Assembly: GCA_017307855.1 (NCBI GenBank)
Contig: JAFKGD010000001.1
Coordinates: 1 to 64,000 of the forward strand
Length of the DNA: 64,000 nt
Source of the DNA: Burkholderiales bacterium
Lineage (GTDB): Bacteria > Pseudomonadota > Gammaproteobacteria > Burkholderiales > Burkholderiaceae_C
Reading direction: 5' to 3'
The notes beneath the pieces are model-generated. The model worked only from the letters and a program-made list of their open reading frames with translations. It was not told the origin of the DNA and searched no databases. Positions within the stretch are counted from its first letter, which is position 1. The number at the start of each line of letters is the position of its first letter. The position numbers and the translations under genes are program-made. Positions 1-64,000 of the stretch are shown in pieces.

Positions 1-1
1 C

Positions 2-133
2 TTCGTCGCGGGCGGCCTGGTGATGGTCTTCGGTGGAAATTGGCCCGATCTGGTGGTCGCGCTGCTCATTGCGGCCATCGCAATCTACGGCAGCTTCAAG
101 ACGTTCCGGGACAGCAGTCGCACAGTCGATTGA
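2..133 (+). CDS. C-terminal fragment of a cation diffusion facilitator-like transporter (partial, runs off the left edge)
   Basis: Only the last 43 codons lie in the window, ending in TGA at 131-133. The peptide has a hydrophobic segment containing NWPDLVVALLIAAIAIYGS and then a basic tail. This resembles the last membrane helix of CDF-type metal exporters, in which a W-x-D motif opens the final helix. Such proteins export divalent metals with proton antiport from the inner membrane. The nearby arsenite-permease remnant is consistent with a metal-resistance module. The identification rests on a short stretch and another small transporter is possible. Confidence 0.45.
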   Translation, partial: FVAGGLVMVFGGNWPDLVVALLIAAIAIYGSFKTFRDSSRTVD

Positions 134-311
134 AATTTCCTCGCCTAAAACGCTGCTCGCGACAGCGATGCTTAGCTCCTGAGGAGCGCTTGCGGGAGTT
201 CGACATCCTTGTTACCGCTCGATCGCCGTCGTCTTCGTACACAGCCGAAAATTCTCGCTAGCGTAACGGCTGCAGGAAATCCACGTTGGTCCGAGGATCA
301 CTCGCGAACTT

Positions 312-694
312 TTACGGCCGGGAACCGAGTCGAGGCAGCAGCTTCACGTACAGGAGTTCGCTGATGAGCTCCACCAGGGTTTGCCACGATCACCGCAGGT
401 ATCCAGGGCACGGCGCCCGGAATGGCCAATCCAAGCGGAAGAACGACCAGCGAGTTGCGGGTCGCACTGCTGAACGCCACGGCGCGGCCTAGGTCAGGCC
501 GCAATCGCCAGGCACGCGCCACGGCCCATCCCGACAACGGTGCGGCGATAACAAAAACCGCGTAGAGGGGCACCACCGTTCGAACGGCGTCCAGCGACCG
601 CCCGAGTTGTGGTGCCACGGCGGCCACCACGACGAACAGGACAGCCGCCGTCGCCGGCACGGGCAGCAGACCCAGAGCCGCGATGGTGGATCGC
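312..694 (-). pseudogene. Arsenite permease remnant (ACR3 / bile acid:sodium symporter type), truncated and frameshifted
   Basis: On the minus strand the frame from about 690 down to 390 encodes several hydrophobic helices and the motif SATRNSLVVLPL, which is characteristic of arsenite efflux permeases of the ACR3/bile-acid:sodium symporter group. Near 383-388 the frame is lost. A different frame continues QTLVELISELLYVKLLPRL and stops at TAA (312-314), which is the expected C-terminus of the family. The pattern fits a small deletion where family members read VVVTQTLVEL. The N-terminal two thirds are missing: upstream of about 694 the sequence has no membrane-protein character. It is therefore a broken gene with no expected function. 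Confidence 0.65.
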
Positions 695-697
695 GCC

Positions 698-946
698 ATG
701 CTTCCCCAGGAAGATGAGCTGATTACCCCAGAGGAAGATCGAGCGCGTTGCGCCAAGGCGTTGGGCGACTTGAGCGCTGCGTCGATCCTGGGCCCGCGAG
801 ATCTGACGAAGCTGCAGCAGCTAGCCCAGCGGTGCCTGGAACTACTGGCGGAAGGCGATGTCAATGCTGCGCTCTTTGCAGCCAAGGACGTGGAGTTGCA
901 TTTGATCGAAGTGCGGGAGCGGGCGCGCACAGCCAAGGAAAGATGA
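698..946 (+). CDS. Small hypothetical protein
   Basis: This frame encodes 82 residues that are soluble, rich in charged residues and leucine, and predicted mainly helical (ALGDLSAASILGPRDLTKLQ is followed by more helix). The ATG at 698 is chosen over the one at 683 because 683 lies within the arsenite-permease remnant. No family is recognised. The even amino-acid composition and lack of low-complexity shadow features favour a real gene, but no strong ribosome binding site is visible, so this is uncertain. Confidence 0.35.
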   Translation: MLPQEDELITPEEDRARCAKALGDLSAASILGPRDLTKLQQLAQRCLELLAEGDVNAALFAAKDVELHLIEVRERARTAKER

Positions 947-1479
947 GTGCAGTTGCATCGAGCGCAGCTCACGGTTTTGCACTAGCCTCTTACCGAGCAC
1001 GGTATTTCTTTAGCTGCTGAGGGCCAAATGATAGAGAAGAAGCCCTCACCGTTCCGGCCGTTGATCGAGGTCGTGAAGGCCTACTCGTTGGTGCGTCTGG
1101 TTGCTGCTGCTCAGTGTTTTAGGTGCTGGGCGAGGAAGGTTTCCAGCACCGAACAATGTACTTCTGTCTGGGCTTGGGTCGCGCCTGAATTCGCGCGATC
1201 TGGCACAACAGCGCCGAGGACGGCCCGCGCTTGGCGCTGGCCTTGAGCGACTCGCCCAGCAGCGCTTGGATGCGCACGCCCAGCGAGTGCACCAGATCGG
1301 CCAACATCGACATCGCAACATCGAGAATAGTTTTGGCGGGCCACACACGTGGTGGAACATTCATCCACGTGAGTCGTCGTGCCGCCGTGGTTTGGTTCTG
1401 AGTTGGCGCTAACGCGATAAGTCGGTCAGATTTCTGTGAAACTCAGGGCCTTCTGCGTCAATAGCTTTGCTAAGAACCA
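947..1479. other. Stretch without a convincing gene
   Basis: This 533-bp stretch separates the metal-resistance debris from the 480-residue gene. A minus-strand frame at 1119-1364 has moderately protein-like composition in its first half (ILDVAMSMLADLVHSLGVRI) but ends in low-complexity sequence and matches nothing I recognise. It may be a decayed gene. The last roughly 100 bp before 1480 are AT-richer and could hold the promoter of the next gene. Confidence 0.4.
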
Positions 1480-2922
1480 ATGACAAAATCCGAGTCTTTT
1501 CTGACGGCTCATCAACCTCTCTTTACTAACGGACCTGACCCGCTCTTGAACGCATGCGTCGGGAAAAATGGGGGTCAGCTGGGTGACCACGCTTATGTGC
1601 TGGGCTTCGCCCAGGCCGCTATGGCGCTGCTCCGGACAGCTATGGAGCCCCCACGCCTCAATGAATCGGTGGAATCCTTCGAGGACCTCGTGGACGATGG
1701 CGACGTCGGCGTTTACATGGATGCGCTGATCTATCCCATCTGCTTCAGCGCTCGGCACCATATTGAGCTTTTCCTGAAGCGCCAGATCGCTCGCTTGGCC
1801 GAGGTTCGCGAAATTGACGTGAACAGAACTGTGCTGAGGGACCACAAGCTGGGCCCGCTGCTCAATGAGTTACTCAGGGTCTGCGACAAGACAGATCCGA
1901 CGCTGCGCGAGCGGATCAATCCTATCGAGGGTGTCATTAGGGAGTTGGATACCTTTGACAGCCAAGGGCAGACGTTCCGGTATCGGCGATCGAACGAGAA
2001 GGAGCTCCACCTCCAGGAGGTCCACCATATCAACCTCGGCACCCTGCAGGCAGGGCTCAAACGATTGTTTTCTGCCACGGAGGACTTCGATAACTACGTA
2101 GACGCGTTGGTTTATGAGTACCAGCAGGGCTCATTCACGTCTAAGCTCTCGCGCGCGAAGCTTGTTGAGCTTGCAAAGGCGTTACCTCCAAAAGACACTT
2201 GGGCGAAGTCGCCAGCCTTTGATGTCGTTAAGCAGGAGTTTTGCAAAAAGTATGCTCTGTCGAGCAACGACTTCCAGAAGGCGGTGAAATGCATCCTTGA
2301 AGGTCGAGGCTTGTCTGGTTACGTTGACGTTGAACTGGCCCTACCCCACCTGACGCCCGAACTGCTTACCAAGCTTGTTGCCTTGGATGTGACGAAGGAG
2401 GAACTGGCCGCGATCCCCATGGAAGTCTGGCGGGTACTGGAGACTGTCGGAGAGGTGGGCCGGCCATATGAGTATCCAGAACTGTTCGACCGCCTCATGC
2501 GGGAGGCGCCAAACCCTCCGGATGCTGCGAAAGAGTCGAAGCCTGCGCCGCAACCTCAACAGTCGCCAGCAGAGGTGGCGGAAGAATCGAAGGATGAGAA
2601 GAAGCAGGAGGAGAGGTTTGATTGGGGAAAGCTAGAGTACTTAGAGGACAAAGAAGAGAAGATCGGCAAGAAGGGAGACCAAAGCCAGGAGGATGAGAGT
2701 CTCCGAGACCCGTCGCCGCCGGACGTCGTGCGAACTATGCTTCGGGCTAGGGCCCGCTTCATAAACGGTCTCCAGAAGCTTCAGCAGCCCACGCTCCTGG
2801 CCGCGCTGGACGCAGGTGAGACTGCTCGTGCGAAGCATGGGGGAGATGAAATGGACGACTTCGAAAAGATGGTCCGACAGTGGTACTACTTCGAGGTGGT
2901 GGCCGAAGCCAAGAAGTACTGA
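1480..2922 (+). CDS. Unknown 480-residue protein with a HEPN-like N-terminal helix pair and a highly charged C-terminal linker
   Basis: I do not recognise a named family. Residues about 75-140 contain a helix with RHHIELFLKRQI followed by a conserved-looking DHKLGPLLNELL. That order (R-H-x-x-E-L-x-L-K, then D-H-x-L) recalls HEPN-type helical bundles, which are often found in RNases of defence systems, but the canonical R-x4-6-H motif is not obvious. Residues about 345-410 are a proline/glutamate/lysine-rich, probably disordered linker. The last about 70 residues are helical again. No membrane segment is seen. The gene stands alone in accessory DNA, which together with the helical bundle makes a stress or defence role possible but unproven. 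Confidence 0.6.
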   Translation: MTKSESFLTAHQPLFTNGPDPLLNACVGKNGGQLGDHAYVLGFAQAAMALLRTAMEPPRLNESVESFEDLVDDGDVGVYMDALIYPICFSARHHIELFLKRQIARLAEVREIDVNRTVLRDHKLGPLLNELLRVCDKTDPTLRERINPIEGVIRELDTFDSQGQTFRYRRSNEKELHLQEVHHINLGTLQAGLKRLFSATEDFDNYVDALVYEYQQGSFTSKLSRAKLVELAKALPPKDTWAKSPAFDVVKQEFCKKYALSSNDFQKAVKCILEGRGLSGYVDVELALPHLTPELLTKLVALDVTKEELAAIPMEVWRVLETVGEVGRPYEYPELFDRLMREAPNPPDAAKESKPAPQPQQSPAEVAEESKDEKKQEERFDWGKLEYLEDKEEKIGKKGDQSQEDESLRDPSPPDVVRTMLRARARFINGLQKLQQPTLLAALDAGETARAKHGGDEMDDFEKMVRQWYYFEVVAEAKKY

Positions 2923-3370
2923 AACATGTGCCCCCGAGATATCCGCGGCGGCTCCGCAGTCTGTAACTGCAGCTGCAGGACCTCCAGCGGGACTCGACGG
3001 AGCTTGGCTGACTGTAGGAATCGCAGCAAGAGGGCAAGTTCTCATTCCTCGACCGAATGCCTTGGTGAGGCAGAGCGTTTGTCAAGTAATGTGTATATCG
3101 ACGCTGCATTAAGCCAGCTTACGCGTCAATCTTGAATCGGCGTCAGGCTATCCAAGTGGGGCAGTTCTTTGGAGTCGCGACAGTCAAGCAGGTCACATGT
3201 CACTGCGCTCTCAGCTTCTAGCCATTAAGGAGTCGCAGTTCACGAACTGGACCTTCCTGTGCCTCGTGCTCTGAATCTGTTTGATCGCCAGCGCACCCCT
3301 CTCTCCGACAGGCCGCGCCGTCTTGGTGATGCTTTGGGTGCTGCCTGAGCTGAGAAGTGGGGAGGGCGGT
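2923..3370. other. Intergenic stretch, no gene seen
   Basis: This 448-bp stretch lies between the 480-residue gene and the 3' end of the minus-strand small membrane protein gene. Short open frames here have no plausible start signals or protein-like composition. No strong terminator or repeat was found. Confidence 0.5.
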
Positions 3371-3580
3371 CTACCAGAGCACCGAGTCGCGCAGGTCGTC
3401 CATGTGCCGCTGTACTTTTCGCTTGCCCGTCATCCAGAGTCTCAGCATCCCAATTGCGACCGTGCCCATTACCGCAGCGATCAGCCCCAGCGTGCCCGAC
3501 CCTTCACGCACCGCGCTGACAGCAAGCGCACCCGCACTCAACGGACAAGCAACGCACACCAGCCGTACCGCGTTCAGCAT
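3371..3580 (-). CDS. Small membrane protein, 69 residues
   Basis: The protein has two hydrophobic stretches (about residues 5-22 and 29-48) and a basic tail containing GKRKVQRHMDDLRD. The start at 3580 is chosen because GGAG lies 8 bases upstream; the longer frame continuing upstream is read through the XRE gene. It sits immediately downstream of, and on the same strand as, the XRE regulator at 3597-4070 and is probably cotranscribed. The family is not recognised. A two-helix inner-membrane protein coexpressed with a regulator is a common layout in mobile elements, but no function can be assigned. Confidence 0.45.
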   Translation of the reverse strand: MLNAVRLVCVACPLSAGALAVSAVREGSGTLGLIAAVMGTVAIGMLRLWMTGKRKVQRHMDDLRDSVLW

Positions 3581-3596
3581 CGACGTCTCCGCAAAC

Positions 3597-4070
3597 TCAG
3601 TCCTGAGCCTCGGCGGAACCCGCCCCGTCGCCACTCTGTGCAAGTTGAGAAATTGCCTCTCGCCGCCCCATCGCTCGCATTGCGGCGATAGCGGCGAAAT
3701 GGCTTTGGCGGGGCCGTACCTCGCCTTCTTCCCATTTGTAGACGGTCTGCCCAGAGACGCCGAGCAACTGGCCCATCTGCGCAGCTGACAATCCAAGCCG
3801 CTTTCGCTGTGACGCCATGCTTTTGGCGCTGTATCTAAACCCGACACTGTCATCGCCTTGAGATGGCACGATGCTCTTCGACCCGGTGGCCCCTTGCGTC
3901 TTCACGAGCTTGGCCACTGTGCGCTCCAATCCGGTGATGGTTCGCTTGAGCTCTGCGATCTCGGCCCGATGCCGCGATGAAGCCTTCGCCACCGATTCCA
4001 TGCCGGTCTTGAGCTCCTTTCGAGCAATGCGCGCGATTTCTTCTCTGAGAGCGCCAGCGATATCGGGCAT
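3597..4070 (-). CDS. XRE-family helix-turn-helix regulator with an N-terminal coiled coil
   Basis: The protein is 157 residues. Residues 1-65 are an amphipathic, charged helix (IARIARKELKTGMESVAKAS, then ELKRTITGLERTVAKLV) likely to form a coiled-coil oligomerisation arm. Residues about 85-125 form an XRE/lambda-repressor fold with the recognition portion LGLSAAQMGQLLGVSGQTVY followed by KWEEG. The start at 4070 is supported by AAGGA about 10 bases upstream and gives the sequence MPDIAGAL. It is divergent from the small membrane protein at 4261, so the 190-bp gap probably contains its operator. The family is a DNA-binding regulator; its targets are unknown. Confidence 0.75.
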   Translation of the reverse strand: MPDIAGALREEIARIARKELKTGMESVAKASSRHRAEIAELKRTITGLERTVAKLVKTQGATGSKSIVPSQGDDSVGFRYSAKSMASQRKRLGLSAAQMGQLLGVSGQTVYKWEEGEVRPRQSHFAAIAAMRAMGRREAISQLAQSGDGAGSAEAQD

Positions 4071-4260
4071 GTAGAGTTTTCCTTTGGCGCAGGCTGTGCG
4101 CGTGATCAACGGATTGGGGAAGTGATGCTATCGCAACGCGATTCCTCATGACGGGAAGTGCATTCCAGATTCTTTCAACCACATATGACGGTACTGAGAG
4201 CACCTGTTGCTCTCACGCTGGCGCCTTTCGCTCCCGCGTCCTGTTCTACAAGGAGTCACC

Positions 4261-4395
4261 GTGTTCCCGTATCCCTCATCCCTAGAGACGCTGCTTACCT
4301 TTGGCATCGTCTTCCTGCTCGGCTTGGCGTGGTCGCATCTCTATCGCCGTTCCTGCGCCTGCCGGAGGTTCTCCGCAATGGAGGCTGCCGCATGA
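4261..4395 (+). CDS. Small single-helix membrane protein, 44 residues
   Basis: A GTG start at 4261 is preceded by a strong AAGGAG at suitable spacing, and the frame ends with a TGA overlapping the ATG of the next gene (ATGA at 4392-4395), so translation is coupled. The peptide has one hydrophobic segment (LLTFGIVFLLGLAW) and a basic, cysteine-containing tail (YRRSCACRR). The longer frame from 4207 has no ribosome binding site. The family is not recognised. It probably works with the downstream zinc-ribbon protein. Confidence 0.5.
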   Translation: MFPYPSSLETLLTFGIVFLLGLAWSHLYRRSCACRRFSAMEAAA

Positions 4396-4937
4396 GCCGA
4401 GGTCTTCCTCCCGACTGCCCGCATTGTCGAAGCACCCACGTCATCTCCATGAACCGCGGTCGCAAAGCCGCAGTAATGCTCGGTGGCCTGGCCGGCGGCA
4501 TCTCTAGCGCTGCCAACGTCTGGAACGGCGCGCGCATCGGCGCTGCTGTTGGCGCGATGGCCGGTCCCGCGGGATCGCTCCTGAGCGCTGAGGCTGGCGC
4601 TGTCCTGGCTGCATTGGCTGGTGGCGCTGCCGGCTGCGCCGCTGGCGCTGTGATCGGCGATCTGATCGACGACAAGGTTCTCGCCAACTACCGCTGCCTG
4701 AACTGCAATCATCGTTTCAGTCACACCACGGCGCCAAAGTCCGATGTGGGTTATCCCCACGAACTCGACGATGAGCCGCCGGAGCCGCGGTACCACGCAC
4801 GCCACGATCGTCGCGCTCCAGCGCATGCCTACGGCCCCATGTCCTTGCCGGACGACGAGGACGACGAGCCCTATGGGTTCTACCGGCCGTTCCCGCCTTT
4901 CCCTGGCTATCCGTACGGCGCAGCCGAGCCCAACTGA
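4392..4937 (+). CDS. Zinc-ribbon / glycine-zipper protein of mobile elements
   Basis: The protein is 181 residues. A CPHC near residue 9 and a CLNC near residue 102 give two CxxC pairs that flank a long glycine/alanine-rich hydrophobic region (about residues 28-95, with GAAVGAMAGPAG and GGAAGCAAGAVIGDLIDD). This glycine-zipper spacing is typical of proteins that insert in or coat membranes. The C-terminal 70 residues are acidic and then proline/tyrosine-rich. Similar proteins occur in ICEs as hypothetical genes next to DUF932 genes. Its start overlaps the preceding gene. A rho-independent terminator follows at 4980. Confidence 0.6.
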   Translation: MSRGLPPDCPHCRSTHVISMNRGRKAAVMLGGLAGGISSAANVWNGARIGAAVGAMAGPAGSLLSAEAGAVLAALAGGAAGCAAGAVIGDLIDDKVLANYRCLNCNHRFSHTTAPKSDVGYPHELDDEPPEPRYHARHDRRAPAHAYGPMSLPDDEDDEPYGFYRPFPPFPGYPYGAAEPN

Positions 4938-4979
4938 AGGCTCTCTTCCTTTCATTCTTTCGTTTCTCACACGCATGTC

Positions 4980-5004
4980 AGCCCGGCCGATGCCGGGCTC
5001 TTTT
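4980..5004 (+). terminator. Rho-independent terminator
   Basis: An 8-bp perfect stem AGCCCGGC / GCCGGGCT with a CGAT loop is followed by CTTTTA. It ends the 4261-4937 transcript and lies 29 bases before the DUF932 gene. Confidence 0.75.
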
Positions 5005-5032
5005 ATGCCGTCATCTTTTCAGGAGTTCACTC

Positions 5033-5998
5033 ATGCACCTCGTGCAAACCATGGCGTATGCCAACGAAACCCCCTGGCACGGTCTGGGCAACCGCCTGGC
5101 CCCCAAGCAATCCCTCGAAGTCTGGACGCGCAGCGCCGGCATGGACTGGAGCATCGAAGAGGCTGAAGTTCGCTATGTCGCCGGCAACCAGAACCTCGGC
5201 TCGATCCATGCCTTCCCGCAGCAGAAGGTGCTGTATCGCTCCGACACCAAGGCGCCGCTGTCGGTCGTTTCCAACCGATTTTCGGTCGTGCAGCCTGCTG
5301 CCGTACTCGAGTTCTTCAGGGATTTGACGGAGATCGGGGGCTACGAGTTGGAAACTGCCGGCGTTCTCAAGGAAGGACGCAAGCTCTGGGCGTTGGCCCG
5401 TACCGGCCAGAGCGCGACCTTGAAGGGCAAGGACGACGTCCACGGTTACCTGCTGCTGGCCACGGCCTGCGATGGAACGCTCGCCACGACAGCCCAGTTC
5501 ACCTCTGTGCGCGTGGTCTGCAATAACACGTTGGCGATCGCGCTGGGGCAAGGGCAGGGCGCCGTCAAGGTTCCCCACCGTAGCCAGTTCGATGCCGAAG
5601 CCGTCAAACGCCAACTGGGGATCGCTACTAGCTCGTGGTCCGGGTTCATGGCGCGCATGAACGCCTTGGCCGCCCGTAAGGTCACGGACGAGCAAGCCGA
5701 GGCCTTCTTCAAGCGCGTACTGACCTACACCACGCTCGATCCTGCATCCCACCTGGTGATGTCTGTGAACGAGCGTGCGCTCAAGACCGTCCAGGAACTC
5801 TACGGCGGCGCTGGCAAGGGATCGACCCTGCCGTCGGCGGCCGGAACGGCGTGGGGTTTGCTCAATGGAGTTACGGAATTCGTGGACCACCATCGCCGCG
5901 CGCGCAGCGACGACCACCGCCTGGATGCCGCCTGGTTCGGCGCCGGCGCCAGCTTGAAGCAACGCGCTTGGGACGAGGCCATGACTCTGGTGGCCTGA
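5033..5998 (+). CDS. DUF932 domain protein (phage/plasmid-like protein)
   Basis: The protein is 321 residues, the usual length for DUF932 proteins found on phages, plasmids and ICEs. Recognisable features are the N-terminal PWHGLGNRL, the central YRSDTKAPLSVVSNRFSVVQ and the C-terminal VRVVCNNTLAIAL. The biochemical function of the family is not established; its members usually lie beside recombination genes such as a YqaJ exonuclease, as here. The start has AGGAG upstream (about 5021). The gene is bracketed by two hairpin terminators, so it may be expressed on its own. Confidence 0.85.
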   Translation: MHLVQTMAYANETPWHGLGNRLAPKQSLEVWTRSAGMDWSIEEAEVRYVAGNQNLGSIHAFPQQKVLYRSDTKAPLSVVSNRFSVVQPAAVLEFFRDLTEIGGYELETAGVLKEGRKLWALARTGQSATLKGKDDVHGYLLLATACDGTLATTAQFTSVRVVCNNTLAIALGQGQGAVKVPHRSQFDAEAVKRQLGIATSSWSGFMARMNALAARKVTDEQAEAFFKRVLTYTTLDPASHLVMSVNERALKTVQELYGGAGKGSTLPSAAGTAWGLLNGVTEFVDHHRRARSDDHRLDAAWFGAGASLKQRAWDEAMTLVA

Positions 5999-6052
5999 AA
6001 CCTGTCGCCATCCACCTATCCATATCCACCCGCTGCCCCGAGGGCGGCATAG

Positions 6053-6083
6053 AGCCCGGATGCCTCGTGCATCCGGGCTTTTC
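6053..6083 (+). terminator. Rho-independent terminator
   Basis: An 11-bp perfect stem AGCCCGGATGC / GCATCCGGGCT with a 5-base loop is followed by TTTT. It lies between the DUF932 and exonuclease genes, 18 bases before the latter's start. Confidence 0.8.
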
Positions 6084-6100
6084 CCTTTCTGGAGAACACC

Positions 6101-7114
6101 ATGAATGAACCGATCCCCAAGGATCGACCCGAGCGGCTGCGCCCGGCCTTGCGCCTGGTCGACACCCGCAAGATGGACCGCGCCGACTGGCTGGAGGTCC
6201 GCAAGAGCGGCATCGGCGGCTCCGACGCGGCCGCGGCCGTGGGCCTAAACCTGCACAAGAGCGCCTTGGAGCTCTGGCTCGAGAAGACCGGCCGCGAGGG
6301 CGAACTTCGCCAGCCGGACGCCACGGACACGCGCGAGCCGATCTTCTGGGGCGCACTGCTTGAACCCATCGTGGCAGCGGCCTACGCGCAGCAGACGGGT
6401 AACCGTGTGCGCAAGGTCAACGCCGTGCTTCGCCACCCCACGGTGCCGTACATGCTGGCCAACCTGGACCGAGAGATCGTCGGTGCGCCAGGCGTGCAGA
6501 TCCTCGAGTGCAAGACGGCGGGAGAGTTTGGCGCCAAGCTGTGGAAGGAGGGCGTGCCCGACTATGTCCAGCTGCAGGTCCAGCATCAGTTGGGCGTCAC
6601 CGGCAAGCAGGCGGCCGACGTGGCGGTGCTCATCTGCGGCCAGCGCCTGGAGGTTCACCGCATCCAGCGTGATGCCGGGCTCATCGCTCGGCTGATCGAA
6701 CTGGAAGGCGACTTCTGGCGCCACGTCACCGAAGACCGCCCACCACCGCCGGATGGCTCCGAGTCGGCCGACCAAGCACTACGGGCGCTCTATCCCCAAG
6801 ACCGGGGTCAGACGCTTGACTGGTCCGCGGACCTGGTGATGTCCGCTGTGTTCTCGGACCTCAAGGACGTCCGCCAGCAGCTCGAGCAGCAGGTTCGCCT
6901 GGAAGCCACCCTCAAGCAGCAGATCCAGCAGCACATGGGCGACGCCACGCGCGTGCGCTTCGAGCAAGGCTCCGTCACCTGGCGGCGCAGCAAGGACAGC
7001 AAGAGCGTGGACCTTGAGCGCCTGCTGACGGACCACCCCGACCTGCGCGAACGCTACGCCACCGACAAGCCCGGCTCCCGGCGCTTCCTCATCCACGACG
7101 CCCCGGCCACCTGA
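6101..7114 (+). CDS. YqaJ-type viral recombinase / lambda-exonuclease family nuclease
   Basis: The protein is 337 residues. Residues about 28-215 form the YqaJ domain: GIGGSDAAAAVGLN (38-50), ALLEPIVAAAY with Glu89, a candidate Asp123 in NLDREIVG, and Glu136-x-Lys138 in LECKTA, giving the PD-(D/E)xK active site. The family degrades one strand of duplex DNA 5' to 3' and works with a single-strand annealing protein in phage and ICE recombination. No RecT/Bet-like partner is recognisable in the window; the adjacent DUF932 and 7161-8102 proteins are candidates. Residues 240-337 form a helical, coiled-coil-prone tail. Confidence 0.85.
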   Translation: MNEPIPKDRPERLRPALRLVDTRKMDRADWLEVRKSGIGGSDAAAAVGLNLHKSALELWLEKTGREGELRQPDATDTREPIFWGALLEPIVAAAYAQQTGNRVRKVNAVLRHPTVPYMLANLDREIVGAPGVQILECKTAGEFGAKLWKEGVPDYVQLQVQHQLGVTGKQAADVAVLICGQRLEVHRIQRDAGLIARLIELEGDFWRHVTEDRPPPPDGSESADQALRALYPQDRGQTLDWSADLVMSAVFSDLKDVRQQLEQQVRLEATLKQQIQQHMGDATRVRFEQGSVTWRRSKDSKSVDLERLLTDHPDLRERYATDKPGSRRFLIHDAPAT

Positions 7115-7160
7115 CGGCGAGCGTTCCCACACATCATTTCCCCTATTGAAAGGAGCATCC

Positions 7161-8102
7161 ATGCTCAAAGGACTGGCCCTGACCCCTCCAGTGGTCGGGC
7201 GCATCTCCATCGGCCGCATTGTTGAGAAGAACGGCAAGCGGCTACCCGTCAAAGACGACGAGTTCACCCTGACCACCCAAGTCCAGACCCGCGAGGGCTG
7301 GCTGCTGCATCCCCTGGACGAGCAGCTGCGTAAAACCCAAGCGCAGGCCCGCACGGAAGGGGCTGACACGAGCGCAAAAGAGTCGACGAAGCTGCGGCGC
7401 ATCCCCATCCGACTCCTGTTCGGCGACCCGGAACTCAACTTGCGCGCGAGCTACTGCCTGTTCGATCGGACGTCAGGCCGGCCGATCTGCGTGGGAAACG
7501 GCGAAACCTGCCGGCGCAGCACACCGCAAGGGGTCCAAAGCCAGCCCTGTCCTGCACCCGAGGCGTGCGAGCTGGCCGAGCAGGGCTGCAAGCCCTTCGG
7601 GCGTCTGAATGTGCGTATCGGCGAGGAGGACGATCTCAGCACCTTCGTGTTCCGCACGACCGGGTTCAACAGCATCCGTACGCTAGCCACGCGGCTCAAG
7701 TACTTCCAGGCGGTCAGCGGCGGGAATCTCGCGACGTTGCCGTTGGAGCTGCGGCTGCGCGGCAAGTCCACGCAGATGTCTCACGGCACGCCGATCTACT
7801 ACGTCGACATCACGGTGCCGACGGGAAGCACGCTGGCCCAGGGCATTGGAAAGGCTCAGCAGGAAGCGCAGACCCGGCGGGAGGCGGGGTTCAGTCAGGA
7901 GAGCCTGGATCAGGCCGCGCGTGAAGGGCTGGCGCAGGGCGCCTTTGAAGAAACGCCCGAGGACGGAGGCGCGGTCGTGGAGGAGTTCTATCCGCCTCAA
8001 GTGGCCGGTGATCGCGAGACGCCAGCGGGGGAGGACGCGCCACCGTCAACGCTGCGCGAGAAGCTCGATCGCAAGGCAAAGGCGAGGAATGAAGCGGTCT
8101 AG
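7161..8102 (+). CDS. Recombination directionality factor-like protein (often named hydrolase or metal-binding protein in ICEs)
   Basis: The protein is 313 residues. The start at 7161 follows AAAGGAG. The N-terminal half contains PVVGRISIGRIVEKNGKRLP and a CRRS...CPAPEACELAEQGCK cysteine cluster (about residues 115-155) that could bind a metal. The middle has a conserved-looking TTGFNSIRTLATRL. The architecture matches proteins in Proteobacterial ICEs that follow DUF932 and YqaJ genes and have been placed with phage gp3-type directionality factors. The last 70 residues are acidic and disordered. This is inferred from neighbourhood and motifs; biochemical activity is unknown. Confidence 0.6.
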   Translation: MLKGLALTPPVVGRISIGRIVEKNGKRLPVKDDEFTLTTQVQTREGWLLHPLDEQLRKTQAQARTEGADTSAKESTKLRRIPIRLLFGDPELNLRASYCLFDRTSGRPICVGNGETCRRSTPQGVQSQPCPAPEACELAEQGCKPFGRLNVRIGEEDDLSTFVFRTTGFNSIRTLATRLKYFQAVSGGNLATLPLELRLRGKSTQMSHGTPIYYVDITVPTGSTLAQGIGKAQQEAQTRREAGFSQESLDQAAREGLAQGAFEETPEDGGAVVEEFYPPQVAGDRETPAGEDAPPSTLREKLDRKAKARNEAV

Positions 8103-8150
8103 CAAGACCGCCAACACCCGCGCGGGTTCATAAAAGATCAGGTTCCAGGT

Positions 8151-8408
8151 TCAGCGCTTCGCGCCGGACTTGGGCAGGGCCATCACCTGGTCAATGAACT
8201 CGTGGGGGTCGGCATCCAGCGCTCGCAGGATGTCCAGGAGCTCGATGGCATCCAGTCGGCGCAGTCCCGTCTCGTACTTCGAGACGAAGGTCTGCGTCCG
8301 ACGCAGCCGATGGGCCAGGTCGTGTTGCAGCCAGCCGCGCTCTTTGCGCAGCTGCACGAGCAGCGCGGCAATGGCCTTGTGGCGTGCGTCCTGGATGGCG
8401 GCGGGCAT
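8151..8408 (-). CDS. Small XRE-family repressor
   Basis: The protein is 85 residues, essentially one helix-turn-helix domain: ALLVQLRKERGWLQHDLAHR, then TQTFVSKYETG at the recognition helix. It is divergent from the membrane protein gene at 8472. Two 13-bp direct repeats lie in the 63-bp divergent gap and are the likely operator, so it probably represses itself and the 8472-9648 pair. Confidence 0.75.
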   Translation of the reverse strand: MPAAIQDARHKAIAALLVQLRKERGWLQHDLAHRLRRTQTFVSKYETGLRRLDAIELLDILRALDADPHEFIDQVMALPKSGAKR

Positions 8409-8416
8409 CTAAAAAT

Positions 8417-8449
8417 TCTAGATGCGCATCCAATAATCTAAATGCGCAT
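8417..8449. promoter_or_regulatory. Candidate operator: two 13-bp direct repeats
   Basis: TCTAGATGCGCAT (8417-8429) and TCTAAATGCGCAT (8437-8449) differ by one base and start 20 bp apart, about two helical turns, in an AT-rich divergent promoter region between the XRE gene and the membrane protein gene. Confidence 0.55.
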
Positions 8450-8471
8450 ATGATATTCATGGAGAGAAGCA

Positions 8472-8852
8472 ATGTGGGTTTATCTGTTGTGGCTTTTGTG
8501 CGCCGTGTTCTCGGCGCTGGCCATCGCGATTGACATGCGCAGTCTGGGCGCAACAAAGGTGGGGTTGTCGTTGCCCACCTGGGGTCTGGTCTGTACCTTG
8601 GTGGGGCCGCTCGCGTGGGTTCCCTATCTCGTGCTGCGGCCGACCGCGCGCCAGCAGTTGATCGATGCCGCCTGGGCATTCATCGGGGACGGATCGCATC
8701 CGTTGTCTACCCGTCATTCGCGCCTGAAGGCGCTCAGGCAAGTGGGGCTGATCGGCCCTTCCATCTACCGGATCTGTCTGCGTTCCATGAACGCGGGCAT
8801 GTCGTCGTTCGAACTTCAGAGCATTGAAGAGCAAAGGAAGGACCATGAGTGA
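8472..8852 (+). CDS. Hypothetical membrane protein, 126 residues
   Basis: Two hydrophobic helices (about residues 3-22 and 35-55) are followed by a basic, soluble C-terminal region (ALRQVGLIGPSIYRICLRSM). GGAGA lies about 11 bases upstream of the ATG. The stop overlaps the start of the next gene (8845), so the two are translationally coupled. The family is not recognised. Probable control by the divergent XRE repressor is inferred from the repeats in the shared promoter. Confidence 0.6.
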   Translation: MWVYLLWLLCAVFSALAIAIDMRSLGATKVGLSLPTWGLVCTLVGPLAWVPYLVLRPTARQQLIDAAWAFIGDGSHPLSTRHSRLKALRQVGLIGPSIYRICLRSMNAGMSSFELQSIEEQRKDHE

Positions 8853-9648
8853 GGGAAACATGCAGATGACGCAGGTCGTCAAGAAGCGGCTCGCGATCTA
8901 CGCGGGCGTGTGCACGGCCATCTTTGGAGCGCTGGCGATCGGAGCGGCGTTCTCGTCGAAGATTCACTGGGGGTTCTTCGGCTACATCGCGCTGTTCATC
9001 TCCGGCTCGGTGCTGACGACCGTCGGGGTCGTGGTGGGCGATGTGCTGCGCCGGATGGCCATGCCGGATCTTTACTTCACCAAAGGATTCGCGGACTCGA
9101 TCCAGAAGCGGATCTTCTGGGCAGTTGGACCGCAGACGATCGGGTGGTTCATCGGGATGGTGGCAACCAATGGGTTCATGCATAACTACCTGGGCTACGA
9201 CATGGAGACGGGGCGGGGGAGGGTGAGTCAGTCGGCGCCGCGCGCGCATGCAGCGCCGGAGCACGTACCGACCTGGGTGGTCAATCAGAAGGCTGAGGCG
9301 TCCGCGACGTCACCGGCGGCACCGATCGTGGCAAGCTCAACGACAACGTCGCAGCAGTTCCAGTTGATCGAGGTCGGAGCCTGCGTAATGGGCAAGCACC
9401 GGCAGACTGGCACGGGGCCCGAGTTTGTGCGGCCGATCGTGGTGTACCGGCAGGGAGGGGCGGTGGAGCCAGCCGGAACTATGGAGACCTTCAGCGCGTT
9501 CTACGCGGAAGAGCAGCACGGCGTCACGGGGCGGGTGCGGCTCACTTACGCGCCGGGGGCGTTTGGGGATGAGCCAAAGGCGGGGGAGGTGTTGGGGTGG
9601 GTGAACGCCGCGGATCTGGAGGTGCATGAGCACCGGAACTGTCAGTAG
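8845..9648 (+). CDS. Hypothetical membrane protein with a soluble C-terminal domain
   Basis: The protein is 267 residues. Three hydrophobic helices are visible at about residues 18-37, 42-66 and 94-112, followed by an alanine/serine/threonine-rich linker (about 125-175) and a beta-rich C-terminal domain (VRPIVVYRQGGAVEPAGTME). The start at 8845 is preferred over 8824 because AAGGAAGG precedes it. It is the last gene before a strong terminator. The family is not recognised; the topology suggests an inner-membrane protein exposing its C-terminus to one side. Confidence 0.6.
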   Translation: MSEGNMQMTQVVKKRLAIYAGVCTAIFGALAIGAAFSSKIHWGFFGYIALFISGSVLTTVGVVVGDVLRRMAMPDLYFTKGFADSIQKRIFWAVGPQTIGWFIGMVATNGFMHNYLGYDMETGRGRVSQSAPRAHAAPEHVPTWVVNQKAEASATSPAAPIVASSTTTSQQFQLIEVGACVMGKHRQTGTGPEFVRPIVVYRQGGAVEPAGTMETFSAFYAEEQHGVTGRVRLTYAPGAFGDEPKAGEVLGWVNAADLEVHEHRNCQ

Positions 9649-9664
9649 CTCTCAGTCGGGAGTG

Positions 9665-9695
9665 AAAGAAGCGCCTCTCGGGCGCTTCTTTGTTT
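9665..9695 (+). terminator. Rho-independent terminator
   Basis: An 11-bp perfect stem AAAGAAGCGCC / GGCGCTTCTTT with a 5-base loop is followed by GTTTCTCTTT. It closes the 8472-9648 transcript. Confidence 0.85.
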
Positions 9696-9855
9696 CTCTT
9701 TGACCGATCGCACTGCATGGGGGGCTCAGGGCGTCAGCCGAGTTCTGATTAAGTTTCAAGGTTCAGCAGCACCTGTTTCGAGCTCTGGGTAGGCCCGGCT
9801 ACTGTGACGACTATCGGCCAGAAAAGGAGAACCCGCCGAAGCAGGCAGAGAGCAG

Positions 9856-10923
9856 TCAGACAACCCGAAGTACAGCCCTCTCGCGAGGCGCCTGCGGCAC
9901 AGACTCCACAACCAACTCTCCGACAAGAGCTTCTACTTCCTCTGGGGGTAGGTGCAGCTCCTTTGCAATGGAGTCGCGCGTCAGGCCATCCTTCCAAAGA
10001 GCTTCAAACACCATCCGCCAAAGAACAGAGCGTTCGCGTGGCATGCCCTCCGGCTCATTGGTCCGATAGCCCAGGAAGCTGAGCTGCTTTGATAGGCTCT
10101 CATAGTGCCAGTCCGAAATCAGCTGAGCATCATGCGCTGTCCTACACAGTGCAGCGACCGAGATGCCCCAGCGCTTTTTGGCTCCGATCAACTGAGCCAA
10201 GGAGGGTTGCCTAGGCAAATGGGCGATCACGTCACTTCGAGGAGCAAGGAAGGCAGAGGCAAAACTATCGGCTTCACGCTCAGCATTCCGATCACCAGAT
10301 GCTTCTCCGTGCTGGTGGAGACACAGATGAGCAACCTCGTGAGCCGCATCAAAGCGGCTCCGTTCGGCGGATTTGTATGTGTTCAGAAATACAAACGGCA
10401 CACCGTTGTGCCAGCAAGAGAATGCGTCAACATTCTTGTGCTGCTCAGCAAGCGCAAAGACACGCACCCCCTTTGCCTCGAGAAGCTTGACCATGTATTC
10501 AATTGGCTGAGCGCCCAGCCCCCAATGACTTCTCAGAGTCTCCGCAGCTGCTACTGGATTCTCGCCACGCAGGTTAAGAATCTGCGGCTGAGGCAACTCA
10601 AATCGATCCGCTATCCAGTCATGAATTTCAAACGCCAAAGAACCTGCGGCTAAAGCGGCATCGCGTTGACGAGCCGATAGAGTCGACAGACTTCGAAAGC
10701 TCACAGCCTTAGGCGCTAGCACTTCTCCATCGTCCATGTAGAAGAACTCGACAGGAAACGCCAAAGCTTGAGCGAGTGCGGACACAGTTTCGCGGTCCGG
10801 CTCATGCTTACCAGCATCAAGCCTCGTCAAAGTCGGGATGCTCAATCCAGACCTGTGCGCCAACTCTTTCTTGGTGAGCTGCCGTCGTTGACGTGCCAGC
10901 GTCAACCTAACTGCACTGAACAT
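9856..10923 (-). CDS. XRE regulator fused to an ImmA/IrrE-family metallopeptidase
   Basis: The protein is 355 residues. Residues 1-60 form a helix-turn-helix (LTKKELAHRSGLSIPTLTRL). Residues about 110-260 form a COG2856/ImmA-IrrE zinc peptidase domain with HEVAHLCLH (His195-Glu196-His199) and a downstream Glu in EREADSFASAFL (about residue 218). The last 90 residues are unassigned. Such proteins act either as DNA-damage-responsive antirepressors or as antitoxin/protease regulators that degrade a partner. It lies 6 bp downstream of the 225-residue gene at 10930-11607, so the two form an operon, and the partner is its likely substrate or effector. Confidence 0.8.
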   Translation of the reverse strand: MFSAVRLTLARQRRQLTKKELAHRSGLSIPTLTRLDAGKHEPDRETVSALAQALAFPVEFFYMDDGEVLAPKAVSFRSLSTLSARQRDAALAAGSLAFEIHDWIADRFELPQPQILNLRGENPVAAAETLRSHWGLGAQPIEYMVKLLEAKGVRVFALAEQHKNVDAFSCWHNGVPFVFLNTYKSAERSRFDAAHEVAHLCLHQHGEASGDRNAEREADSFASAFLAPRSDVIAHLPRQPSLAQLIGAKKRWGISVAALCRTAHDAQLISDWHYESLSKQLSFLGYRTNEPEGMPRERSVLWRMVFEALWKDGLTRDSIAKELHLPPEEVEALVGELVVESVPQAPRERAVLRVV

Positions 10924-10929
10924 ACACCT

Positions 10930-11607
10930 TCACTTCTTCTTCGCAATCTTCACTTCGAACGCGTCGTCGACGCTGCGGTCACCCGCAGCAGCTCGAGCTT
11001 TGGGCGTGGGGTCGTAGTCCCGATCAATCACAAAAATTCGCTTGGAAAAGCCCTCAAACTGGTTGCCTTCGAACAGCAGCGGGCAAGAAACCTCTGCCCG
11101 AAGCTTCTTATCGGACGTACTGACACATACCAACCAGACGCGCAGCGGAGCACCTCGTGCCTGCTGCGGCGATTCTTCTTTGCGTTCGAAAAGAACGTTC
11201 TGCCGTTGACCTTCATAGACCAACTTTCGGGCGCCCGATCCTTTTCCGGATACTGCCTGAGGGTCGCGCTCCAAGCAGGCCGCGTCGACATTCTGAAAGA
11301 CCAATTGAATGCCAAGATCGTCGTTGACCGTTGCCTCGATCCCGCGGTCATGGCTCATGCGCCACCCGCGAGGAAGGAGGGCGATCCGCTTTGCCGCAAC
11401 GCCCTTGTTGTAGGCGTTCGTTCCCGGCGCATTCAATGGCTCCACGGCCATGGTGTCAGCCTTTGCCGTGGCCGCGGCATCTGCAATCGACTCAATGATC
11501 TCTTCAGTGAGGGAAAGTACTGCCAGCGCCTGCCTTGCTGCGCCCGGTTCTTTCACAATGATTGAATCGCCGAACGAAGGCAGCACGGGCGTAGGAGAGG
11601 GCACCAT
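10930..11607 (-). CDS. Unknown partner protein of the XRE-ImmA unit
   Basis: The protein is 225 residues, soluble, with no recognised family. It has a helical N-terminal region (QALAVLSLTEEIIESIADA), a basic central part and a C-terminal beta-rich region (LRVWLVCVSTSDKKLRAEV; RIFVIDRDYDPTP). It ends 6 bp before the XRE-ImmA gene and has its own plausible promoter upstream. Two-gene units of an unknown protein plus XRE-ImmA are common in genomic islands and have been proposed to behave as toxin-antitoxin or defence pairs. Toxicity here is only inferred. Confidence 0.6.
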   Translation of the reverse strand: MVPSPTPVLPSFGDSIIVKEPGAARQALAVLSLTEEIIESIADAAATAKADTMAVEPLNAPGTNAYNKGVAAKRIALLPRGWRMSHDRGIEATVNDDLGIQLVFQNVDAACLERDPQAVSGKGSGARKLVYEGQRQNVLFERKEESPQQARGAPLRVWLVCVSTSDKKLRAEVSCPLLFEGNQFEGFSKRIFVIDRDYDPTPKARAAAGDRSVDDAFEVKIAKKK

Positions 11608-11636
11608 ATGGATGTGTGATTAGTTTTGGCGACTGG

Positions 11637-11666
11637 ATTCTAGGTCGAAAAAATGATCACAGACAA
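11637..11666 (-). promoter_or_regulatory. Candidate promoter for the two-gene XRE-ImmA unit
   Basis: Read on the minus strand, TTGTCT (11666-11661) is followed after 18 bp by TAGAAT (11642-11637), about 30 bases upstream of the start codon at 11607. Confidence 0.4.
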
Positions 11667-11875
11667 TCTATTTCTTTTAGGCGTGACCTCACGCACAAGC
11701 AGTCTGGTTCATCGGTCACTTTCACCACTCCCTCACCCGGGAATGAAGGCCAGCAATCTTTTACTGCTACTGAGAGGCACGGCGCGACTGTGCGGAAATG
11801 TTGGCACCAAGTTGCCCACGGAATATTTGCCGCTGTACTGCCAGGAAGGCCATTGGTAGAAACAATGGTGGAAAA

Positions 11876-11902
11876 ACAAAAAAAGCGCCCCGAAAGGCGC
11901 TT
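11876..11902 (-). terminator. Terminator of the tRNA-Ser transcript
   Basis: On the minus strand the stem AAGCGCC / GGCGCTT with a 6-base loop is followed by a run of seven T residues. It begins 15 bases after the tRNA 3' end. Confidence 0.85.
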
Positions 11903-11914
11903 CATTGCTTGTCC

Positions 11915-12007
<93 letters not shown>

Positions 12008-12050
12008 GCGAAGCCGCAGATTGTAGCAGGCCGCGGCGCCTTCAAGCAGG

Positions 12051-12968
12051 TCAGCGGGTGGGTTGCTGCGTCTGGATCATCTTCATCGCCGAGCCGATCA
12101 GCGCCGACACCTCGGTCATGTTGCTCGGGACGATGAGCGTGGTGGTGGCGTCGGCGGCCACCTTGCCGTAGGCGGTGACGGCGCGCTCGGCCACTTCGAG
12201 CTGCACGGCCTGCTCGCCGCCGGGCTGGCGGATGGCTTCAGCCACCTTGCGGATGGCTTCGGCCTTGGCTTCGGCCACGGCGAGGATGGCGGCGGCTTCA
12301 CCGTGCGCCTGGTTGATCTCGGCCTGCTTCTCGCCTTCGGAGCGGGCGATGAAGGCTTCGCGTTCGCCGGTGGCGATGTTGATCTGTTCCTGGCGGCGGC
12401 CTTCGGAGGCGGCGATCAGCGCGCGCTTCTCGCGCTCGGCGGTGATCTGGGCCTGCATGGCGCGCAGGATTTCGGCCGGCGGCGTCAGGTCCTTGATTTC
12501 GTAGCGCAGCACCTTCACGCCCCAGTTGAGCGCGGCCTCGTCGATGGCCGAGACCACCTGGGCGTTGATCATGTCGCGCTCCTCGAAGGTCTTGTCGAGT
12601 TCGAGCTTGCCGATCACGCTGCGCAGCGAGGTCTGCGCCAGCTGCGTGACGGCCATGATGTAGTTGGACGAGCCGTAGCTCGCGCGCATCGGGTCGGTCA
12701 CCTGGAAGTACAGGATGCCGTCCACCTGCAGCTGCGTGTTGTCGCGCGTGATGCAGACCTGGCTGGGCACGTCGAGCGGGATTTCCTTGAGGCTGTGCTT
12801 GTACGCCACGCGGTCGATGAAGGGCACCAGCAGCTTCAGGCCCGGGGTGAGGGTGGCGTGGTATTTGCCCAGCCGCTCCACCACCCAGGCGTGCTGCTGC
12901 GGCACGATCTTGAATGAGCGGACGACGAAGATGCCCGCGATGACCAACAGGATCAGGCCGATTTCCAT
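12051..12968 (-). CDS. SPFH-domain (stomatin/QmcA-like) membrane protein
   Basis: The protein is 305 residues. An N-terminal membrane helix (about residues 3-20, MEIGLILLVIAGIFVVRSF) is followed by the SPFH band-7 domain (ERLGKYHATLTPGLKLLVPF; PLDVPSQVCITRDNTQLQVD) and a long charged coiled coil (ITAEREKRALIAASEGRRQE). Such proteins form large oligomeric rings at the inner membrane and modulate proteases or membrane microdomains. The NfeD-like gene 71 bp upstream on the same strand is the classical partner. The start at 12968 opens directly with the membrane helix. The open frame continues far upstream antisense to the decarboxylase, but that part is not coding. Confidence 0.9.
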   Translation of the reverse strand: MEIGLILLVIAGIFVVRSFKIVPQQHAWVVERLGKYHATLTPGLKLLVPFIDRVAYKHSLKEIPLDVPSQVCITRDNTQLQVDGILYFQVTDPMRASYGSSNYIMAVTQLAQTSLRSVIGKLELDKTFEERDMINAQVVSAIDEAALNWGVKVLRYEIKDLTPPAEILRAMQAQITAEREKRALIAASEGRRQEQINIATGEREAFIARSEGEKQAEINQAHGEAAAILAVAEAKAEAIRKVAEAIRQPGGEQAVQLEVAERAVTAYGKVAADATTTLIVPSNMTEVSALIGSAMKMIQTQQPTR

Positions 12969-13039
12969 GGATGTATTTCCTCCTCTAGGGGTGACGATGT
13001 GATGAAAGGGGCGTGCCGCGCGCCGTCGCGCGGCCAGGT

Positions 13040-13471
13040 TCAGATGCGGTCGAGCACGAGGCGGTTGCCCACCACCTCGCCCACGCGGTGCGGGCCGGGC
13101 GCCGGGATCACGCCCGCGCGGTGCTGGGCCGTCCATTGCGCACCGCGGTAGCGCACCAGGGCCGTGCCGTCGGCCTGCCAGGCATCGACGTGCACCGACT
13201 CGCCGATGTCGAGGTTGACGTCGCGGTTGCTGGAGGCGGGCAACTGCTGCGGTGCGCGCTTGCGGCGGTAGACGTGCCAGGCGATCACGGTGGCCGAGCC
13301 GACCAGCGCGACGGCGACGAACTGCATCGGCAGCGACAGGCCCGCGTGCGCGGCCAGCGCGCCGGCGACGACCCCGATGGCCGCCATCAGCAGATAGAAG
13401 GTGCCCCCCGTGAGCAGCTCGACCACCACGAGGCCGCCCGCGAGCAACCACCAGAATGTCGAATGCGCCAT
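13040..13471 (-). CDS. NfeD-like membrane protein
   Basis: The protein is 143 residues. Three hydrophobic helices lie within residues 5-70 (WWLLAGGLVVVELLTGGTFY opens the first). An OB-fold domain occupies about residues 85-143 (DIGESVHVDAWQADGTALVR). NfeD proteins are encoded next to stomatin-like proteins and are thought to anchor or regulate them. It is the first gene of the nfeD-SPFH operon. Confidence 0.85.
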   Translation of the reverse strand: MAHSTFWWLLAGGLVVVELLTGGTFYLLMAAIGVVAGALAAHAGLSLPMQFVAVALVGSATVIAWHVYRRKRAPQQLPASSNRDVNLDIGESVHVDAWQADGTALVRYRGAQWTAQHRAGVIPAPGPHRVGEVVGNRLVLDRI

Positions 13472-13619
13472 GAGATTCCTCCGTAACTCTGTATTGATCC
13501 CGCCACATTCTGGGGCAAAAGCCTGGCCTCACCGAATGACGGACATTCAATTTCCTTAAACTTCGCGCCTGTTTTGCGTTTGCCGGACGGCTTTCGTCCG
13601 GACTCATCGGAGCCGCCTC

Positions 13620-15971
13620 ATGAAATTCCGCTTCCCCATCGTCATCATCGACGAGGACTTCCGCTCCGAGAACACGTCGGGCCTGGGCATCCGCGCGCTC
13701 GCGCAGGCCATCGAGACCGAGGGCTTCGAGGTGCTGGGCGTGACCAGCTACGGCGACCTGTCGCAGTTCGCCCAGCAGCAAAGCCGCGCCAGCGCGTTCA
13801 TCCTGTCGATCGACGACGAGGAATTCAGCGGCGGGCCCGAGACGGATCCGGCGGTGCTCAACCTGCGCACCTTCATCGCCGAAGTGCGGCGCAAGAACCT
13901 CGAAGTGCCGATCTACATCTACGGCGAGACCAAGACCAGCCGCCACCTGCCCAACGACATCCTGCGCGAGCTGCACGGCTTCATCCATATGTTCGAGGAC
14001 ACGCCGGAGTTCGTGGCGCGCCACATCATCCGCGAAGCCAAGAGCTACCTCGAAGGCGTGCAGCCGCCGTTCTTCAAGGCGCTGCTCGACTACGCGGAAG
14101 ACGGCTCGTACTCCTGGCACTGCCCGGGCCACTCGGGCGGCGTGGCGTTCCTCAAGAGCCCGGTGGGCCAGATGTTCCACCAGTTCTTCGGCGAGAACAT
14201 GCTGCGCGCCGACGTGTGCAACGCGGTGGAAGAGCTCGGCCAGCTGCTCGACCACACCGGCCCGGTGGCCGAGAGCGAGCGCAATGCTGCGCGCATCTTC
14301 AACGCCGACCACTGCTTCTTCGTGACCAACGGCACCAGCACGAGCAACAAGATGGTGTGGCACCACACGGTGGCGCCGGGCGACGTGGTGGTGGTGGACC
14401 GAAACTGCCACAAGAGCAACCTGCACGCGATCATCATGACGGGCGCGATTCCCGTCTTCCTCAAGCCCACGCGCAACCACTTCGGCATCATCGGTCCGAT
14501 CCCGCGCAGCGAGTTCGACGTGGAGGCGATCAAGGCCAAGATCCGCGCCAACCCGCTGCTTGAAGGCGTGGATGCCGACAAGGTCAAGCCGCGCATCCTC
14601 ACGCTCACGCAGTCCACCTACGACGGCGTGGTCTACAACACCGAGACCATCAAGCAGGCGCTCGACGGCTACGTCGACACGCTGCACTTCGACGAGGCCT
14701 GGCTGCCGCACGCGGCCTTCCACCCGTTCTACGGCCCGTACCACGCAATGGGCAAGAAGCGCGCGCGGCCCAAGGAATCGCTGGTGTTCTCCACGCAATC
14801 CACGCACAAGCTGCTGGCCGGCATCAGCCAGGCCAGCCACGTACTGGTGCAGGATTCGACCAACCGCAAGCTCGACCGCCATCTGTTCAACGAGGCGTTC
14901 CTGATGCACACCAGCACCTCGCCGCAGTACGCGATCATCGCCAGCTGCGACGTGGCCGCCGCCATGATGGAGCCGCCCGGCGGCACAGCGCTGGTGGAAG
15001 AGAGCATCCTGGAGGCGCTGGACTTCCGCCGCGCCATGCGCCAGGTCGAGGCCGAGTTCGGCGCCAACGACTGGTGGTTCAAGGTCTGGGGCCCCGAGAA
15101 ACTGGCCGACGAAGGCATCGGCACGGCCGACGACTGGATCATCAAGGGCGAGGACCGCGACGCCAAGTGGCACGGCTTCGGCAAGCTGGCCGACGGTTTC
15201 AACATGCTCGACCCGATCAAGTCGACCATCGTCACGCCCGGCCTCGACATGGACGGCAGCTTCGCCGAAACCGGCATCCCGGCGAGCATCGTCACCAAGT
15301 TCCTCGCCGAGCACGGTGTGATCGTGGAGAAGACGGGCCTCTACAGCTTCTTCATCATGTTCACCATCGGCATCACCAAGGGCCGCTGGAACACGCTGCT
15401 GACGGCGCTGCAGCAGTTCAAGGACGACTACGAGAAGAATCAGCCGATGTGGCGCATCCTTCCGGAGTTCTGCCAGCAGCACAAGCGCTACGAGCGCATG
15501 GGCCTGCGCGACCTGTGCCAGCACGTGCACAAGATGTACGCCGAGTACGACATCGCCCGCCTGACGACCGAGATGTACCTCTCGGACCTCACGCCGGCCA
15601 TGAAGCCCAGCGATGCCTACGCGCACATTGCGCACCGCAAGACCGAGCGCGTGGAGATCGACCACCTCGAAGGCCGCATCACCACCAGCCTGATCACGCC
15701 GTACCCGCCGGGCATTCCGCTGCTGATCCCGGGCGAGGTGTTCAACCGCAAGATCGTCGATTACCTCAAGTTCTCGCGCGAGTTCAACGCCAAGTGCCCG
15801 GGCTTCGAGACCGACATCCACGGCCTCGTCGAGCTGGAGGACGAGAGCGGCCAGGTGCGCTATTACGCGGACTGCGTCGCGCAGACGGCGGTGAAGCAGC
15901 CCCAGCCGCTGGCGCACGAGGGCAACCTGGTGCAGGTGGGCTCCGACGGCCCGTTCGGCCGCACGGTCTGA
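13620..15971 (+). CDS. Orn/Lys/Arg decarboxylase (PLP-dependent, biodegradative type)
   Basis: The protein is 783 residues, the normal length for inducible-type basic amino-acid decarboxylases. It has an N-terminal flavodoxin-like wing domain (FPIVIIDEDFRSENTSG), the major PLP fold with the Schiff-base lysine at about residue 397 in STQSTHKLLAG, an upstream cofactor-site CPGHSGG, and the C-terminal domain. It converts arginine, lysine or ornithine to a diamine and CO2, supporting acid resistance or polyamine supply. Substrate choice cannot be fixed by eye; many Burkholderiales annotate this protein as arginine/lysine/ornithine decarboxylase. It stands alone with a 148-bp upstream gap after the divergent nfeD gene. 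Confidence 0.9.
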   Translation: MKFRFPIVIIDEDFRSENTSGLGIRALAQAIETEGFEVLGVTSYGDLSQFAQQQSRASAFILSIDDEEFSGGPETDPAVLNLRTFIAEVRRKNLEVPIYIYGETKTSRHLPNDILRELHGFIHMFEDTPEFVARHIIREAKSYLEGVQPPFFKALLDYAEDGSYSWHCPGHSGGVAFLKSPVGQMFHQFFGENMLRADVCNAVEELGQLLDHTGPVAESERNAARIFNADHCFFVTNGTSTSNKMVWHHTVAPGDVVVVDRNCHKSNLHAIIMTGAIPVFLKPTRNHFGIIGPIPRSEFDVEAIKAKIRANPLLEGVDADKVKPRILTLTQSTYDGVVYNTETIKQALDGYVDTLHFDEAWLPHAAFHPFYGPYHAMGKKRARPKESLVFSTQSTHKLLAGISQASHVLVQDSTNRKLDRHLFNEAFLMHTSTSPQYAIIASCDVAAAMMEPPGGTALVEESILEALDFRRAMRQVEAEFGANDWWFKVWGPEKLADEGIGTADDWIIKGEDRDAKWHGFGKLADGFNMLDPIKSTIVTPGLDMDGSFAETGIPASIVTKFLAEHGVIVEKTGLYSFFIMFTIGITKGRWNTLLTALQQFKDDYEKNQPMWRILPEFCQQHKRYERMGLRDLCQHVHKMYAEYDIARLTTEMYLSDLTPAMKPSDAYAHIAHRKTERVEIDHLEGRITTSLITPYPPGIPLLIPGEVFNRKIVDYLKFSREFNAKCPGFETDIHGLVELEDESGQVRYYADCVAQTAVKQPQPLAHEGNLVQVGSDGPFGRTV

Positions 15972-15992
15972 ACCGTCGGGGCCGGGCGGCGC

Positions 15993-16865
15993 TCAGCGCG
16001 CCGCCAGGTCGGGTCGCTCGCGCAGGAAGGTGGCAAAGCGCGGCAGCCCGCTGTCGTGCAGGCCCCGGTAGCGGTAGCTGATCCAGCTGCCCACGGCCGG
16101 CGGTGCGCGCCGCTGTGCGTCGGTCAGGCCCGAGCCGATGGAAAAGCGCAGGCCCTCGGGCGTTTCGACCTGCAGCGCGCCCAGCTGTCCCGTGTACTTG
16201 CCCTTGCCGGGCAGATGGGCGATGACGCGTGCATCCGCGTCGTCGTGCGTCTTGAGCTTGAGCAGGTCGTCGCTGCGCTCGGCCCGATAGGCCGAAGCGC
16301 CACGATGCAGCATCAGGCCCTCGGCGCCGGCGGCGATCACCTCGCGCAGCAGGGCCTGGAGTGCGGCGTCGCTGCCCACCTTGCGCTGCGGCACGGCCTG
16401 CAGCCAGGCCGAGGGCGATGGATGCAGCAGCGCCTGCAGCGCCGCGAGCCGGGTGTCAAACAGGCCGCCATGGGCGGGCAGGTCGAACACCATGAAGCGC
16501 ATCGTGCGCCAGGCCTCGTCGTCGGGTTGCAGTCGGCGCACCGTGGAGGTGGCCTGTTCGAAGCGCCCACGGCCTGCCCACAGTTCGCCGTCCATCGGCA
16601 CCGTGGGCCAACCCGCGGTGAACCAGGCCGGCGCGTTGACGGGCTCGCCGCCGCGCGTCCAGAGCCGGCGGCCGTCCCAGTAGCCGCGCAGGCCGTCGTA
16701 TTTCTCGCTGACCCAGTAGTCCGACAGATCGATGCCGGGCCGGTAGACGTTGGCCAGCATCACCGGCGCGGCCTGCGCCCCGGCCGGGCGTGGCGTCGCG
16801 AGCCAGAGCGATGCCGCCCATGCAAGCAGGCCGCGACGGGCGATGCCGTGGCAGCCTGCGGTCAT
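15993..16865 (-). CDS. Exported ATP-dependent DNA ligase (Lig E type)
   Basis: The protein is 290 residues. It has a signal peptide (residues 1-30, hydrophobic LLAWAASLWLA and a likely cut after AGA). Adenylation motif I is KYDGLR with Lys55, followed by MDGELW (about 91-96), GLMLHRG and LLKLK (motif V), and a C-terminal OB fold. It lacks extra domains, matching the minimal Lig E family, which is proposed to seal nicks in the periplasm, possibly in DNA uptake. The start at 16865 is chosen because it gives the signal peptide; a longer in-frame extension reads into fabI. Confidence 0.85.
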   Translation of the reverse strand: MTAGCHGIARRGLLAWAASLWLATPRPAGAQAAPVMLANVYRPGIDLSDYWVSEKYDGLRGYWDGRRLWTRGGEPVNAPAWFTAGWPTVPMDGELWAGRGRFEQATSTVRRLQPDDEAWRTMRFMVFDLPAHGGLFDTRLAALQALLHPSPSAWLQAVPQRKVGSDAALQALLREVIAAGAEGLMLHRGASAYRAERSDDLLKLKTHDDADARVIAHLPGKGKYTGQLGALQVETPEGLRFSIGSGLTDAQRRAPPAVGSWISYRYRGLHDSGLPRFATFLRERPDLAAR

Positions 16866-16890
16866 GAGGCGGGTGCGACGAGGAAGGTCG

Positions 16891-17688
16891 TCAGGCCGAT
16901 TCGGCCGGCTCGGCGATGCCGCCCACGGTCTGGCTGAAACCGCCGTCCACGTAGGTGATCTCGGCGGACACGCCGGAGGCCAGGTCACTCATGAGGAAGG
17001 CGGCGACATTGCCCACGTCCTCGATGGTCACGTTGCGGCGGATGGGCGAGGTCTCGGCCACCACCGACAGGATCTTGCCGAAGCCCTTGATGCCGCTGGC
17101 AGCCAGCGTCTTGATCGGGCCGGCCGAGATGCCGTTCACACGCATGCCGCGTGGGCCCAGCGACTCGGCCAGATAGCGCACCGAGGCTTCGAGCGAGGCC
17201 TTGGCCAGGCCCATGGTGTTGTAGTTGGGCACGGTGCGCACGGCGCCCAGGTAGGTTAGCGTGAGCAGGGCGGACTTGGCGTTGAGGTAGGGCAGGGCGG
17301 CCTTGGCCATGGCCGGGAAGCTGTAGGCGCTGATGTCGTGCGCCACCTTGAAGCCTTCGCGCGAGAGCCCGTCGAGGAAGTCGCCCGCGATGGCCTCGCG
17401 CGGCGCGTAGCTGATGCTGTGCACGAAGCCGTCGAACTTCGGCCAGTGGGCCGACAGGTCGGTGAAGAGCCTCTCGATCTGTGCGTCGTCACCCACGTCG
17501 CAGTCGAAGATGAGGTTCGAGCCGAAGTCGGCGGCGAACTCGGTGATGCGGTCCTTGAAGCGCTCGCCGACGTAGCTGAAAGCGAGTTCGGCACCCTGTT
17601 CGTGGCAGGCGCGTGCGATGCCGTAGGCGATGGAACGATTGGACAGAACGCCCGTGATGAGCAATTTCTTGCCGGCGAGGAAGCCCAT
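16891..17688 (-). CDS. fabI: Enoyl-[acyl-carrier-protein] reductase (NADH)
   Basis: The protein is 265 residues. It has an SDR Rossmann fold with [15 protein letters not shown], the catalytic tyrosines Tyr146 and Tyr156 and Lys163 ([18 protein letters not shown]) at the same numbers as Escherichia coli FabI, and a C-terminal VDGGF. It reduces enoyl-ACP in the last step of each fatty-acid elongation cycle in the cytoplasm. The start at 17688 gives the canonical N-terminus MGFLAGKK. It is divergent from yejA with only 37 bp between the start codons, so the two promoters must overlap or lie within the genes. Confidence 0.95.
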
Positions 17689-17725
17689 TGAGAGTCTTTC
17701 GAAAAAAATCTGGCAGGATTGTCGC

Positions 17726-19537
17726 ATGCGGGGTTTGCTGTTTCTGCTCGTGGGCATGCTGGCCGGCCCGGCCTGGGCGGCCCACGGCTATGCCCTCTGG
17801 GATGACCTCAAGTACCCGCCCGGCTTCGCGCAATTCGACTACGTCGACCCGGCAGCACCCAAGGGCGGCGAGCTGCGGCTGGTGAGCAACCTGCGCTTTT
17901 CTACCTTCGACAAGTACAACCCCTTCACCATCAAGGGGTCGCCCCCGGCCTATCTGTCGGGCATGCTGTTCGATTCGCTGCTCACGGGCTCGATGGACGA
18001 GACGGCCTCCGGCTACGGCTTGCTGGCCGAGGACGTCGAGGTGGCGGCCGACCGCCTGAGCGCCACCTTCCGCGTGCGGCCCCAGGCCCGCTTCCACGAC
18101 GGCTCGCCCGTGCAGGCGGCCGACGTGAAGCACAGCTACGAGACACTGATCGGGCCGCATGCTTCGCCGGCGTACCGCACGTTGCTCGAAGAAGTGGCGG
18201 GCGCCGACGTGATCGACACGCGCACCGTGCGCTTCCGCTTTCGCAAGCCCAACCGCGAGCTGCCGCTGACCGTCGGCGGTCTGCCCGTCTTCAGCCGCGC
18301 CTGGGGCAAGGGCAAGCCGTTCGACCAGGTGGTGATGGACATCCCGATCGGTAGCGGCCCTTACAGGATCGGGCCGGTGGTGTTCGGGCGAGACATCACC
18401 TATGTGCGCGACGCCAATTACTGGGCGAAGGATCTGCCGGTCAAGCGCGGCATGCACAACTTCGACCGCATCACGGTCAAGATCTACCGCGACAACACGG
18501 CGCGGCTCGAGGCGCTGAAGGCCGGCGAGTTCGACATGATGACCTTCTATTCCGCAGGTGACTGGGCTCGCCGGGTGAAGGGTCGCAAGTTCGATTCGGG
18601 CGAGCTCGTCAAGCGGGAGTTCCAGCACCGCCAGCCGGCGGGTTTCCAGAGCTACGTGCTCAACAGCCGGCGCGAGCGCCTGTCCGACCCGCGCGTTCGG
18701 GAGGCGCTGGGCCTGGCGCTCGATTACGAATGGATGAACCGGCAGCTGTTCTACAACGGCTATCCGCGCGTGCGCGACCTGTTCGGCAACACCGATTGCG
18801 CCGCCACCGGCCTGCCGTCGGCCGAGGAGCAGGCGCTGCTCGAACCCTTCCGCAATCGCATCCCGGCCGCCACCTTCGGCCCGATGTACGAGCCGCCGCG
18901 CACCACGGGCGAGGGGCATTCGCTGCGCGACAACCTGCGCCGCGCCCAGGCGTTGCTGGCCGAGGCCGGCTGGACCTACCGCGACGGCGCGCTGCGCAAC
19001 GCCAAGGGTGAGCCGTACGTCATCGAATACCTCGACAGCCGCGACAGCGGCGTGCGCACCGTGACGCCATGGATGCGCAACCTGGAGAAGCTCGGCGTGC
19101 AGCTGAAGTTCGTGCCGGTGGATTTCGCGCTCTACCAGCAACGGCTCGACCGGTTCGAATTCGACATCACGACGATCAACTTTCCGGGCACGCACAACCC
19201 CGGCCAGTCGCTGGCCGAGATCTTTGGCAGCAAGGCTGCCGACACCGAAAGCTCGGGCAACTACATGGGCGTGAAGAACCCGGCCGTGGATGCGCTGGTG
19301 ACGGCCGTGGTCCGCGCCCGCACCAAGGAAGAGTTGCTGCCGGCGTGCCGCGCGCTGGATCGCGTCGTCATGCACAGCCACTACCTCATTCCGCAGTGGA
19401 CGCTGGCCGCCCACCGCATGGTCTACAGCGCCCGGCGGCTGGCCTTCAAGGAGCCCATGCCCGCCTACGCCGGCGGCGAGGACTGGGTGATGGGCGCCTG
19501 GTGGTCGCGCGTGCCCACCCCGGCAGGCATCCGCTAG
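17726..19537 (+). CDS. yejA: Peptide ABC transporter substrate-binding protein YejA
   Basis: The protein is 603 residues. A signal peptide occupies residues 1-18 ([16 protein letters not shown], then cleavage). The mature part is a family 5 solute-binding protein with [31 protein letters not shown] and a C-terminal [10 protein letters not shown]. In enterics YejABEF imports peptides including microcin C. It is the first gene of a four-gene operon with overlapping or near-abutting ends (19562, 20568, 21632). The start at 17726 is the one that gives the signal peptide. Confidence 0.92.
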
Positions 19538-19561
19538 GCCAGGAAAAGGACCGCGCCACCC

Positions 19562-20584
19562 ATGCTTGCCTACGTCGCCAAACGCCTGCTGCTCATGCTG
19601 CCCACGTTGTTCGGCGTGCTGCTGGTGACCTTCATCGTGATGCAGTTCGTGCCCGGTGGTCCGGTGGAGCAGTATCTGGCCGAGTCGCGCGGCTTCAGCG
19701 GCGTCGAATCGGGTGGCGCCAGCTACCGCGGAAATCAGGGCGTCGATCCCAAACGCATCGAAGAGATCAAGAAGCTCTACGGATTCGACAAACCGGCCAC
19801 CGAGCGGTTCTGGCAGATGCTGGGCCAGTTCGCGCGCTTCGACCTGGGGCGCAGCTTTTTCCAGAACAAGGACGTGTGGCAGCTGGTGCGCGAGAAGCTT
19901 CCCGTTTCCATCAGCCTGGGCCTGTGGACCTTCTTCATCAGCTACCTGATCGCCGTGCCGCTGGGTGTGGCCAAGGCTGTGCGCGCGGGCTCGCGGTTCG
20001 ACCTGATCACCACGCTCGTGGTCCTCGTCGGCTACGCCATCCCGGGCTTCGTGCTGGGCGTGGCGCTGCTGGTGGTGTTCGGCGGCCAGCTCGAATGGTT
20101 TCCACTGCGCGGCCTCACGTCGAGCAACTGGGATGAGCTCGGCTGGGGCGGCAAGATCGTCGACTATCTCTGGCACATCACGCTGCCGGTGACGGCCATG
20201 GTGGTGGGCAGCTTCGCCGTCACCACCATGCTCACCAAGAACTCCTTCCTCGAGGAAATCCGCAAGCAGTACGTGCTGACGGCGCGCGCCAAGGGCCTGC
20301 CCGAAAACCGCGTGCTCTGGAAGCACGTGATGCGCAACGCGCTGATGCCCATCATCGCGGGCTTTCCGGCTGCGTTCCTCGGCGCCTTCTTCACGGGTTC
20401 GCTGCTGATCGAGACGCTGTTCTCGCTCGACGGCCTGGGCCTGTTGAGCTACGAGAGCGTGATCCGCCGCGACTATCCCGTGGTGCTGGGCACGCTGTAC
20501 CTGTTCACGCTGCTGGGCCTGGTGACCAAGCTGCTGAGCGACCTCTGCTACGTACTGGTGGACCCGCGTGTACGGTTCGACTGA
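19562..20584 (+). CDS. yejB: Peptide ABC transporter permease YejB
   Basis: The protein is 340 residues with six expected membrane helices and a BPD_transp_1 domain. The N-terminus KRLLLMLPTLFGVLLVTFIV and the EAA loop around ARAKGLPENRVLWKHVMRNA are typical of oligopeptide permeases. It forms the inner-membrane channel with YejE. The last 17 bp overlap the GTG start of yejE. Confidence 0.93.
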   Translation: MLAYVAKRLLLMLPTLFGVLLVTFIVMQFVPGGPVEQYLAESRGFSGVESGGASYRGNQGVDPKRIEEIKKLYGFDKPATERFWQMLGQFARFDLGRSFFQNKDVWQLVREKLPVSISLGLWTFFISYLIAVPLGVAKAVRAGSRFDLITTLVVLVGYAIPGFVLGVALLVVFGGQLEWFPLRGLTSSNWDELGWGGKIVDYLWHITLPVTAMVVGSFAVTTMLTKNSFLEEIRKQYVLTARAKGLPENRVLWKHVMRNALMPIIAGFPAAFLGAFFTGSLLIETLFSLDGLGLLSYESVIRRDYPVVLGTLYLFTLLGLVTKLLSDLCYVLVDPRVRFD

Positions 20585-21635
20585 CGCCCCGCCGCCCCCC
20601 GCGCCGCAGCGCTCGGCCTCGCCCGGCGCACGGGCCTGGCGGCGCTTCCGCAAGAACCGGCTCGGCTTCTGGAGCCTGGTGGTGTTCTCCACGCTGCTCG
20701 TCCTCAGCCTGTTCGCCGAGGTCCTCGCCAACGACCGGCCGCTGGCTCTGCGCTACGAGGGGCAGATGTACTTCCCTCTGTTCAACGACTACTCCGAGAA
20801 GACCTTCGGCGGTGATTTCGAGACGCCCACCGACTACCACGACCCCTTCATCCGCGAACAGCTGAGCCGGGACGGCAATTGGGCGATCTATCCGCCGATT
20901 CCCTATGGCTCGCGCACCATCAACTACTTCGCCAGGGAACCGAACCCCGCAGGACCGACGGCCGACAACCTGCTGGGAACCGACGACCGCGGTCGCGACC
21001 TGCTGGCCCAGCTGATCTACGGCTTCCGCCTATCGGTGCTGTTCGGGCTCGCGCTCACGGTCATCGGCGTGGTGATTGGCGTGGTCACAGGCGCCATCCA
21101 GGGCTACTTCGCCGGGCGCATCGACCTGACCTTCCAGCGCCTCATCGAGATCTGGGAATCGATGCCCGAGCTTTACCTGCTGATCATCTTCGCCGCCATC
21201 TTCACGCCCAGCGTGGGCCTGCTGCTGGTGCTGCTGTCGCTGTTCGGGTGGATGGGGCTGTCGGCCTACGTGCGCGCCGAGTACCTGCGCAACCGCCAGA
21301 TGGACTACGTGAAAGCCGCGCGGGCGCTGGGCGTGGGCAGCGGGCGCATCATGTGGAAGCACATCCTGCCCAACAGCATGACGCCGGTCATCACCTTCCT
21401 GCCGTTCCGCATGAGCGCGGCCATCCTCGCGCTCACCTCGCTCGACTTCCTGGGCCTGGGCGTGCCGCCGGGCACGCCGTCTCTGGGCGAACTGCTGTCG
21501 CAGGGCAAGAACAATATCGACGCCTGGTGGATCTCGCTGTCCACCTTCGGCGTGCTGGTGGGCACGCTGCTGCTGCTCACCTTCATGGGCGACGCGCTGC
21601 GCGATGCGCTCGATCCGCGCAAGGCCGACCAATGA
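20568..21635 (+). CDS. yejE: Peptide ABC transporter permease YejE
   Basis: The protein is 355 residues. It carries the long periplasmic insertion typical of YejE (YFPLFNDYSEKTFGGDF) and the C-terminal permease domain with the EAA motif around AARALGVGSGRIMWKHILPN. The GTG start at 20568 lies within the end of yejB. Its TGA overlaps the yejF ATG (ATGA, 21632-21635), indicating translational coupling. Confidence 0.93.
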   Translation: MYGSTDAPPPPAPQRSASPGARAWRRFRKNRLGFWSLVVFSTLLVLSLFAEVLANDRPLALRYEGQMYFPLFNDYSEKTFGGDFETPTDYHDPFIREQLSRDGNWAIYPPIPYGSRTINYFAREPNPAGPTADNLLGTDDRGRDLLAQLIYGFRLSVLFGLALTVIGVVIGVVTGAIQGYFAGRIDLTFQRLIEIWESMPELYLLIIFAAIFTPSVGLLLVLLSLFGWMGLSAYVRAEYLRNRQMDYVKAARALGVGSGRIMWKHILPNSMTPVITFLPFRMSAAILALTSLDFLGLGVPPGTPSLGELLSQGKNNIDAWWISLSTFGVLVGTLLLLTFMGDALRDALDPRKADQ

Positions 21636-23245
21636 GTACCGGAAACGGGGCGCTCCTCGACGTGCGCGGGCTCAAGGTGTCCTTCGGCGCGCACGAAGTC
21701 GTGCACGGCATCGACTTTTCGCTGGCGCCTGGCGAAAAGCTCGCCCTGGTGGGCGAATCGGGCTCGGGCAAGACGGTGAGTGCGCTCAGCCTGCTGCGGT
21801 TGGCGCTCAATGCAGAGTTGTCGGGCCAGGCGCTGTTCGATGGCCGTGACCTGCTGCAGTTGCCCGAACGTGAACTGCGCGGCGTGCGCGGACGCGACAT
21901 CGCCATGATCTTCCAGGAGCCGATGACGGCGCTCAACCCGCTCTACACCGTGGGCGACCAGATCGCCGAGGTGGTGCAGCTCAAGCGCGGCGCCACGCGC
22001 GCCGAGGCCTGGCACGTGGCGGTCGAGCGGCTGGCCGAAACCGGCATCCCCGAGCCCGAGCGGCGCGCCCGGGCCTACCCGCACCAGCTCTCGGGTGGGC
22101 AGCGCCAGCGCGCCATGATCGCCATGGCCCTGGCCGGCGAGCCGCGCCTGCTGCTGGCCGACGAGCCGACCACGGCGCTCGACGTCACGCTGCGCCAGCA
22201 GATCCTCGAACTGCTGGGCCGGCTGCAGGTCAAGAACAGCATGGCGATGCTGCTCATCACGCACGACCTCAACCTGGTGCGCCGCTTTGCCGACCGCGTG
22301 GCGGTGATGGAGCGCGGGCACATCGTGGAGCAGGGGCCGGTGGCGCAGGTGCTCTCGTCGCCGCAGCATCCGTACACCCGTCGGCTGATCGAAAGCCGGC
22401 CCGTGCGCGACGTTGCCGAGGTGCCGGCCACAGGCGCCGAGGTGGCCCGCGCCCACGCGCTGCGGGTGACGTACCCCGTGCCGCGGGCTGGGCTGGCGGG
22501 CTGGTTCCGCCGGGGCGAGTTCGTGGCTGTGAAGGGCGCCGACCTCGCCATTGCGCCGGGCCGGACGCTGGGCGTGGTCGGCGAATCCGGCTCGGGCAAG
22601 TCGACGCTGGCCCTGGCCGCGCTCGGCCTCGTACGCACCGCGGACGGCCAACTCACCGTGGTCGGCCGGCAATGGGGACAGGGCCGTGCGTCCGACCGTG
22701 CCATGCGCCGCCAGGTTCAGGTGGTGTTCCAGGATCCGTATTCATCGCTGTCGCCTCGCATGACGGTGGAAGAAATCGTGGGCGAAGGCCTGCTGGTGCA
22801 CGAGCCCGGCCTGCCGGCGGCGCGGCGGCGCGAGCGGGTGATTTCGGCGCTGGCCGACGTGGGCCTTGCCGAATCGCAGTTTCCCGGGCTGCTCGACCGC
22901 TATCCGCATGAGTTCTCGGGAGGCCAGCGCCAGCGGCTGGCGATCGCGCGCGCGCTGATCCTCGAGCCGGCGCTGCTCCTGCTCGACGAGCCCACCAGTG
23001 CGCTGGACGTCACCATCCAGAAGCAGGTGCTGGCGCTGCTGCAGCGCCTGCAGCGCGACCGGGGCCTGGCCTACCTGCTCATCACCCACGATGTGGAGGT
23101 GGTGCGGGCCATGGCGCACGACGTGATCGTGATGAAGGATGGCGAGATCGTCGAAGCCGGCCCGGTGGCCCGGGTTCTGGATGCCCCGGCGCACGCCTAC
23201 ACCCGCCGGCTGGTGGAAGCGGCCGGCGAAGGCCTGCCGTCCTAG
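21632..23245 (+). CDS. yejF: Peptide ABC transporter ATP-binding protein YejF (two ATPase domains)
   Basis: The protein is 537 residues with two tandem ABC domains. In the first, Walker A is GESGSGKT, the signature is LSGGQRQRA, and Walker B is [12 protein letters not shown]. In the second, Walker A is GESGSGKS, the signature is FSGGQRQRL, and Walker B is [12 protein letters not shown]. Both carry an H-loop (ITHD). It energises the YejBE channel. The frame is open far upstream within yejE, but the ATG overlapping the yejE stop gives the standard N-terminus. Confidence 0.94.
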
Positions 23246-23276
23246 CGTCTTTCGCGCCCGTCAGCGCCACAAACCG

Positions 23277-23305
23277 TTGCAAATCAACGGTTTGCTGGCT
23301 ATAAT
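23277..23305 (+). promoter_or_regulatory. Sigma-70 promoter of the rimP-nusA-infB operon
   Basis: TTGCAA (23277-23282) and TATAAT (23300-23305) are separated by 17 bp, close to consensus in both boxes. They lie 107 bp upstream of rimP and just before a leader terminator. Confidence 0.75.
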
Positions 23306-23319
23306 CCAAGGCTACGACC

Positions 23320-23351
23320 AAAACGGGCTGTTAACCACCGCCCGTTTTTTA
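23320..23351 (+). terminator. Leader terminator / attenuator before rimP
   Basis: A 9-bp perfect stem AAAACGGGC / GCCCGTTTT with an 11-base loop runs directly into further T residues. It lies between the promoter at 23277-23305 and the rimP start, so transcripts must read through it to reach nusA and infB. It looks like an attenuator; a conserved rimP leader RNA is known in other Proteobacteria. Whether it responds to NusA or another factor is not visible. Confidence 0.65.
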
Positions 23352-23411
23352 TTGGTCGTTCGTTTTTTGGGTTTCCCATTTTTCATCTGAAACGGGCAAG
23401 GCAAAGCGTCG

Positions 23412-23984
23412 GTGGCACTGCAGCAAATCGTTGAAACAACCGTGACCGGTCTGGGTTACGACCTGGTGGAGATCGAGCGCTCCGCCGGTGGCTTGCTGCG
23501 CATCACGATCGATCTGCCCTGGGATCCTGCGGCACCCGCCGGGCAGCCCGTCACCGTCGAGGACTGCGAGAAAGTCACGCGCCAGTTGCAGTTCGCGCTG
23601 GAGGTGGACGACGTCGATTACCGCCGGCTCGAGGTGTCCTCGCCGGGCATCGACCGTCCGCTGCGCAACGAGCGCGATTTCGAGCGCTTCGCAGGCGAGG
23701 TGATCGACATCACGCTCAAAGTCCCCATGGGAACGGCCGCAGCCGGGCAGGTCGCCCCCAACCGAAAGAAATTCCGCGGCACGCTCGAGCGTGCCGACGC
23801 GGGCTGGCAGATCGTCTGGAGCGACGAGCCGCCGCCCGATCCGGGTCGCCGCATCAGCCGAAAGAAGGCGCCGGCCCCGATGCAGGTTCTGGGATTCGTG
23901 CTGGACGAGCTCAAGGAAGCCCGGCTGGCACCGATCGTTGATTTCAAGGGGCGCGCGCAGCGCCCAGGCCAAGGAGAGATGTGA
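23412..23984 (+). CDS. rimP: Ribosome maturation factor RimP
   Basis: The protein is 190 residues. It starts with GTG (23412) giving [20 protein letters not shown], has the RimP N-terminal alpha/beta domain with [16 protein letters not shown] and SSPGIDRPL, and a C-terminal SH3-like domain. It helps assemble the 30S ribosomal subunit. It is the first gene of the rimP-nusA-infB operon; nusA follows after 1 base. The C-terminal tail is somewhat longer than in enterics. Confidence 0.94.
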
Positions 23985-23985
23985 C

Positions 23986-25470
23986 ATGAATCGCGAACTG
24001 TTGATGCTGGTGGAAGCGATCTCGCGCGAGAAGAACGTCGAGCGCGACGTGGTGTTCGGTGCCGTCGAATCGGCTCTGGCCCAGGCCACCAAGAAGCTCT
24101 ACGAAGGCGAGGTCGACATCCGCGTGGCGATCGACCGCGACACCGGCGTGTACGAGACGTTCCGCCGCTGGCACGTGGTGCCCGACGAGGCCGGCCTGCA
24201 GCTGCCCGACCAGGAAATCCTCCTGTTCGAAGCCAAGGAAGAAATGCCCGACATCGAGGTCGACGAGTACATCGAGGAATCGGTGGAATCGGTGCCGATC
24301 GGCCGCATCGGCGCCATGGCGGCCAAGCAGGTGATCCTGCAGAAGATCCGCGACGCCGAGCGCGAGATGCTGCTCAACGACTTCATGAGCCGTGGCGAGA
24401 AGATCTTCACCGGCACGGTCAAGCGCATGGACAAGGGCGACATCATCGTGGAGAGCGGGCGCGTCGAAGGGCGCCTGCGCCGCGGCGAGATGATCCCCAA
24501 GGAAAACCTGCGCAGCGGCGACCGTGTGCGCGCCATGATCATGGAAGTGGACCTGACGCTGCGCGGCGCGCCGATCATCCTCTCGCGCTCGGCACCCGAG
24601 TTCATGATCGAGCTGTTCCGCAACGAAGTGCCCGAGATCGAGCAGGGCCTGCTCGAGATCAAGAGCTGCGCCCGTGATCCCGGCAGCCGCGCCAAGATCG
24701 CCGTGCTCAGCCACGACAAGCGCGTCGACCCGATCGGCACCTGCGTCGGCGTGCGCGGCACGCGTGTGAACGCCGTCACCAACGAGCTGGCCGGCGAGCG
24801 CGTGGACATCGTGCTGTGGTCCGAAGACCCGGCCCAGTTCGTGATCGGCGCGCTGGCGCCCGCCAACGTGTCGTCCATCGTGGTGGACGAGGAAAAGCAC
24901 GCCATGGACGTCGTGGTGGACGAGGAAAACCTCGCCATCGCCATCGGCCGCGGCGGCCAGAACGTGCGCCTGGCTTCCGACCTCACCGGCTGGAAGATCA
25001 ACATCATGGACGCCGCCGAGTCGGCCCAGAAGCAGGCGACCGAGACCGAGTCGATCCGCGCGCTGTTCATGGAAAAGCTCGACGTCGACCAGGAAGTGGC
25101 CGACATCCTCATCGAGGAAGGCTTCACCAGCCTCGAGGAAGTGGCCTATGTGCCGCTGTCCGAGATGCTCGAGATCGAGAGCTTCGACGAAGACACCGTC
25201 AACGAACTGCGCGCCCGTGCCAAGGATGCGCTTCTCACCATGGAGATCGCGCGCGAGGAAACCGCGCTGGACGTCTCGCAGAACCTGCGCGACCTCGAGG
25301 GCCTGACGCCCGAGCTGGCGGCCAAGCTGGCCGAAGCCGGCGTCAACACGCGCGACGATCTGGCCGACCTGGCCGTCGACGAACTCACGGAAATCACCGG
25401 CCAGTCTGCGGACGAGGCCAAGGCCCTCATCATGAAGGCTCGCGAACACTGGTTCGCGGGTCAAGAGTGA
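23986..25470 (+). CDS. nusA: Transcription termination/antitermination factor NusA
   Basis: The protein is 494 residues. It has an N-terminal RNA polymerase-binding domain ([20 protein letters not shown]), an S1 domain ([20 protein letters not shown]), two KH domains ([31 protein letters not shown]) and two acidic C-terminal repeats (about residues 360-490). It binds RNA polymerase and nascent RNA to modulate pausing, termination and antitermination. The start at 23986 follows GGAGA in the end of rimP. Confidence 0.95.
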
Positions 25471-25493
25471 TGTGATGGAGGGAAACGCACCAC

Positions 25494-28379
<2,886 letters not shown>

Positions 28380-28383
28380 CCAC

Positions 28384-28480
28384 CCCCAGGCTACGCGTCA
28401 CTTCGTGTCGCTTCGCCAACCCCCTGCGAGGGGGCGATACCAGCGGCCCGGCAAAGCCGGTTCCGCGGTATCCCTGGTCC
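28384..28480. repeat. Dispersed intergenic repeat of the Comamonadaceae type
   Basis: The 128-bp gap between infB and rbfA contains CTACGCGTCACTTCGTGTCG, a hairpin CCCCCTGCGAGGGGG, and CCCGGCAAAGCCGGTTCCGC. I recognise this combination as a high-copy intergenic element in Acidovorax- and Variovorax-like genomes. It forms strong secondary structure. Copy number in this genome cannot be seen from one window. Confidence 0.55.
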
Positions 28481-28507
28481 AAGGACTTGCGTCCTCCCGA
28501 AACTTCC

Positions 28508-28885
28508 ATGCCTGCAAAGAAGTCCGCCCAGCCCAACCGCGCCTTCAAGGTGGCCGATCAGATCCAGCGTGATCTGACGGAGCTGATCGCGCGCGAGTTG
28601 AAGGACCCGCGCGTGGGCATGGTCACGGTGCAGGCCGTCGAGGTGACGCCCGACTACGCCCACGCCAAGGTGTTCTTCAGCCTGCTCGTGGGCGATCCGC
28701 AGGAAACGCAGGAGGCACTCAACCAGGCCGCCGGCTTCCTGCGCAACGGCCTGTTCAAGCGACTGCATATCCACACGGTGCCCACGCTGCACTTCGTCTT
28801 CGACCGCACCACCGAGCGTGCGGCCGACATGAACGCGCTCATCGCGCGCGCCGTGGCCTCTCGTTCCAAGGACGACGGGGAGTAA
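28508..28885 (+). CDS. rbfA: 30S ribosome-binding factor RbfA
   Basis: The protein is 125 residues with a KH-like fold: [20 protein letters not shown], then [20 protein letters not shown]. It binds the 30S subunit during 16S rRNA maturation and cold adaptation. The start at 28508 gives the standard N-terminus; the preceding in-frame extension is the intergenic repeat. It is followed by truB after 4 bp. Confidence 0.94.
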
Positions 28886-28889
28886 AGCC

Positions 28890-29845
28890 ATGAGCGCACC
28901 ACGAGCACGGGTCGTGAGGCGCCCCGTGCACGGGGTGCTGCTGCTCGACAAGCCGCTGGGCCTGTCGAGCAACAACGCATTGCAGAAATGCAAATGGCTG
29001 CTGCGCGCCGAGAAAGCCGGGCACACGGGCACGCTCGATCCGCTGGCCACCGGCGTGCTGCCGCTGTGCTTCGGCGCGGCCACCAAGTTCAGCCAGTTGC
29101 AGCTCGATGCCGACAAGACCTATGTCGCGACGGCCCGCCTGGGTGTGACCACCACCACCGGCGATGCCGAGGGTGAAGTCGTCGAGCGCCGCGACGTGGC
29201 CGTGACGGCCGACCAACTGGCGGCGGTGCAGGCGCAGTTCACCGGTCCCATCCGCCAGGTGCCGCCGATGTACAGCGCGCTCAAGAAGGACGGCCGTGCG
29301 CTCTACGACTATGCCCGCGCGGGCGAGGAAGTCGAGCGCGAGGCGCGCGACGTGACCATCCATTCGCTGGCGATCGAACCCGAGGGCGCCGACACGCTGC
29401 GCATCACCGTGCGATGCAGCAAGGGCACCTACATCCGTACGCTGGGCGAGGACATCGGCCGTGCGCTCGGTTGCGGCGCCCACCTCACGTCGCTGCGCCG
29501 CGTGGCGACGGGCCATTTCGACCTGTCGCGCTGCGTGACGCTGGAGGCGCTCGAGGCGATGGACGAGGGCGCGCGTCTGGCAAACCTGCAACCCGTCGAT
29601 GCGCTATTGCCCGATCACGCGGCCGTCACGCTGGACGAAGACAATGCCGGGCGATTCCTGTCGGGCCTGCGCCGCCGCGGCACCTGGAACGACCAGGCGC
29701 AGGTGGCGGTCTACGGCCCGCCCCCGCAGGGCGCCGCACCCACCCATGGCCAGTTGCTGGGCACCGCCCACGTGACGGCCGGAGAACTCATCCCGGGGCG
29801 ATTGCTGAGCCCCATCGAAATACAGCAAATCCTGGAAGCAAGACC

Positions 29846-29849
<4 letters not shown>
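28890..29849 (+). CDS. truB: tRNA pseudouridine(55) synthase TruB
   Basis: The protein is 319 residues. The N-terminal [16 protein letters not shown] is followed by the catalytic GTLDPLATG with Asp at about residue 50, [17 protein letters not shown], and the C-terminal PUA-like region. It isomerises U55 in the T-loop of elongator tRNAs. It is in the conserved order rbfA-truB. Its stop overlaps the typA ATG (29846). Confidence 0.95.
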
Positions 29850-31668
<1,819 letters not shown>

Positions 31669-31672
<4 letters not shown>

Positions 31673-32541
31673 AGCTCGACCACACCCGCGCGGTGTGGTT
31701 GATGGTGGCGGTGACCCTGATGTGGTCGATCGCCGGCGTGGTCACGCGCCATCTGGAGCAGGCCCGCAGCTTCGAAGTCACCTTCTGGCGCAGCGCTTTC
31801 ACGGCGCTCTCGCTCGCCGTGCTGCTGCCGCTGATCCAGGGCCGTGCGGTGCTGGGCAAGCTGCGCCACGGCGGCGCGGCGCTCTGGCTCTCGGGCGTCT
31901 GCTGGAGCGTGATGTTCACCGCGTTCATGATGGCGCTCACGCTCACCACAGTGGCGAACGTGCTGATCACCATGGCGGTGGGCCCGTTCTTCACCGCACT
32001 GGTGGCACGTGTCTTCATCGGGCAGCGCCTGGCGCGCCGCACCTGGCTGGCCATCCTCGCGGCCGGCGCGGGCATCGCATGGATGTACGGCTCGCAATTG
32101 GGCGACGGCCACCTGGCGGGCACGCTCGTGGCGCTGTGCGTGCCTGTGGCGGCGGCGGTGAACTGGACCGTGGTCCAGCGCAGCCAGGCCCACGGTCACG
32201 ACGTGGACCTGGTTCCTGCGGTGCTGGTCGGCGCCCTGATCTCCAGTGTCGTCACGCTGCCGCTGGCCTGGCCTCTCGAAGCTTCCCGTCACGACCTGCT
32301 GCTGCTGGCGTTGCTGGGCCTCGTGCAACTCGCCATCCCCTGCGTGCTGGCCGTGCGCTGCGCGCGGGTGCTCAAGGCACCCGAAGTGGCGCTGCTGGCC
32401 TTGCTGGAGGTGGTGTTCGGCATCCTCTGGGCCTGGCTCGGTGCTGGCGAAGCGCCCCAGCCCAGCGTGATCAGCGGCGGCCTGCTGGTCATCGGGGCGC
32501 TGGTGGCCAACGAATGGCTGGGTTGGCGGGAAAGACCCTGA
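31669..32541 (+). CDS. DMT-superfamily (EamA) transporter
   Basis: The protein is 290 residues with ten predicted helices in two EamA repeats: the first opens WLMVAVTLMWSIAGVVTRHL, the second AGTLVALCVPVAAAVNWTVV. Family members export metabolites or amino acids across the inner membrane; the substrate here is unknown. It overlaps the typA stop codon by ATGA and is translationally coupled, which suggests it is the last gene of the long operon. Confidence 0.85.
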
Positions 32542-32557
32542 CGGGCCGCCTTCCGGG

Positions 32558-33403
32558 CTAACTGTTCGGCTTGGTGCCAGCCTGTGCCGGCGCCGAGAGC
32601 TGGGCGTAGACCGACTCCGACAGCGCGAGCAACCGGCGGCGCGGCAGCGCGCCTGAAAGCGCATAGCCGAAGTCGTGGTCGACCCAGTAGAAGCGCGGCA
32701 CGCCATCGTCGTCCTCGAAGCGGAAGGCGGTGCCGGCGCCGCCGCCGGAGGTGTCCAGCACGCCGACGTACAACGTGAGGCGCGTGCCGGCCGCGTCCTG
32801 GAACATGAACTGTGCGCGTGCGCCACCCTCGCCGGGCAACAGGCGTCCACCCACCAGATCGAACCCTTCCGGCTGAAGTTGCGGCACCTTGAGCGGGCGG
32901 CCCAGGCGGCGCGACAGCCACTGCACCAGATGGTCCTGCTGCGCCGCGCCCACCTCGACCGGGTGGCGCACCTCAGGCACGTATACCGCATGTGCCAGCG
33001 CCGCATCGCTGGAGAATTGGCGCACTGCCATCGCCGCGCCTGCTGCCCCGGCGGCGGTGCCGTTCCACGCGCCGTGGCCGAGCCAGCCGGCGCCGAACGC
33101 CATGAGCACGCCCGCCGCGAGTGCCAGGCGGCTCCGGCGGCGAAGCGCCCGCGCACGCGTGGCCTCGAGAGCGCGGGCTGCGGCGAGCAGCCCCTCGGGC
33201 AGTGGCGCGTCATCTGGTGTGTCGCCGGCCCATTGGCGCAAGCCGTCGCGCTGCGCGCGCCACGCCTGGGCTCGGGCCTGTGCATCCGCATCGTGGGCCA
33301 GGCGTTGCTCGAGTGCAGTGCAGGCATCGGCATCCAGGCGGCCGTCGACCCAGGCGTGCAGCTCGTCATCCGGAATCGGCGGGTGAAGGGGGGGCGAGGT
33401 CAT
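32558..33403 (-). CDS. Anti-sigma factor of the ECF cassette
   Basis: The protein is 281 residues. A cytoplasmic N-terminal anti-sigma domain (about residues 10-60, DDELHAWVDGRLDADACTAL) lacks the usual HxxxCxxC zinc cluster. One membrane helix (about 92-110) and a periplasmic C-terminal domain with RLGRPLKVPQLQPEGFDLVG follow. It lies 8 bp downstream of the ECF sigma gene and is the last gene of that operon. It should hold the sigma factor inactive at the membrane until an envelope or oxidative signal releases it. Confidence 0.82.
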   Translation of the reverse strand: MTSPPLHPPIPDDELHAWVDGRLDADACTALEQRLAHDADAQARAQAWRAQRDGLRQWAGDTPDDAPLPEGLLAAARALEATRARALRRRSRLALAAGVLMAFGAGWLGHGAWNGTAAGAAGAAMAVRQFSSDAALAHAVYVPEVRHPVEVGAAQQDHLVQWLSRRLGRPLKVPQLQPEGFDLVGGRLLPGEGGARAQFMFQDAAGTRLTLYVGVLDTSGGGAGTAFRFEDDDGVPRFYWVDHDFGYALSGALPRRRLLALSESVYAQLSAPAQAGTKPNS

Positions 33404-33411
33404 GTCGGGCG

Positions 33412-33939
33412 CTATTTCATCCGGCGCAGCGTGGGTGCGGCGGCAGGTGTTGGAGGGGCTGGCGCGCGCGCCGTTCCATCGAGCAGTTCGCGCAGACGGG
33501 CGCGTGCGCGAGAGAGGCGCGACATCACGGTCCCGACCGGAATGCCGAGCACGGCAGCGGCCTCTTCGTAGCCCATGTCTTCGAGCGTCACCAGCAGCAG
33601 CACGGCCCGCTGTTCGTCCGGCAGGCAGAGCAGGGCGCGGCGCAGGTCCATCATGTCGCCGATGGCCGCCGCTGGTGCGACGAGGCCGTCCTGCACGTCT
33701 TCCAGCGGCACCTGGACGATGCGCGCATGCGCGCCGCGGCGCTCATTGAGATAGAGGTTGTGCATCAGCGTGAACAACCAGGCGCGCAGGTCGGTGCCCG
33801 GCGTCCAGAGCCTCCATTTGCCGCAGGCGCGCTCCAGCGTGTCCTGCACGAGATCGTCGGCGGCCCAGGCATCGCCCGTCAGCGCGCGTGCGTAGCGGCG
33901 CAGGCCGGGCATCTGGGCGACGACGAGCGAAGACTCCAT
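33412..33939 (-). CDS. ECF-type RNA polymerase sigma factor
   Basis: The protein is 175 residues. Region 2 (about residues 8-75) has RRYARALTGDAWAADDLVQD, and region 4 (about 110-160) has LPDEQRAVLLLVTLEDMGYE with a helix-turn-helix EAAAVLGIPVGTVMSRLSRA. There is no long N-terminal region. It is translated just upstream of its anti-sigma factor, and the small lipoprotein gene lies 36 bp upstream of it on the same strand, so all three may be autoregulated. Confidence 0.9.
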   Translation of the reverse strand: MESSLVVAQMPGLRRYARALTGDAWAADDLVQDTLERACGKWRLWTPGTDLRAWLFTLMHNLYLNERRGAHARIVQVPLEDVQDGLVAPAAAIGDMMDLRRALLCLPDEQRAVLLLVTLEDMGYEEAAAVLGIPVGTVMSRLSRARARLRELLDGTARAPAPPTPAAAPTLRRMK

Positions 33940-33975
33940 GGGTTTCGATTGTGGGCCGCAACGCGGCCGGCCGGC

Positions 33976-34350
33976 TCAGGGACGCGCGATCTTCCAGACG
34001 TTGTTGAAGCCATCGCCCGTGCGATCGCCGGGCTTGCTGTCCTTGGCCCAGTAGTAGAGCGGCTTGCCCATGTAAGCCCATTGGCGGCCGCCGTCATCGC
34101 GCGTGATCACGCTGTAGTCGCCGGTGGCGCTCGCATCCGCCGCAGCCATCAGCGGGGGCCAGTTGGTGGCGCAGGGGCCGTTGCAGGCCGACTTGCCGCT
34201 GCCGGCCGCATCGCGATCGAAGGTGTAGAGCGTCATGCCGTTCGGACCGGCGAGCACGCCCTCGCGTGCCGTGGCGGGGGCCGTGGCCATCGAGGCGCAG
34301 CCGGCGGCCAGCAGCGAAGCGAGCAGGAGGGAGGAAGCGAGTAAGCGCAT
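33976..34350 (-). CDS. Secreted-repeat lipoprotein (COG4315 type)
   Basis: The protein is 124 residues. A lipoprotein signal peptide ends LLASLLAAGC. The mature part contains the secreted-repeat motifs MTLYTFDRDAAGSGKSACNG and CATNWPP, GRQWAYMGKPLYYWAKDSKP and GFNNVWK. The function of the family is unknown; it is often encoded with ECF sigma factors, as here, and is expected at the outer or inner membrane facing the periplasm. Confidence 0.85.
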   Translation of the reverse strand: MRLLASSLLLASLLAAGCASMATAPATAREGVLAGPNGMTLYTFDRDAAGSGKSACNGPCATNWPPLMAAADASATGDYSVITRDDGGRQWAYMGKPLYYWAKDSKPGDRTGDGFNNVWKIARP

Positions 34351-34437
34351 GGCAGGTATCTCCGGGGTTGGGGTACCTGCATGAACACCGGCGGACCGGC
34401 GTTTATTCCGCGGCCAGCGAAAAAAACTGGCGCGGAT

Positions 34438-34911
34438 TCAGCGGTTGCGGCTCTTCATCGCGCGCTCCACCTCGCGCTTGCCTTCGCGGTCCTTGATGGT
34501 GTCGCGCTTGTCGTGCTCGGCCTTGCCCTTGGCCAGCGCGATCTCGCACTTCACCTTGCCGGCCTTCCAGTGCAGGTTGAGCGGCACGAGCGTGTAGCCC
34601 TTCTGCTCGACCTTGCCGATCAGGCGCTTGATCTGCTCCTTGTGCAGCAGCAGCTTCTTGGTGCGCACGGCGTCCGGGTTCACGTGGGTGGAGGCGGTAC
34701 GCAGCGGATTGATCTGGCAGCCGATGATGAACAGCTCGCCGTCCTTGACGACGACGTACCCGTCGGTGAGCTGCACCTTGCCCTCGCGCAGGGCCTTCAC
34801 TTCCCAGCCCTGCAGCACCATGCCCGCCTCGTACCGCTCTTCGAAGAAGTAGTTGTACGCGGCTTTCTTGTTGTCCGCGATGCGGTTCGCCGAGTCGGTG
34901 GATTTGGCCAT
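34438..34911 (-). CDS. smpB: SsrA-binding protein SmpB
   Basis: The protein is 157 residues with the OB-fold core: [20 protein letters not shown], then [17 protein letters not shown] and [17 protein letters not shown], plus the basic C-terminal tail. It binds tmRNA for rescue of stalled ribosomes. It is divergent from ratA with 87 bp between the starts, a conserved arrangement in this group. The tmRNA gene itself is not in the window. Confidence 0.95.
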
Positions 34912-34998
34912 GGGCTGACGTGGGGGTAAATCGCCTCAATACAATGGGGCAGGGGGCTGGATTCTACGCACCGCGCACGGTGCGGCTCCCTGCAATCG

Positions 34999-35445
34999 AT
35001 GAAAACTGTCCACAAGTCCGTCCTCATCTGGTACAGCGCCCGGGAAATGTTCGACCTGGTCGCCGATGTCGAGAAGTACCCCCAGTTCCTCCCGTGGTGC
35101 GACCGCGCCCGTGTGATCGAAGCCGACGCCGCCGGCATGAAAGCCGAAGTCGGCATCGCCTTCAGCGGCCTGCGCCAGTCGTTCACCACGCGCAACGACC
35201 ACGATGCCCCCAACAGCATCCGCATGCGGCTTGTGAGCGGGCCCTTCTCCAGCCTGGAAGGCGAATGGCGCTTCTCACCCGTGGCCGAAAACCGCCAGGA
35301 CGAGCGCGCCTGCCGCGTGGAGTTGCAGTTGCAGTACGGCTTCGACAACTTCGCGCTTTCGGCGCTGGTGGGGCCGGTGTTCGACAAGATCGCGGCCTCG
35401 ATGGTGGACGCCTTCGTCAAGCGCGCCGAGCAGGTCTATGGCTGA
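34999..35445 (+). CDS. ratA: RatA-type START/coenzyme Q-binding protein
   Basis: The protein is 148 residues of the SRPBCC fold: KTVHKSVLIWYSAREMFDLV, then DVEKYPQFLPWCDRARVIEA and FSGLRQSF. Homologues were described both as a 50S-binding factor (RatA) and as a ubiquinone-binding Coq10-like protein; which activity holds here is open. The stop lies within the rnfH start (8-bp overlap), so the pair is coupled. Confidence 0.88.
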   Translation: MKTVHKSVLIWYSAREMFDLVADVEKYPQFLPWCDRARVIEADAAGMKAEVGIAFSGLRQSFTTRNDHDAPNSIRMRLVSGPFSSLEGEWRFSPVAENRQDERACRVELQLQYGFDNFALSALVGPVFDKIAASMVDAFVKRAEQVYG

Positions 35446-35785
35446 CGATGCGCCGCTGCGCGTGACCGTGGCCTACAGCCCCCGCGCGCGAGAGGTTTTC
35501 GAGCGGGAGGTGGGCTTGCCTTCGGGCAGCACCGTGGCTCAGGCCGTGCATGCCAGCGGTGTGCTGACCACGTATCCCGGGCTGGACGTCACGCAGTCGG
35601 CCGTCGGTATCTGGGGCCGCGCGGCTGCGCCGGGCCAAGCGTTGCGCGATCTGGACCGGGTGGAAATCTATCGGCCGTTGTTGGTCGATCCCAAAGTGGC
35701 GCGGCGCGAGCGCTTCGGCCGGCAGGGCGCGCGGGCCACGGGGCTGTTCTCGAAACGGCGACCCGGCGCCAAGCCGGGCTACTGA
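35438..35785 (+). CDS. RnfH family protein
   Basis: The protein is 115 residues with a ubiquitin-like beta-grasp fold: LRVTVAYSPRAREVFEREVG, then SGVLTTYPGLDVTQSAVGIW and DRVEIYRPLLVDPKVARRER, the RnfH signature. The family pairs with RatA; its function is not established. The basic C-terminal tail is typical. Confidence 0.88.
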   Translation: MADDAPLRVTVAYSPRAREVFEREVGLPSGSTVAQAVHASGVLTTYPGLDVTQSAVGIWGRAAAPGQALRDLDRVEIYRPLLVDPKVARRERFGRQGARATGLFSKRRPGAKPGY

Positions 35786-35803
35786 AACGGGAAGTGGGTG
35801 GCG

Positions 35804-36367
35804 TCAGCGCGGCGCGCAGTCAGCCTGGATGGTCTGTTGCACGCGGCGCGCTTCGGCGGCGCGGGCTGCGTCGTCCATGATTTCGCGCTCGCCCTTGGCA
35901 TTCACCTGCGCGATGCGCACGCCGCTGTCGAGCGACGCCTTGGCCTGCCTTGCGCGGTTGCAGTTGTCTGCGCGTGACCTGGCCACCTGCTCTTCTTCGG
36001 CTTTCTTGCGCTGAGCTTCGGCGGCCTCGACCTGGCGTGTGCGCTCCAGCAATTCCTTGTCCTGTCCCACAGGGGGACGGGCGACGGCGCCAGAAGCCGC
36101 GGTGGCCGCGGCGTTCGGCGGCGCATCCGCCGGTGCGCCTGCCGGCATGGCAGGAGACGCAGACGCTGCAGCCGGTGCTGCGGGCGCGGTCGAACGCACC
36201 ACCGTGCCGCCGGGCCGCTTGATGATGTTGCGCTCGGGCACTTCGGGCGGCGGCGCCTTGTCGCTGAAGACCTTGCGGCCACCGGCATCGAGCCATGTCC
36301 ATTGGGCGGACGCGGCGAGGGGGAGGGCGCAGAAAGCGCCTGCGAGAAGGAGCGATGCCAGCTTCAT
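35804..36367 (-). CDS. DUF4124-domain periplasmic protein
   Basis: The protein is 187 residues. The signal peptide (residues 1-22, [17 protein letters not shown]) is followed by the DUF4124 motif [20 protein letters not shown] and a long alanine/glutamate-rich helical part. Family members are small envelope proteins of beta- and gamma-Proteobacteria with unknown function. The start at 36367 is set by the signal peptide. It is convergent with rnfH and divergent from guaB. Confidence 0.8.
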
Positions 36368-36505
36368 GCGCGAAAGTGTAGCGCTGCGCGCGCACGCCGG
36401 GGAGGCGGCGATGCACGGATGCCGGCAGGTGTTGCCGCGCCGCCGCAGCGCATTGCCCAAGTCGTGGATGACGCCACGGATACAATTCTTCTTTTGGAGC
36501 TTTGA

Positions 36506-37978
<1,473 letters not shown>

Positions 37979-37996
37979 CAACGCTGGCATCCATCG

Positions 37997-38028
37997 AAAA
38001 GGACCAGAATTTTCTGGTCCTTTTTCTT
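37997..38028 (+). terminator. Rho-independent terminator after guaB
   Basis: A 12- to 13-bp stem (AAAAGGACCAGAA / TTCTGGTCCTTTT) with a very short loop is followed by more T residues. It separates guaB from the toxin-antitoxin pair. Confidence 0.75.
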
Positions 38029-38036
38029 GGGTGGTT

Positions 38037-38075
38037 TACAATATGGCCCGAATCACCCGGAAAAGGGCCAGATAT
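38037..38075 (+). promoter_or_regulatory. Candidate promoter and operator of the vapBC-type pair
   Basis: A -10-like TACAAT (38037-38042) overlaps ATATGGCCC (38041-38049), which is mirrored by GGGCCAGATAT (38065-38075) just before the antitoxin start. This imperfect inverted repeat fits an autoregulatory operator for a Phd/YefM-type antitoxin. Confidence 0.4.
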
Positions 38076-38382
38076 GCAGACCGTCCCCATCCACCAGGCC
38101 AAGAGCCAGCTGTCCGAACTGATCCGTGCGGTCGAGCAGGGCGAGGAAGTCGTGCTCACGCGTCACGGCAAGCGCGTCATCCGGCTGATCAAGGAGCCGG
38201 AGAGCGAGCAGCCCAGCATCGAGGCACGGCGCCAGGCGGTCGTTGCAGAGCTGCAAGCGCTGCGTGCCAAGGTGGGCGGCGGCCAGCCGGCTTTCCAGGC
38301 ACTGTGGACCGAGCACAAGCAGGAGCTGCAGGACCGCGCCGACCGCTGGATCGATACCAAGGGTGGCAATGCTGGTCATTGA
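38074..38382 (+). CDS. Phd/YefM-type antitoxin
   Basis: The protein is 102 residues. The N-terminal MQTVPIHQAKSQLSELIRAV, then RHGKRVIRL, is the classical DNA-binding fold of Phd/YefM antitoxins. The C-terminal 50 residues are charged and would bind the toxin. It overlaps the PIN toxin gene by 14 bp. The pair sits between guaB and guaA. Confidence 0.85.
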   Translation: MQTVPIHQAKSQLSELIRAVEQGEEVVLTRHGKRVIRLIKEPESEQPSIEARRQAVVAELQALRAKVGGGQPAFQALWTEHKQELQDRADRWIDTKGGNAGH

Positions 38383-38785
38383 TGCCTCGGCCTTCGCGAG
38401 CTGGGCCTTTCCCGATGAAGGCAGCGACCGGGTCTCGCAGGCGCTCATCCGCGTCATGACGCAGGAAGAGAGCGCCAGCAGCGCGGCGATCTTCCCGCTC
38501 GAAGCGCTGCACGCCGCCGGCCGTGCGCTGGCCCGCGGCCGCTTCACGCCCGCGGTGCACCAGCACGTGCTGCGGCTGCTCAGCCGCCTGCCCGTGGCGC
38601 TGGCGCCGATGCGTGTGTCGCCGCTGGAATTCTGGTCCTGGTCGCAGGACCTTGGACTCACGCCGTATGACGCGTCGTATCTCAAGCTCGCCGTCGACCT
38701 CAAGGCGCCGCTGGTGACGATGGATGCGGCGCTGCGCCGTGCCTGCACCCAGCTCGACCATCCCCTGATCACCGACCTCTCCTGA
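38369..38785 (+). CDS. PIN-domain toxin (VapC type)
   Basis: The protein is 138 residues with the PIN active-site acids Asp5 (MLVIDASAFASW), Glu45 (FPLEALHAAG), Asp101 (YDASYLKLAV) and Asp119 (TMDAALRRA). VapC proteins cleave RNA, often tRNA or rRNA, and are blocked by the cognate antitoxin. The start overlaps the antitoxin gene. All catalytic residues are intact, so it should be active. Confidence 0.88.
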   Translation: MLVIDASAFASWAFPDEGSDRVSQALIRVMTQEESASSAAIFPLEALHAAGRALARGRFTPAVHQHVLRLLSRLPVALAPMRVSPLEFWSWSQDLGLTPYDASYLKLAVDLKAPLVTMDAALRRACTQLDHPLITDLS

Positions 38786-38788
38786 ACC

Positions 38789-40420
<1,632 letters not shown>

Positions 40421-40469
40421 TTCGGCGTCTGGCACCGGCTAGCATCTGGTAGCACGAAAACACACCTAC

Positions 40470-40494
40470 GCCCGCGTCATTGCGGGCTTTTTTG
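40470..40494 (+). terminator. Terminator downstream of guaA
   Basis: A 6-bp GC stem GCCCGC / GCGGGC with a 6-base loop is followed by a run of T. It lies just inside the island, so the island supplies guaA with a transcription stop. Confidence 0.75.
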
Positions 40495-40545
40495 TGATCT
40501 CGTTCGGCACCGCCTGGCAACATTTGGCATCGCCAAGCACCGTTT

Positions 40546-40635
40546 TTTCATGGCATGATGGATGGCATTGAATGCTTCTATGCCATGAGAAGTCACCGAT
40601 ACCATGCGACCACCTTGCTGAATGTTCATGGTATC
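40546..40635. promoter_or_regulatory. Candidate integrase arm-type or excision sites
   Basis: TTTTCATGGCAT (40546-40557) also occurs near the right end at 62272-62283. GATACCATG (40598-40606) is mirrored by CATGGTATC (40627-40635). Both lie between attL and the integrase start, where accessory recombination sites are expected. The function is inferred. Confidence 0.35.
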
Positions 40636-40728
40636 GAATTTGCGTAATACGATGATTTAATTGATGTTTTACGCTAGGACGGGCCGGTCTTCGGATCATG
40701 GTATTTGAGCTGAATCAGGGCGAGAACC

Positions 40729-41931
40729 ATGTTGACCGATACCAAGCTGCGCAACCTGAAGCCGAAGGACAAGCTCTACAAGGTGAATGACCGTGACGGC
40801 CTCTATGTAGCCGTCACGGCCGCCGGAGCGATCTCGTTCCGCTACAACTACTCGATCCACGGTAGGCAGGAGACCATCACCTTCGGCCGCTACGGTGTCG
40901 GCGGGATCACCCTGGCGGAAGCCCGCGAGCGGTTGGGCGAGGCCAAGAAGATGATCGCGGCCGGGAAGTCGCCGGCCAAGGAAAAGGCGCGGGACAAGGC
41001 CCGCGTCAAGGACGCGGAGACGTTCGGGGCCTGGGCGGAAAAGTGGCTGCGCGGCTACCAGATGGCCGACTCCACCCGCGACATGCGCCGCTCGGTCTAC
41101 GAGCGCGAGCTGAAGCCAAAGTTCGGCAATCAGAAGCTGGTGGAGATCACCCACGAAGACCTGCGCGCGCTGACCGATGCCATCGTCGAGCGCGGCGCGC
41201 CGGCGACGGCCGTGCATGTCCGCGAGGTGGTGCTCCAGGTCTTTCGCTGGGCCATCGAGCGCGGCCAGAAGGTCGAGAACCCGGCCGAGCTGGTACGCCC
41301 GACGACCATTGCCAAGTTCGAGCCGCGCGACCGTGCGCTGACGCCCGACGAGATCGGCCTGATGTACCAGTACATGGAGCGCATCGGCACAGCGCCATCC
41401 ATTCGGGCGGCGGCCAAGCTGCTGCTGTTGACGATGGTGCGCAAGAGCGAGCTGACCAACGCGACCTGGAGCGAGATCAATTTCAGCGACGCGCTTTGGA
41501 CGATCCCGAAGGAGCGGATGAAGCGGCGCAATCCACATCTAGTGTTCCTGTCCCGGCAGGCGCTGGACATCTTCATCGCCCTGAAAACCTTCGCGGGGGG
41601 ATCGGACTACGTGCTTCCGTCGCGGTATGACTCGGACTTACCCATGAGCAGCGCCACGCTCAACCAGGTGCTGACGCTGACGTATCGGCTGGCGCAGAAG
41701 GAAGGGAAGTCGCTCGCCAAGTTCGGGCCGCATGACTTGCGGCGCACGGCCAGTACGTTGCTGCATGAGGCCGGCTACAACACGGACTGGATCGAGAAGT
41801 GCCTGGCGCACGAACAGCGGGGCGTCAGGGCCGTCTACAACAAGGCCGAGTACCGCGAGCAGCGCACGGCGATGTTGCAGGACTGGGCGGACATGATCGA
41901 CGAATGGACGCTGAGACGGCCGAAGGCGTAA
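40729..41931 (+). CDS. int: P4-type tyrosine recombinase (integrase)
   Basis: The protein is 400 residues. An N-terminal DUF4102/arm-binding domain (about residues 1-85) is followed by a SAM-like core-binding domain and the catalytic domain with Arg238 (MVRKSEL), His335-x-x-Arg338 (HDLRRTAS), His361 (CLAHEQRG) and the nucleophile Tyr370 (YNKAEY). It should recombine attP with the guaA 3' end. It reads away from guaA. An AlpA-type regulator/excision factor lies downstream on the opposite strand. Confidence 0.95.
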   Translation: MLTDTKLRNLKPKDKLYKVNDRDGLYVAVTAAGAISFRYNYSIHGRQETITFGRYGVGGITLAEARERLGEAKKMIAAGKSPAKEKARDKARVKDAETFGAWAEKWLRGYQMADSTRDMRRSVYERELKPKFGNQKLVEITHEDLRALTDAIVERGAPATAVHVREVVLQVFRWAIERGQKVENPAELVRPTTIAKFEPRDRALTPDEIGLMYQYMERIGTAPSIRAAAKLLLLTMVRKSELTNATWSEINFSDALWTIPKERMKRRNPHLVFLSRQALDIFIALKTFAGGSDYVLPSRYDSDLPMSSATLNQVLTLTYRLAQKEGKSLAKFGPHDLRRTASTLLHEAGYNTDWIEKCLAHEQRGVRAVYNKAEYREQRTAMLQDWADMIDEWTLRRPKA

Positions 41932-41990
41932 GTCAGAGGAGGGCGGGTTCAGCAGCACCGCCCGAGCATCGAGGTGTGGCTTCGCGCGTC

Positions 41991-42030
41991 ATTGACACTT
42001 GAGGGGCGCGGCGTTTTAGCGGCTAAAAAG
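41991..42030 (+). repeat. Left copy of a 40-bp inverted repeat (TrfA-type iteron plus KorB operator)
   Basis: The left half holds TGACACTTGAGGGGC, identical to the RK2 oriV iteron core bound by TrfA. The right half holds TTTTAGCGGCTAAAA (42014-42028), which contains the RK2 KorB operator TTTAGCSGCTAAA. The 40 bp recur in inverted orientation at 45593-45632 with one mismatch. The alpA stop codon lies within it. Confidence 0.75.
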
Positions 42031-42289
42031 TGGCGGCTGCGACCGACTGAGTGAAGCCTGGCCGCATCGCCTGAGTGCCCGACGACTTCCGCGCCTCGAT
42101 CCATTCCTCGACCTCGGCCAAGTCCCAGGCAACGTTTCGGCTGGTGAGTGCGATCCGGCGCGGAAACTCCCCGCGCTGCTCCATGTTGAAGATCGTGCGC
42201 TCAGACAGCGGGATCATTGCCAGTAGCTTCTTCCGATTGATGAGCGTCTTGCTTGTCGTTGCCTGCATCCCCTGGCCTCTTTCAGTCAC
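42023..42289 (-). CDS. AlpA-family helix-turn-helix regulator
   Basis: The protein is 88 residues. LINRKKLLAMIPLSERTIFN, then MEQRGEFPRRIALTSRNVAWD, is the winged helix-turn-helix of AlpA/MerR-like phage regulators, which activate integrase genes or act as excision factors. The position beside the integrase supports that role. Upstream on its strand (42361-42333) lies a copy of the three-copy control sequence GTCAACC...CAACTAAT. The stop codon overlaps the KorB-type site. Confidence 0.85.
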   Translation of the reverse strand: MTERGQGMQATTSKTLINRKKLLAMIPLSERTIFNMEQRGEFPRRIALTSRNVAWDLAEVEEWIEARKSSGTQAMRPGFTQSVAAATF

Positions 42290-42332
42290 TTGCGAACATG
42301 TGCCTGATGGTGCCTGGCAATGCGGATTGTTT

Positions 42333-42361
42333 CGTCCTATTAGTTGGTCAATTAGGTTGAC
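42333..42361 (-). promoter_or_regulatory. Three-copy control sequence, copy C (upstream of alpA)
   Basis: On the minus strand GTCAACC is followed by TTGACCAACTAATAGGACG, matching 22 of 29 bases of the copy at 43329-43357. It lies 44 bases upstream of the alpA start and overlaps the 3' end of the regulator gene. Confidence 0.5.
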
Positions 42362-43346
42362 GCCGTGAGCGCGGCTTTGTACTCAAGCGGAACATCGCGG
42401 GGATCGCCGCCAGCGCCTTCGATACCGCTTGGCGCTCGATGCCGAGCTTTCGCGCAATCTCCGACTGATTGAGTCCAGACCGCTGGAGCATCAGCATCTG
42501 CTTTTTGCGATCCGATAGCTTCGAGTCCACCATCAGCCGTGCTTGATTGCGCAGCTCTGCCTTGTCCGCCGGCTGTAAGGTCTGGCCTGCGACATAGTGG
42601 AAGAAGTAGCTGTCAACCAGTTGATCGCCCGATTTCACTTGGGCAGTGGCCGGCTTCGCGCATTGCTGGTTGAGTCTCGCCAGTTCGAGGTCGAATTGCG
42701 CGAGGGATCGCCTTGCTTGTCTGTAGACAGGGTTCCATGCGCCGCTCGGCAATTTAGGCCGGTGATCCAGGCAATACAGGCTGCTTAGTCGAAGCTTTTC
42801 CTCTGGATCGTCCGCCTTCGGATCATCGCTCCCGCCGGCGAATGAGGTCAGCTCGGCGAGTGATCCGCAGAACCGGCAGAACCCCTGGAGGCGTTCGCCA
42901 TTCAGTCGGGTGTCGCGCACCTTCGACTTCACCGGCCGTTTGCAGGCGCAGTCCCATACAAGCCCGATCAACGATTCAAGTGTTGCAACAAACCGCCGAT
43001 CTCTTGGCGTCTGCCTATCCTCCGTTTTGATGAACTGGCGCAGCAACTGCCGCTGCATGCGAACCATCGCATCAAGTCCAACTAGTCGAATGATTCCGCT
43101 GAAGCTCACCCCTGTTCCTGCTCCGGGGATATGGCCCAAGTAGCGTTGTGGCAGCGTCGCCGTGTACGCAGCCACGGCGGGGTCAATGAGTTCCTGTAAC
43201 AGCCCAACGATGGGGTAGCGCCGCGAGGAGGCGGAATACGGCCGCCACCGATCCTCAAACTGCCCGATGGCTTCCGAGACAGTGGGATCGCAGCCTTCCC
43301 AGATGACAATGGTTGGATCATTCTTCATGTCAACCATTTTGGACAA
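42348..43346 (-). CDS. Putative island regulator with zinc-like cysteines and a C-terminal helix-turn-helix
   Basis: The frame gives 332 residues from TTG at 43346; ATG at 43337 or 43328 may be the true start. A C-terminal helix-turn-helix (about residues 288-312, GLNQSEIARKLGIERQAVSK) is clear. The middle has CxC (133-135), CRFC (157-160) and CxxH (192-195), possibly a zinc site. The family is not recognised. The gene is divergent from the replication operon at 43420, and a control sequence present three times in the island overlaps its start, so it may be the regulator that binds all three copies. That is inference. Confidence 0.6.
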   Translation of the reverse strand: MSKMVDMKNDPTIVIWEGCDPTVSEAIGQFEDRWRPYSASSRRYPIVGLLQELIDPAVAAYTATLPQRYLGHIPGAGTGVSFSGIIRLVGLDAMVRMQRQLLRQFIKTEDRQTPRDRRFVATLESLIGLVWDCACKRPVKSKVRDTRLNGERLQGFCRFCGSLAELTSFAGGSDDPKADDPEEKLRLSSLYCLDHRPKLPSGAWNPVYRQARRSLAQFDLELARLNQQCAKPATAQVKSGDQLVDSYFFHYVAGQTLQPADKAELRNQARLMVDSKLSDRKKQMLMLQRSGLNQSEIARKLGIERQAVSKALAAIPAMFRLSTKPRSRRQPN

Positions 43347-43422
43347 CTAATAAGATGTAGGCAACCCCCAATAACGCCTAACCTTCGTAGCAATTCAGTT
43401 GATAGCGGAGGTTTACGCAATG
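43326..43422. promoter_or_regulatory. Three-copy control sequence, copy A (divergent promoter of regulator and replication operon)
   Basis: This 97-bp segment, from CATGTCAACCATTTTGGACA to the ATG at 43420, closely resembles 46013-46109 before traK. Conserved parts are GTCAACCATTT, TAACCTTCG, and TTCAGTTGATA with CGGAGGTTTACG, the last including the ribosome binding site GGAG. Confidence 0.6.
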
Positions 43423-43653
43423 ACGATAGAAGACACGCTACTGCAACGCTTCGGCCCGCTGCTGAGCATGGCACAGCTCGCCTCCGTCCTGGATCGATCA
43501 CCGGATGGCCTGCGGGTCAGCTTGCGCACGACGAGCGAATGGGCGGGGCGAATCAACAAGGCTCGCTTGAAGATCGGTCGGCGCGTCTACTTTCGAACCT
43601 CGCAGATCGCCGAGGTGCTGAGCGACGAATCCCTGTACGGAACGGGGAACTGA
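43420..43653 (+). CDS. Small plasmid-type DNA-binding protein
   Basis: The protein is 77 residues: LLQRFGPLLSMAQLASVLDR, then SPDGLRVSLRTTSEWAGRIN and VYFRTSQIAEVL, a compact helix-turn-helix-like protein seen next to plasmid replication genes. The ATG at 43420 is chosen over TTG at 43399 because GGAGG sits 8-9 bases before it. It is the first gene of an operon with repA (3-bp gap) and repC. Confidence 0.65.
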   Translation: MTIEDTLLQRFGPLLSMAQLASVLDRSPDGLRVSLRTTSEWAGRINKARLKIGRRVYFRTSQIAEVLSDESLYGTGN

Positions 43654-43656
43654 GTC

Positions 43657-44535
43657 GTGGCGATTGACGTCCTGGCGGCGTTCGAGTGCGAACCGCCGGT
43701 GCTGGACTTCATATGGCCGGGCTTCCTCGCGGGAACCGTCGGCGCGCTCGTCGCCCCAGGGGCCACGGGCAAGAGCTTCTGGGCGCTGGAAGCGGCCATG
43801 AGCATCGCATGCAGCGTTGCCGGCGGCGACCTCGTGGGCCTGGCCCCCGCACACACCGGGCGCGTGGTCTATCTGGCCGGGGAAGACCCGCCGCCCGCGC
43901 TTGTCCGGCGCATTCACGCCATCGGCCAGCACCTCGGGCATACAGCCCGCCAAGCCATCGCCGAGAACCTCGTGCTTGAGCCGATCATGGGCAAGCGCCT
44001 GAACGTCATGGACGAGGCTCACTTGCGCCGCGTCATCGAGTACAGCGCCGGGGCGAGGCTGATCGTGCTGGACACCCTGAGCCGCATCCACGCCCTCGAT
44101 GAGAACAGCAACGGCAACATGGCCCACCTCGTGGCCGTGCTGGAGCAGGTCGCGGCTACCACGGGCGCATCCGTGCTCTACCTGCACCACGTCAGCAAAG
44201 GAAGCGCCCGCGAAGGGCAGACCGACCAGCAGCAGGCCGCGCGTGGCGCGTCCGCGCTGATCGACAACGCCAGGTGGTGCGGTTACGTCGCCCGCATGAC
44301 TGAGGACGAGGCGAAGCGCCTCAGCGACCGCGCCCATGACCGGCAGCCCATCGGCGATGAGCGGCGCGGCTTCTTCGTGCGTTTCGGCGTCAGCAAGCAG
44401 AACTACGACGCCACGCCGCTTGATCGCTGGTACATGCGGAACGCCGGCGGCGTGCTGGTGCCGGTGGAGCTGTATGTGGCCAGCCGGAATGAGGAAAAGG
44501 GACGTGACGGTCGGAGGCGAGGCGATGGCTTTTGA
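43657..44535 (+). CDS. repA: IncQ-type replicative helicase RepA
   Basis: The protein is 292 residues with a GTG start. It resembles RSF1010 RepA along its length: FLAGTVGALVAPGATGKS (Walker A, residues 35-40), VVYLAGEDPPPALVRR, LIVLDTLSRIH (Walker B), YLHHVSKG, and RRGFFVRFGVSKQNY. RSF1010 RepA is a hexameric 5'-3' helicase of the RecA-like fold that opens oriV. The stop overlaps repC by 11 bp. No RepB primase, the third IncQ replication protein, is seen in the island. Confidence 0.9.
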   Translation: MAIDVLAAFECEPPVLDFIWPGFLAGTVGALVAPGATGKSFWALEAAMSIACSVAGGDLVGLAPAHTGRVVYLAGEDPPPALVRRIHAIGQHLGHTARQAIAENLVLEPIMGKRLNVMDEAHLRRVIEYSAGARLIVLDTLSRIHALDENSNGNMAHLVAVLEQVAATTGASVLYLHHVSKGSAREGQTDQQQAARGASALIDNARWCGYVARMTEDEAKRLSDRAHDRQPIGDERRGFFVRFGVSKQNYDATPLDRWYMRNAGGVLVPVELYVASRNEEKGRDGRRRGDGF

Positions 44536-45394
44536 CCTCACCCATGCCAGGCACGATCCAATGCACTGCTTGGTCCCCGGCTTGTTCCGCAGTCTCAAGC
44601 GCGGCGAACGGAAGAAGCTCAAGCTCGATGTGACGTATCACTACGCCGAAAATGAACTAGCGCGGTTCGTCGGATTCGAGCCTCTTGGCGCAGATGACAT
44701 GCGGCTGCTGCAAGGTCTTGTGGCTCTTGGAGGGCCGAAGGGCATCATCCTGACGCCAGAGCCAACAGCGGACTTGCCGAAGCAACTCCGTCTATTCCTT
44801 GAGCCGAAGTTCGACGCGGTAGGGCAGGATGCGCTGGTCGTGAGAGAGAGTATGACCAGCCTGCTAGGCGAAATCGGCTTGACCGATGGCGGCGACAATA
44901 TCAGGGCGATCAAGGCGAGCTTGCTGCGCATGGCAAACGTGACGGTGGTCGTCACCAAGGGGAGCAGGCAAAGGTCTTTTCACCTGATGAGCTACGCCTT
45001 CGACGAGGAGGACGGACGGCTATTCGTCGCGCTGAATCCTCAGATTGCAGAGGCGATTCTTGGGCGTCGCCCGTATACCCGCATCGAGATGGCCGAGGTG
45101 CGGGCGCTACAGACTGACCCGGCCCGTCTGATTCACCAGCGGCTATGCGGCTGGATCGATCCGGGCAAAGCCGGGCGTGTGGAACTGGATACCCTTTCCG
45201 GTTATGTCTGGCCGGACCAGGCGAACGCCGAGGCCATGAAGAAGCGCCGCCAGAAGGCCCGCAAGGCTCTGGCCGAGCTTGCCACCGTGGGATGGAAGGT
45301 CAGCGAGTATGCGGCAGGGAAGTGGGAAATTGGCAGGCCGAAGCCCGTAGTAACGTTCCCCAAGCTCCGTAGCAACGTTCCCCTTCACCCGTAG
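44525..45394 (+). CDS. repC: IncQ-type replication initiator RepC
   Basis: The protein is 289 residues. It has the RSF1010 RepC landmarks ARHDPMHCLVPGLFRSLKRG, EPLGADDMRLLQGLVA, QLRLFLEPKFDAV, HQRLCGWIDPGKAG and SGYVWP. RepC binds oriV iterons to start replication. The ATG at 44525 lies inside repA. The sequence downstream (45395-46106) holds palindromes and repeats and would be the natural place for an origin, but no tandem IncQ iterons are evident. Confidence 0.9.
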   Translation: MAFDLTHARHDPMHCLVPGLFRSLKRGERKKLKLDVTYHYAENELARFVGFEPLGADDMRLLQGLVALGGPKGIILTPEPTADLPKQLRLFLEPKFDAVGQDALVVRESMTSLLGEIGLTDGGDNIRAIKASLLRMANVTVVVTKGSRQRSFHLMSYAFDEEDGRLFVALNPQIAEAILGRRPYTRIEMAEVRALQTDPARLIHQRLCGWIDPGKAGRVELDTLSGYVWPDQANAEAMKKRRQKARKALAELATVGWKVSEYAAGKWEIGRPKPVVTFPKLRSNVPLHP

Positions 45395-45592
45395 CAACGC
45401 TCCCCGCCTCAAACCGGAAAACAGAGCAACGGCGCGGGCTTGCGGCTAGTCCGCAAATTCCATCCATGATCTTCCAAGATCATCCACTAGGCGCGGCACT
45501 TGCCGCCGCCCTTTAGGGCGACGCCAAGTCCTTGCCGATGGTCGGCCTGCGGCCGAGTTGTACGCCAGAAGGGCGGTCAGCTCCGGCCGGTT

Positions 45593-45632
45593 CTTTTTAG
45601 CGGCTAAAACGCTGCGCCCCTCAAGTGTCAAT
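45593..45632 (-). repeat. Right copy of the 40-bp inverted repeat (KorB operator plus TrfA-type iteron)
   Basis: It is the reverse complement of 41991-42030 with 39 of 40 bases identical. The KorB-type site is 45595-45609; the iteron core is on the minus strand at about 45617-45631. Confidence 0.75.
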
Positions 45633-45639
45633 AGGCAGG

Positions 45640-45673
45640 TGTTGTATGTTGTAGCGCGCTACAACATACAACA
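45640..45673. repeat. 34-bp perfect palindrome
   Basis: The half-site TGTTGTATGTTGTAGCG is followed directly by its exact reverse complement, centred on GCGCGC. It starts 8 bp after the 40-bp repeat. It could be an operator for a dimeric repressor or a cruciform-forming origin element. Confidence 0.8.
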
Positions 45674-45740
45674 GTTCAATTCAATGCCCTGGCCACGCCA
45701 TGAGATCGGCCTTTCTTTCGCGCGCTACGTCGAGCTGCAG

Positions 45741-45881
45741 CATCGTCATCTCCGGCGAGGCTGGCCATGTCCGGGCCATGGTCGACCATCGCCACGTCCG
45801 ACGATGCACCGAGGGCCCCATCGCCAGTTCTGACGATGACGGCCGCCGGCGCTGGAGCTCGCATCGCCACTTCTGACGATG
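45741..45881. repeat. Array 1 of four 20-bp dyads (CATCGYCA-N4-TGRCGATG)
   Basis: Copies lie at 45741-45760 (degenerate right arm), 45787-45806, 45819-45838 and 45862-45881. Examples are CATCGCCAGTTCTGACGATG and CATCGCCACTTCTGACGATG. Spacing is 46, 32 and 43 bp. A second array lies at 50635-50806. Confidence 0.7.
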
Positions 45882-45893
45882 CGGTCCTCTCTT

Positions 45894-45908
45894 TGACACT
45901 TGAGGGGC
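45894..45908 (+). repeat. Third single TrfA-type iteron
   Basis: TGACACTTGAGGGGC is identical to the iteron cores in the two copies of the 40-bp repeat. Confidence 0.65.
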
Positions 45909-46012
45909 CGAGCGGCGGGGATCTCCCGGCCTACTCCCCTCTTGGCGTTCAATTTTCCGTGCTGAATGAGCTGCCATCCCTGTTTCGATGGGCGTGCCTG
46001 TGTCATCGGCTC

Positions 46013-46109
46013 CATGTCAACCATTTCGGCCAATTATTGGAATGTTGTGTAGGCCAGCACTCCGTAACCTTCGCAGTAGTTCAGTTGATAACGGAGGTTT
46101 ACGGACATG
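46013..46109 (+). promoter_or_regulatory. Three-copy control sequence, copy B (upstream of traK)
   Basis: This is the duplicate of 43326-43422. On the opposite strand it even preserves the first codons of the regulator gene (MVDM), showing that the whole divergent promoter was duplicated. It ends with CGGAGGTTTACG before the traK ATG. Confidence 0.6.
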
Positions 46110-46385
46110 GCGACGACAGAAAGCAGCTACCCCGAGGAGCTGGCCGCACGGCTGGCTCTTCAGCAGAAGACCTCGCAAACAAAGCGCAGGGACTACCTGG
46201 CCGCTTTCATGGCGGTGCGCTCGGACGTGAAGGAAGCGATGGAGGCCGGCTACGCGCTCAAGATCATCTGGGAGCACCTGCGCGAGGTCGGGCGCATCCC
46301 TTTCCGGTATGAGACGTTCCTGAAGTACGTTCGCCAGCACATCACCAATGCGCGGCCTAGCTCCATGGGGCAGGGTACGAAGTAA
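46107..46385 (+). CDS. traK: TraK-family oriT-binding protein (short form)
   Basis: The protein is 92 residues. The core KRRDYLAAFMAVRSDVKEAM, then EAGYALKIIWEHLREVGRIP and FRYETFLKYVRQHI, matches RP4 TraK, which binds and bends oriT DNA. RP4 TraK is about 134 residues; here the proline-rich C-terminal tail is missing. The gene lies on the same strand as traJ, whereas in RP4 the two are divergent around oriT. Confidence 0.85.
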   Translation: MATTESSYPEELAARLALQQKTSQTKRRDYLAAFMAVRSDVKEAMEAGYALKIIWEHLREVGRIPFRYETFLKYVRQHITNARPSSMGQGTK

Positions 46386-46570
46386 GCAAAGTTCCATGCT
46401 CAATCGCTGCAAGCGCATGGCTGAAACGCTGTTACCGGCCTCTTGGATCGCTGCAAGCACGCGGACATTGGCAATTTCCGTTGGTTTTCCCGCTGTTGGC
46501 GCGCTGTTGCGAAGCAACGGTGCGGTTACAGCGCGAAGTTCGATGAGTCATACGAGGCAAAAACAACGCC

Positions 46571-46680
46571 GTAAGGCGGGCAGGATGTGTGAAGTAGGCC
46601 CACCGGCAAGCCGGTTGTCCTTCTTCACTGTCCCTTATTCGCGCGGGGCGCTCAACGGGCATCCTGCTCTGCGAGGCTGC
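46571..46680. other. oriT: RP4/RK2-type origin of transfer (oriT)
   Basis: The sequence GGGCAGGATGTGTGAAGTAG at 46578 and the following hairpin ACCGGCAAGCCGGT, then TGTCCTTCTTCACTGTCCC and TTATTCGC, match the RP4 nic region, as does ATCCTGCTCTGCGAGGCTG near traJ. By analogy the nick is on the minus strand between the bases opposite 46581 and 46580 (ATCCTG/C). It lies directly upstream of traJ, as in RP4. Confidence 0.88.
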
Positions 46681-46704
46681 CGGCTACCGCCGGTTGGAGG
46701 ACAC

Positions 46705-47076
46705 ATGGGTGACGAGAATCGAATCACCAGGAAGGGCAGCCCGCCGATCAAGGTGTACTGCCTTCCAGAAGAACGCGAACTGATTGAGGCGAACGCCAAG
46801 ATGGCGGGGATCAGCGTGGCGCGCTATCTGCGCGACGTAGGCCAGGGCTACCAGGTCAAGGGAGTCATGGACTACCACTACGTGCGTGAGCTGGTGCGGG
46901 TGAATGGCGACCTTGGCCGGCTGGGCGGATTGCTCAAGCTCTGGCTGACCGACGATCCGCGCACTGCCCGTTTCGGCGATGCAACGATCCTCGCCCTGTT
47001 GGCTCGGATCGAAGCTACTCAGGATGAAATGAGTCGGCTTATGAAATCGGTGGTGCAGCCGAGGGCCGACCGTTGA
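46705..47076 (+). CDS. traJ: TraJ relaxosome protein
   Basis: The protein is 123 residues, the same length as RP4 TraJ, with KGSPPIKVYCLPEERELIEA, RELVRVNGDLGRLGGLLKLW and LTDDPRTARFGDATILALLA nearly identical to it. TraJ binds oriT next to nic and recruits the TraI relaxase. GGAGG lies 5 bp before the ATG. The gene that should follow, traI (with traH inside it), is absent: a KorB-type site and trbJ follow instead. Confidence 0.95.
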   Translation: MGDENRITRKGSPPIKVYCLPEERELIEANAKMAGISVARYLRDVGQGYQVKGVMDYHYVRELVRVNGDLGRLGGLLKLWLTDDPRTARFGDATILALLARIEATQDEMSRLMKSVVQPRADR

Positions 47077-47079
47077 GAG

Positions 47080-47093
47080 TTTTAGCGGCTAAA
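47080..47093. promoter_or_regulatory. KorB-type operator after traJ
   Basis: TTTTAGCGGCTAAA contains the full 13-bp KorB consensus TTTAGCSGCTAAA. It lies 4 bases downstream of the traJ stop, at the start of the trbJ leader. Confidence 0.7.
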
Positions 47094-47263
47094 TTTTCGT
47101 GTGCCGGACGCGACACGAGGCACTTCCAGGCCGCGGGCCTGAGCGTTATCAACTCTCGGGAGGACGCATAAGGCCAGGGACACCCCGTAAGGGCCGAGAG
47201 CAGAACCACCGAAGCCCTGGCCTCAGTGCCAAGGGCGATACCGATTAGCTAGTGGCGTAGCTC

Positions 47264-47327
47264 TTCGATGAAACCTTGCCGTGGGCAAGCGCGAGCTTGG
47301 TCAAGGCATTGCCTTTCTTTCATCGAA
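47264..47327 (+). promoter_or_regulatory. Long stem-loop in the trbJ leader
   Basis: TTCGATGAAA (47264-47273) and TTTCATCGAA (47318-47327) pair perfectly over 10 bp and enclose a nested hairpin CTTGCC-GTG-GGCAAG. The structure ends 5 bases before the trbJ ribosome binding site. A further 9-bp inverted repeat AGGCCAGGG / CCCTGGCCT lies at 47171-47223. Confidence 0.45.
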
Positions 47328-47341
47328 TGGAGATTGCGACC

Positions 47342-48127
47342 ATGAAGCACGTCCGTTTTTTAGCGGCTAAAACCGCGCTCGCCGCCGCTCTGGCCGGCAG
47401 CATCATCGTCACCCCGGCGCAGGCCGGCATCCCCGTCATCGACGGCGGCAACCTGGTGCAGAACGTCATGACCGCCATTGAGTCGGTGGCGCAGACGCTC
47501 AAGCAGATCGAGCAGTACCAGACTCAATTGCAGCAGTACGAAAACATGCTGCAAAACACCATGGCTCCGGCCGCCTATATCTGGGACCAGGCGCAGTCCA
47601 CCATCAACGGACTGATGGCCGCCACCGACACGCTGAACTACTACCGGAATCAGCTCGGCAGCATCGATGCGTACCTGGGCAAGTTCCAGGATGTGGCCTA
47701 TTACCGTGGTTCGCCTTGCTTCTCGGCCGCTGGGTGCTCGGATGCCGAGCGCGCTGCGATGGAGCAAAACCGCAGCCTGGCGAGCGAGAGTCAGAAGAAG
47801 GCGAACGACGCGCTTTTCAAGGGCCTGGAGCAACAGCAGCGCAACCTTTCCGCCGATGCTCGCCAGCTCGAACGGCTCCAGTCCGCCGCGCAGGGCGCGA
47901 CCGGGCAGATGCAGGCCATCGGCTACGCCAACCAGCTCGCCGCCAACCAGGCAAACCAGCTTCTGCAAATCCGTGGCCTGCTGATCGCACAGCAGAACGC
48001 CGCGACGGCCAGGATGCAGGCGCAGGCCGACCTAGAGGCGCAACAGCAGGCCGCCGGCGCGACTTCCCGGGAGTCCAGGATCGAGCGGACGGCCAACCCG
48101 AGAAACTGGCTCGAACTGACCCGCTGA
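47342..48127 (+). CDS. trbJ: TrbJ (VirB5-type) conjugation protein
   Basis: The protein is 261 residues. A signal peptide (MKHVRFLAAKTALAAALAGS, cleavage after AQA near residue 28) is followed by an amphipathic helical body: VIDGGNLVQNVMTAIESVAQ, then TLKQIEQYQTQLQQYENML. VirB5-like proteins are minor pilus components; in RP4 TrbJ is also needed together with TrbK for entry exclusion. Two cysteines flank CFSAAGC. GGAG precedes the ATG at 47342. The order trbJ-trbK-trbL is as in RP4, but no other mating-pair genes are present. Confidence 0.9.
   Translation: MKHVRFLAAKTALAAALAGSIIVTPAQAGIPVIDGGNLVQNVMTAIESVAQTLKQIEQYQTQLQQYENMLQNTMAPAAYIWDQAQSTINGLMAATDTLNYYRNQLGSIDAYLGKFQDVAYYRGSPCFSAAGCSDAERAAMEQNRSLASESQKKANDALFKGLEQQQRNLSADARQLERLQSAAQGATGQMQAIGYANQLAANQANQLLQIRGLLIAQQNAATARMQAQADLEAQQQAAGATSRESRIERTANPRNWLELTR
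47358..47372. promoter_or_regulatory. KorB-type operator inside the trbJ coding sequence
   Basis: TTTTAGCGGCTAAAA lies at codons 6-11 of trbJ and encodes part of the signal peptide (FLAAKT). It could act as a roadblock or KorB spreading site. Confidence 0.65.
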
Positions 48128-48142
48128 CGGAGGCCCTGCACC

Positions 48143-48412
48143 ATGAAGAAAACGATGCTGCTTACCGGCCTCGTGGTGGTGCTGGTGGCTGGTTGCGACA
48201 ACAAGCCGGCCATCCCGCCCATGCCCGAGGTCAATGACACCAATTGCCAGATCGAGGCGATCAAGAAGATCCAGGACAGGGCCACGCGCGAGAAATTCGC
48301 CGGGCTGTGCTCGCGCCGGTCGCCGGCCGCCGGCGGCATCGCGCCGACCGAGAAGCCCATGAACTGGCTCGAACTGGCCGACCCGAAAGACCAGAAAGAG
48401 GCGAAGCCATGA
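48143..48412 (+). CDS. trbK: TrbK-type entry-exclusion lipoprotein
   Basis: The protein is 89 residues with a lipoprotein signal ending VVVLVAGC (Cys18) and a short soluble domain with NCQIEAIKKIQDRATREKFA. RP4 TrbK is the inner-membrane lipoprotein that blocks entry of related plasmids. Position between trbJ and trbL supports the call; sequence similarity by eye is moderate. The stop overlaps the trbL ATG. Confidence 0.75.
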   Translation: MKKTMLLTGLVVVLVAGCDNKPAIPPMPEVNDTNCQIEAIKKIQDRATREKFAGLCSRRSPAAGGIAPTEKPMNWLELADPKDQKEAKP

Positions 48413-50007
48413 AAACACTGCAAAAGGCGGTGCTGATCGGCGTCGCCCTCGCGCTTTACTCCACCGCCGCATCGGCCCAACTCACCAATCAGGGGATGCT
48501 TGACCAGGTGGTGACGGAGTTCGCCACGCGAGCCACGTCCTGGCAGACGGTGATGATGAATGCCGCGATGTTCCTGTTCTGGACGCTGGGCACGATCTCG
48601 CTGGTTTTCACCTTCGGCTTCATGGCGCTGCGCAAGGCTGACATTGGCGAGTTCTTCGCCGAGTTCATCAGGTTCATCCTGTTCTTCGGCTTCTTCCTCT
48701 GGCTGTTGCGCAACGGCCCGGCCTTCGCCAACTCGATCATCCAGTCACTGGCCCGGATCGGCGAGCAGGCGTCCGGGGTGGCGTCGGTGACACCCTCGGG
48801 CATTGTGGATATCGGCTTCATGATCTTGAAGCAGGCATTCAGGAACTCGTCGATCTGGTCGCCAGTGGATAGCTTCATCGGTGTGGCCTTGAGCGTCGGC
48901 ATCCTGATCCTGCTGGCTGTTGTCGCCGTGAATATGTTGCTGCTGCTCGTATCAGGCTGGCTGCTGATGTACGCCGGAATCTTCTTCCTCGGCTTCGGTG
49001 GAAGCCGTTGGACTTCCGACATGGCGATCAACTACTACAAGACCGTGCTGGGCGTGGCCGCGCAGATCATGACGATGGTGCTCCTGGTCGGCATCGGGAA
49101 CGACCTGCTTTCCAGCTTCTACGCCAGGATGAACACCGGCACCCTGAACTTTGAAGAGCTGGGCGTGATGCTGGTTTTCTGCGTGGCGTTGCTCATGCTG
49201 GTCAATCGTGTGCCCCCGCTTGTCGCCGGCATCATCACCGGCTCGGGCATCGGTGGCGCTGGCGGCATTGGCAACTTCGGTGCAGGTGCCGCCATCGGTG
49301 CGGCTATGGGCGCGGCGAGCATGGCCGCCGGAGCGGCCAGCGTGGCTGGCGCGGCCGTGATGGGCGGTGCGACCTCGGCCGCCGGCGGCATGTCGGCGAT
49401 TAAGGCGGCGTTCGAGAAAGCAGGGGCTAGCGCCGGTGGCGAATCGGGCGGAGTGCCCATGTTTGGTGGTGGTGCTGGCGGTGATTCCGATGTTGGATCG
49501 TTCGCGCAGGCGGCGGGCTTTGGTGGCGGCGGTTCCAGTGCCGGCACAAGTACGCCGCTCGGCCAGGCGGCCGGCTTTTACAGATCTGGAAGCTCCAGCA
49601 GTTCGGGCAGCAGCGGCGGCGAATCGAGGGGCGGCGACAAAGCCGGCTCCAGCTCGAAGGGTAGCGGCGATGGCGGCGGCTCGAAGGCCGGCGGCAGCAG
49701 CGACGCCGGCGGCCAAGCCGGCCGAGGTGCGGGAAGCCTTGTCGCTGCGACGGCTGCGAACCTGGTGCAAGGCATTGGCGACGTTGCGAAGGCCAAGGCG
49801 GCCAGCATCCGCGACGCCGCCGCCGAACGCATCGCCGACACCACAGGCGGGAAGATCGCCGCCGCGATCCGGGCGAGCAGCCAGACAGACCAGGCGGTGG
49901 AGGATGTGCCCAGCTTCGGCGGCAACAGCCTGGCAGGGGCCGATTCGGCTGCTGCTGATCCTGATGATGAAGTGGCCGCGTTCGCCAACCGCGACAAGGA
50001 GGTATGA
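48409..50007 (+). CDS. trbL: TrbL (VirB6-type) inner-membrane channel protein
   Basis: The protein is 532 residues. A signal-like N-terminus is followed by five or more membrane helices between about residues 45 and 275 (NMLLLLVSGWLLMYAGIFFL; FGGSRWTSDMAINYYKT; MLVFCVALLMLVNRVPPLVA). A long glycine/serine/alanine-rich tail occupies about 280-470 and includes TPLGQAAGFYRSGS. TrbL forms the inner-membrane pore of the IncP secretion system. It overlaps trbK and the next small gene (ATGA). Confidence 0.9.
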   Translation: MKTLQKAVLIGVALALYSTAASAQLTNQGMLDQVVTEFATRATSWQTVMMNAAMFLFWTLGTISLVFTFGFMALRKADIGEFFAEFIRFILFFGFFLWLLRNGPAFANSIIQSLARIGEQASGVASVTPSGIVDIGFMILKQAFRNSSIWSPVDSFIGVALSVGILILLAVVAVNMLLLLVSGWLLMYAGIFFLGFGGSRWTSDMAINYYKTVLGVAAQIMTMVLLVGIGNDLLSSFYARMNTGTLNFEELGVMLVFCVALLMLVNRVPPLVAGIITGSGIGGAGGIGNFGAGAAIGAAMGAASMAAGAASVAGAAVMGGATSAAGGMSAIKAAFEKAGASAGGESGGVPMFGGGAGGDSDVGSFAQAAGFGGGGSSAGTSTPLGQAAGFYRSGSSSSSGSSGGESRGGDKAGSSSKGSGDGGGSKAGGSSDAGGQAGRGAGSLVAATAANLVQGIGDVAKAKAASIRDAAAERIADTTGGKIAAAIRASSQTDQAVEDVPSFGGNSLAGADSAAADPDDEVAAFANRDKEV

Positions 50008-50282
50008 CGATGACGCCGAGAGGATTTTTCGACTGCCTGGACGTTGCCGCTGCCGAGCAGCGCCAGGCGCAGGCGGGTGAGGTTGAGCCGGTCGACGATC
50101 AATCGACTGATGCAGACCCGGCGGCAGAAGTTGCGGCCTTTGTTGATCGACCTGCTCCGCCCGTCATTGAGGCCACCAAGCTGGCGGCCAGGTCGGGCGG
50201 CAATGCCAGCAGCTACGGCAGCAGCGCGAGAAGCACGCCGCTGGCCGAGGCCGCCGGCTTCTACGGCACCGGCAGCCGATAA
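50004..50282 (+). CDS. Small protein sharing the TrbL tail motif
   Basis: The protein is 92 residues. Its C-terminus TPLAEAAGFYGTGSR repeats the TrbL tail motif TPLGQAAGFYRSGS, and DPAAEVAAFVDR recalls DPDDEVAAFANR at the TrbL end. It therefore looks like a partial duplication of the trbL 3' end turned into a separate coupled gene. The start overlaps the trbL stop. The function is unknown; it could compete with or modify TrbL. Confidence 0.6.
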   Translation: MTMTPRGFFDCLDVAAAEQRQAQAGEVEPVDDQSTDADPAAEVAAFVDRPAPPVIEATKLAARSGGNASSYGSSARSTPLAEAAGFYGTGSR

Positions 50283-50344
50283 GCGCGTCGGCCGGCGTGG
50301 GGCCGGCCGACACTTCCACAACCCACCTGTTAGAGAGGTGAATC

Positions 50345-50575
50345 ATGGCAACCCTGAATCCTACCAATGCAACGCAGGCCGTTCATCATGCAGCCGTGCA
50401 ACTCGCCGCGCTCGACTGGCTAGACCAGGACGCGGCGCGGCAGCTCGGGCCGCTCGCCGAGGCCGTGGCGAACGCTTTCATGGTCGTGTTTTACCAGGCC
50501 GAGACGGGCCAGGCGACACCTGCCGACTTTCGCGAGGCCCTGGACGCGGTGCGGCAGTCACTCGGCGCCGCGTAG
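50345..50575 (+). CDS. Small hypothetical helical protein
   Basis: The protein is 76 residues, alanine-rich and helical (AVQLAALDWLDQDAARQLGP; AVANAFMVVFYQAETGQATP). GAGAGGTG precedes the ATG. It is the last plus-strand gene before a strong hairpin at 50596. Family not recognised. Confidence 0.55.
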   Translation: MATLNPTNATQAVHHAAVQLAALDWLDQDAARQLGPLAEAVANAFMVVFYQAETGQATPADFREALDAVRQSLGAA

Positions 50576-50595
50576 GCACGCGAACCAGGAGCAGC

Positions 50596-50618
50596 AAGGG
50601 CGGCCATTGGCCGCCCTT
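50596..50618. terminator. Strong hairpin after the trb cluster
   Basis: A 10-bp perfect stem AAGGGCGGCC / GGCCGCCCTT with a 3-base loop. The T tract is weak on the plus strand, so termination is likely but not certain. Confidence 0.5.
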
Positions 50619-50634
50619 GTCATTCCCGGGCCTG

Positions 50635-50806
50635 CATCGTCAAGGGTGACGATGTGCGCTGGCGTGCTCGAGCATCGCCAGATCGGACGATGACGGCCGC
50701 TCTGGCCTTCTCCTTGGCGTGGATCTCGCATCGTCGTTTCTAGCGATGAGATCCAGCGCACCAGAACGGCGCACGTCGAGCTGCAGCACCGCCAGGAATG
50801 GCGATG
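50635..50806. repeat. Array 2 of four 20-bp dyads (CATCGYCA-N4-TGRCGATG)
   Basis: Copies lie at 50635-50654 (perfect 8-bp arms, CATCGTCAAGGGTGACGATG), 50673-50692, 50729-50748 and 50787-50806. Flanking words are shared with array 1: GATGACGGCCGC after one copy, CTCGCATCG before another, and GTCGAGCTGCAGCA before a third, but in a rotated order. Confidence 0.7.
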
Positions 50807-50819
50807 CTGGCCAGCTCTC

Positions 50820-51179
50820 CTACTCGATGCCGTGCATGGCCTTCGCCCGCGCTGCGACGGCCTGTGCGTGTTCGATATAGGCCGGGTCGGCTGTGGCCTT
50901 GGCTTCGGCCAGGAAGGTCCTGATCGCCTCGGCCGAGGTCAGCGTCTCGGCCGGGTCGAAAGGCGTCAGCTCACGGCCAACGGCCGGCGCATCTACCCAT
51001 TCGCGTTGTTCCGGCGGCAGTGGATACACGCCGGCGGCTTCGGCCTCGGCCAGCAGCTCGGCCAGGGTGTAGCGCACCTGGCCAGGCGTGACGGCGCGGG
51101 CCGGGTCGGCCTTCAAGGCGTCATAGGCCGGGCCGACCTTCTCATGCAGCCAGTTTTCCAGGTTCTTCGAGCATGTCAT
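50820..51179 (-). CDS. Chimeric antitoxin-like protein
   Basis: The protein is 119 residues. Residues 1-50 (LENWLHEKVGPAYDALKADP, then ARAVTPGQVRYTLAELLAEA) resemble small antitoxins whose helix carries the AYDALKADPSRAV motif. Residues about 70-119 (LTPFDPAETLTSAEAIRTFL) resemble the start of HigA/GraA-type antidotes (usually PFDPAEYL...), but the helix-turn-helix that should follow is missing. It overlaps the upstream XRE gene (ATGA), so the pair is an operon. No adjacent toxin is visible. Confidence 0.6.
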   Translation of the reverse strand: MTCSKNLENWLHEKVGPAYDALKADPARAVTPGQVRYTLAELLAEAEAAGVYPLPPEQREWVDAPAVGRELTPFDPAETLTSAEAIRTFLAEAKATADPAYIEHAQAVAARAKAMHGIE

Positions 51180-51544
51180 CGGCTGGCCTCATCAAGCATG
51201 GATGCCAGGCGCTCCAGGTCATTGACCGATTGCGAGCGAAAGCGGCCGGTCAGCAGCTCGTGCAGCGCGGCCGGCGTCAATCCGAGAAGCGTAGCCGCTT
51301 GCTCGGTCGACAACTGTTGCGCCTTGATGGCCTCGCCGATCTTGGTGACGAGTCGGGTCTTGACCAGCATTTCGCCGGCGTCGGGATAGCCCAGGTCGGC
51401 ATAGACGTTGGCGCTGCCCTGCTGAATGTTCGGGGTGTCGTCAGCGTTCAGGTCGGCCAGCAGCTCGGCGACTGTGGCGAACCGCCCCGAGATACGGCCG
51501 GCGCGGCTGTCTGCAATTGCTTCTTCGGTTTCCTTCCTGCCCAT
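51176..51544 (-). CDS. XRE-type antitoxin-like regulator (HTH_37)
   Basis: The protein is 122 residues. ANVYADLGYPDAGEMLVKTR, then LVTKIGEAIKAQQLSTEQAA and LLGLTPAALHELLTGRFRSQ, is the pattern of XRE antitoxins normally paired with Gp49/HigB-type RNases. The expected toxin upstream (51545-51873) is not recognisable, so this may be an orphan antitoxin. The start at 51544 gives MGRKETEEAI; an upstream in-frame ATG at 51580 lacks a clear ribosome binding site. Confidence 0.7.
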   Translation of the reverse strand: MGRKETEEAIADSRAGRISGRFATVAELLADLNADDTPNIQQGSANVYADLGYPDAGEMLVKTRLVTKIGEAIKAQQLSTEQAATLLGLTPAALHELLTGRFRSQSVNDLERLASMLDEASR

Positions 51545-51873
51545 CGCACACCTCACGCTGATTTGCCTAGCCCGTCTCATCCAGATGAGGCCACAGAGAG
51601 CGCGGCTGTGAAGGCCAAAGGGTACTACGTTGCGTGTTTTCCCCGGAAGAAGACACGCCGACCACCTTCTTGGCGTAAACCATCTACGACCTGGTGGCTA
51701 AAGCACATGGCCTTGCCATCCAGCCGGTGCCGCGAGCCCGCCGCAACGCATGGCGCCGGCCGAATCCATGGCTTCGCGCACATGAGATTCGGGGTTCACT
51801 TGGGTGGATCAGATGGTAAACTTGGCCAAACTTTGGAAGACTTCGCCGCGCGACACCAAGCGAGCCGCCTGAC
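51545..51873. other. Stretch between antitoxin pair and defence-like operon, no clear gene
   Basis: This 329-bp divergent region should hold the promoters for the antitoxin pair (minus) and the defence-like operon (plus). No open frame has a convincing start and composition. A decayed toxin gene cannot be excluded. Upstream of 51874 there are short symmetric words such as TTGGCCAA (51824-51831). Confidence 0.45.
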
Positions 51874-52074
51874 ATGAACCAACCTGATAGCGAAATTCTC
51901 ACGCTGGATGAAGTGGCGGTCTACCTCAAGGCAGGGAAGAAGACCGTTTACCGGCTGGCCCAGCAGGGGGAGATACCGGGATTCAAGCTGGGCGGCACCT
52001 GGCGGTTTCGTCGCAGCGAGTTGGATCGCTGGATTGCCGCGCAGATAGCCGAGAAAACGCAGGACAAGACATGA
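51874..52074 (+). CDS. Excisionase-family helix-turn-helix protein
   Basis: The protein is 66 residues. ILTLDEVAVYLKAGKKTVYR, then LAQQGEIPGFKLGGTWRFRR and SELDRWI, is the classical excisionase/MerR-like DNA-binding fold. It is the first gene of the right-end operon and overlaps the micro-ORF by ATGA, so it probably regulates the operon rather than excision, although an excision role is possible. Confidence 0.85.
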   Translation: MNQPDSEILTLDEVAVYLKAGKKTVYRLAQQGEIPGFKLGGTWRFRRSELDRWIAAQIAEKTQDKT

Positions 52075-52136
52075 GCGCCCCGAAAAACGATAGCAACCAG
52101 GCGGCCTCGCCCCGAGAGGGGGCTGCACGCCCATGA
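52071..52136 (+). CDS. Micro-ORF of 21 codons coupling the HTH gene to the methyltransferase gene
   Basis: ATG at 52071 overlaps the HTH stop (ATGA), and the TGA at 52134-52136 overlaps the methyltransferase ATG at 52133. The product would be MSAPKNDSNQAASPREGAAR followed by P. It fills the whole gap between the genes, so it either passes ribosomes along or encodes a small peptide. Confidence 0.5.
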   Translation: MSAPKNDSNQAASPREGAARP

Positions 52137-54919
52137 ATGCCGTAGAAATCGAACAAGCCATCACCGACCTCGCGGAGCAGCCGTTCGACCGTGCGGAGTT
52201 CCCCTATGCCTTCCTTGAGGCGTTCGGCAACAAAGCGACGACCATCAAGCGCCTGCGCGCCGGGGCGTCGAACAAGTCCGACCTCAGCGGTGTTCTCCAG
52301 ACCAGCAACATCCACATTCTGACCTGCGACGCCGGGGGGGTGACGCAGACGCTGGCCGCTCTCAAGGCCAGCCCGGCGACGGCCAAGGCCAAGGCGAAGT
52401 TCATCCTCGCCACGGACGGGGTGGACTTCGAGGCCGAAGACCTGACCAGCGGCGAGACCGTTGCCTGCGCCTTCAAGGACTTCCCGGACCACTTCGGCTT
52501 CTTTCTGCCGCTGGCGGGCATCAGCACTGTCCGCCAGATCAGCGAAAACGCCTTCGATATCCGGGCCACCAGCCGCCTGAACCGACTCTACGTCGAACTG
52601 CTGAAGGACAACCCCGAATGGGGCACGGCGGAGCGTCGCCACGACATGAACAACCTCATGGCGCGGCTGATCTTCTGCTTCTTTGCTGAGGACACCGACA
52701 TCTTTGTCGGCAAGGGCCGCTTCACTGAAACCGTCGCGCAGATGAGCGCCAGGGACTCATCGAACACGCACGAAGTTCTCGCCACGCTGTTCCGCACCAT
52801 GAACACCAAGCGCGAGGACCGGGCCGCCGCCAAGATTCCCCGATGGGCCGAAGACTTCCCATACGTCAACGGGCAGTTGTTCTCTGGTGGCGACGAAGTG
52901 CCGCGATTCAGCAAGATCGCCCGGTCCTACCTGCTGCACGTCGGCGGGTTGGATTGGACCAAGATCAACCCGGACATCTTCGGTTCGATGATCCAGGCTG
53001 TCGCCGAGGACGAGGAGCGCGGCGAGCTGGGGATGCATTACACCAGTGTCCCCAACATCCTGAAGGTGCTGAATCCGCTGTTCCTCGACGACCTGCGGGC
53101 CAAGCTTGAAGAGGCAGGCGATAACCCTCGCATGTTGCTGAACCTGCGCAAGCGCATGGCAAGGATCAGGGTCTTCGATCCGGCCTGCGGTTCGGGCAAC
53201 TTCCTTGTCATCGCCTATAAGGAGATGCGCGCCATCGAGGCCGAGATCAACAGGCGACGAGGCGAACCTGACTTGTGTTCGGTTATCCCGCTCACGAATT
53301 TTCGCGGAATCGAGGTGCGTGACTTCCCGGCAGAGATTGCACGCCTTGCGCTGGTTATCGCTGAGTACCAGTGCGACGTGCTCTATCGTGGGCAGAAGCT
53401 GGCCTTGGCCGAGTTTCTGCCCTTGCGCAGCGAGAATTGGATCACCTGCGGCAATGCGTTGCGGCTTGACTGGTTGAGCTTAATGGATGTCGGCGGCTCA
53501 GGGGTGAAGCTAGTTTATGACGATCTTCTGCAAACACCGCTTGATCAGGCTGAGATCGACTTCGAGAACGAAGGCGGCGAGACGTATATTTGCGGGAACC
53601 CGCCTTACGCCGGTCTGAGTTCCCAAACTCCGGAGCAGAAAGCCGACCTCAAGTGGCTCTTCGAAGGCCATAGTCAATACTGGAAGTCGTTCGACTACGT
53701 AATGGGCTGGTTTTGGAAAGCGCATGAGTTCATGCAACATCAGACGGCCAAAGCGGCCTTCGTTGCGACGAACTCAATCTGCCAAGGGCAGCTCGTCCAC
53801 ATGTTCTGGCCGCTGCTCCTGGACGCTTCGTCACGCATCTTCTTTGCCTACTCATCGTTTAAATGGCGCAACCTGGCTGCGCACAATGCTGGCGTCACCG
53901 TCCTGATCATTGGTCTGACCACCGATACAGGTAGGGGGGCACGACTCTTCGAAGCCTCGGATGGTGAAGAGGTCATCGAGAAATTCGTTCCGAACATCAA
54001 CGCATACATAGTGCCCGGACCAAATCTTTACGTTGATGCCGCAAGTAGAGCGCCAACGGGTCGCCCCGACATGTACTGGGGCAACAAGCCCACAGACGGC
54101 GGAAATCTGATCTTGTCGCCCGATGAGGCGCGGCAGATCACCCGTGAGTCGCCGACTGCTAAAAAATTCCTGCGGCCCTACTTTGGTTCGGATGAGTTCA
54201 TCAAGGGTTCGCCGCGGGTTTGCATTTGGGTCACTGATGCTGACGAAAGCGAGGCCAGTTCCGTCCCGAGCCTTGCTCTCCGCTTTGAACAGGTGAGGGA
54301 GTTTCGGGAAAGTAGCAAGGCGAAGGAAACGCGCCCTGCTGCGCAGTACCCGCACAGATTCCGGCAGATTCAGGGCAAACCGGGCAACCAGTCAATCATC
54401 GTTCCGATCCATTCGAGCGAGTCTCGGCCGTATCTTCCAGTTGGGCTGCTCCCAACAGGTGGCATTATTTCCAATGCTGCGTATGGCCTGTACGACGCGC
54501 CTCTATGGAACATGGCGCTCATTGCCTCGCGCCTGCATCTTGTATGGATCGCCACCGTCTGCGGCAAGCTGGAAACGCGCTACCGCTACTCCAACACCCT
54601 CGGCTGGAACACGTTTCCGGTGCCGACGCTGACCGAGAAAAACAAGGCCGATCTCACTCGCTGCGCGGAGGACATCCTGCTGGCGCGGGAGCATCACTTT
54701 CCCGCGACCATCGCGGACCTGTACGACCCCGAAAACATGCCCGCCGACCTGCGCGCCGCCCATGATCGCAACGACGAAGTGCTGGAGCGCGTCTACATCG
54801 GTCGGCGCTTCAAGAACGACACCGAGCGGTTGGAAAAGCTGTTTGACCTCTATACCAAGATGACCGCTTCGGCTGCACCAGCCAAGGGCAAGAAGCGCAA
54901 AGCGGGAGCCAACGCATGA
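52133..54919 (+). CDS. MmeI-type N6-adenine DNA methyltransferase without the nuclease motif
   Basis: The protein is 928 residues. The order is MmeI-like N-terminal domain (about 1-180), helical spacer (about 180-330), methyltransferase with SAM motif VFDPACGSGNFL (347-358) and catalytic NPPY (489-492), target recognition domain (about 610-830), and C-terminal region. In MmeI a D...ExK nuclease site lies in the N-terminal domain; here the aligned stretch reads SDLSGVLQTSNIHILTCDAG and has no ExK. It should methylate adenine in a specific site without cutting. The stop overlaps the helicase start. Confidence 0.9.
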   Translation: MNAVEIEQAITDLAEQPFDRAEFPYAFLEAFGNKATTIKRLRAGASNKSDLSGVLQTSNIHILTCDAGGVTQTLAALKASPATAKAKAKFILATDGVDFEAEDLTSGETVACAFKDFPDHFGFFLPLAGISTVRQISENAFDIRATSRLNRLYVELLKDNPEWGTAERRHDMNNLMARLIFCFFAEDTDIFVGKGRFTETVAQMSARDSSNTHEVLATLFRTMNTKREDRAAAKIPRWAEDFPYVNGQLFSGGDEVPRFSKIARSYLLHVGGLDWTKINPDIFGSMIQAVAEDEERGELGMHYTSVPNILKVLNPLFLDDLRAKLEEAGDNPRMLLNLRKRMARIRVFDPACGSGNFLVIAYKEMRAIEAEINRRRGEPDLCSVIPLTNFRGIEVRDFPAEIARLALVIAEYQCDVLYRGQKLALAEFLPLRSENWITCGNALRLDWLSLMDVGGSGVKLVYDDLLQTPLDQAEIDFENEGGETYICGNPPYAGLSSQTPEQKADLKWLFEGHSQYWKSFDYVMGWFWKAHEFMQHQTAKAAFVATNSICQGQLVHMFWPLLLDASSRIFFAYSSFKWRNLAAHNAGVTVLIIGLTTDTGRGARLFEASDGEEVIEKFVPNINAYIVPGPNLYVDAASRAPTGRPDMYWGNKPTDGGNLILSPDEARQITRESPTAKKFLRPYFGSDEFIKGSPRVCIWVTDADESEASSVPSLALRFEQVREFRESSKAKETRPAAQYPHRFRQIQGKPGNQSIIVPIHSSESRPYLPVGLLPTGGIISNAAYGLYDAPLWNMALIASRLHLVWIATVCGKLETRYRYSNTLGWNTFPVPTLTEKNKADLTRCAEDILLAREHHFPATIADLYDPENMPADLRAAHDRNDEVLERVYIGRRFKNDTERLEKLFDLYTKMTASAAPAKGKKRKAGANA

Positions 54920-56970
54920 GCGACAAGATCAAGTCCGTACCGTCCGTTTCCGTCACCTACGCCCGCAACGGTGCGTCGACCAAGGCCAATGCGCTTGGGA
55001 TGCGGCCCATGCAGGAGCGGGCCTACGAGAAGCGGGGCGAGCAATACCTGCTCATCAAGTCGCCGCCCGCATCGGGCAAGAGCCGTGCGCTGATGTTCGT
55101 GGCACTCGACAAGCTGAAGAACCAAGGCTTGAAGCAGGCCATCATCGTCGTGCCGGAGAAGTCCATCGGTGCCAGCTTCAACGACGAGTCGCTGTCGAAG
55201 TACGGCTTCTGGACCGACTGGCACGTCGAACCCAAGTGGAACCTGTGTAACGCGCCGGGCAACGACAACGGCGGCAAGGTCAAGTCGCTGGGCGCATTCC
55301 TCGAAGGCGACGACAAGGTGCTGGTCTGCACCCATGCGACCTTCCGCTTCGCGGTCGATGCCTACGGCGTGGAGGCTTTCGACGACCGACTGATCGCGGT
55401 CGATGAGTTCCACCACGTTTCGGCCAATCCGGACAACAAGCTCGGCTTGCACCTGGGGCAGTTCTTCGCGCGGGGCAAGACGCACATCGTCGCCATGACA
55501 GGCTCCTACTTCCGTGGCGACGCCGAGGCCGTGCTCGCGCCGCAGGATGAGTCGAAGTTCGATACTGTCACCTACACCTACTACGAGCAGCTCAACGGCT
55601 ACGAGTACCTCAAGCAACTCGACATCGGCTACTTCTTCTACAGCGGGCCTTACGTCGATGACATCCTCAACGTCCTCGATCCCGCCGAGAAGACCATCAT
55701 TCACATCCCGAATGTCAATTCGCGCGAGAGCACGAAGGACAAGATGCGGGAAGTGGAGCACATCATCGAGGCGCTGGGTGAATGGCAGGGCATCGACCCT
55801 GCGACCGGCTTCCAACGTGTCAAGCGCCCCGATGGCCGCGTGCTGCGCATCGCCGATCTCGTCGATGACGATGCCGCCAAGCGCGACCGCGTGTCCGCCG
55901 CGCTCAAAGACCCGGCGCAGAAGAACAACCGCGACCATGTGGACATCATCATCGCGCTGGGCATGGCGAAGGAAGGCTTCGACTGGATTTGGTGCGAACA
56001 TGCGCTCACCGTGGGCTACCGCGCTAGCCTGACCGAGATCGTGCAGATCATCGGCCGAGCTACCCGCGACGCCCCCGGCAAGACCCGCGCGAGGTTCACC
56101 AACCTGATCGCCGAGCCGGATGCGGCGGAGGAAGCTGTCACCGAGGCCGTCAACGATACGTTGAAGGCCATCGCGGCAAGCCTGCTGATGGAGCAGGTTC
56201 TAGCTCCGCGCTTCGAGTTCAAGCCCAAGAACCCCGACAGCGGCCCGACGCCGGGATTTAACTACGGCGAGGGTGGCTACGACGCGGACCGTTGCAATGT
56301 CGGTGTCAATGAGCAGACAGGGGCTTACCAGATCGAGATCAAGGGCCTCGCCGAGCCCAAGAGCAAGGAGGCGGCGCGAATCTGTCAGGAAGACCTGAAC
56401 GAAGTCATTGCGGCCTTTGTGCAGGACAAGCCCACCATCGAGCGCGGCCTGTTCGATGAGGAGCTGGTGCCCGAGGAACTGACGCAGGTTCGCATGGGCA
56501 AGATCATCAAGGACAAATATCCCGAGCTTGACGCCGAAGATCAGGAGGCCGTGCGTCAGCACGCCATTGCTGCCCTCAACCTCACGCAGCAGGCCAAGCG
56601 GCTGGTGACCGAAGGTGAGAGCGATGGAACACCCAACACCGCCCTGATCGACGGCGTGCGCCGCTTTGCGATGGACGTGCGCGAGTTGGACATCGACCTG
56701 ATCGACCGCATCAACCCTTTTGGCGAAGCCTACGCCATCCTTGCGAAGACCATGAGCGAGGACAGCTTGAAGCAGGTTGCGGCGGCCATCTCGGCGAAGC
56801 GCACGAGTCTGACGCCGGACGAGGCGAAGGAGATGGCTGTTCGCGCCGTTCAGTTCAAGAAGGAGCGCGGACGCATTCCTGCACTCGATTCCCAGGATGC
56901 CTGGGAGCGACGCATGGCCGAAGGCGCGGCCGCCTTTATGCGATTCAAGGCGGAGGGGCGCTATGAGTAA
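54916..56970 (+). CDS. Superfamily 2 helicase of the defence-like operon
   Basis: The protein is 684 residues. Motif I is SPPASGKS (49-56), motif II DEFH (163-166), motif III TGS, and motif VI QIIGRATR (377-384). A C-terminal extension of about 270 residues follows (helical, charged). This is the DExH organisation of DNA translocases in type III restriction and related systems; no nuclease motif is evident in the extension. It overlaps the methyltransferase (4 bp) and the GIY-YIG gene (8 bp). Confidence 0.88.
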   Translation: MSDKIKSVPSVSVTYARNGASTKANALGMRPMQERAYEKRGEQYLLIKSPPASGKSRALMFVALDKLKNQGLKQAIIVVPEKSIGASFNDESLSKYGFWTDWHVEPKWNLCNAPGNDNGGKVKSLGAFLEGDDKVLVCTHATFRFAVDAYGVEAFDDRLIAVDEFHHVSANPDNKLGLHLGQFFARGKTHIVAMTGSYFRGDAEAVLAPQDESKFDTVTYTYYEQLNGYEYLKQLDIGYFFYSGPYVDDILNVLDPAEKTIIHIPNVNSRESTKDKMREVEHIIEALGEWQGIDPATGFQRVKRPDGRVLRIADLVDDDAAKRDRVSAALKDPAQKNNRDHVDIIIALGMAKEGFDWIWCEHALTVGYRASLTEIVQIIGRATRDAPGKTRARFTNLIAEPDAAEEAVTEAVNDTLKAIAASLLMEQVLAPRFEFKPKNPDSGPTPGFNYGEGGYDADRCNVGVNEQTGAYQIEIKGLAEPKSKEAARICQEDLNEVIAAFVQDKPTIERGLFDEELVPEELTQVRMGKIIKDKYPELDAEDQEAVRQHAIAALNLTQQAKRLVTEGESDGTPNTALIDGVRRFAMDVRELDIDLIDRINPFGEAYAILAKTMSEDSLKQVAAAISAKRTSLTPDEAKEMAVRAVQFKKERGRIPALDSQDAWERRMAEGAAAFMRFKAEGRYE

Positions 56971-58174
56971 CTCCGATCTTGACGAACTCGCTGCGGAGCT
57001 TGCCGAGTTCGCACCGCCCGAGGCGAAGGCCGGACGGCCGGCCAGTGAGGAGCGCGTCATCGCGGGCTTCGAGGAAATCCAACGCTTCACCGAGAAGCAC
57101 GGGCGTGCGCCGCAGCATGGTGAGGGTCGCTACATATTCGAGCGCCTCTACGCCGTGCGCCTGGACCGCTTGCGTGCGCTCCCGGACTGCCGCGCCCTGC
57201 TGGAGCCGCTGGACTGTCAGAGCTTGCTCGCCGGGGCGCCTACCGTTGCCGCTTCGGCAGATGAAGCCATCGACATCGACGACCTGGCCGCCGAGCTGGC
57301 GGGCGTAGCCGACGCAGACGACATCACGGTCCTACGCCATGTCCGCACCAGCGCCGACAAGCGCGCCGCCGAGGAGATCGCGGATCGCAAGCCTTGCGAA
57401 GACTTCGAGGCGTTCAAGCCACTGTTCGAGCGCGTAGCGACGGAAGTCAAGACCGGCTTGCGCCAGTCCCAGCCCATAGAGGCGGGCCGCCGCGCGATTG
57501 AGGCCGGGGACTTTTTCGTTCTCGATGGAATCACGCTCTACGTCGCAGAGGTCGGCGAACCGCTGAAAACCACCGCCGGGGAAGTGGACCGCCGCCTGCG
57601 CCTCATCTTCTCCAACGGCACCGAAAGCAATCTGCTGTTGCGCTCGCTCCAGCGCGCTTTCTACAACGACCCCGCCGCGCGGCGGCTGGCCTCGCCCGAG
57701 AGCGGACAACTCTCCTTCGGCGGCGAGCTTGAGGCCGATGATGTCGAAAGCGGCACGATCTACGTCCTGCGCTCCCTCTCCGATCATCCCTATGTCGCGC
57801 AGCACCGCGACATCATCCACAAGATGGGCGTGACCGGGGGCAGGGTGGAGACGCGCATTGCCAACGCCGAACACGACTCCACCTACCTGCTGGCGAAGGT
57901 CGAAGTGGTAGCGACCTACAAGCTCGCGGGCGTCAACCGCACCCGGATGGAGAACCTGTTCCACAGACTGTTCGCGCCCGCGCGGTTGAACATCACGATC
58001 AACGACCGCTTCGGTCATCCTGTGCAGCCTGAGGAATGGTTCCTAGTGCCACTTCATGTGATCGACGAGGCGGTTCAGCGCATTCGAGATGGATCGATCA
58101 CCGAGTTTATCTATGACCCGCAGACCGCTCGACTGGTGGGCTACGCGCGGACTAACTATAAGGATGAACCATGA
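56963..58174 (+). CDS. T5orf172 / GIY-YIG nuclease-family protein
   Basis: The protein is 403 residues. A helical N-terminal region (about 1-140) and a middle domain (about 160-245) precede a GIY-YIG domain (about 262-345): GTIYVLRS (264-271), HKMGVTGGRVETRIANA with Arg298, and a downstream Glu in RMENLFHRLF. The T5orf172 subfamily is found with restriction-like and defence systems. As the methyltransferase lacks its nuclease, this is the most likely DNA-cutting subunit. The start overlaps the helicase gene by 8 bp. Confidence 0.88.
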   Translation: MSNSDLDELAAELAEFAPPEAKAGRPASEERVIAGFEEIQRFTEKHGRAPQHGEGRYIFERLYAVRLDRLRALPDCRALLEPLDCQSLLAGAPTVAASADEAIDIDDLAAELAGVADADDITVLRHVRTSADKRAAEEIADRKPCEDFEAFKPLFERVATEVKTGLRQSQPIEAGRRAIEAGDFFVLDGITLYVAEVGEPLKTTAGEVDRRLRLIFSNGTESNLLLRSLQRAFYNDPAARRLASPESGQLSFGGELEADDVESGTIYVLRSLSDHPYVAQHRDIIHKMGVTGGRVETRIANAEHDSTYLLAKVEVVATYKLAGVNRTRMENLFHRLFAPARLNITINDRFGHPVQPEEWFLVPLHVIDEAVQRIRDGSITEFIYDPQTARLVGYARTNYKDEP

Positions 58175-60840
58175 TGGAAAGTCTGCGACCGAAGCAGTCA
58201 GAGGCTCGATCCATGGTCTTTGCAGAAGGGGCGCAGTGGGTCCGTGCTGACTTTCATCTGCATACCCGAGCGGACCGAGAATTCAAGTTCACGGGCGATG
58301 ACAACTTCTACAACAGCAACTATGTGGATGCGTTGGAGAAAGCGGACATCCGATTGGGCGTCATCACCAACCACAACAAGTTCGACTTCGAAGAATTCAA
58401 AGCACTGCGCAAGACGGCCCAGAAGAAGGGTATTGCGCTGCTGCCAGGCGTTGAGTTGTCGGTCAATGACGGGGCTAATGGCATCCACACGCTTGTTGTG
58501 TTCTCCGACGAATGGATCGATGAACACAATTACATCAACCCCTTTCTGACCAGCGCATTCGAAGGTAAAACGCCCGCGCAGTACGAGCAGGAGAACGGGC
58601 GCACTTCATGGTCGCTTCTGGAGACCATCAAGAAGCTGGAAGGCTATCACTGGGACTTCTTCCTTGTCTTCGCCCATGTCGAAGCCCCGAGTGGCCTGTG
58701 GGCGGAGCTGGATGGCGGCCGGCTTACTGAGTTGGGGCAAAACGAGTTCTTCCGACGCAGAACGCTGGCTTTTCAGAAGGTACGCACGCACGACGGCGCA
58801 GGCAAAGACAAACCCTGCCGCACCAAGATTCAAAGCTGGCTACAGAGCTGGTACCCCGCCGAACTGGAAGGCAGCGACCCTAAGAGTGTCGATGAAATCG
58901 GTCGAGGCAAAGCCAGCTACCTGAAGCTGGGCGAACTGTCCTTCGAGGCGGTCAAGTTTGCCTTGAGCGATCCCGCTGGGCGGGTAGCCATGGAGCCGCC
59001 CAAACATCAAGCGTCGCACATCCGCAGCATCCGCTTCGACGGCGGCATCCTCGATGGGCAAGTGCTGCATTTCTCTTCCGAACTCAACACGTTGATCGGC
59101 ATCCGGGGCAGCGGCAAATCATCCATCCTGGAGGCAGTACGCTACGCCCTCGACATTCCACGCGGCGAGAAGGCGCAGGACACCAAGTACAAGGATGAGT
59201 TGATCCGCCATACCCTTGGCAGCGGCGGCAAGGTGACGCTGACAGCATGTGACGTGTACGGACAGGAATTCACCATCTCCCGCATCTTCCGCGAAGCCCC
59301 GAATGTCTATCTGGGCGGCAAGTTGCAACCCGGCGTGTCGATCCGGGAGACCGTACTGCGCCGTCCGATCTACTTCGGCCAGAAGGACCTTTCCAGCACC
59401 GGCGAAGGCTTCGAGACCGATCTGGTGGAAAAGCTGGTTGGCGAGAAGCTGCGTGTGCTGCGTGACGAAATAGAGGTTCAACGCCAGCGCGTGCGTGACG
59501 CTGCTCAGCGCTGGCTCAAGCTCAGCAACACGGCCGAACTCAAGCGCGACTTCGAGACCCAACTAAATGATGCCAACTTCCGTCTGACCAAGTTCGCGGA
59601 GCACGGTGTCGCCGATAAGCTCCAAAAGCGACTTGGCTTCCAGCAGGACGCCACAGCGCTCGCGCGCATGATGGAGCGGGCAGACAGCTTCATCCTCGCT
59701 CTAGGAAGTCTGATTGCCGAGCATGAGGACGAGCTGCGGAACGCAACGAGCTACGTTTCCAAGCAGAACCCGGATTTCTTCACGGCCTACTACGCTGAGT
59801 TCTCCAGCCTCGTTGCCAAGGTCGATCAGCTCAAGCAGATCGAGCGAGAAGCGAACGTCATTGCAGCTCGCCTCAAGACCAAACAGGGCGAATTTGAAGG
59901 CGCAAGCAGGAGCCTTCAGGAGGAGTTCGCACAAGTCGAGCGCCAACTGGCTCAGGAGCTCAAGCAAACCGGCATGACTGCCATCCAGCCGGACGACTTC
60001 CTGGCCCAGCAGCAGCGCAAAACCAAGGCGGAGCAAATGCTGGAGGCGCTGGCCAAGCAGGAATCACAGCAGACCAGCATCCGCGACGCGCTGTTTGCCG
60101 AGATCGACAAACTCAATGAACTATGGCTGCGCGAGTTCAACACCATCAAGGTAGAGCTGGACCGCGTGAACGCTGGCCACACCGCCCTGCAGATCGAAGC
60201 GGACTTCAAGGGCGACAAGGAAGCCGCCATCAGCTTCATGCAGCAGCTCTTCAAGGGCAGCAACATTCGCGAAACCACGCTGCGCGCAGTGATGGAGGAC
60301 TATGCCGATTTCGGCGGCCTCCTGCGTGCCCTGCCGGGAGCCTTGGCGAAGGCCGGCAGCACCCCCGAGGTCTTCGAAAAGACCTTCATGCAGAACCTGA
60401 CCGATTTCGTCACCTGGCAGGTGCCCAACCGCTTCGTCATCCGCTATCGCGGCAAAGAGTTGAAGCACCACTCTCTCGGGCAGCGCGCTTCGGCGCTGTT
60501 GCTGTACGTGCTCAGTCAACGCCAGAACGACGTGATCATCATCGACCAACCGGAAGACGATCTGGACAACCAGACCATTTACGACGATGTGATCAAGCTG
60601 CTACGGGAAATGAAGCCTCACGCCCAATTCATCTTCGCCACCCACAACGCCAACTTCCCGGTGCTGGGTGACGCGGAACAGGTGCACGCCTGCCAATACC
60701 AGGACGAGAAGGTCGCCACGCGAAGCGGCAGCATCGACGCCCGCCCGGTGCAGGACGCCATCATCAACATCATGGAAGGAGGCCAGGAAGCCTTCAACCG
60801 TCGCAAAGAGGTCTACAACCTATGGAAACCACAGAGCTGA
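58171..60840 (+). CDS. TrlF-type protein: PHP phosphoesterase fused to SMC-like ATPase
   Basis: The protein is 889 residues. The PHP domain (about 20-130) has DFHLHTRAD (27-35), ITNHNKFD and LLPGVELSV. The ATPase has Walker A GIRGSGKS (310-317), a long coiled coil (about 430-660), and Walker B VIIIDQPEDDLDNQ (about 788-801) followed by FATHNANFPVLGDAEQ. The layout resembles PHP-plus-ATPase proteins known as single-gene phage-defence factors. ATG at 58171 or 58174 may be used; 58213 is a later option. It overlaps the GIY-YIG stop (4 bp) and the next gene (19 bp). Confidence 0.88.
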   Translation: MMESLRPKQSEARSMVFAEGAQWVRADFHLHTRADREFKFTGDDNFYNSNYVDALEKADIRLGVITNHNKFDFEEFKALRKTAQKKGIALLPGVELSVNDGANGIHTLVVFSDEWIDEHNYINPFLTSAFEGKTPAQYEQENGRTSWSLLETIKKLEGYHWDFFLVFAHVEAPSGLWAELDGGRLTELGQNEFFRRRTLAFQKVRTHDGAGKDKPCRTKIQSWLQSWYPAELEGSDPKSVDEIGRGKASYLKLGELSFEAVKFALSDPAGRVAMEPPKHQASHIRSIRFDGGILDGQVLHFSSELNTLIGIRGSGKSSILEAVRYALDIPRGEKAQDTKYKDELIRHTLGSGGKVTLTACDVYGQEFTISRIFREAPNVYLGGKLQPGVSIRETVLRRPIYFGQKDLSSTGEGFETDLVEKLVGEKLRVLRDEIEVQRQRVRDAAQRWLKLSNTAELKRDFETQLNDANFRLTKFAEHGVADKLQKRLGFQQDATALARMMERADSFILALGSLIAEHEDELRNATSYVSKQNPDFFTAYYAEFSSLVAKVDQLKQIEREANVIAARLKTKQGEFEGASRSLQEEFAQVERQLAQELKQTGMTAIQPDDFLAQQQRKTKAEQMLEALAKQESQQTSIRDALFAEIDKLNELWLREFNTIKVELDRVNAGHTALQIEADFKGDKEAAISFMQQLFKGSNIRETTLRAVMEDYADFGGLLRALPGALAKAGSTPEVFEKTFMQNLTDFVTWQVPNRFVIRYRGKELKHHSLGQRASALLLYVLSQRQNDVIIIDQPEDDLDNQTIYDDVIKLLREMKPHAQFIFATHNANFPVLGDAEQVHACQYQDEKVATRSGSIDARPVQDAIINIMEGGQEAFNRRKEVYNLWKPQS

Positions 60841-61997
60841 TCGACCTGCTCAGCCGGGGCGAGGACAGTCGGCAGCAGTTCAAGACGGACATCAACAATG
60901 CCGACGCCTTGGCAGCAGAGATCGTTGCCTTCAGCAACACCGCTGGTGGTCGCATCTTCATTGGGGTGAACGACGACGGTTCGGTGCGCGGTCTATCCGG
61001 CGCCGACGTTGCTCGTCTCAACATGCTCATCGCCAACGTGGCCTCGCAGGTCGTGCGTCCCGCCGTGAACCCGCTCACGGAAAACGTGCCTCACCCGGCA
61101 GGCACGGTGCTGGTGCTCTCTATCGCTGAGGGCGTCAACAAGCCCTACATGGACAAGAACGGCGCGATTTGGGTGAAGAACGGCTCGGACAAGCGCCGCG
61201 CCACCTCGCGCGAGGAATTGCAGCGCCTGTTCCAGCAGGCGGGTTTGGTGCACGCCGACGAAACGCCCGTAGCGGGCTTGAGCGCGGGCGATGTGGACAT
61301 GCCCTATTTCGAAACCTTCTTCGAGCAGCAATTCGGTGAGCCGCTCGCCCAGCATAACCAGCCGCTGCCGCAGTTGCTGACCAACATGAACCTGATGAAC
61401 CAGGGGCAGCTCAACGTGGCGGGCGGTCTGCTGTTCGCCAAATCACCGCACTACGCGCTACCCGCCTTCGTCGTCAAGGCCGTCGCCTTTGTCGGCACCC
61501 AGATTGAGGACGAACGCTACATCGACAGCCGCGACATCGTCGGCAAGCTGGCCGACGTGTTCCAGCAGACGCTGGGCTTTATCGTCGCTAACACCCGCGC
61601 CGCGCAGGGCGAGCAGGGCTTCAACTCCCAGGGGCAGCCTGAGATTCCCCGCATCGTCTGGGAAGAACTGGTCGCCAACGCCCTCATTCACCGCGACTAC
61701 TTCGTCAGCGCGCCGATCCGCGTACTGGTCTTCGCGGATCGTGTCGAGATCATCAGCCCTGGCCACCTGCCCAACAACCTGACTATCGAGAACATCAAGG
61801 CCGGCAACTCCAATATGCGCAACCCCATCCTGGCGTCCTTTGCCGCCAAGCTCCTGCCTTATCGCGGATTGGGTAGCGGCCTGCTGCGCTCACTGAGGGC
61901 ATGGCCGCAGATCGAACTCATCGATGATCGGTCCGGCAATCTGTTCAAGGCTATCGTGGCGCGTCCCAGCTTGCTGGAGCCGGCCGGAAGTTCTTGA
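60822..61997 (+). CDS. AlbA_2 / Schlafen-like ATP-binding protein
   Basis: The protein is 391 residues. The N-terminal AlbA_2 domain (about 12-135) has EDSRQQFKTD, NTAGGRIFIGVNDDGSVRGL and WVKNGSDKRRATSREEL. The C-terminal part (about 275-385) has WEELVANALIHRDYFVSAPI, VFADRVEIISPGHLPNN and GLGSGLLRS, as in HATPase_c_4 fold proteins. Such proteins bind nucleic acid and ATP; some are regulators, others accompany defence genes. It overlaps the TrlF gene by 19 bp and is therefore in the same operon. Confidence 0.87.
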   Translation: METTELIDLLSRGEDSRQQFKTDINNADALAAEIVAFSNTAGGRIFIGVNDDGSVRGLSGADVARLNMLIANVASQVVRPAVNPLTENVPHPAGTVLVLSIAEGVNKPYMDKNGAIWVKNGSDKRRATSREELQRLFQQAGLVHADETPVAGLSAGDVDMPYFETFFEQQFGEPLAQHNQPLPQLLTNMNLMNQGQLNVAGGLLFAKSPHYALPAFVVKAVAFVGTQIEDERYIDSRDIVGKLADVFQQTLGFIVANTRAAQGEQGFNSQGQPEIPRIVWEELVANALIHRDYFVSAPIRVLVFADRVEIISPGHLPNNLTIENIKAGNSNMRNPILASFAAKLLPYRGLGSGLLRSLRAWPQIELIDDRSGNLFKAIVARPSLLEPAGSS

Positions 61998-62059
61998 CTG
62001 ATCGGCTGGGAGGGGGGTGGATAGACTTCTGGTTTTTAGAACGTCGCTATGGTGTCAGC

Positions 62060-62257
62060 ATGAAACTGCACGAAGAAAACGAACCGTTCTTCATCACCGA
62101 GGACATGGCCGCCGAGATGGCCGCTGCCGGCTACGAGTTCAAACCCCCCGGCCATGCCAGAACGAAGAGCGTCCGCGACCTGTACGGATGGCAGCCCGGG
62201 GAGACTCTGGAAGAGGCCATTGCCCGGCACCAGCGCAGGCAGAGTTCATCCTCTTGA
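62060..62257 (+). CDS. Small hypothetical protein, last gene of the island
   Basis: The protein is 65 residues: KLHEENEPFFITEDMAAEMA, then AAGYEFKPPGHARTKSVRDL and YGWQPGETLEEAI. A TTG start at 61994, overlapping the AlbA_2 gene stop, is the alternative (87 residues). It has acidic, compact composition and no known family. It lies 85 bp before attR. Confidence 0.5.
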   Translation: MKLHEENEPFFITEDMAAEMAAAGYEFKPPGHARTKSVRDLYGWQPGETLEEAIARHQRRQSSSS

Positions 62258-62341
62258 TCTGGGTATGGCACTTTTCATGGCATCAATAGGCCGTCTATTC
62301 GTAAGTTGTTGCTGTTAAACGAGTTTTTATGCTTATAGATA

Positions 62342-62356
62342 ATCGAGTGGGAGTGA
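62342..62356 (+). repeat. Right attachment site (attR core)
   Basis: ATCGAGTGGGAGTGA is an exact copy of the last 15 bases of guaA (40406-40420). Confidence 0.85.
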
Positions 62357-62405
62357 GGAGGGGTATTCGGGCGTGCTCCGGCAAAGCTGCGCGTAGCAAG
62401 GCGTG

Positions 62406-62867
62406 CTAGGCCCTTAGAGATTGGTTCTTTTTTCGAGCGGCCGTGCTTCGTGCAACCCACCCCACCACCGCCCCGAAAACCACATGCCCCACCAGGCTGG
62501 GCAGCACGGTTGCCGCGCCCAACTGCCGGGGCAGCGCGTCGCCGAAGTACAGCGGCAGCGCCAGCGAGTTGACGGCCACGTAGTACAGCGCACCGTAGAC
62601 GGCCCCCACACGCACCGGCCAGCAGCCCAGCGGCGTGGACATCGCCAGCACCACCAGCAGCGGCAGCGCCGACAGCCAACCGATCACCAGGTGTTGCACG
62701 AACAGCTGCCAGGGCTGCGGTTCGTCCAGGTAGAGCCCGGCGAACTTCGGGCCGTAGTGGCCGATGCGCAGGCCCGCGGCCTTTAACAGCGGAGCCAGCG
62801 GCACGATGGCGACCGAGGCGATGGTGCCCGCGCGCACGGATTGCCAGAGCAGGGTGGTCAACTGCAT
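62406..62867 (-). CDS. Hypothetical four-helix membrane protein
   Basis: The protein is 153 residues with about four hydrophobic helices (VQHLVIGWLSALPLLVVLAM; VGAVYGALYYVAVNSLALPL; LVGHVVFGAVVGWVA). Its start overlaps the SulP stop by 10 bp on the same strand, so the two are cotranscribed. Family not recognised. It is the first chromosomal gene right of the island. Confidence 0.7.
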   Translation of the reverse strand: MQLTTLLWQSVRAGTIASVAIVPLAPLLKAAGLRIGHYGPKFAGLYLDEPQPWQLFVQHLVIGWLSALPLLVVLAMSTPLGCWPVRVGAVYGALYYVAVNSLALPLYFGDALPRQLGAATVLPSLVGHVVFGAVVGWVARSTAARKKNQSLRA

Positions 62868-64000
62868 GGTGCAGATTCTGCGGGCTCAGCCAGCACCTCG
62901 GGCGCCAGCGCCGCCATCGCCTGGTAGTGCGTGAGGAACACCGGGCCGCCGAGCTGCTGCAGCAGCGCCGTGCCCTGCAACCGGTCCATCACCGGCCCCT
63001 TGACCTCGGACAGGTGCAGTGTGATGCCCGCGTCGCGCAGGCGGTGCGCGATGGTCTCCAGGCTCTCCAGCGCGCTGGCGTCGATGGCGTTGACTGCCGA
63101 GCACTGCAGCACCACATGGCGTAGTGCGGGTTGCGCGGCCACGGCGTCGTTCACATGGTCTTCCAGCGCCCGGGCGTTGGCGAAGTACAGGCTCTCGTCC
63201 ACGCGCAGGCCCAGCAGTGCGGGCCTGGTGCGCACGGCGTGGCGCTGCACGTTGCGAAAATGCTCGGTGCCCGGCACCAGGCCCACGGTGGCGATGTGCG
63301 GCCGGCTGGTGCGCCACAGGTACAGCGCCAGCGACACGCCCACGCCCACCAGCAGCCCGGTCTCCACGCCCAGGCCCAGCGTGGCGAGCAGCGTGGCGGC
63401 CACGGCCGCGAAGTCGGGCTTCGAGTAGGCCCAGGTGCGGCGCAGGATGCCGAAGTCCGCCAGCGACAGCACGGCCACGATGATGGTGGCCGCCAGCGTG
63501 GCCTGGGGCAGGTGGTGCAGCGCGGGCGTGAGCAGCAGCGTGACCAGCAAGATGCCGATGGCCGTGAACACGCCGGCCGCGGGCGTGCGCGCGCCGGCGT
63601 CGAAGTTCACGACCGAGCGCGCGAAGCCGCCCGTCACCGGAAAGCCGCCCGTGAAGGCCGCGCCCAGGTTGCTCGCGCCCAGGGCCACCAGCTCCTGGTC
63701 GGGCGCGATGCGCTGGCGCCGCTTCGCGGCCAGGGTCTGGCCGACCGAGACGGATTCGACGAAACCCACCACGCTGATCAGCAGCGCCGGCACGGCCAGC
63801 TGGCGCCACAGCGCCGGGTCCCACCTCGGCAGGGTGAAGGGCGGCAGCCCCGGCGGAATGGCGCCCACCACCTTCATGCCCTCGGCCTGCCACTGCAGCG
63901 CCCAGGCCAGCAGCGTGGTGACGGCAATCGCCGCCACCGGCCCGGCCTTGCCCACGAAGTCGGCGGCCTGCGCGGGCAGGCCCCAGCGCAGCAGCAGCGG
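62858..64000 (-). CDS. SulP-family anion transporter (partial, runs off the right edge)
   Basis: The C-terminal 380 residues are present. They include membrane helices of the SulP core (ALLISVVGFVESVSVGQTLA; LGASNLGAAFTGGFPVTGGF; LLTPALHHLPQATLAATIIV) and a C-terminal STAS domain (about the last 110 residues, with CSAVNAIDASALESLETIAH). SulP proteins move sulfate, bicarbonate or dicarboxylates with protons or sodium. No stop is met up to 64000, so the N-terminus lies outside. Confidence 0.9.
   Translation of the reverse strand, partial: PLLLRWGLPAQAADFVGKAGPVAAIAVTTLLAWALQWQAEGMKVVGAIPPGLPPFTLPRWDPALWRQLAVPALLISVVGFVESVSVGQTLAAKRRQRIAPDQELVALGASNLGAAFTGGFPVTGGFARSVVNFDAGARTPAAGVFTAIGILLVTLLLTPALHHLPQATLAATIIVAVLSLADFGILRRTWAYSKPDFAAVAATLLATLGLGVETGLLVGVGVSLALYLWRTSRPHIATVGLVPGTEHFRNVQRHAVRTRPALLGLRVDESLYFANARALEDHVNDAVAAQPALRHVVLQCSAVNAIDASALESLETIAHRLRDAGITLHLSEVKGPVMDRLQGTALLQQLGGPVFLTHYQAMAALAPEVLAEPAESAPCS

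What the first reader, a model, noticed from the sequence alone, without database searches (positions are those of the whole stretch)
51874..62257. Seven-gene overlapping operon: HTH, micro-ORF, nuclease-less MmeI-type methyltransferase, SF2 helicase, GIY-YIG protein, TrlF-type PHP-ATPase, AlbA_2 protein
All genes from 51874 to 61997 overlap their neighbours, so they act as one unit at the end of a mobile island. The set combines modification (methyltransferase), translocation (DExH helicase), a candidate cutter (GIY-YIG) and two extra nucleotide-driven modules (PHP plus SMC-like ATPase; AlbA_2 plus HATPase-like). I cannot match this exact set to BREX, DISARM, Druantia, type I/III restriction, or single-gene PHP-ATPase defence. 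It may be a restriction system with a built-in second, possibly abortive, layer.
Basis: partly seen in the sequence, partly recalled or inferred. Interest (0 to 1): 0.88.

Follow-up and report, generated by a model that had tools for sequence, protein, structure and literature searches.

The report
Restriction operon fused to growth-arrest module
A mobile island joins a known restriction-type gene trio to a portable growth-arrest gene pair that also sits inside unrelated restriction operons, which hints at a shared, movable back-up layer of bacterial defence.

Summary
The operon is real, but it is two modules, each known separately. Genes 2-4 (MmeI-family methyltransferase, helicase, GIY-YIG) are the published DnmA(YeeA)-YeeB-YeeC cluster. 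Genes 5-6 (PHP-ATPase, Schlafen/AlbA_2-HATPase) match TrlF-TrlG of the Photorhabdus temperature-restricting locus, where TrlG mutations abolish growth arrest (PMC7554251); 10 of 11 mutated TrlG positions keep the same residue here. Of 52 TrlF loci, 8 have YeeC directly upstream (7 with the full trio), 1 a remnant, 18 lie in type I restriction operons, 25 show neither, some cut by contig ends. Only 2 of 37 other YeeB loci have TrlF behind YeeC. Four near-identical operons drop to 44-71% DNA identity only across the methyltransferase recognition segment, except between the two sharing an allele: specificity appears to be under selection. The operon ends a guaA-integrated island, 40406-62356; 11.7 kb is 99.97% identical in another family. 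Most likely: restriction first, TrlF-TrlG growth arrest as back-up. The link of this growth-arrest pair with restriction systems appears largely unnoticed. New variant of a known kind; no function was tested here.

The parts
40406..40420 (+). left att copy (3' end of guaA)
   Evidence: exact 15-bp direct repeat, 2 matches in the window, 0 expected; guaA by Pfam at 38789-40420
40729..41931 (+). tyrosine integrase of the guaA island
   Evidence: Phage_integrase PF00589 1.9e-22
51874..52074 (+). HTH_17 / excisionase-type DNA-binding protein, 66 aa, first gene of the operon
   Evidence: PF12728 5.5e-19; NF047737 MAD1 82.4 bits, cut-off 80; 37.5% to the HTH gene that leads the type I version in L209
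52071..52136 (+). micro-ORF, 21 codons, ATGA overlaps on both sides; probable translational relay
   Evidence: length and overlaps kept in the 5 operons checked, peptide varies
52133..54919 (+). DnmA/YeeA: MmeI-family adenine methyltransferase, no PD-ExK motif seen
   Evidence: PF20473, PF20466, PF20464, PF20465, PF20467; NPP and DPACGSGN invariant in 40 rows
53460..54620 (+). specificity segment of the methyltransferase, exchanged between near-identical operons
   Evidence: window against L019, L059, L067 44-69% DNA identity here, 84% or more in the other blocks of the operon apart from a margin block at 80%; L019 and L067 share one allele at 98-99%
54916..56970 (+). YeeB: SF2 (DExH) helicase/translocase
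   Evidence: PF00270, PF04851 over cut-off; Walker A, DEFHH, QIIGRxTR conserved in 48 rows
56960..58174 (+). YeeC: GIY-YIG (T5orf172/MUG113) nuclease candidate, 404 aa
   Evidence: PF13455 2.6e-12, PF10544 9.2e-11; Y268, K288, G290, R299, E331, H335 invariant in 49 rows
58171..60840 (+). TrlF: PHP domain plus SMC/ABC-type ATPase, 889 aa
   Evidence: NF045780 582 bits, cut-off 350; PHP and ATPase motif residues invariant in 27 rows
60822..61997 (+). TrlG-type Schlafen/AlbA_2 plus HATPase_c_4 protein, 391 aa; 19-nt overlap with TrlF; E14-x4-Q19 in place of E-x4-E
   Evidence: PF04326 6.1e-20 at 14-127, PF13749 6.6e-13 at 297-359; TrlG of Photorhabdus 14-128 and 298-365; 10 of 11 TrlG loss-of-function positions with the same residue
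62060..62257 (+). small terminal ORF, 65 aa from ATG, function unknown
   Evidence: conserved in L019, L059, L067, L022; TTG-started extension broken in L019
62342..62356 (+). right att copy; end of the island, 85 nt after the small ORF
   Evidence: matches to L019, L059 and L099 end at 62356 and that to L067 at 62357

Best explanation
A two-layer defence operon on a guaA-integrated island. Layer 1 is a DnmA-YeeB-YeeC restriction-modification-type system: the MmeI-type enzyme methylates adenine at a short asymmetric site set by its recognition domain, and on unmethylated DNA the YeeB motor and YeeC GIY-YIG nuclease are recruited to cut (inferred; a type I-like mode was proposed in print for the B. 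subtilis homologue). Layer 2 is a portable growth-arrest pair, TrlF (PHP plus SMC/ABC-type ATPase) and TrlG (Schlafen/AlbA_2-HATPase), read from the same message. In Photorhabdus TrlG is needed for growth arrest after a temperature up-shift (published). Here its most likely job is a guard or back-up, like PrrC in type I loci: silent while restriction works, released when restriction is blocked or fails, then stopping growth. Which protein carries the catalytic step is open: TrlG is the genetically essential part in Photorhabdus, but this clade lacks one Schlafen catalytic Glu, so TrlG may bind rather than cut nucleic acid, or cut in a changed way. Shown here: gene content, order, overlaps, modularity, recognition-segment exchange, island borders, residue patterns. 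Published: TrlG-dependent arrest. Inferred: all activities of this operon, the trigger, and any control of layer 2 by layer 1.
For: Core matches the published cluster in families and order, motifs kept in 40-49 homologues. The recognition segment alone is exchanged between near-identical operons. AlbA_2 has the TrlG domain layout, and 10 of 11 TrlG missense positions carry the same residue, 9 of the 10 invariant or in at least 95% of 39 rows (0 of 20000 random draws as good; tenth at 95% too, one position read at either of two neighbouring Arg). TrlF starts with a 1- or 4-nt overlap on YeeC in 7 of 7 intact cases and on HsdR in 11 of 13; TrlG overlaps HsdS by 4 nt in 8 of 10 readable loci (L032 with a short TrlG of 148 aa). 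18 of 52 TrlF loci lie in type I operons, while HSDR_N was found in 56 of 143 sampled genomes. A 40% TrlF with a 41% TrlG is again inside a type I operon (L139), and curated records show HTH-HsdR-TrlF-TrlG-HsdS-AAA-HsdM on an IncC plasmid and an E. coli chromosome. PMC7554251 itself notes pieces annotated as type I subunit M between trlR and trlF on plasmid pYR3. Back-up RNases, Schlafen-HATPase among them, in BREX loci and PrrC in type I loci: PMC12839542, PMC3710099 (passages).
Against: No activity was measured. In B. subtilis the trio gave no restriction of plasmid uptake or of three phages (passages). The only published trigger of TRL is temperature, not phage, and no trlF mutations were found there, so TrlF may be dispensable for the arrest. 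25 of 52 TrlF loci show no restriction genes, several cut by contig ends. TrlG of the same Gln type occurs without TrlF (L201, L202, L203, L205; split or cut copies in L207, L208). Three TrlF genes have no TrlG next to them (L041, L057, L068). The Photorhabdus TrlG sequence itself was not compared. The only structure model was weak (mean pLDDT 63); the TrlF job failed.
Confidence: 0.58

Rival explanations
1. Independent cargo: TrlF-TrlG is a self-contained growth-arrest or defence locus that shares the promoter of the restriction genes without cross-talk.
For: The three-gene TRL of Photorhabdus is described without restriction genes and works there; 25 of 52 TrlF loci show none, though several are cut by contig ends; stand-alone pair on a Pseudomonas plasmid; the pair is kept where YeeABC was largely lost, L021 and L022.
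Against: Seamless joints with YeeC, HsdR and HsdS and a place between subunit genes of type I systems are more than promoter sharing needs; 27 restriction-linked loci (18 + 8 + 1 remnant) of 52 are far above chance given, though no random-gene control was run.
Confidence: 0.3
2. One integrated seven-gene machine: all proteins form or serve one complex.
For: Five-gene order in 7 of 52 TrlF loci, counting L062 to its contig end; overlaps; the whole unit moves between families.
Against: No TrlF behind YeeC in 35 of 37 other YeeB loci (two of them cut before or just after YeeC); 43 of 52 TrlF loci without YeeABC or a remnant; L101 has YeeABC followed by an att copy with no TrlF, and L100 carries a UvrD-like helicase gene and a 223-aa gene in the same slot.
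Confidence: 0.06
3. Restriction relic: the trio is a non-restricting remnant with an orphan methyltransferase, as proposed for B. subtilis, and only the growth-arrest part matters.
For: Published negative tests in B. subtilis.
Against: Helicase and nuclease motifs intact across 48-49 homologues; exchange of the recognition segment; recent transfer of the intact operon; PMC9973331 reports from Piel et al. that Vibrio crassostreae homologues affect phage sensitivity (passage; Piel not read).
Confidence: 0.12

Closest known systems
DnmA(YeeA)-YeeB-YeeC of Bacillus subtilis (PMC7261158, PMC9973331; passages)
   Same: same three families, same order; MmeI-family methyltransferase without endonuclease motif, helicase, GIY-YIG/T5orf172
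   Different: here an HTH and micro-ORF lead, and TrlF-TrlG plus a small ORF follow; the B. subtilis set showed no restriction in published tests
Temperature-restricting locus trlR-trlF-trlG of Photorhabdus (PMC7554251; abstract, passages, Discussion)
   Same: TrlF and TrlG families adjacent in this order; TrlG domain layout and 10 of 11 functional positions
   Different: trlR on pYR3 is HTH_73 with no match to our HTH_17 protein; a restriction trio stands between the HTH gene and trlF here; trigger here unknown
Type I restriction operons with the same pair embedded (IncC plasmid L209, E. coli L210) and PrrC-type embedded effectors
   Same: TrlF-TrlG with the 19-nt overlap, an HTH_17 gene first, translational coupling
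   Different: front end is HsdR/S/M, not YeeABC; PrrC is an ABC-ATPase-HEPN protein
Schlafen-HATPase back-up effectors in BREX and BREX-related loci (PMC12839542, passages)
   Same: Schlafen plus minimal histidine-kinase fold beside a modification-based system; proposed back-up role
   Different: 'PHP' has 0 hits there; our front end is not BREX; our TrlG lacks one catalytic Glu
Ppl (PHP-ATPase single-gene defence)
   Same: PHP plus ATPase architecture; NF042955 151 bits
   Different: far below the Ppl cut-off of 1000, passes the TrlF cut-off
PARIS (AriA-AriB)
   Same: works-like idea: ATPase sensor of anti-restriction plus effector (PMC12839542 passage)
   Different: no TOPRIM; only a 37-bit match of TrlF to AriA
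MADS
   Same: HTH protein passes NF047737 MAD1 by 2.4 bits
   Different: only weak local MAD2/MAD3 matches (34 and 53 bits), no other MAD model among the hits listed

Membership tests
DnmA-YeeB-YeeC cluster | MmeI-family methyltransferase, helicase, GIY-YIG/T5orf172 gene in this order | tested here: met
DnmA-YeeB-YeeC cluster | methyltransferase lacks the PD-ExK endonuclease motif | tested here: inconclusive
   no conserved D...ExK seen by eye in residues 55-110 of 40 rows; no MmeI reference or structure aligned
DnmA-YeeB-YeeC cluster | m6A at an asymmetric site; restriction | not testable with these tools
   needs long-read methylome and phage plating
TRL (trlR-trlF-trlG) | trlF and trlG adjacent, TrlG with AlbA_2 and HATPase_c_4 | tested here: met
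   52% and 59% identity to TrlF and TrlG of pYR3, which the TRL paper lists as homologues. Photorhabdus sequences not compared
TRL (trlR-trlF-trlG) | small regulator trlR as first gene | tested here: not met
   an HTH_17 gene stands there; no blastp match to the 79-aa HTH_73 gene of pYR3. So: the TrlF-TrlG pair of TRL, not the whole TRL
TRL (trlR-trlF-trlG) | growth arrest on temperature up-shift | not testable with these tools
   needs cultures
TrlF family (NF045780) | full-length profile match over cut-off | tested here: met
   582.4 bits, cut-off 350
Ppl (NF042955) | profile match over cut-off | tested here: not met
   151 bits, cut-off 1000
Schlafen/AlbA_2 RNase | AlbA_2 domain | tested here: met
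   PF04326 72 bits, cut-off 25.3
Schlafen/AlbA_2 RNase | Glu-x4-Glu and Asp of the catalytic triad | tested here: not met
   E14 and Q19 invariant in 39 of 39 rows; Glu at that place in L173-L192; E210 of SLFN13 essential (PMC5862951 passage). Mapping by sequence spacing only
Type I restriction | HsdR, HsdM, HsdS | tested here: not met
   no HSDR_N, HsdM_N or Methylase_S match among the operon proteins; no HSDR_N match in the window's genome
BREX | PglZ and BrxC/PglY beside PglX | tested here: not met
   only weak PglX matches, at most 25 bits against cut-offs of 400-900; no PglZ/BrxC model among hits
DISARM | DrmA helicase, DrmB, DrmC | tested here: not met
   only partial DrmMI matches of the methyltransferase
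MADS | MAD1 to MAD8 set (set size recalled) | tested here: not met
   MAD1 only over cut-off
PARIS | AriA ATPase with TOPRIM AriB | tested here: not met
   no AriB match to the AlbA_2 partner
Type IIG/IIL MmeI enzymes (PADLOC label REase_MTase_IIG) | nuclease and methyltransferase in one chain | tested here: inconclusive
   PDLC03598 935 bits over nearly the full length, but no PD-ExK seen

The most novel reading that the evidence does not exclude
TrlF-TrlG is a general plug-in guard for modification-based defence: one two-gene growth-arrest cassette that docks, by seamless overlaps, onto structurally unrelated restriction front ends (YeeABC, at least two type I gene orders), is held silent by them and released when they are inhibited. 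The heat-triggered arrest of Photorhabdus would then be the same effector seen without its restriction partner, and the temperature-restricting locus would be a defence effector in origin.
Probability: 0.3. Interest if true: 0.8.

Novelty: new variant of a known kind. Interest (0 to 1): 0.57.

Why it matters
The DnmA-YeeB-YeeC cluster has been called a relic. A version that exchanges its recognition segment and was transferred almost unchanged between bacterial families is the right one in which to test restriction. TrlF-TrlG has been described as a temperature-restricting locus; finding the same pair inside restriction operons in 27 of 52 loci, in E. coli (38 of 5426 genomes with this DNA) and on plasmids (208 records with some DNA match, 39 covering at least 80% of the query) suggests another reading: a growth-arresting back-up for restriction. 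If so, one cassette serving different restriction systems would be a general answer to phage anti-restriction proteins.

Tried and rejected
Rejected: BREX, DISARM, MADS, PARIS, type I, Ppl as names for the operon (membership table). Rejected: one obligate seven-gene system. Rejected: the TTG start of the last ORF. Considered: chance linkage; YeeB is in 12 of 369 and 28 of 399 sampled genomes, own genome included, and HSDR_N in 56 of 143, too few for 27 of 52 linked loci by accident. No random-gene control was run.

Led nowhere or weak: the AlbA_2 model has mean pLDDT 63 and was not used; the promoter/terminator scan gave no more than shuffles; viral contigs gave 2 relatives of AlbA_2 and 24 of TrlF, most of them distant; co-divergence of TrlF and AlbA_2 is only moderate (Mantel r 0.58, 2 of 2000 permutations as high, 41 loci; 0.50 without L061). 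The TrlF tree is a quick tree with 25 of 46 inner branches open; starred branches alone force at least 4 changes for the YeeABC label and 2 for type I. On pYR3 only 8 of the 11 TrlG positions fit at a suitable offset.

Rows dropped: the tree used 48 of 52 loci plus the window, 7 of them without context label; 38 loci plus the window in the AlbA_2 alignment; 26 loci plus the window in the TrlF alignment; 41 loci in the Mantel test. AlbA_2 frames with stops (L031, L055), short (L032, L063, L053 at a contig end) or odd (L066) were among those left out.
Full report
OBSERVATION. Between HTH and methyltransferase lies a micro-ORF of 21 codons, 52071-52136, with ATGA at both joints; length and joints are kept in the five operons checked (window, L019, L059, L067, L100) while the peptide changes; in L021, which has lost YeeABC, a chimeric micro-ORF of 23 codons again ends in ATGA on the TrlF start. 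I read it as a translational relay (inference). The final small ORF most likely starts at 62060.

SURROUNDINGS. guaA ends at 40420. Its last 15 bp recur at 62342-62356 (2 matches, 0 expected in shuffles), and this is the longest exact match between the two border stretches compared. An integrase follows guaA; a RepC replication protein, a NikA-like protein and TrbL lie further on, and a sulfate permease follows the island. The island is 40406-62356 and the operon is its last cargo. In L019, L059 and L067 a guaA-end copy stands 85 nt after the small ORF (that of L059 has one change). A genome of another family in the same order (G679, L099) shares 11,734 bp, 50623-62356, at 99.974% identity, ending at the last base of the repeat: recent transfer.

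THE FIRST MODULE. Pfam finds all five MmeI domains in the methyltransferase. The trio matches DnmA(YeeA)-YeeB-YeeC. Passages of PMC7261158 and PMC9973331 say that DnmA makes m6A at GACGAG, that Morgan et al. had noted endonuclease-less MmeI homologues next to yeeB and yeeC and suggested a type I-like system, that Makarova et al. had listed YeeB and YeeC homologues as putative antiphage genes, that the B. subtilis trio showed no restriction, and that V. crassostreae homologues affected phage sensitivity. The Morgan and Makarova papers were not held; Piel was not read. In the 37 other YeeB loci found and fetched a methyltransferase match was found upstream in 34 (two of the three others start at the helicase) and the GIY-YIG gene downstream in 36 (the other is cut). 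Motifs are kept: DPACGSGN and NPP in 40 methyltransferases; Walker A, DEFHH and QIIGRxTR in 48 helicases; Y268, K288, G290, R299, E331 and H335 in 49 GIY-YIG proteins.

EXCHANGE OF SPECIFICITY. The window, L019 (Pseudomonas), L059 (Xanthomonas) and L067 (Pigmentiphaga) carry the whole operon. In 200-column blocks from 51.86 to 62.2 kb their pairwise DNA identity is 84-100%, apart from a margin block at 53260 (80-100%), but in the blocks from 53460 to 54620 it is 44-69% for the window against the others and 49-71% for L059 against L019 and L067, while L019 and L067 stay at 98-99% to each other. In the protein this covers about residues 440-840, including the MmeI target-recognition domain (629-833). 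So there are three recognition alleles in four operons, which suggests selection on sequence specificity.

THE SECOND MODULE. A genome scan with TrlF gave 52 loci. AlbA_2 follows in 47; the overlap is 19 nt in 44 and 28-31 nt in 3; 2 of the 5 others are cut by contig ends and 3 lack it (L041, L057, L068). In 8 loci the GIY-YIG gene is directly upstream (7 with the whole trio, L022 with its last part only); L021 keeps the HTH and a short GIY-YIG remnant; 18 loci lie in type I operons, in the orders HsdR-TrlF-AlbA-HsdS-(AAA)-HsdM (12, some cut), HsdM-RhuM-HsdS-TrlF-(AlbA)-HsdR (5) and one other (L061); 25 show neither, several of them cut by contig ends. TrlF starts with a 1- or 4-nt overlap on YeeC in 7 of 7 and on HsdR in 11 of 13 cases; after HsdS there is a gap of 11-12 nt in three loci, a 4-nt overlap in one, and one was not readable; AlbA_2 overlaps HsdS by 4 nt in 8 of 10 readable loci. 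The type I form is annotated on IncC plasmid pNDM-1_Dok01 and in the chromosome of E. coli JJ2434, in both beside Tn7-like transposition genes, and on a Klebsiella plasmid as far as HsdS, where the stretch ends. More distant TrlF proteins, over the TrlF cut-off (L193-L196, L200), are again followed by AlbA_2 genes, and L139 has the pair at about 40% identity in a type I operon. On the TrlF tree the three contexts need at fewest 12 changes (shuffled mean 19.1): context has switched repeatedly, but related loci tend to share it, and most branches are weak.

WHAT IS KNOWN OF THE SECOND MODULE. The name TrlF leads to PMC7554251 (abstract, passages and the first part of the Discussion seen). In Photorhabdus laumondii the operon trlR-trlF-trlG arrests growth after a shift to 36 C; spontaneous mutants that escape mostly carry missense or stop changes in trlG, none were seen in trlF, deletion of the operon removes the arrest and the whole operon on a plasmid restores it. 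TrlG has AlbA_2 at 14-128 and HATPase_c_4 at 298-365; our protein has them at 14-127 and 297-359. Of 11 mutated missense positions, 10 carry the same wild-type residue in our protein, at offset 0 before residue 60 and -1 after; A193 does not fit. The paper lists homologues on plasmid pYR3, with pieces annotated as type I subunit M between trlR and trlF; the pYR3 proteins are 52% (TrlF) and 59% (TrlG) identical to ours. So genes 5-6 are the TrlF-TrlG pair, but our HTH_17 gene is not trlR, which on pYR3 is HTH_73. HTH_17 leads both our operon and the type I version in L209 (37.5% identity).

SLOTS. YeeABC loci have variable genes at two places. Between methyltransferase and helicase a gap of at least 400 bp is found in 19 of the 34 loci where both ends were seen; contents include RhuM (tblastn) and, in the 8 slot proteins scanned, a YhcG-type nuclease, two AlbA_2 proteins, an AbiJ N-terminal domain and an AAA_15 ATPase, with 3 unmatched. 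Behind YeeC lies TrlF-TrlG (window, L099, L102, which is the same contig as L023), a UvrD-like helicase gene plus a 223-aa gene (L100), or nothing before an att copy (L101). RhuM and ABC-ATPase effectors in restriction operons are described in PMC3710099 (passages).

ACTIVE SITES OF LAYER TWO. In 27 TrlF rows H29, H31, H68, E95 and the motifs GIRGSGKS and DQPEDDLDN are invariant. In 39 AlbA_2 rows E14, Q19 and D52 are invariant. Relatives at 41-59% identity whose N-terminus could be read, and TrlG of pYR3, also have Gln; the relatives in L173-L192 have Glu. SLFN13 E205A and E210A were absolutely inactive (PMC5862951, passage). I equate Q19 with E210 from the E-x4-E spacing; no structure supports this. 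Since TrlG is needed for arrest in Photorhabdus and S16, next to E14, is one of the needed residues, the AlbA_2 domain matters even so; whether it cuts, binds or senses is open.

MECHANISM AND VERDICT. Layer one as restriction-modification is likely. Layer two as a growth-arrest module is supported by the published TrlG phenotype; its role as guard or back-up of restriction is inferred from its repeated seamless place in restriction operons and by analogy to PrrC and PARIS (passages); independent cargo is a real rival. The literature check is limited: ten searches of an open-licence library without preprints. Apart from the pYR3 remark I saw no paper on TrlF-TrlG in restriction operons, but lists were capped and a preprint on bacterial Schlafens cited in PMC12839542 was not read. 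I file the operon as a new variant of a known kind: two known modules in a combination that, as far as these searches go, is undescribed.

Noticed in passing
L209 4023-14793; L210 5023-15793: Type I operon with embedded TrlF-TrlG and an extra AAA gene, led by an HTH_17 gene, next to TnsD-type Tn7-like transposition genes on an IncC plasmid and in an E. coli chromosome.
   Followed up: partly
L039 14969-16081; also L032, L034, L040, L042, L043, L044, L052: About 371-aa protein matching the C-terminal part of AAA_13 between HsdS and HsdM in 8 of the 18 type I loci, a second accessory ATPase in the same operons.
   Followed up: no
L201, L202, L203, L205: Gln-type AlbA_2 genes alone among ordinary-looking chromosomal genes, without TrlF or restriction genes nearby.
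   Followed up: partly
L137 4418-12431: HsdR-AlbA_2-HsdM-HsdS order on a viral-collection contig: Gln-type AlbA_2 in a type I operon without TrlF.
   Followed up: no
L101 11499-15154: guaA-end copy right behind YeeABC, then a C5-methyltransferase-like gene and a Vsr-like gene (read from the translations only): the slot without TrlF.
   Followed up: partly
window 42014-47379: Four TTTTAGCGGCTAAA palindromes in the plasmid-derived part of the island; they recall KorA-type operators (from memory).
   Followed up: no
window 44336-45394: RepC plasmid replication gene inside a chromosomally integrated island.
   Followed up: no
L116 11149-11979 (reverse strand), L100 7162-7995, L102 5183-6016: 277-aa proteins between methyltransferase and helicase; the one scanned (L116) has no Pfam match.
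   Followed up: partly
G051, G065, G026, G022, G042: Other AlbA_2 genes lie within about 5 kb of HSDR_N genes in five sampled genomes, so Schlafen-type genes beside type I systems may be general.
   Followed up: no
L213 4691-9149 (Yersinia ruckeri pYR3): HTH_73 gene, 465-base gap, TrlF and TrlG overlapping by 22 nt; the gap is where the TRL paper reports pieces annotated as type I subunit M.
   Followed up: partly
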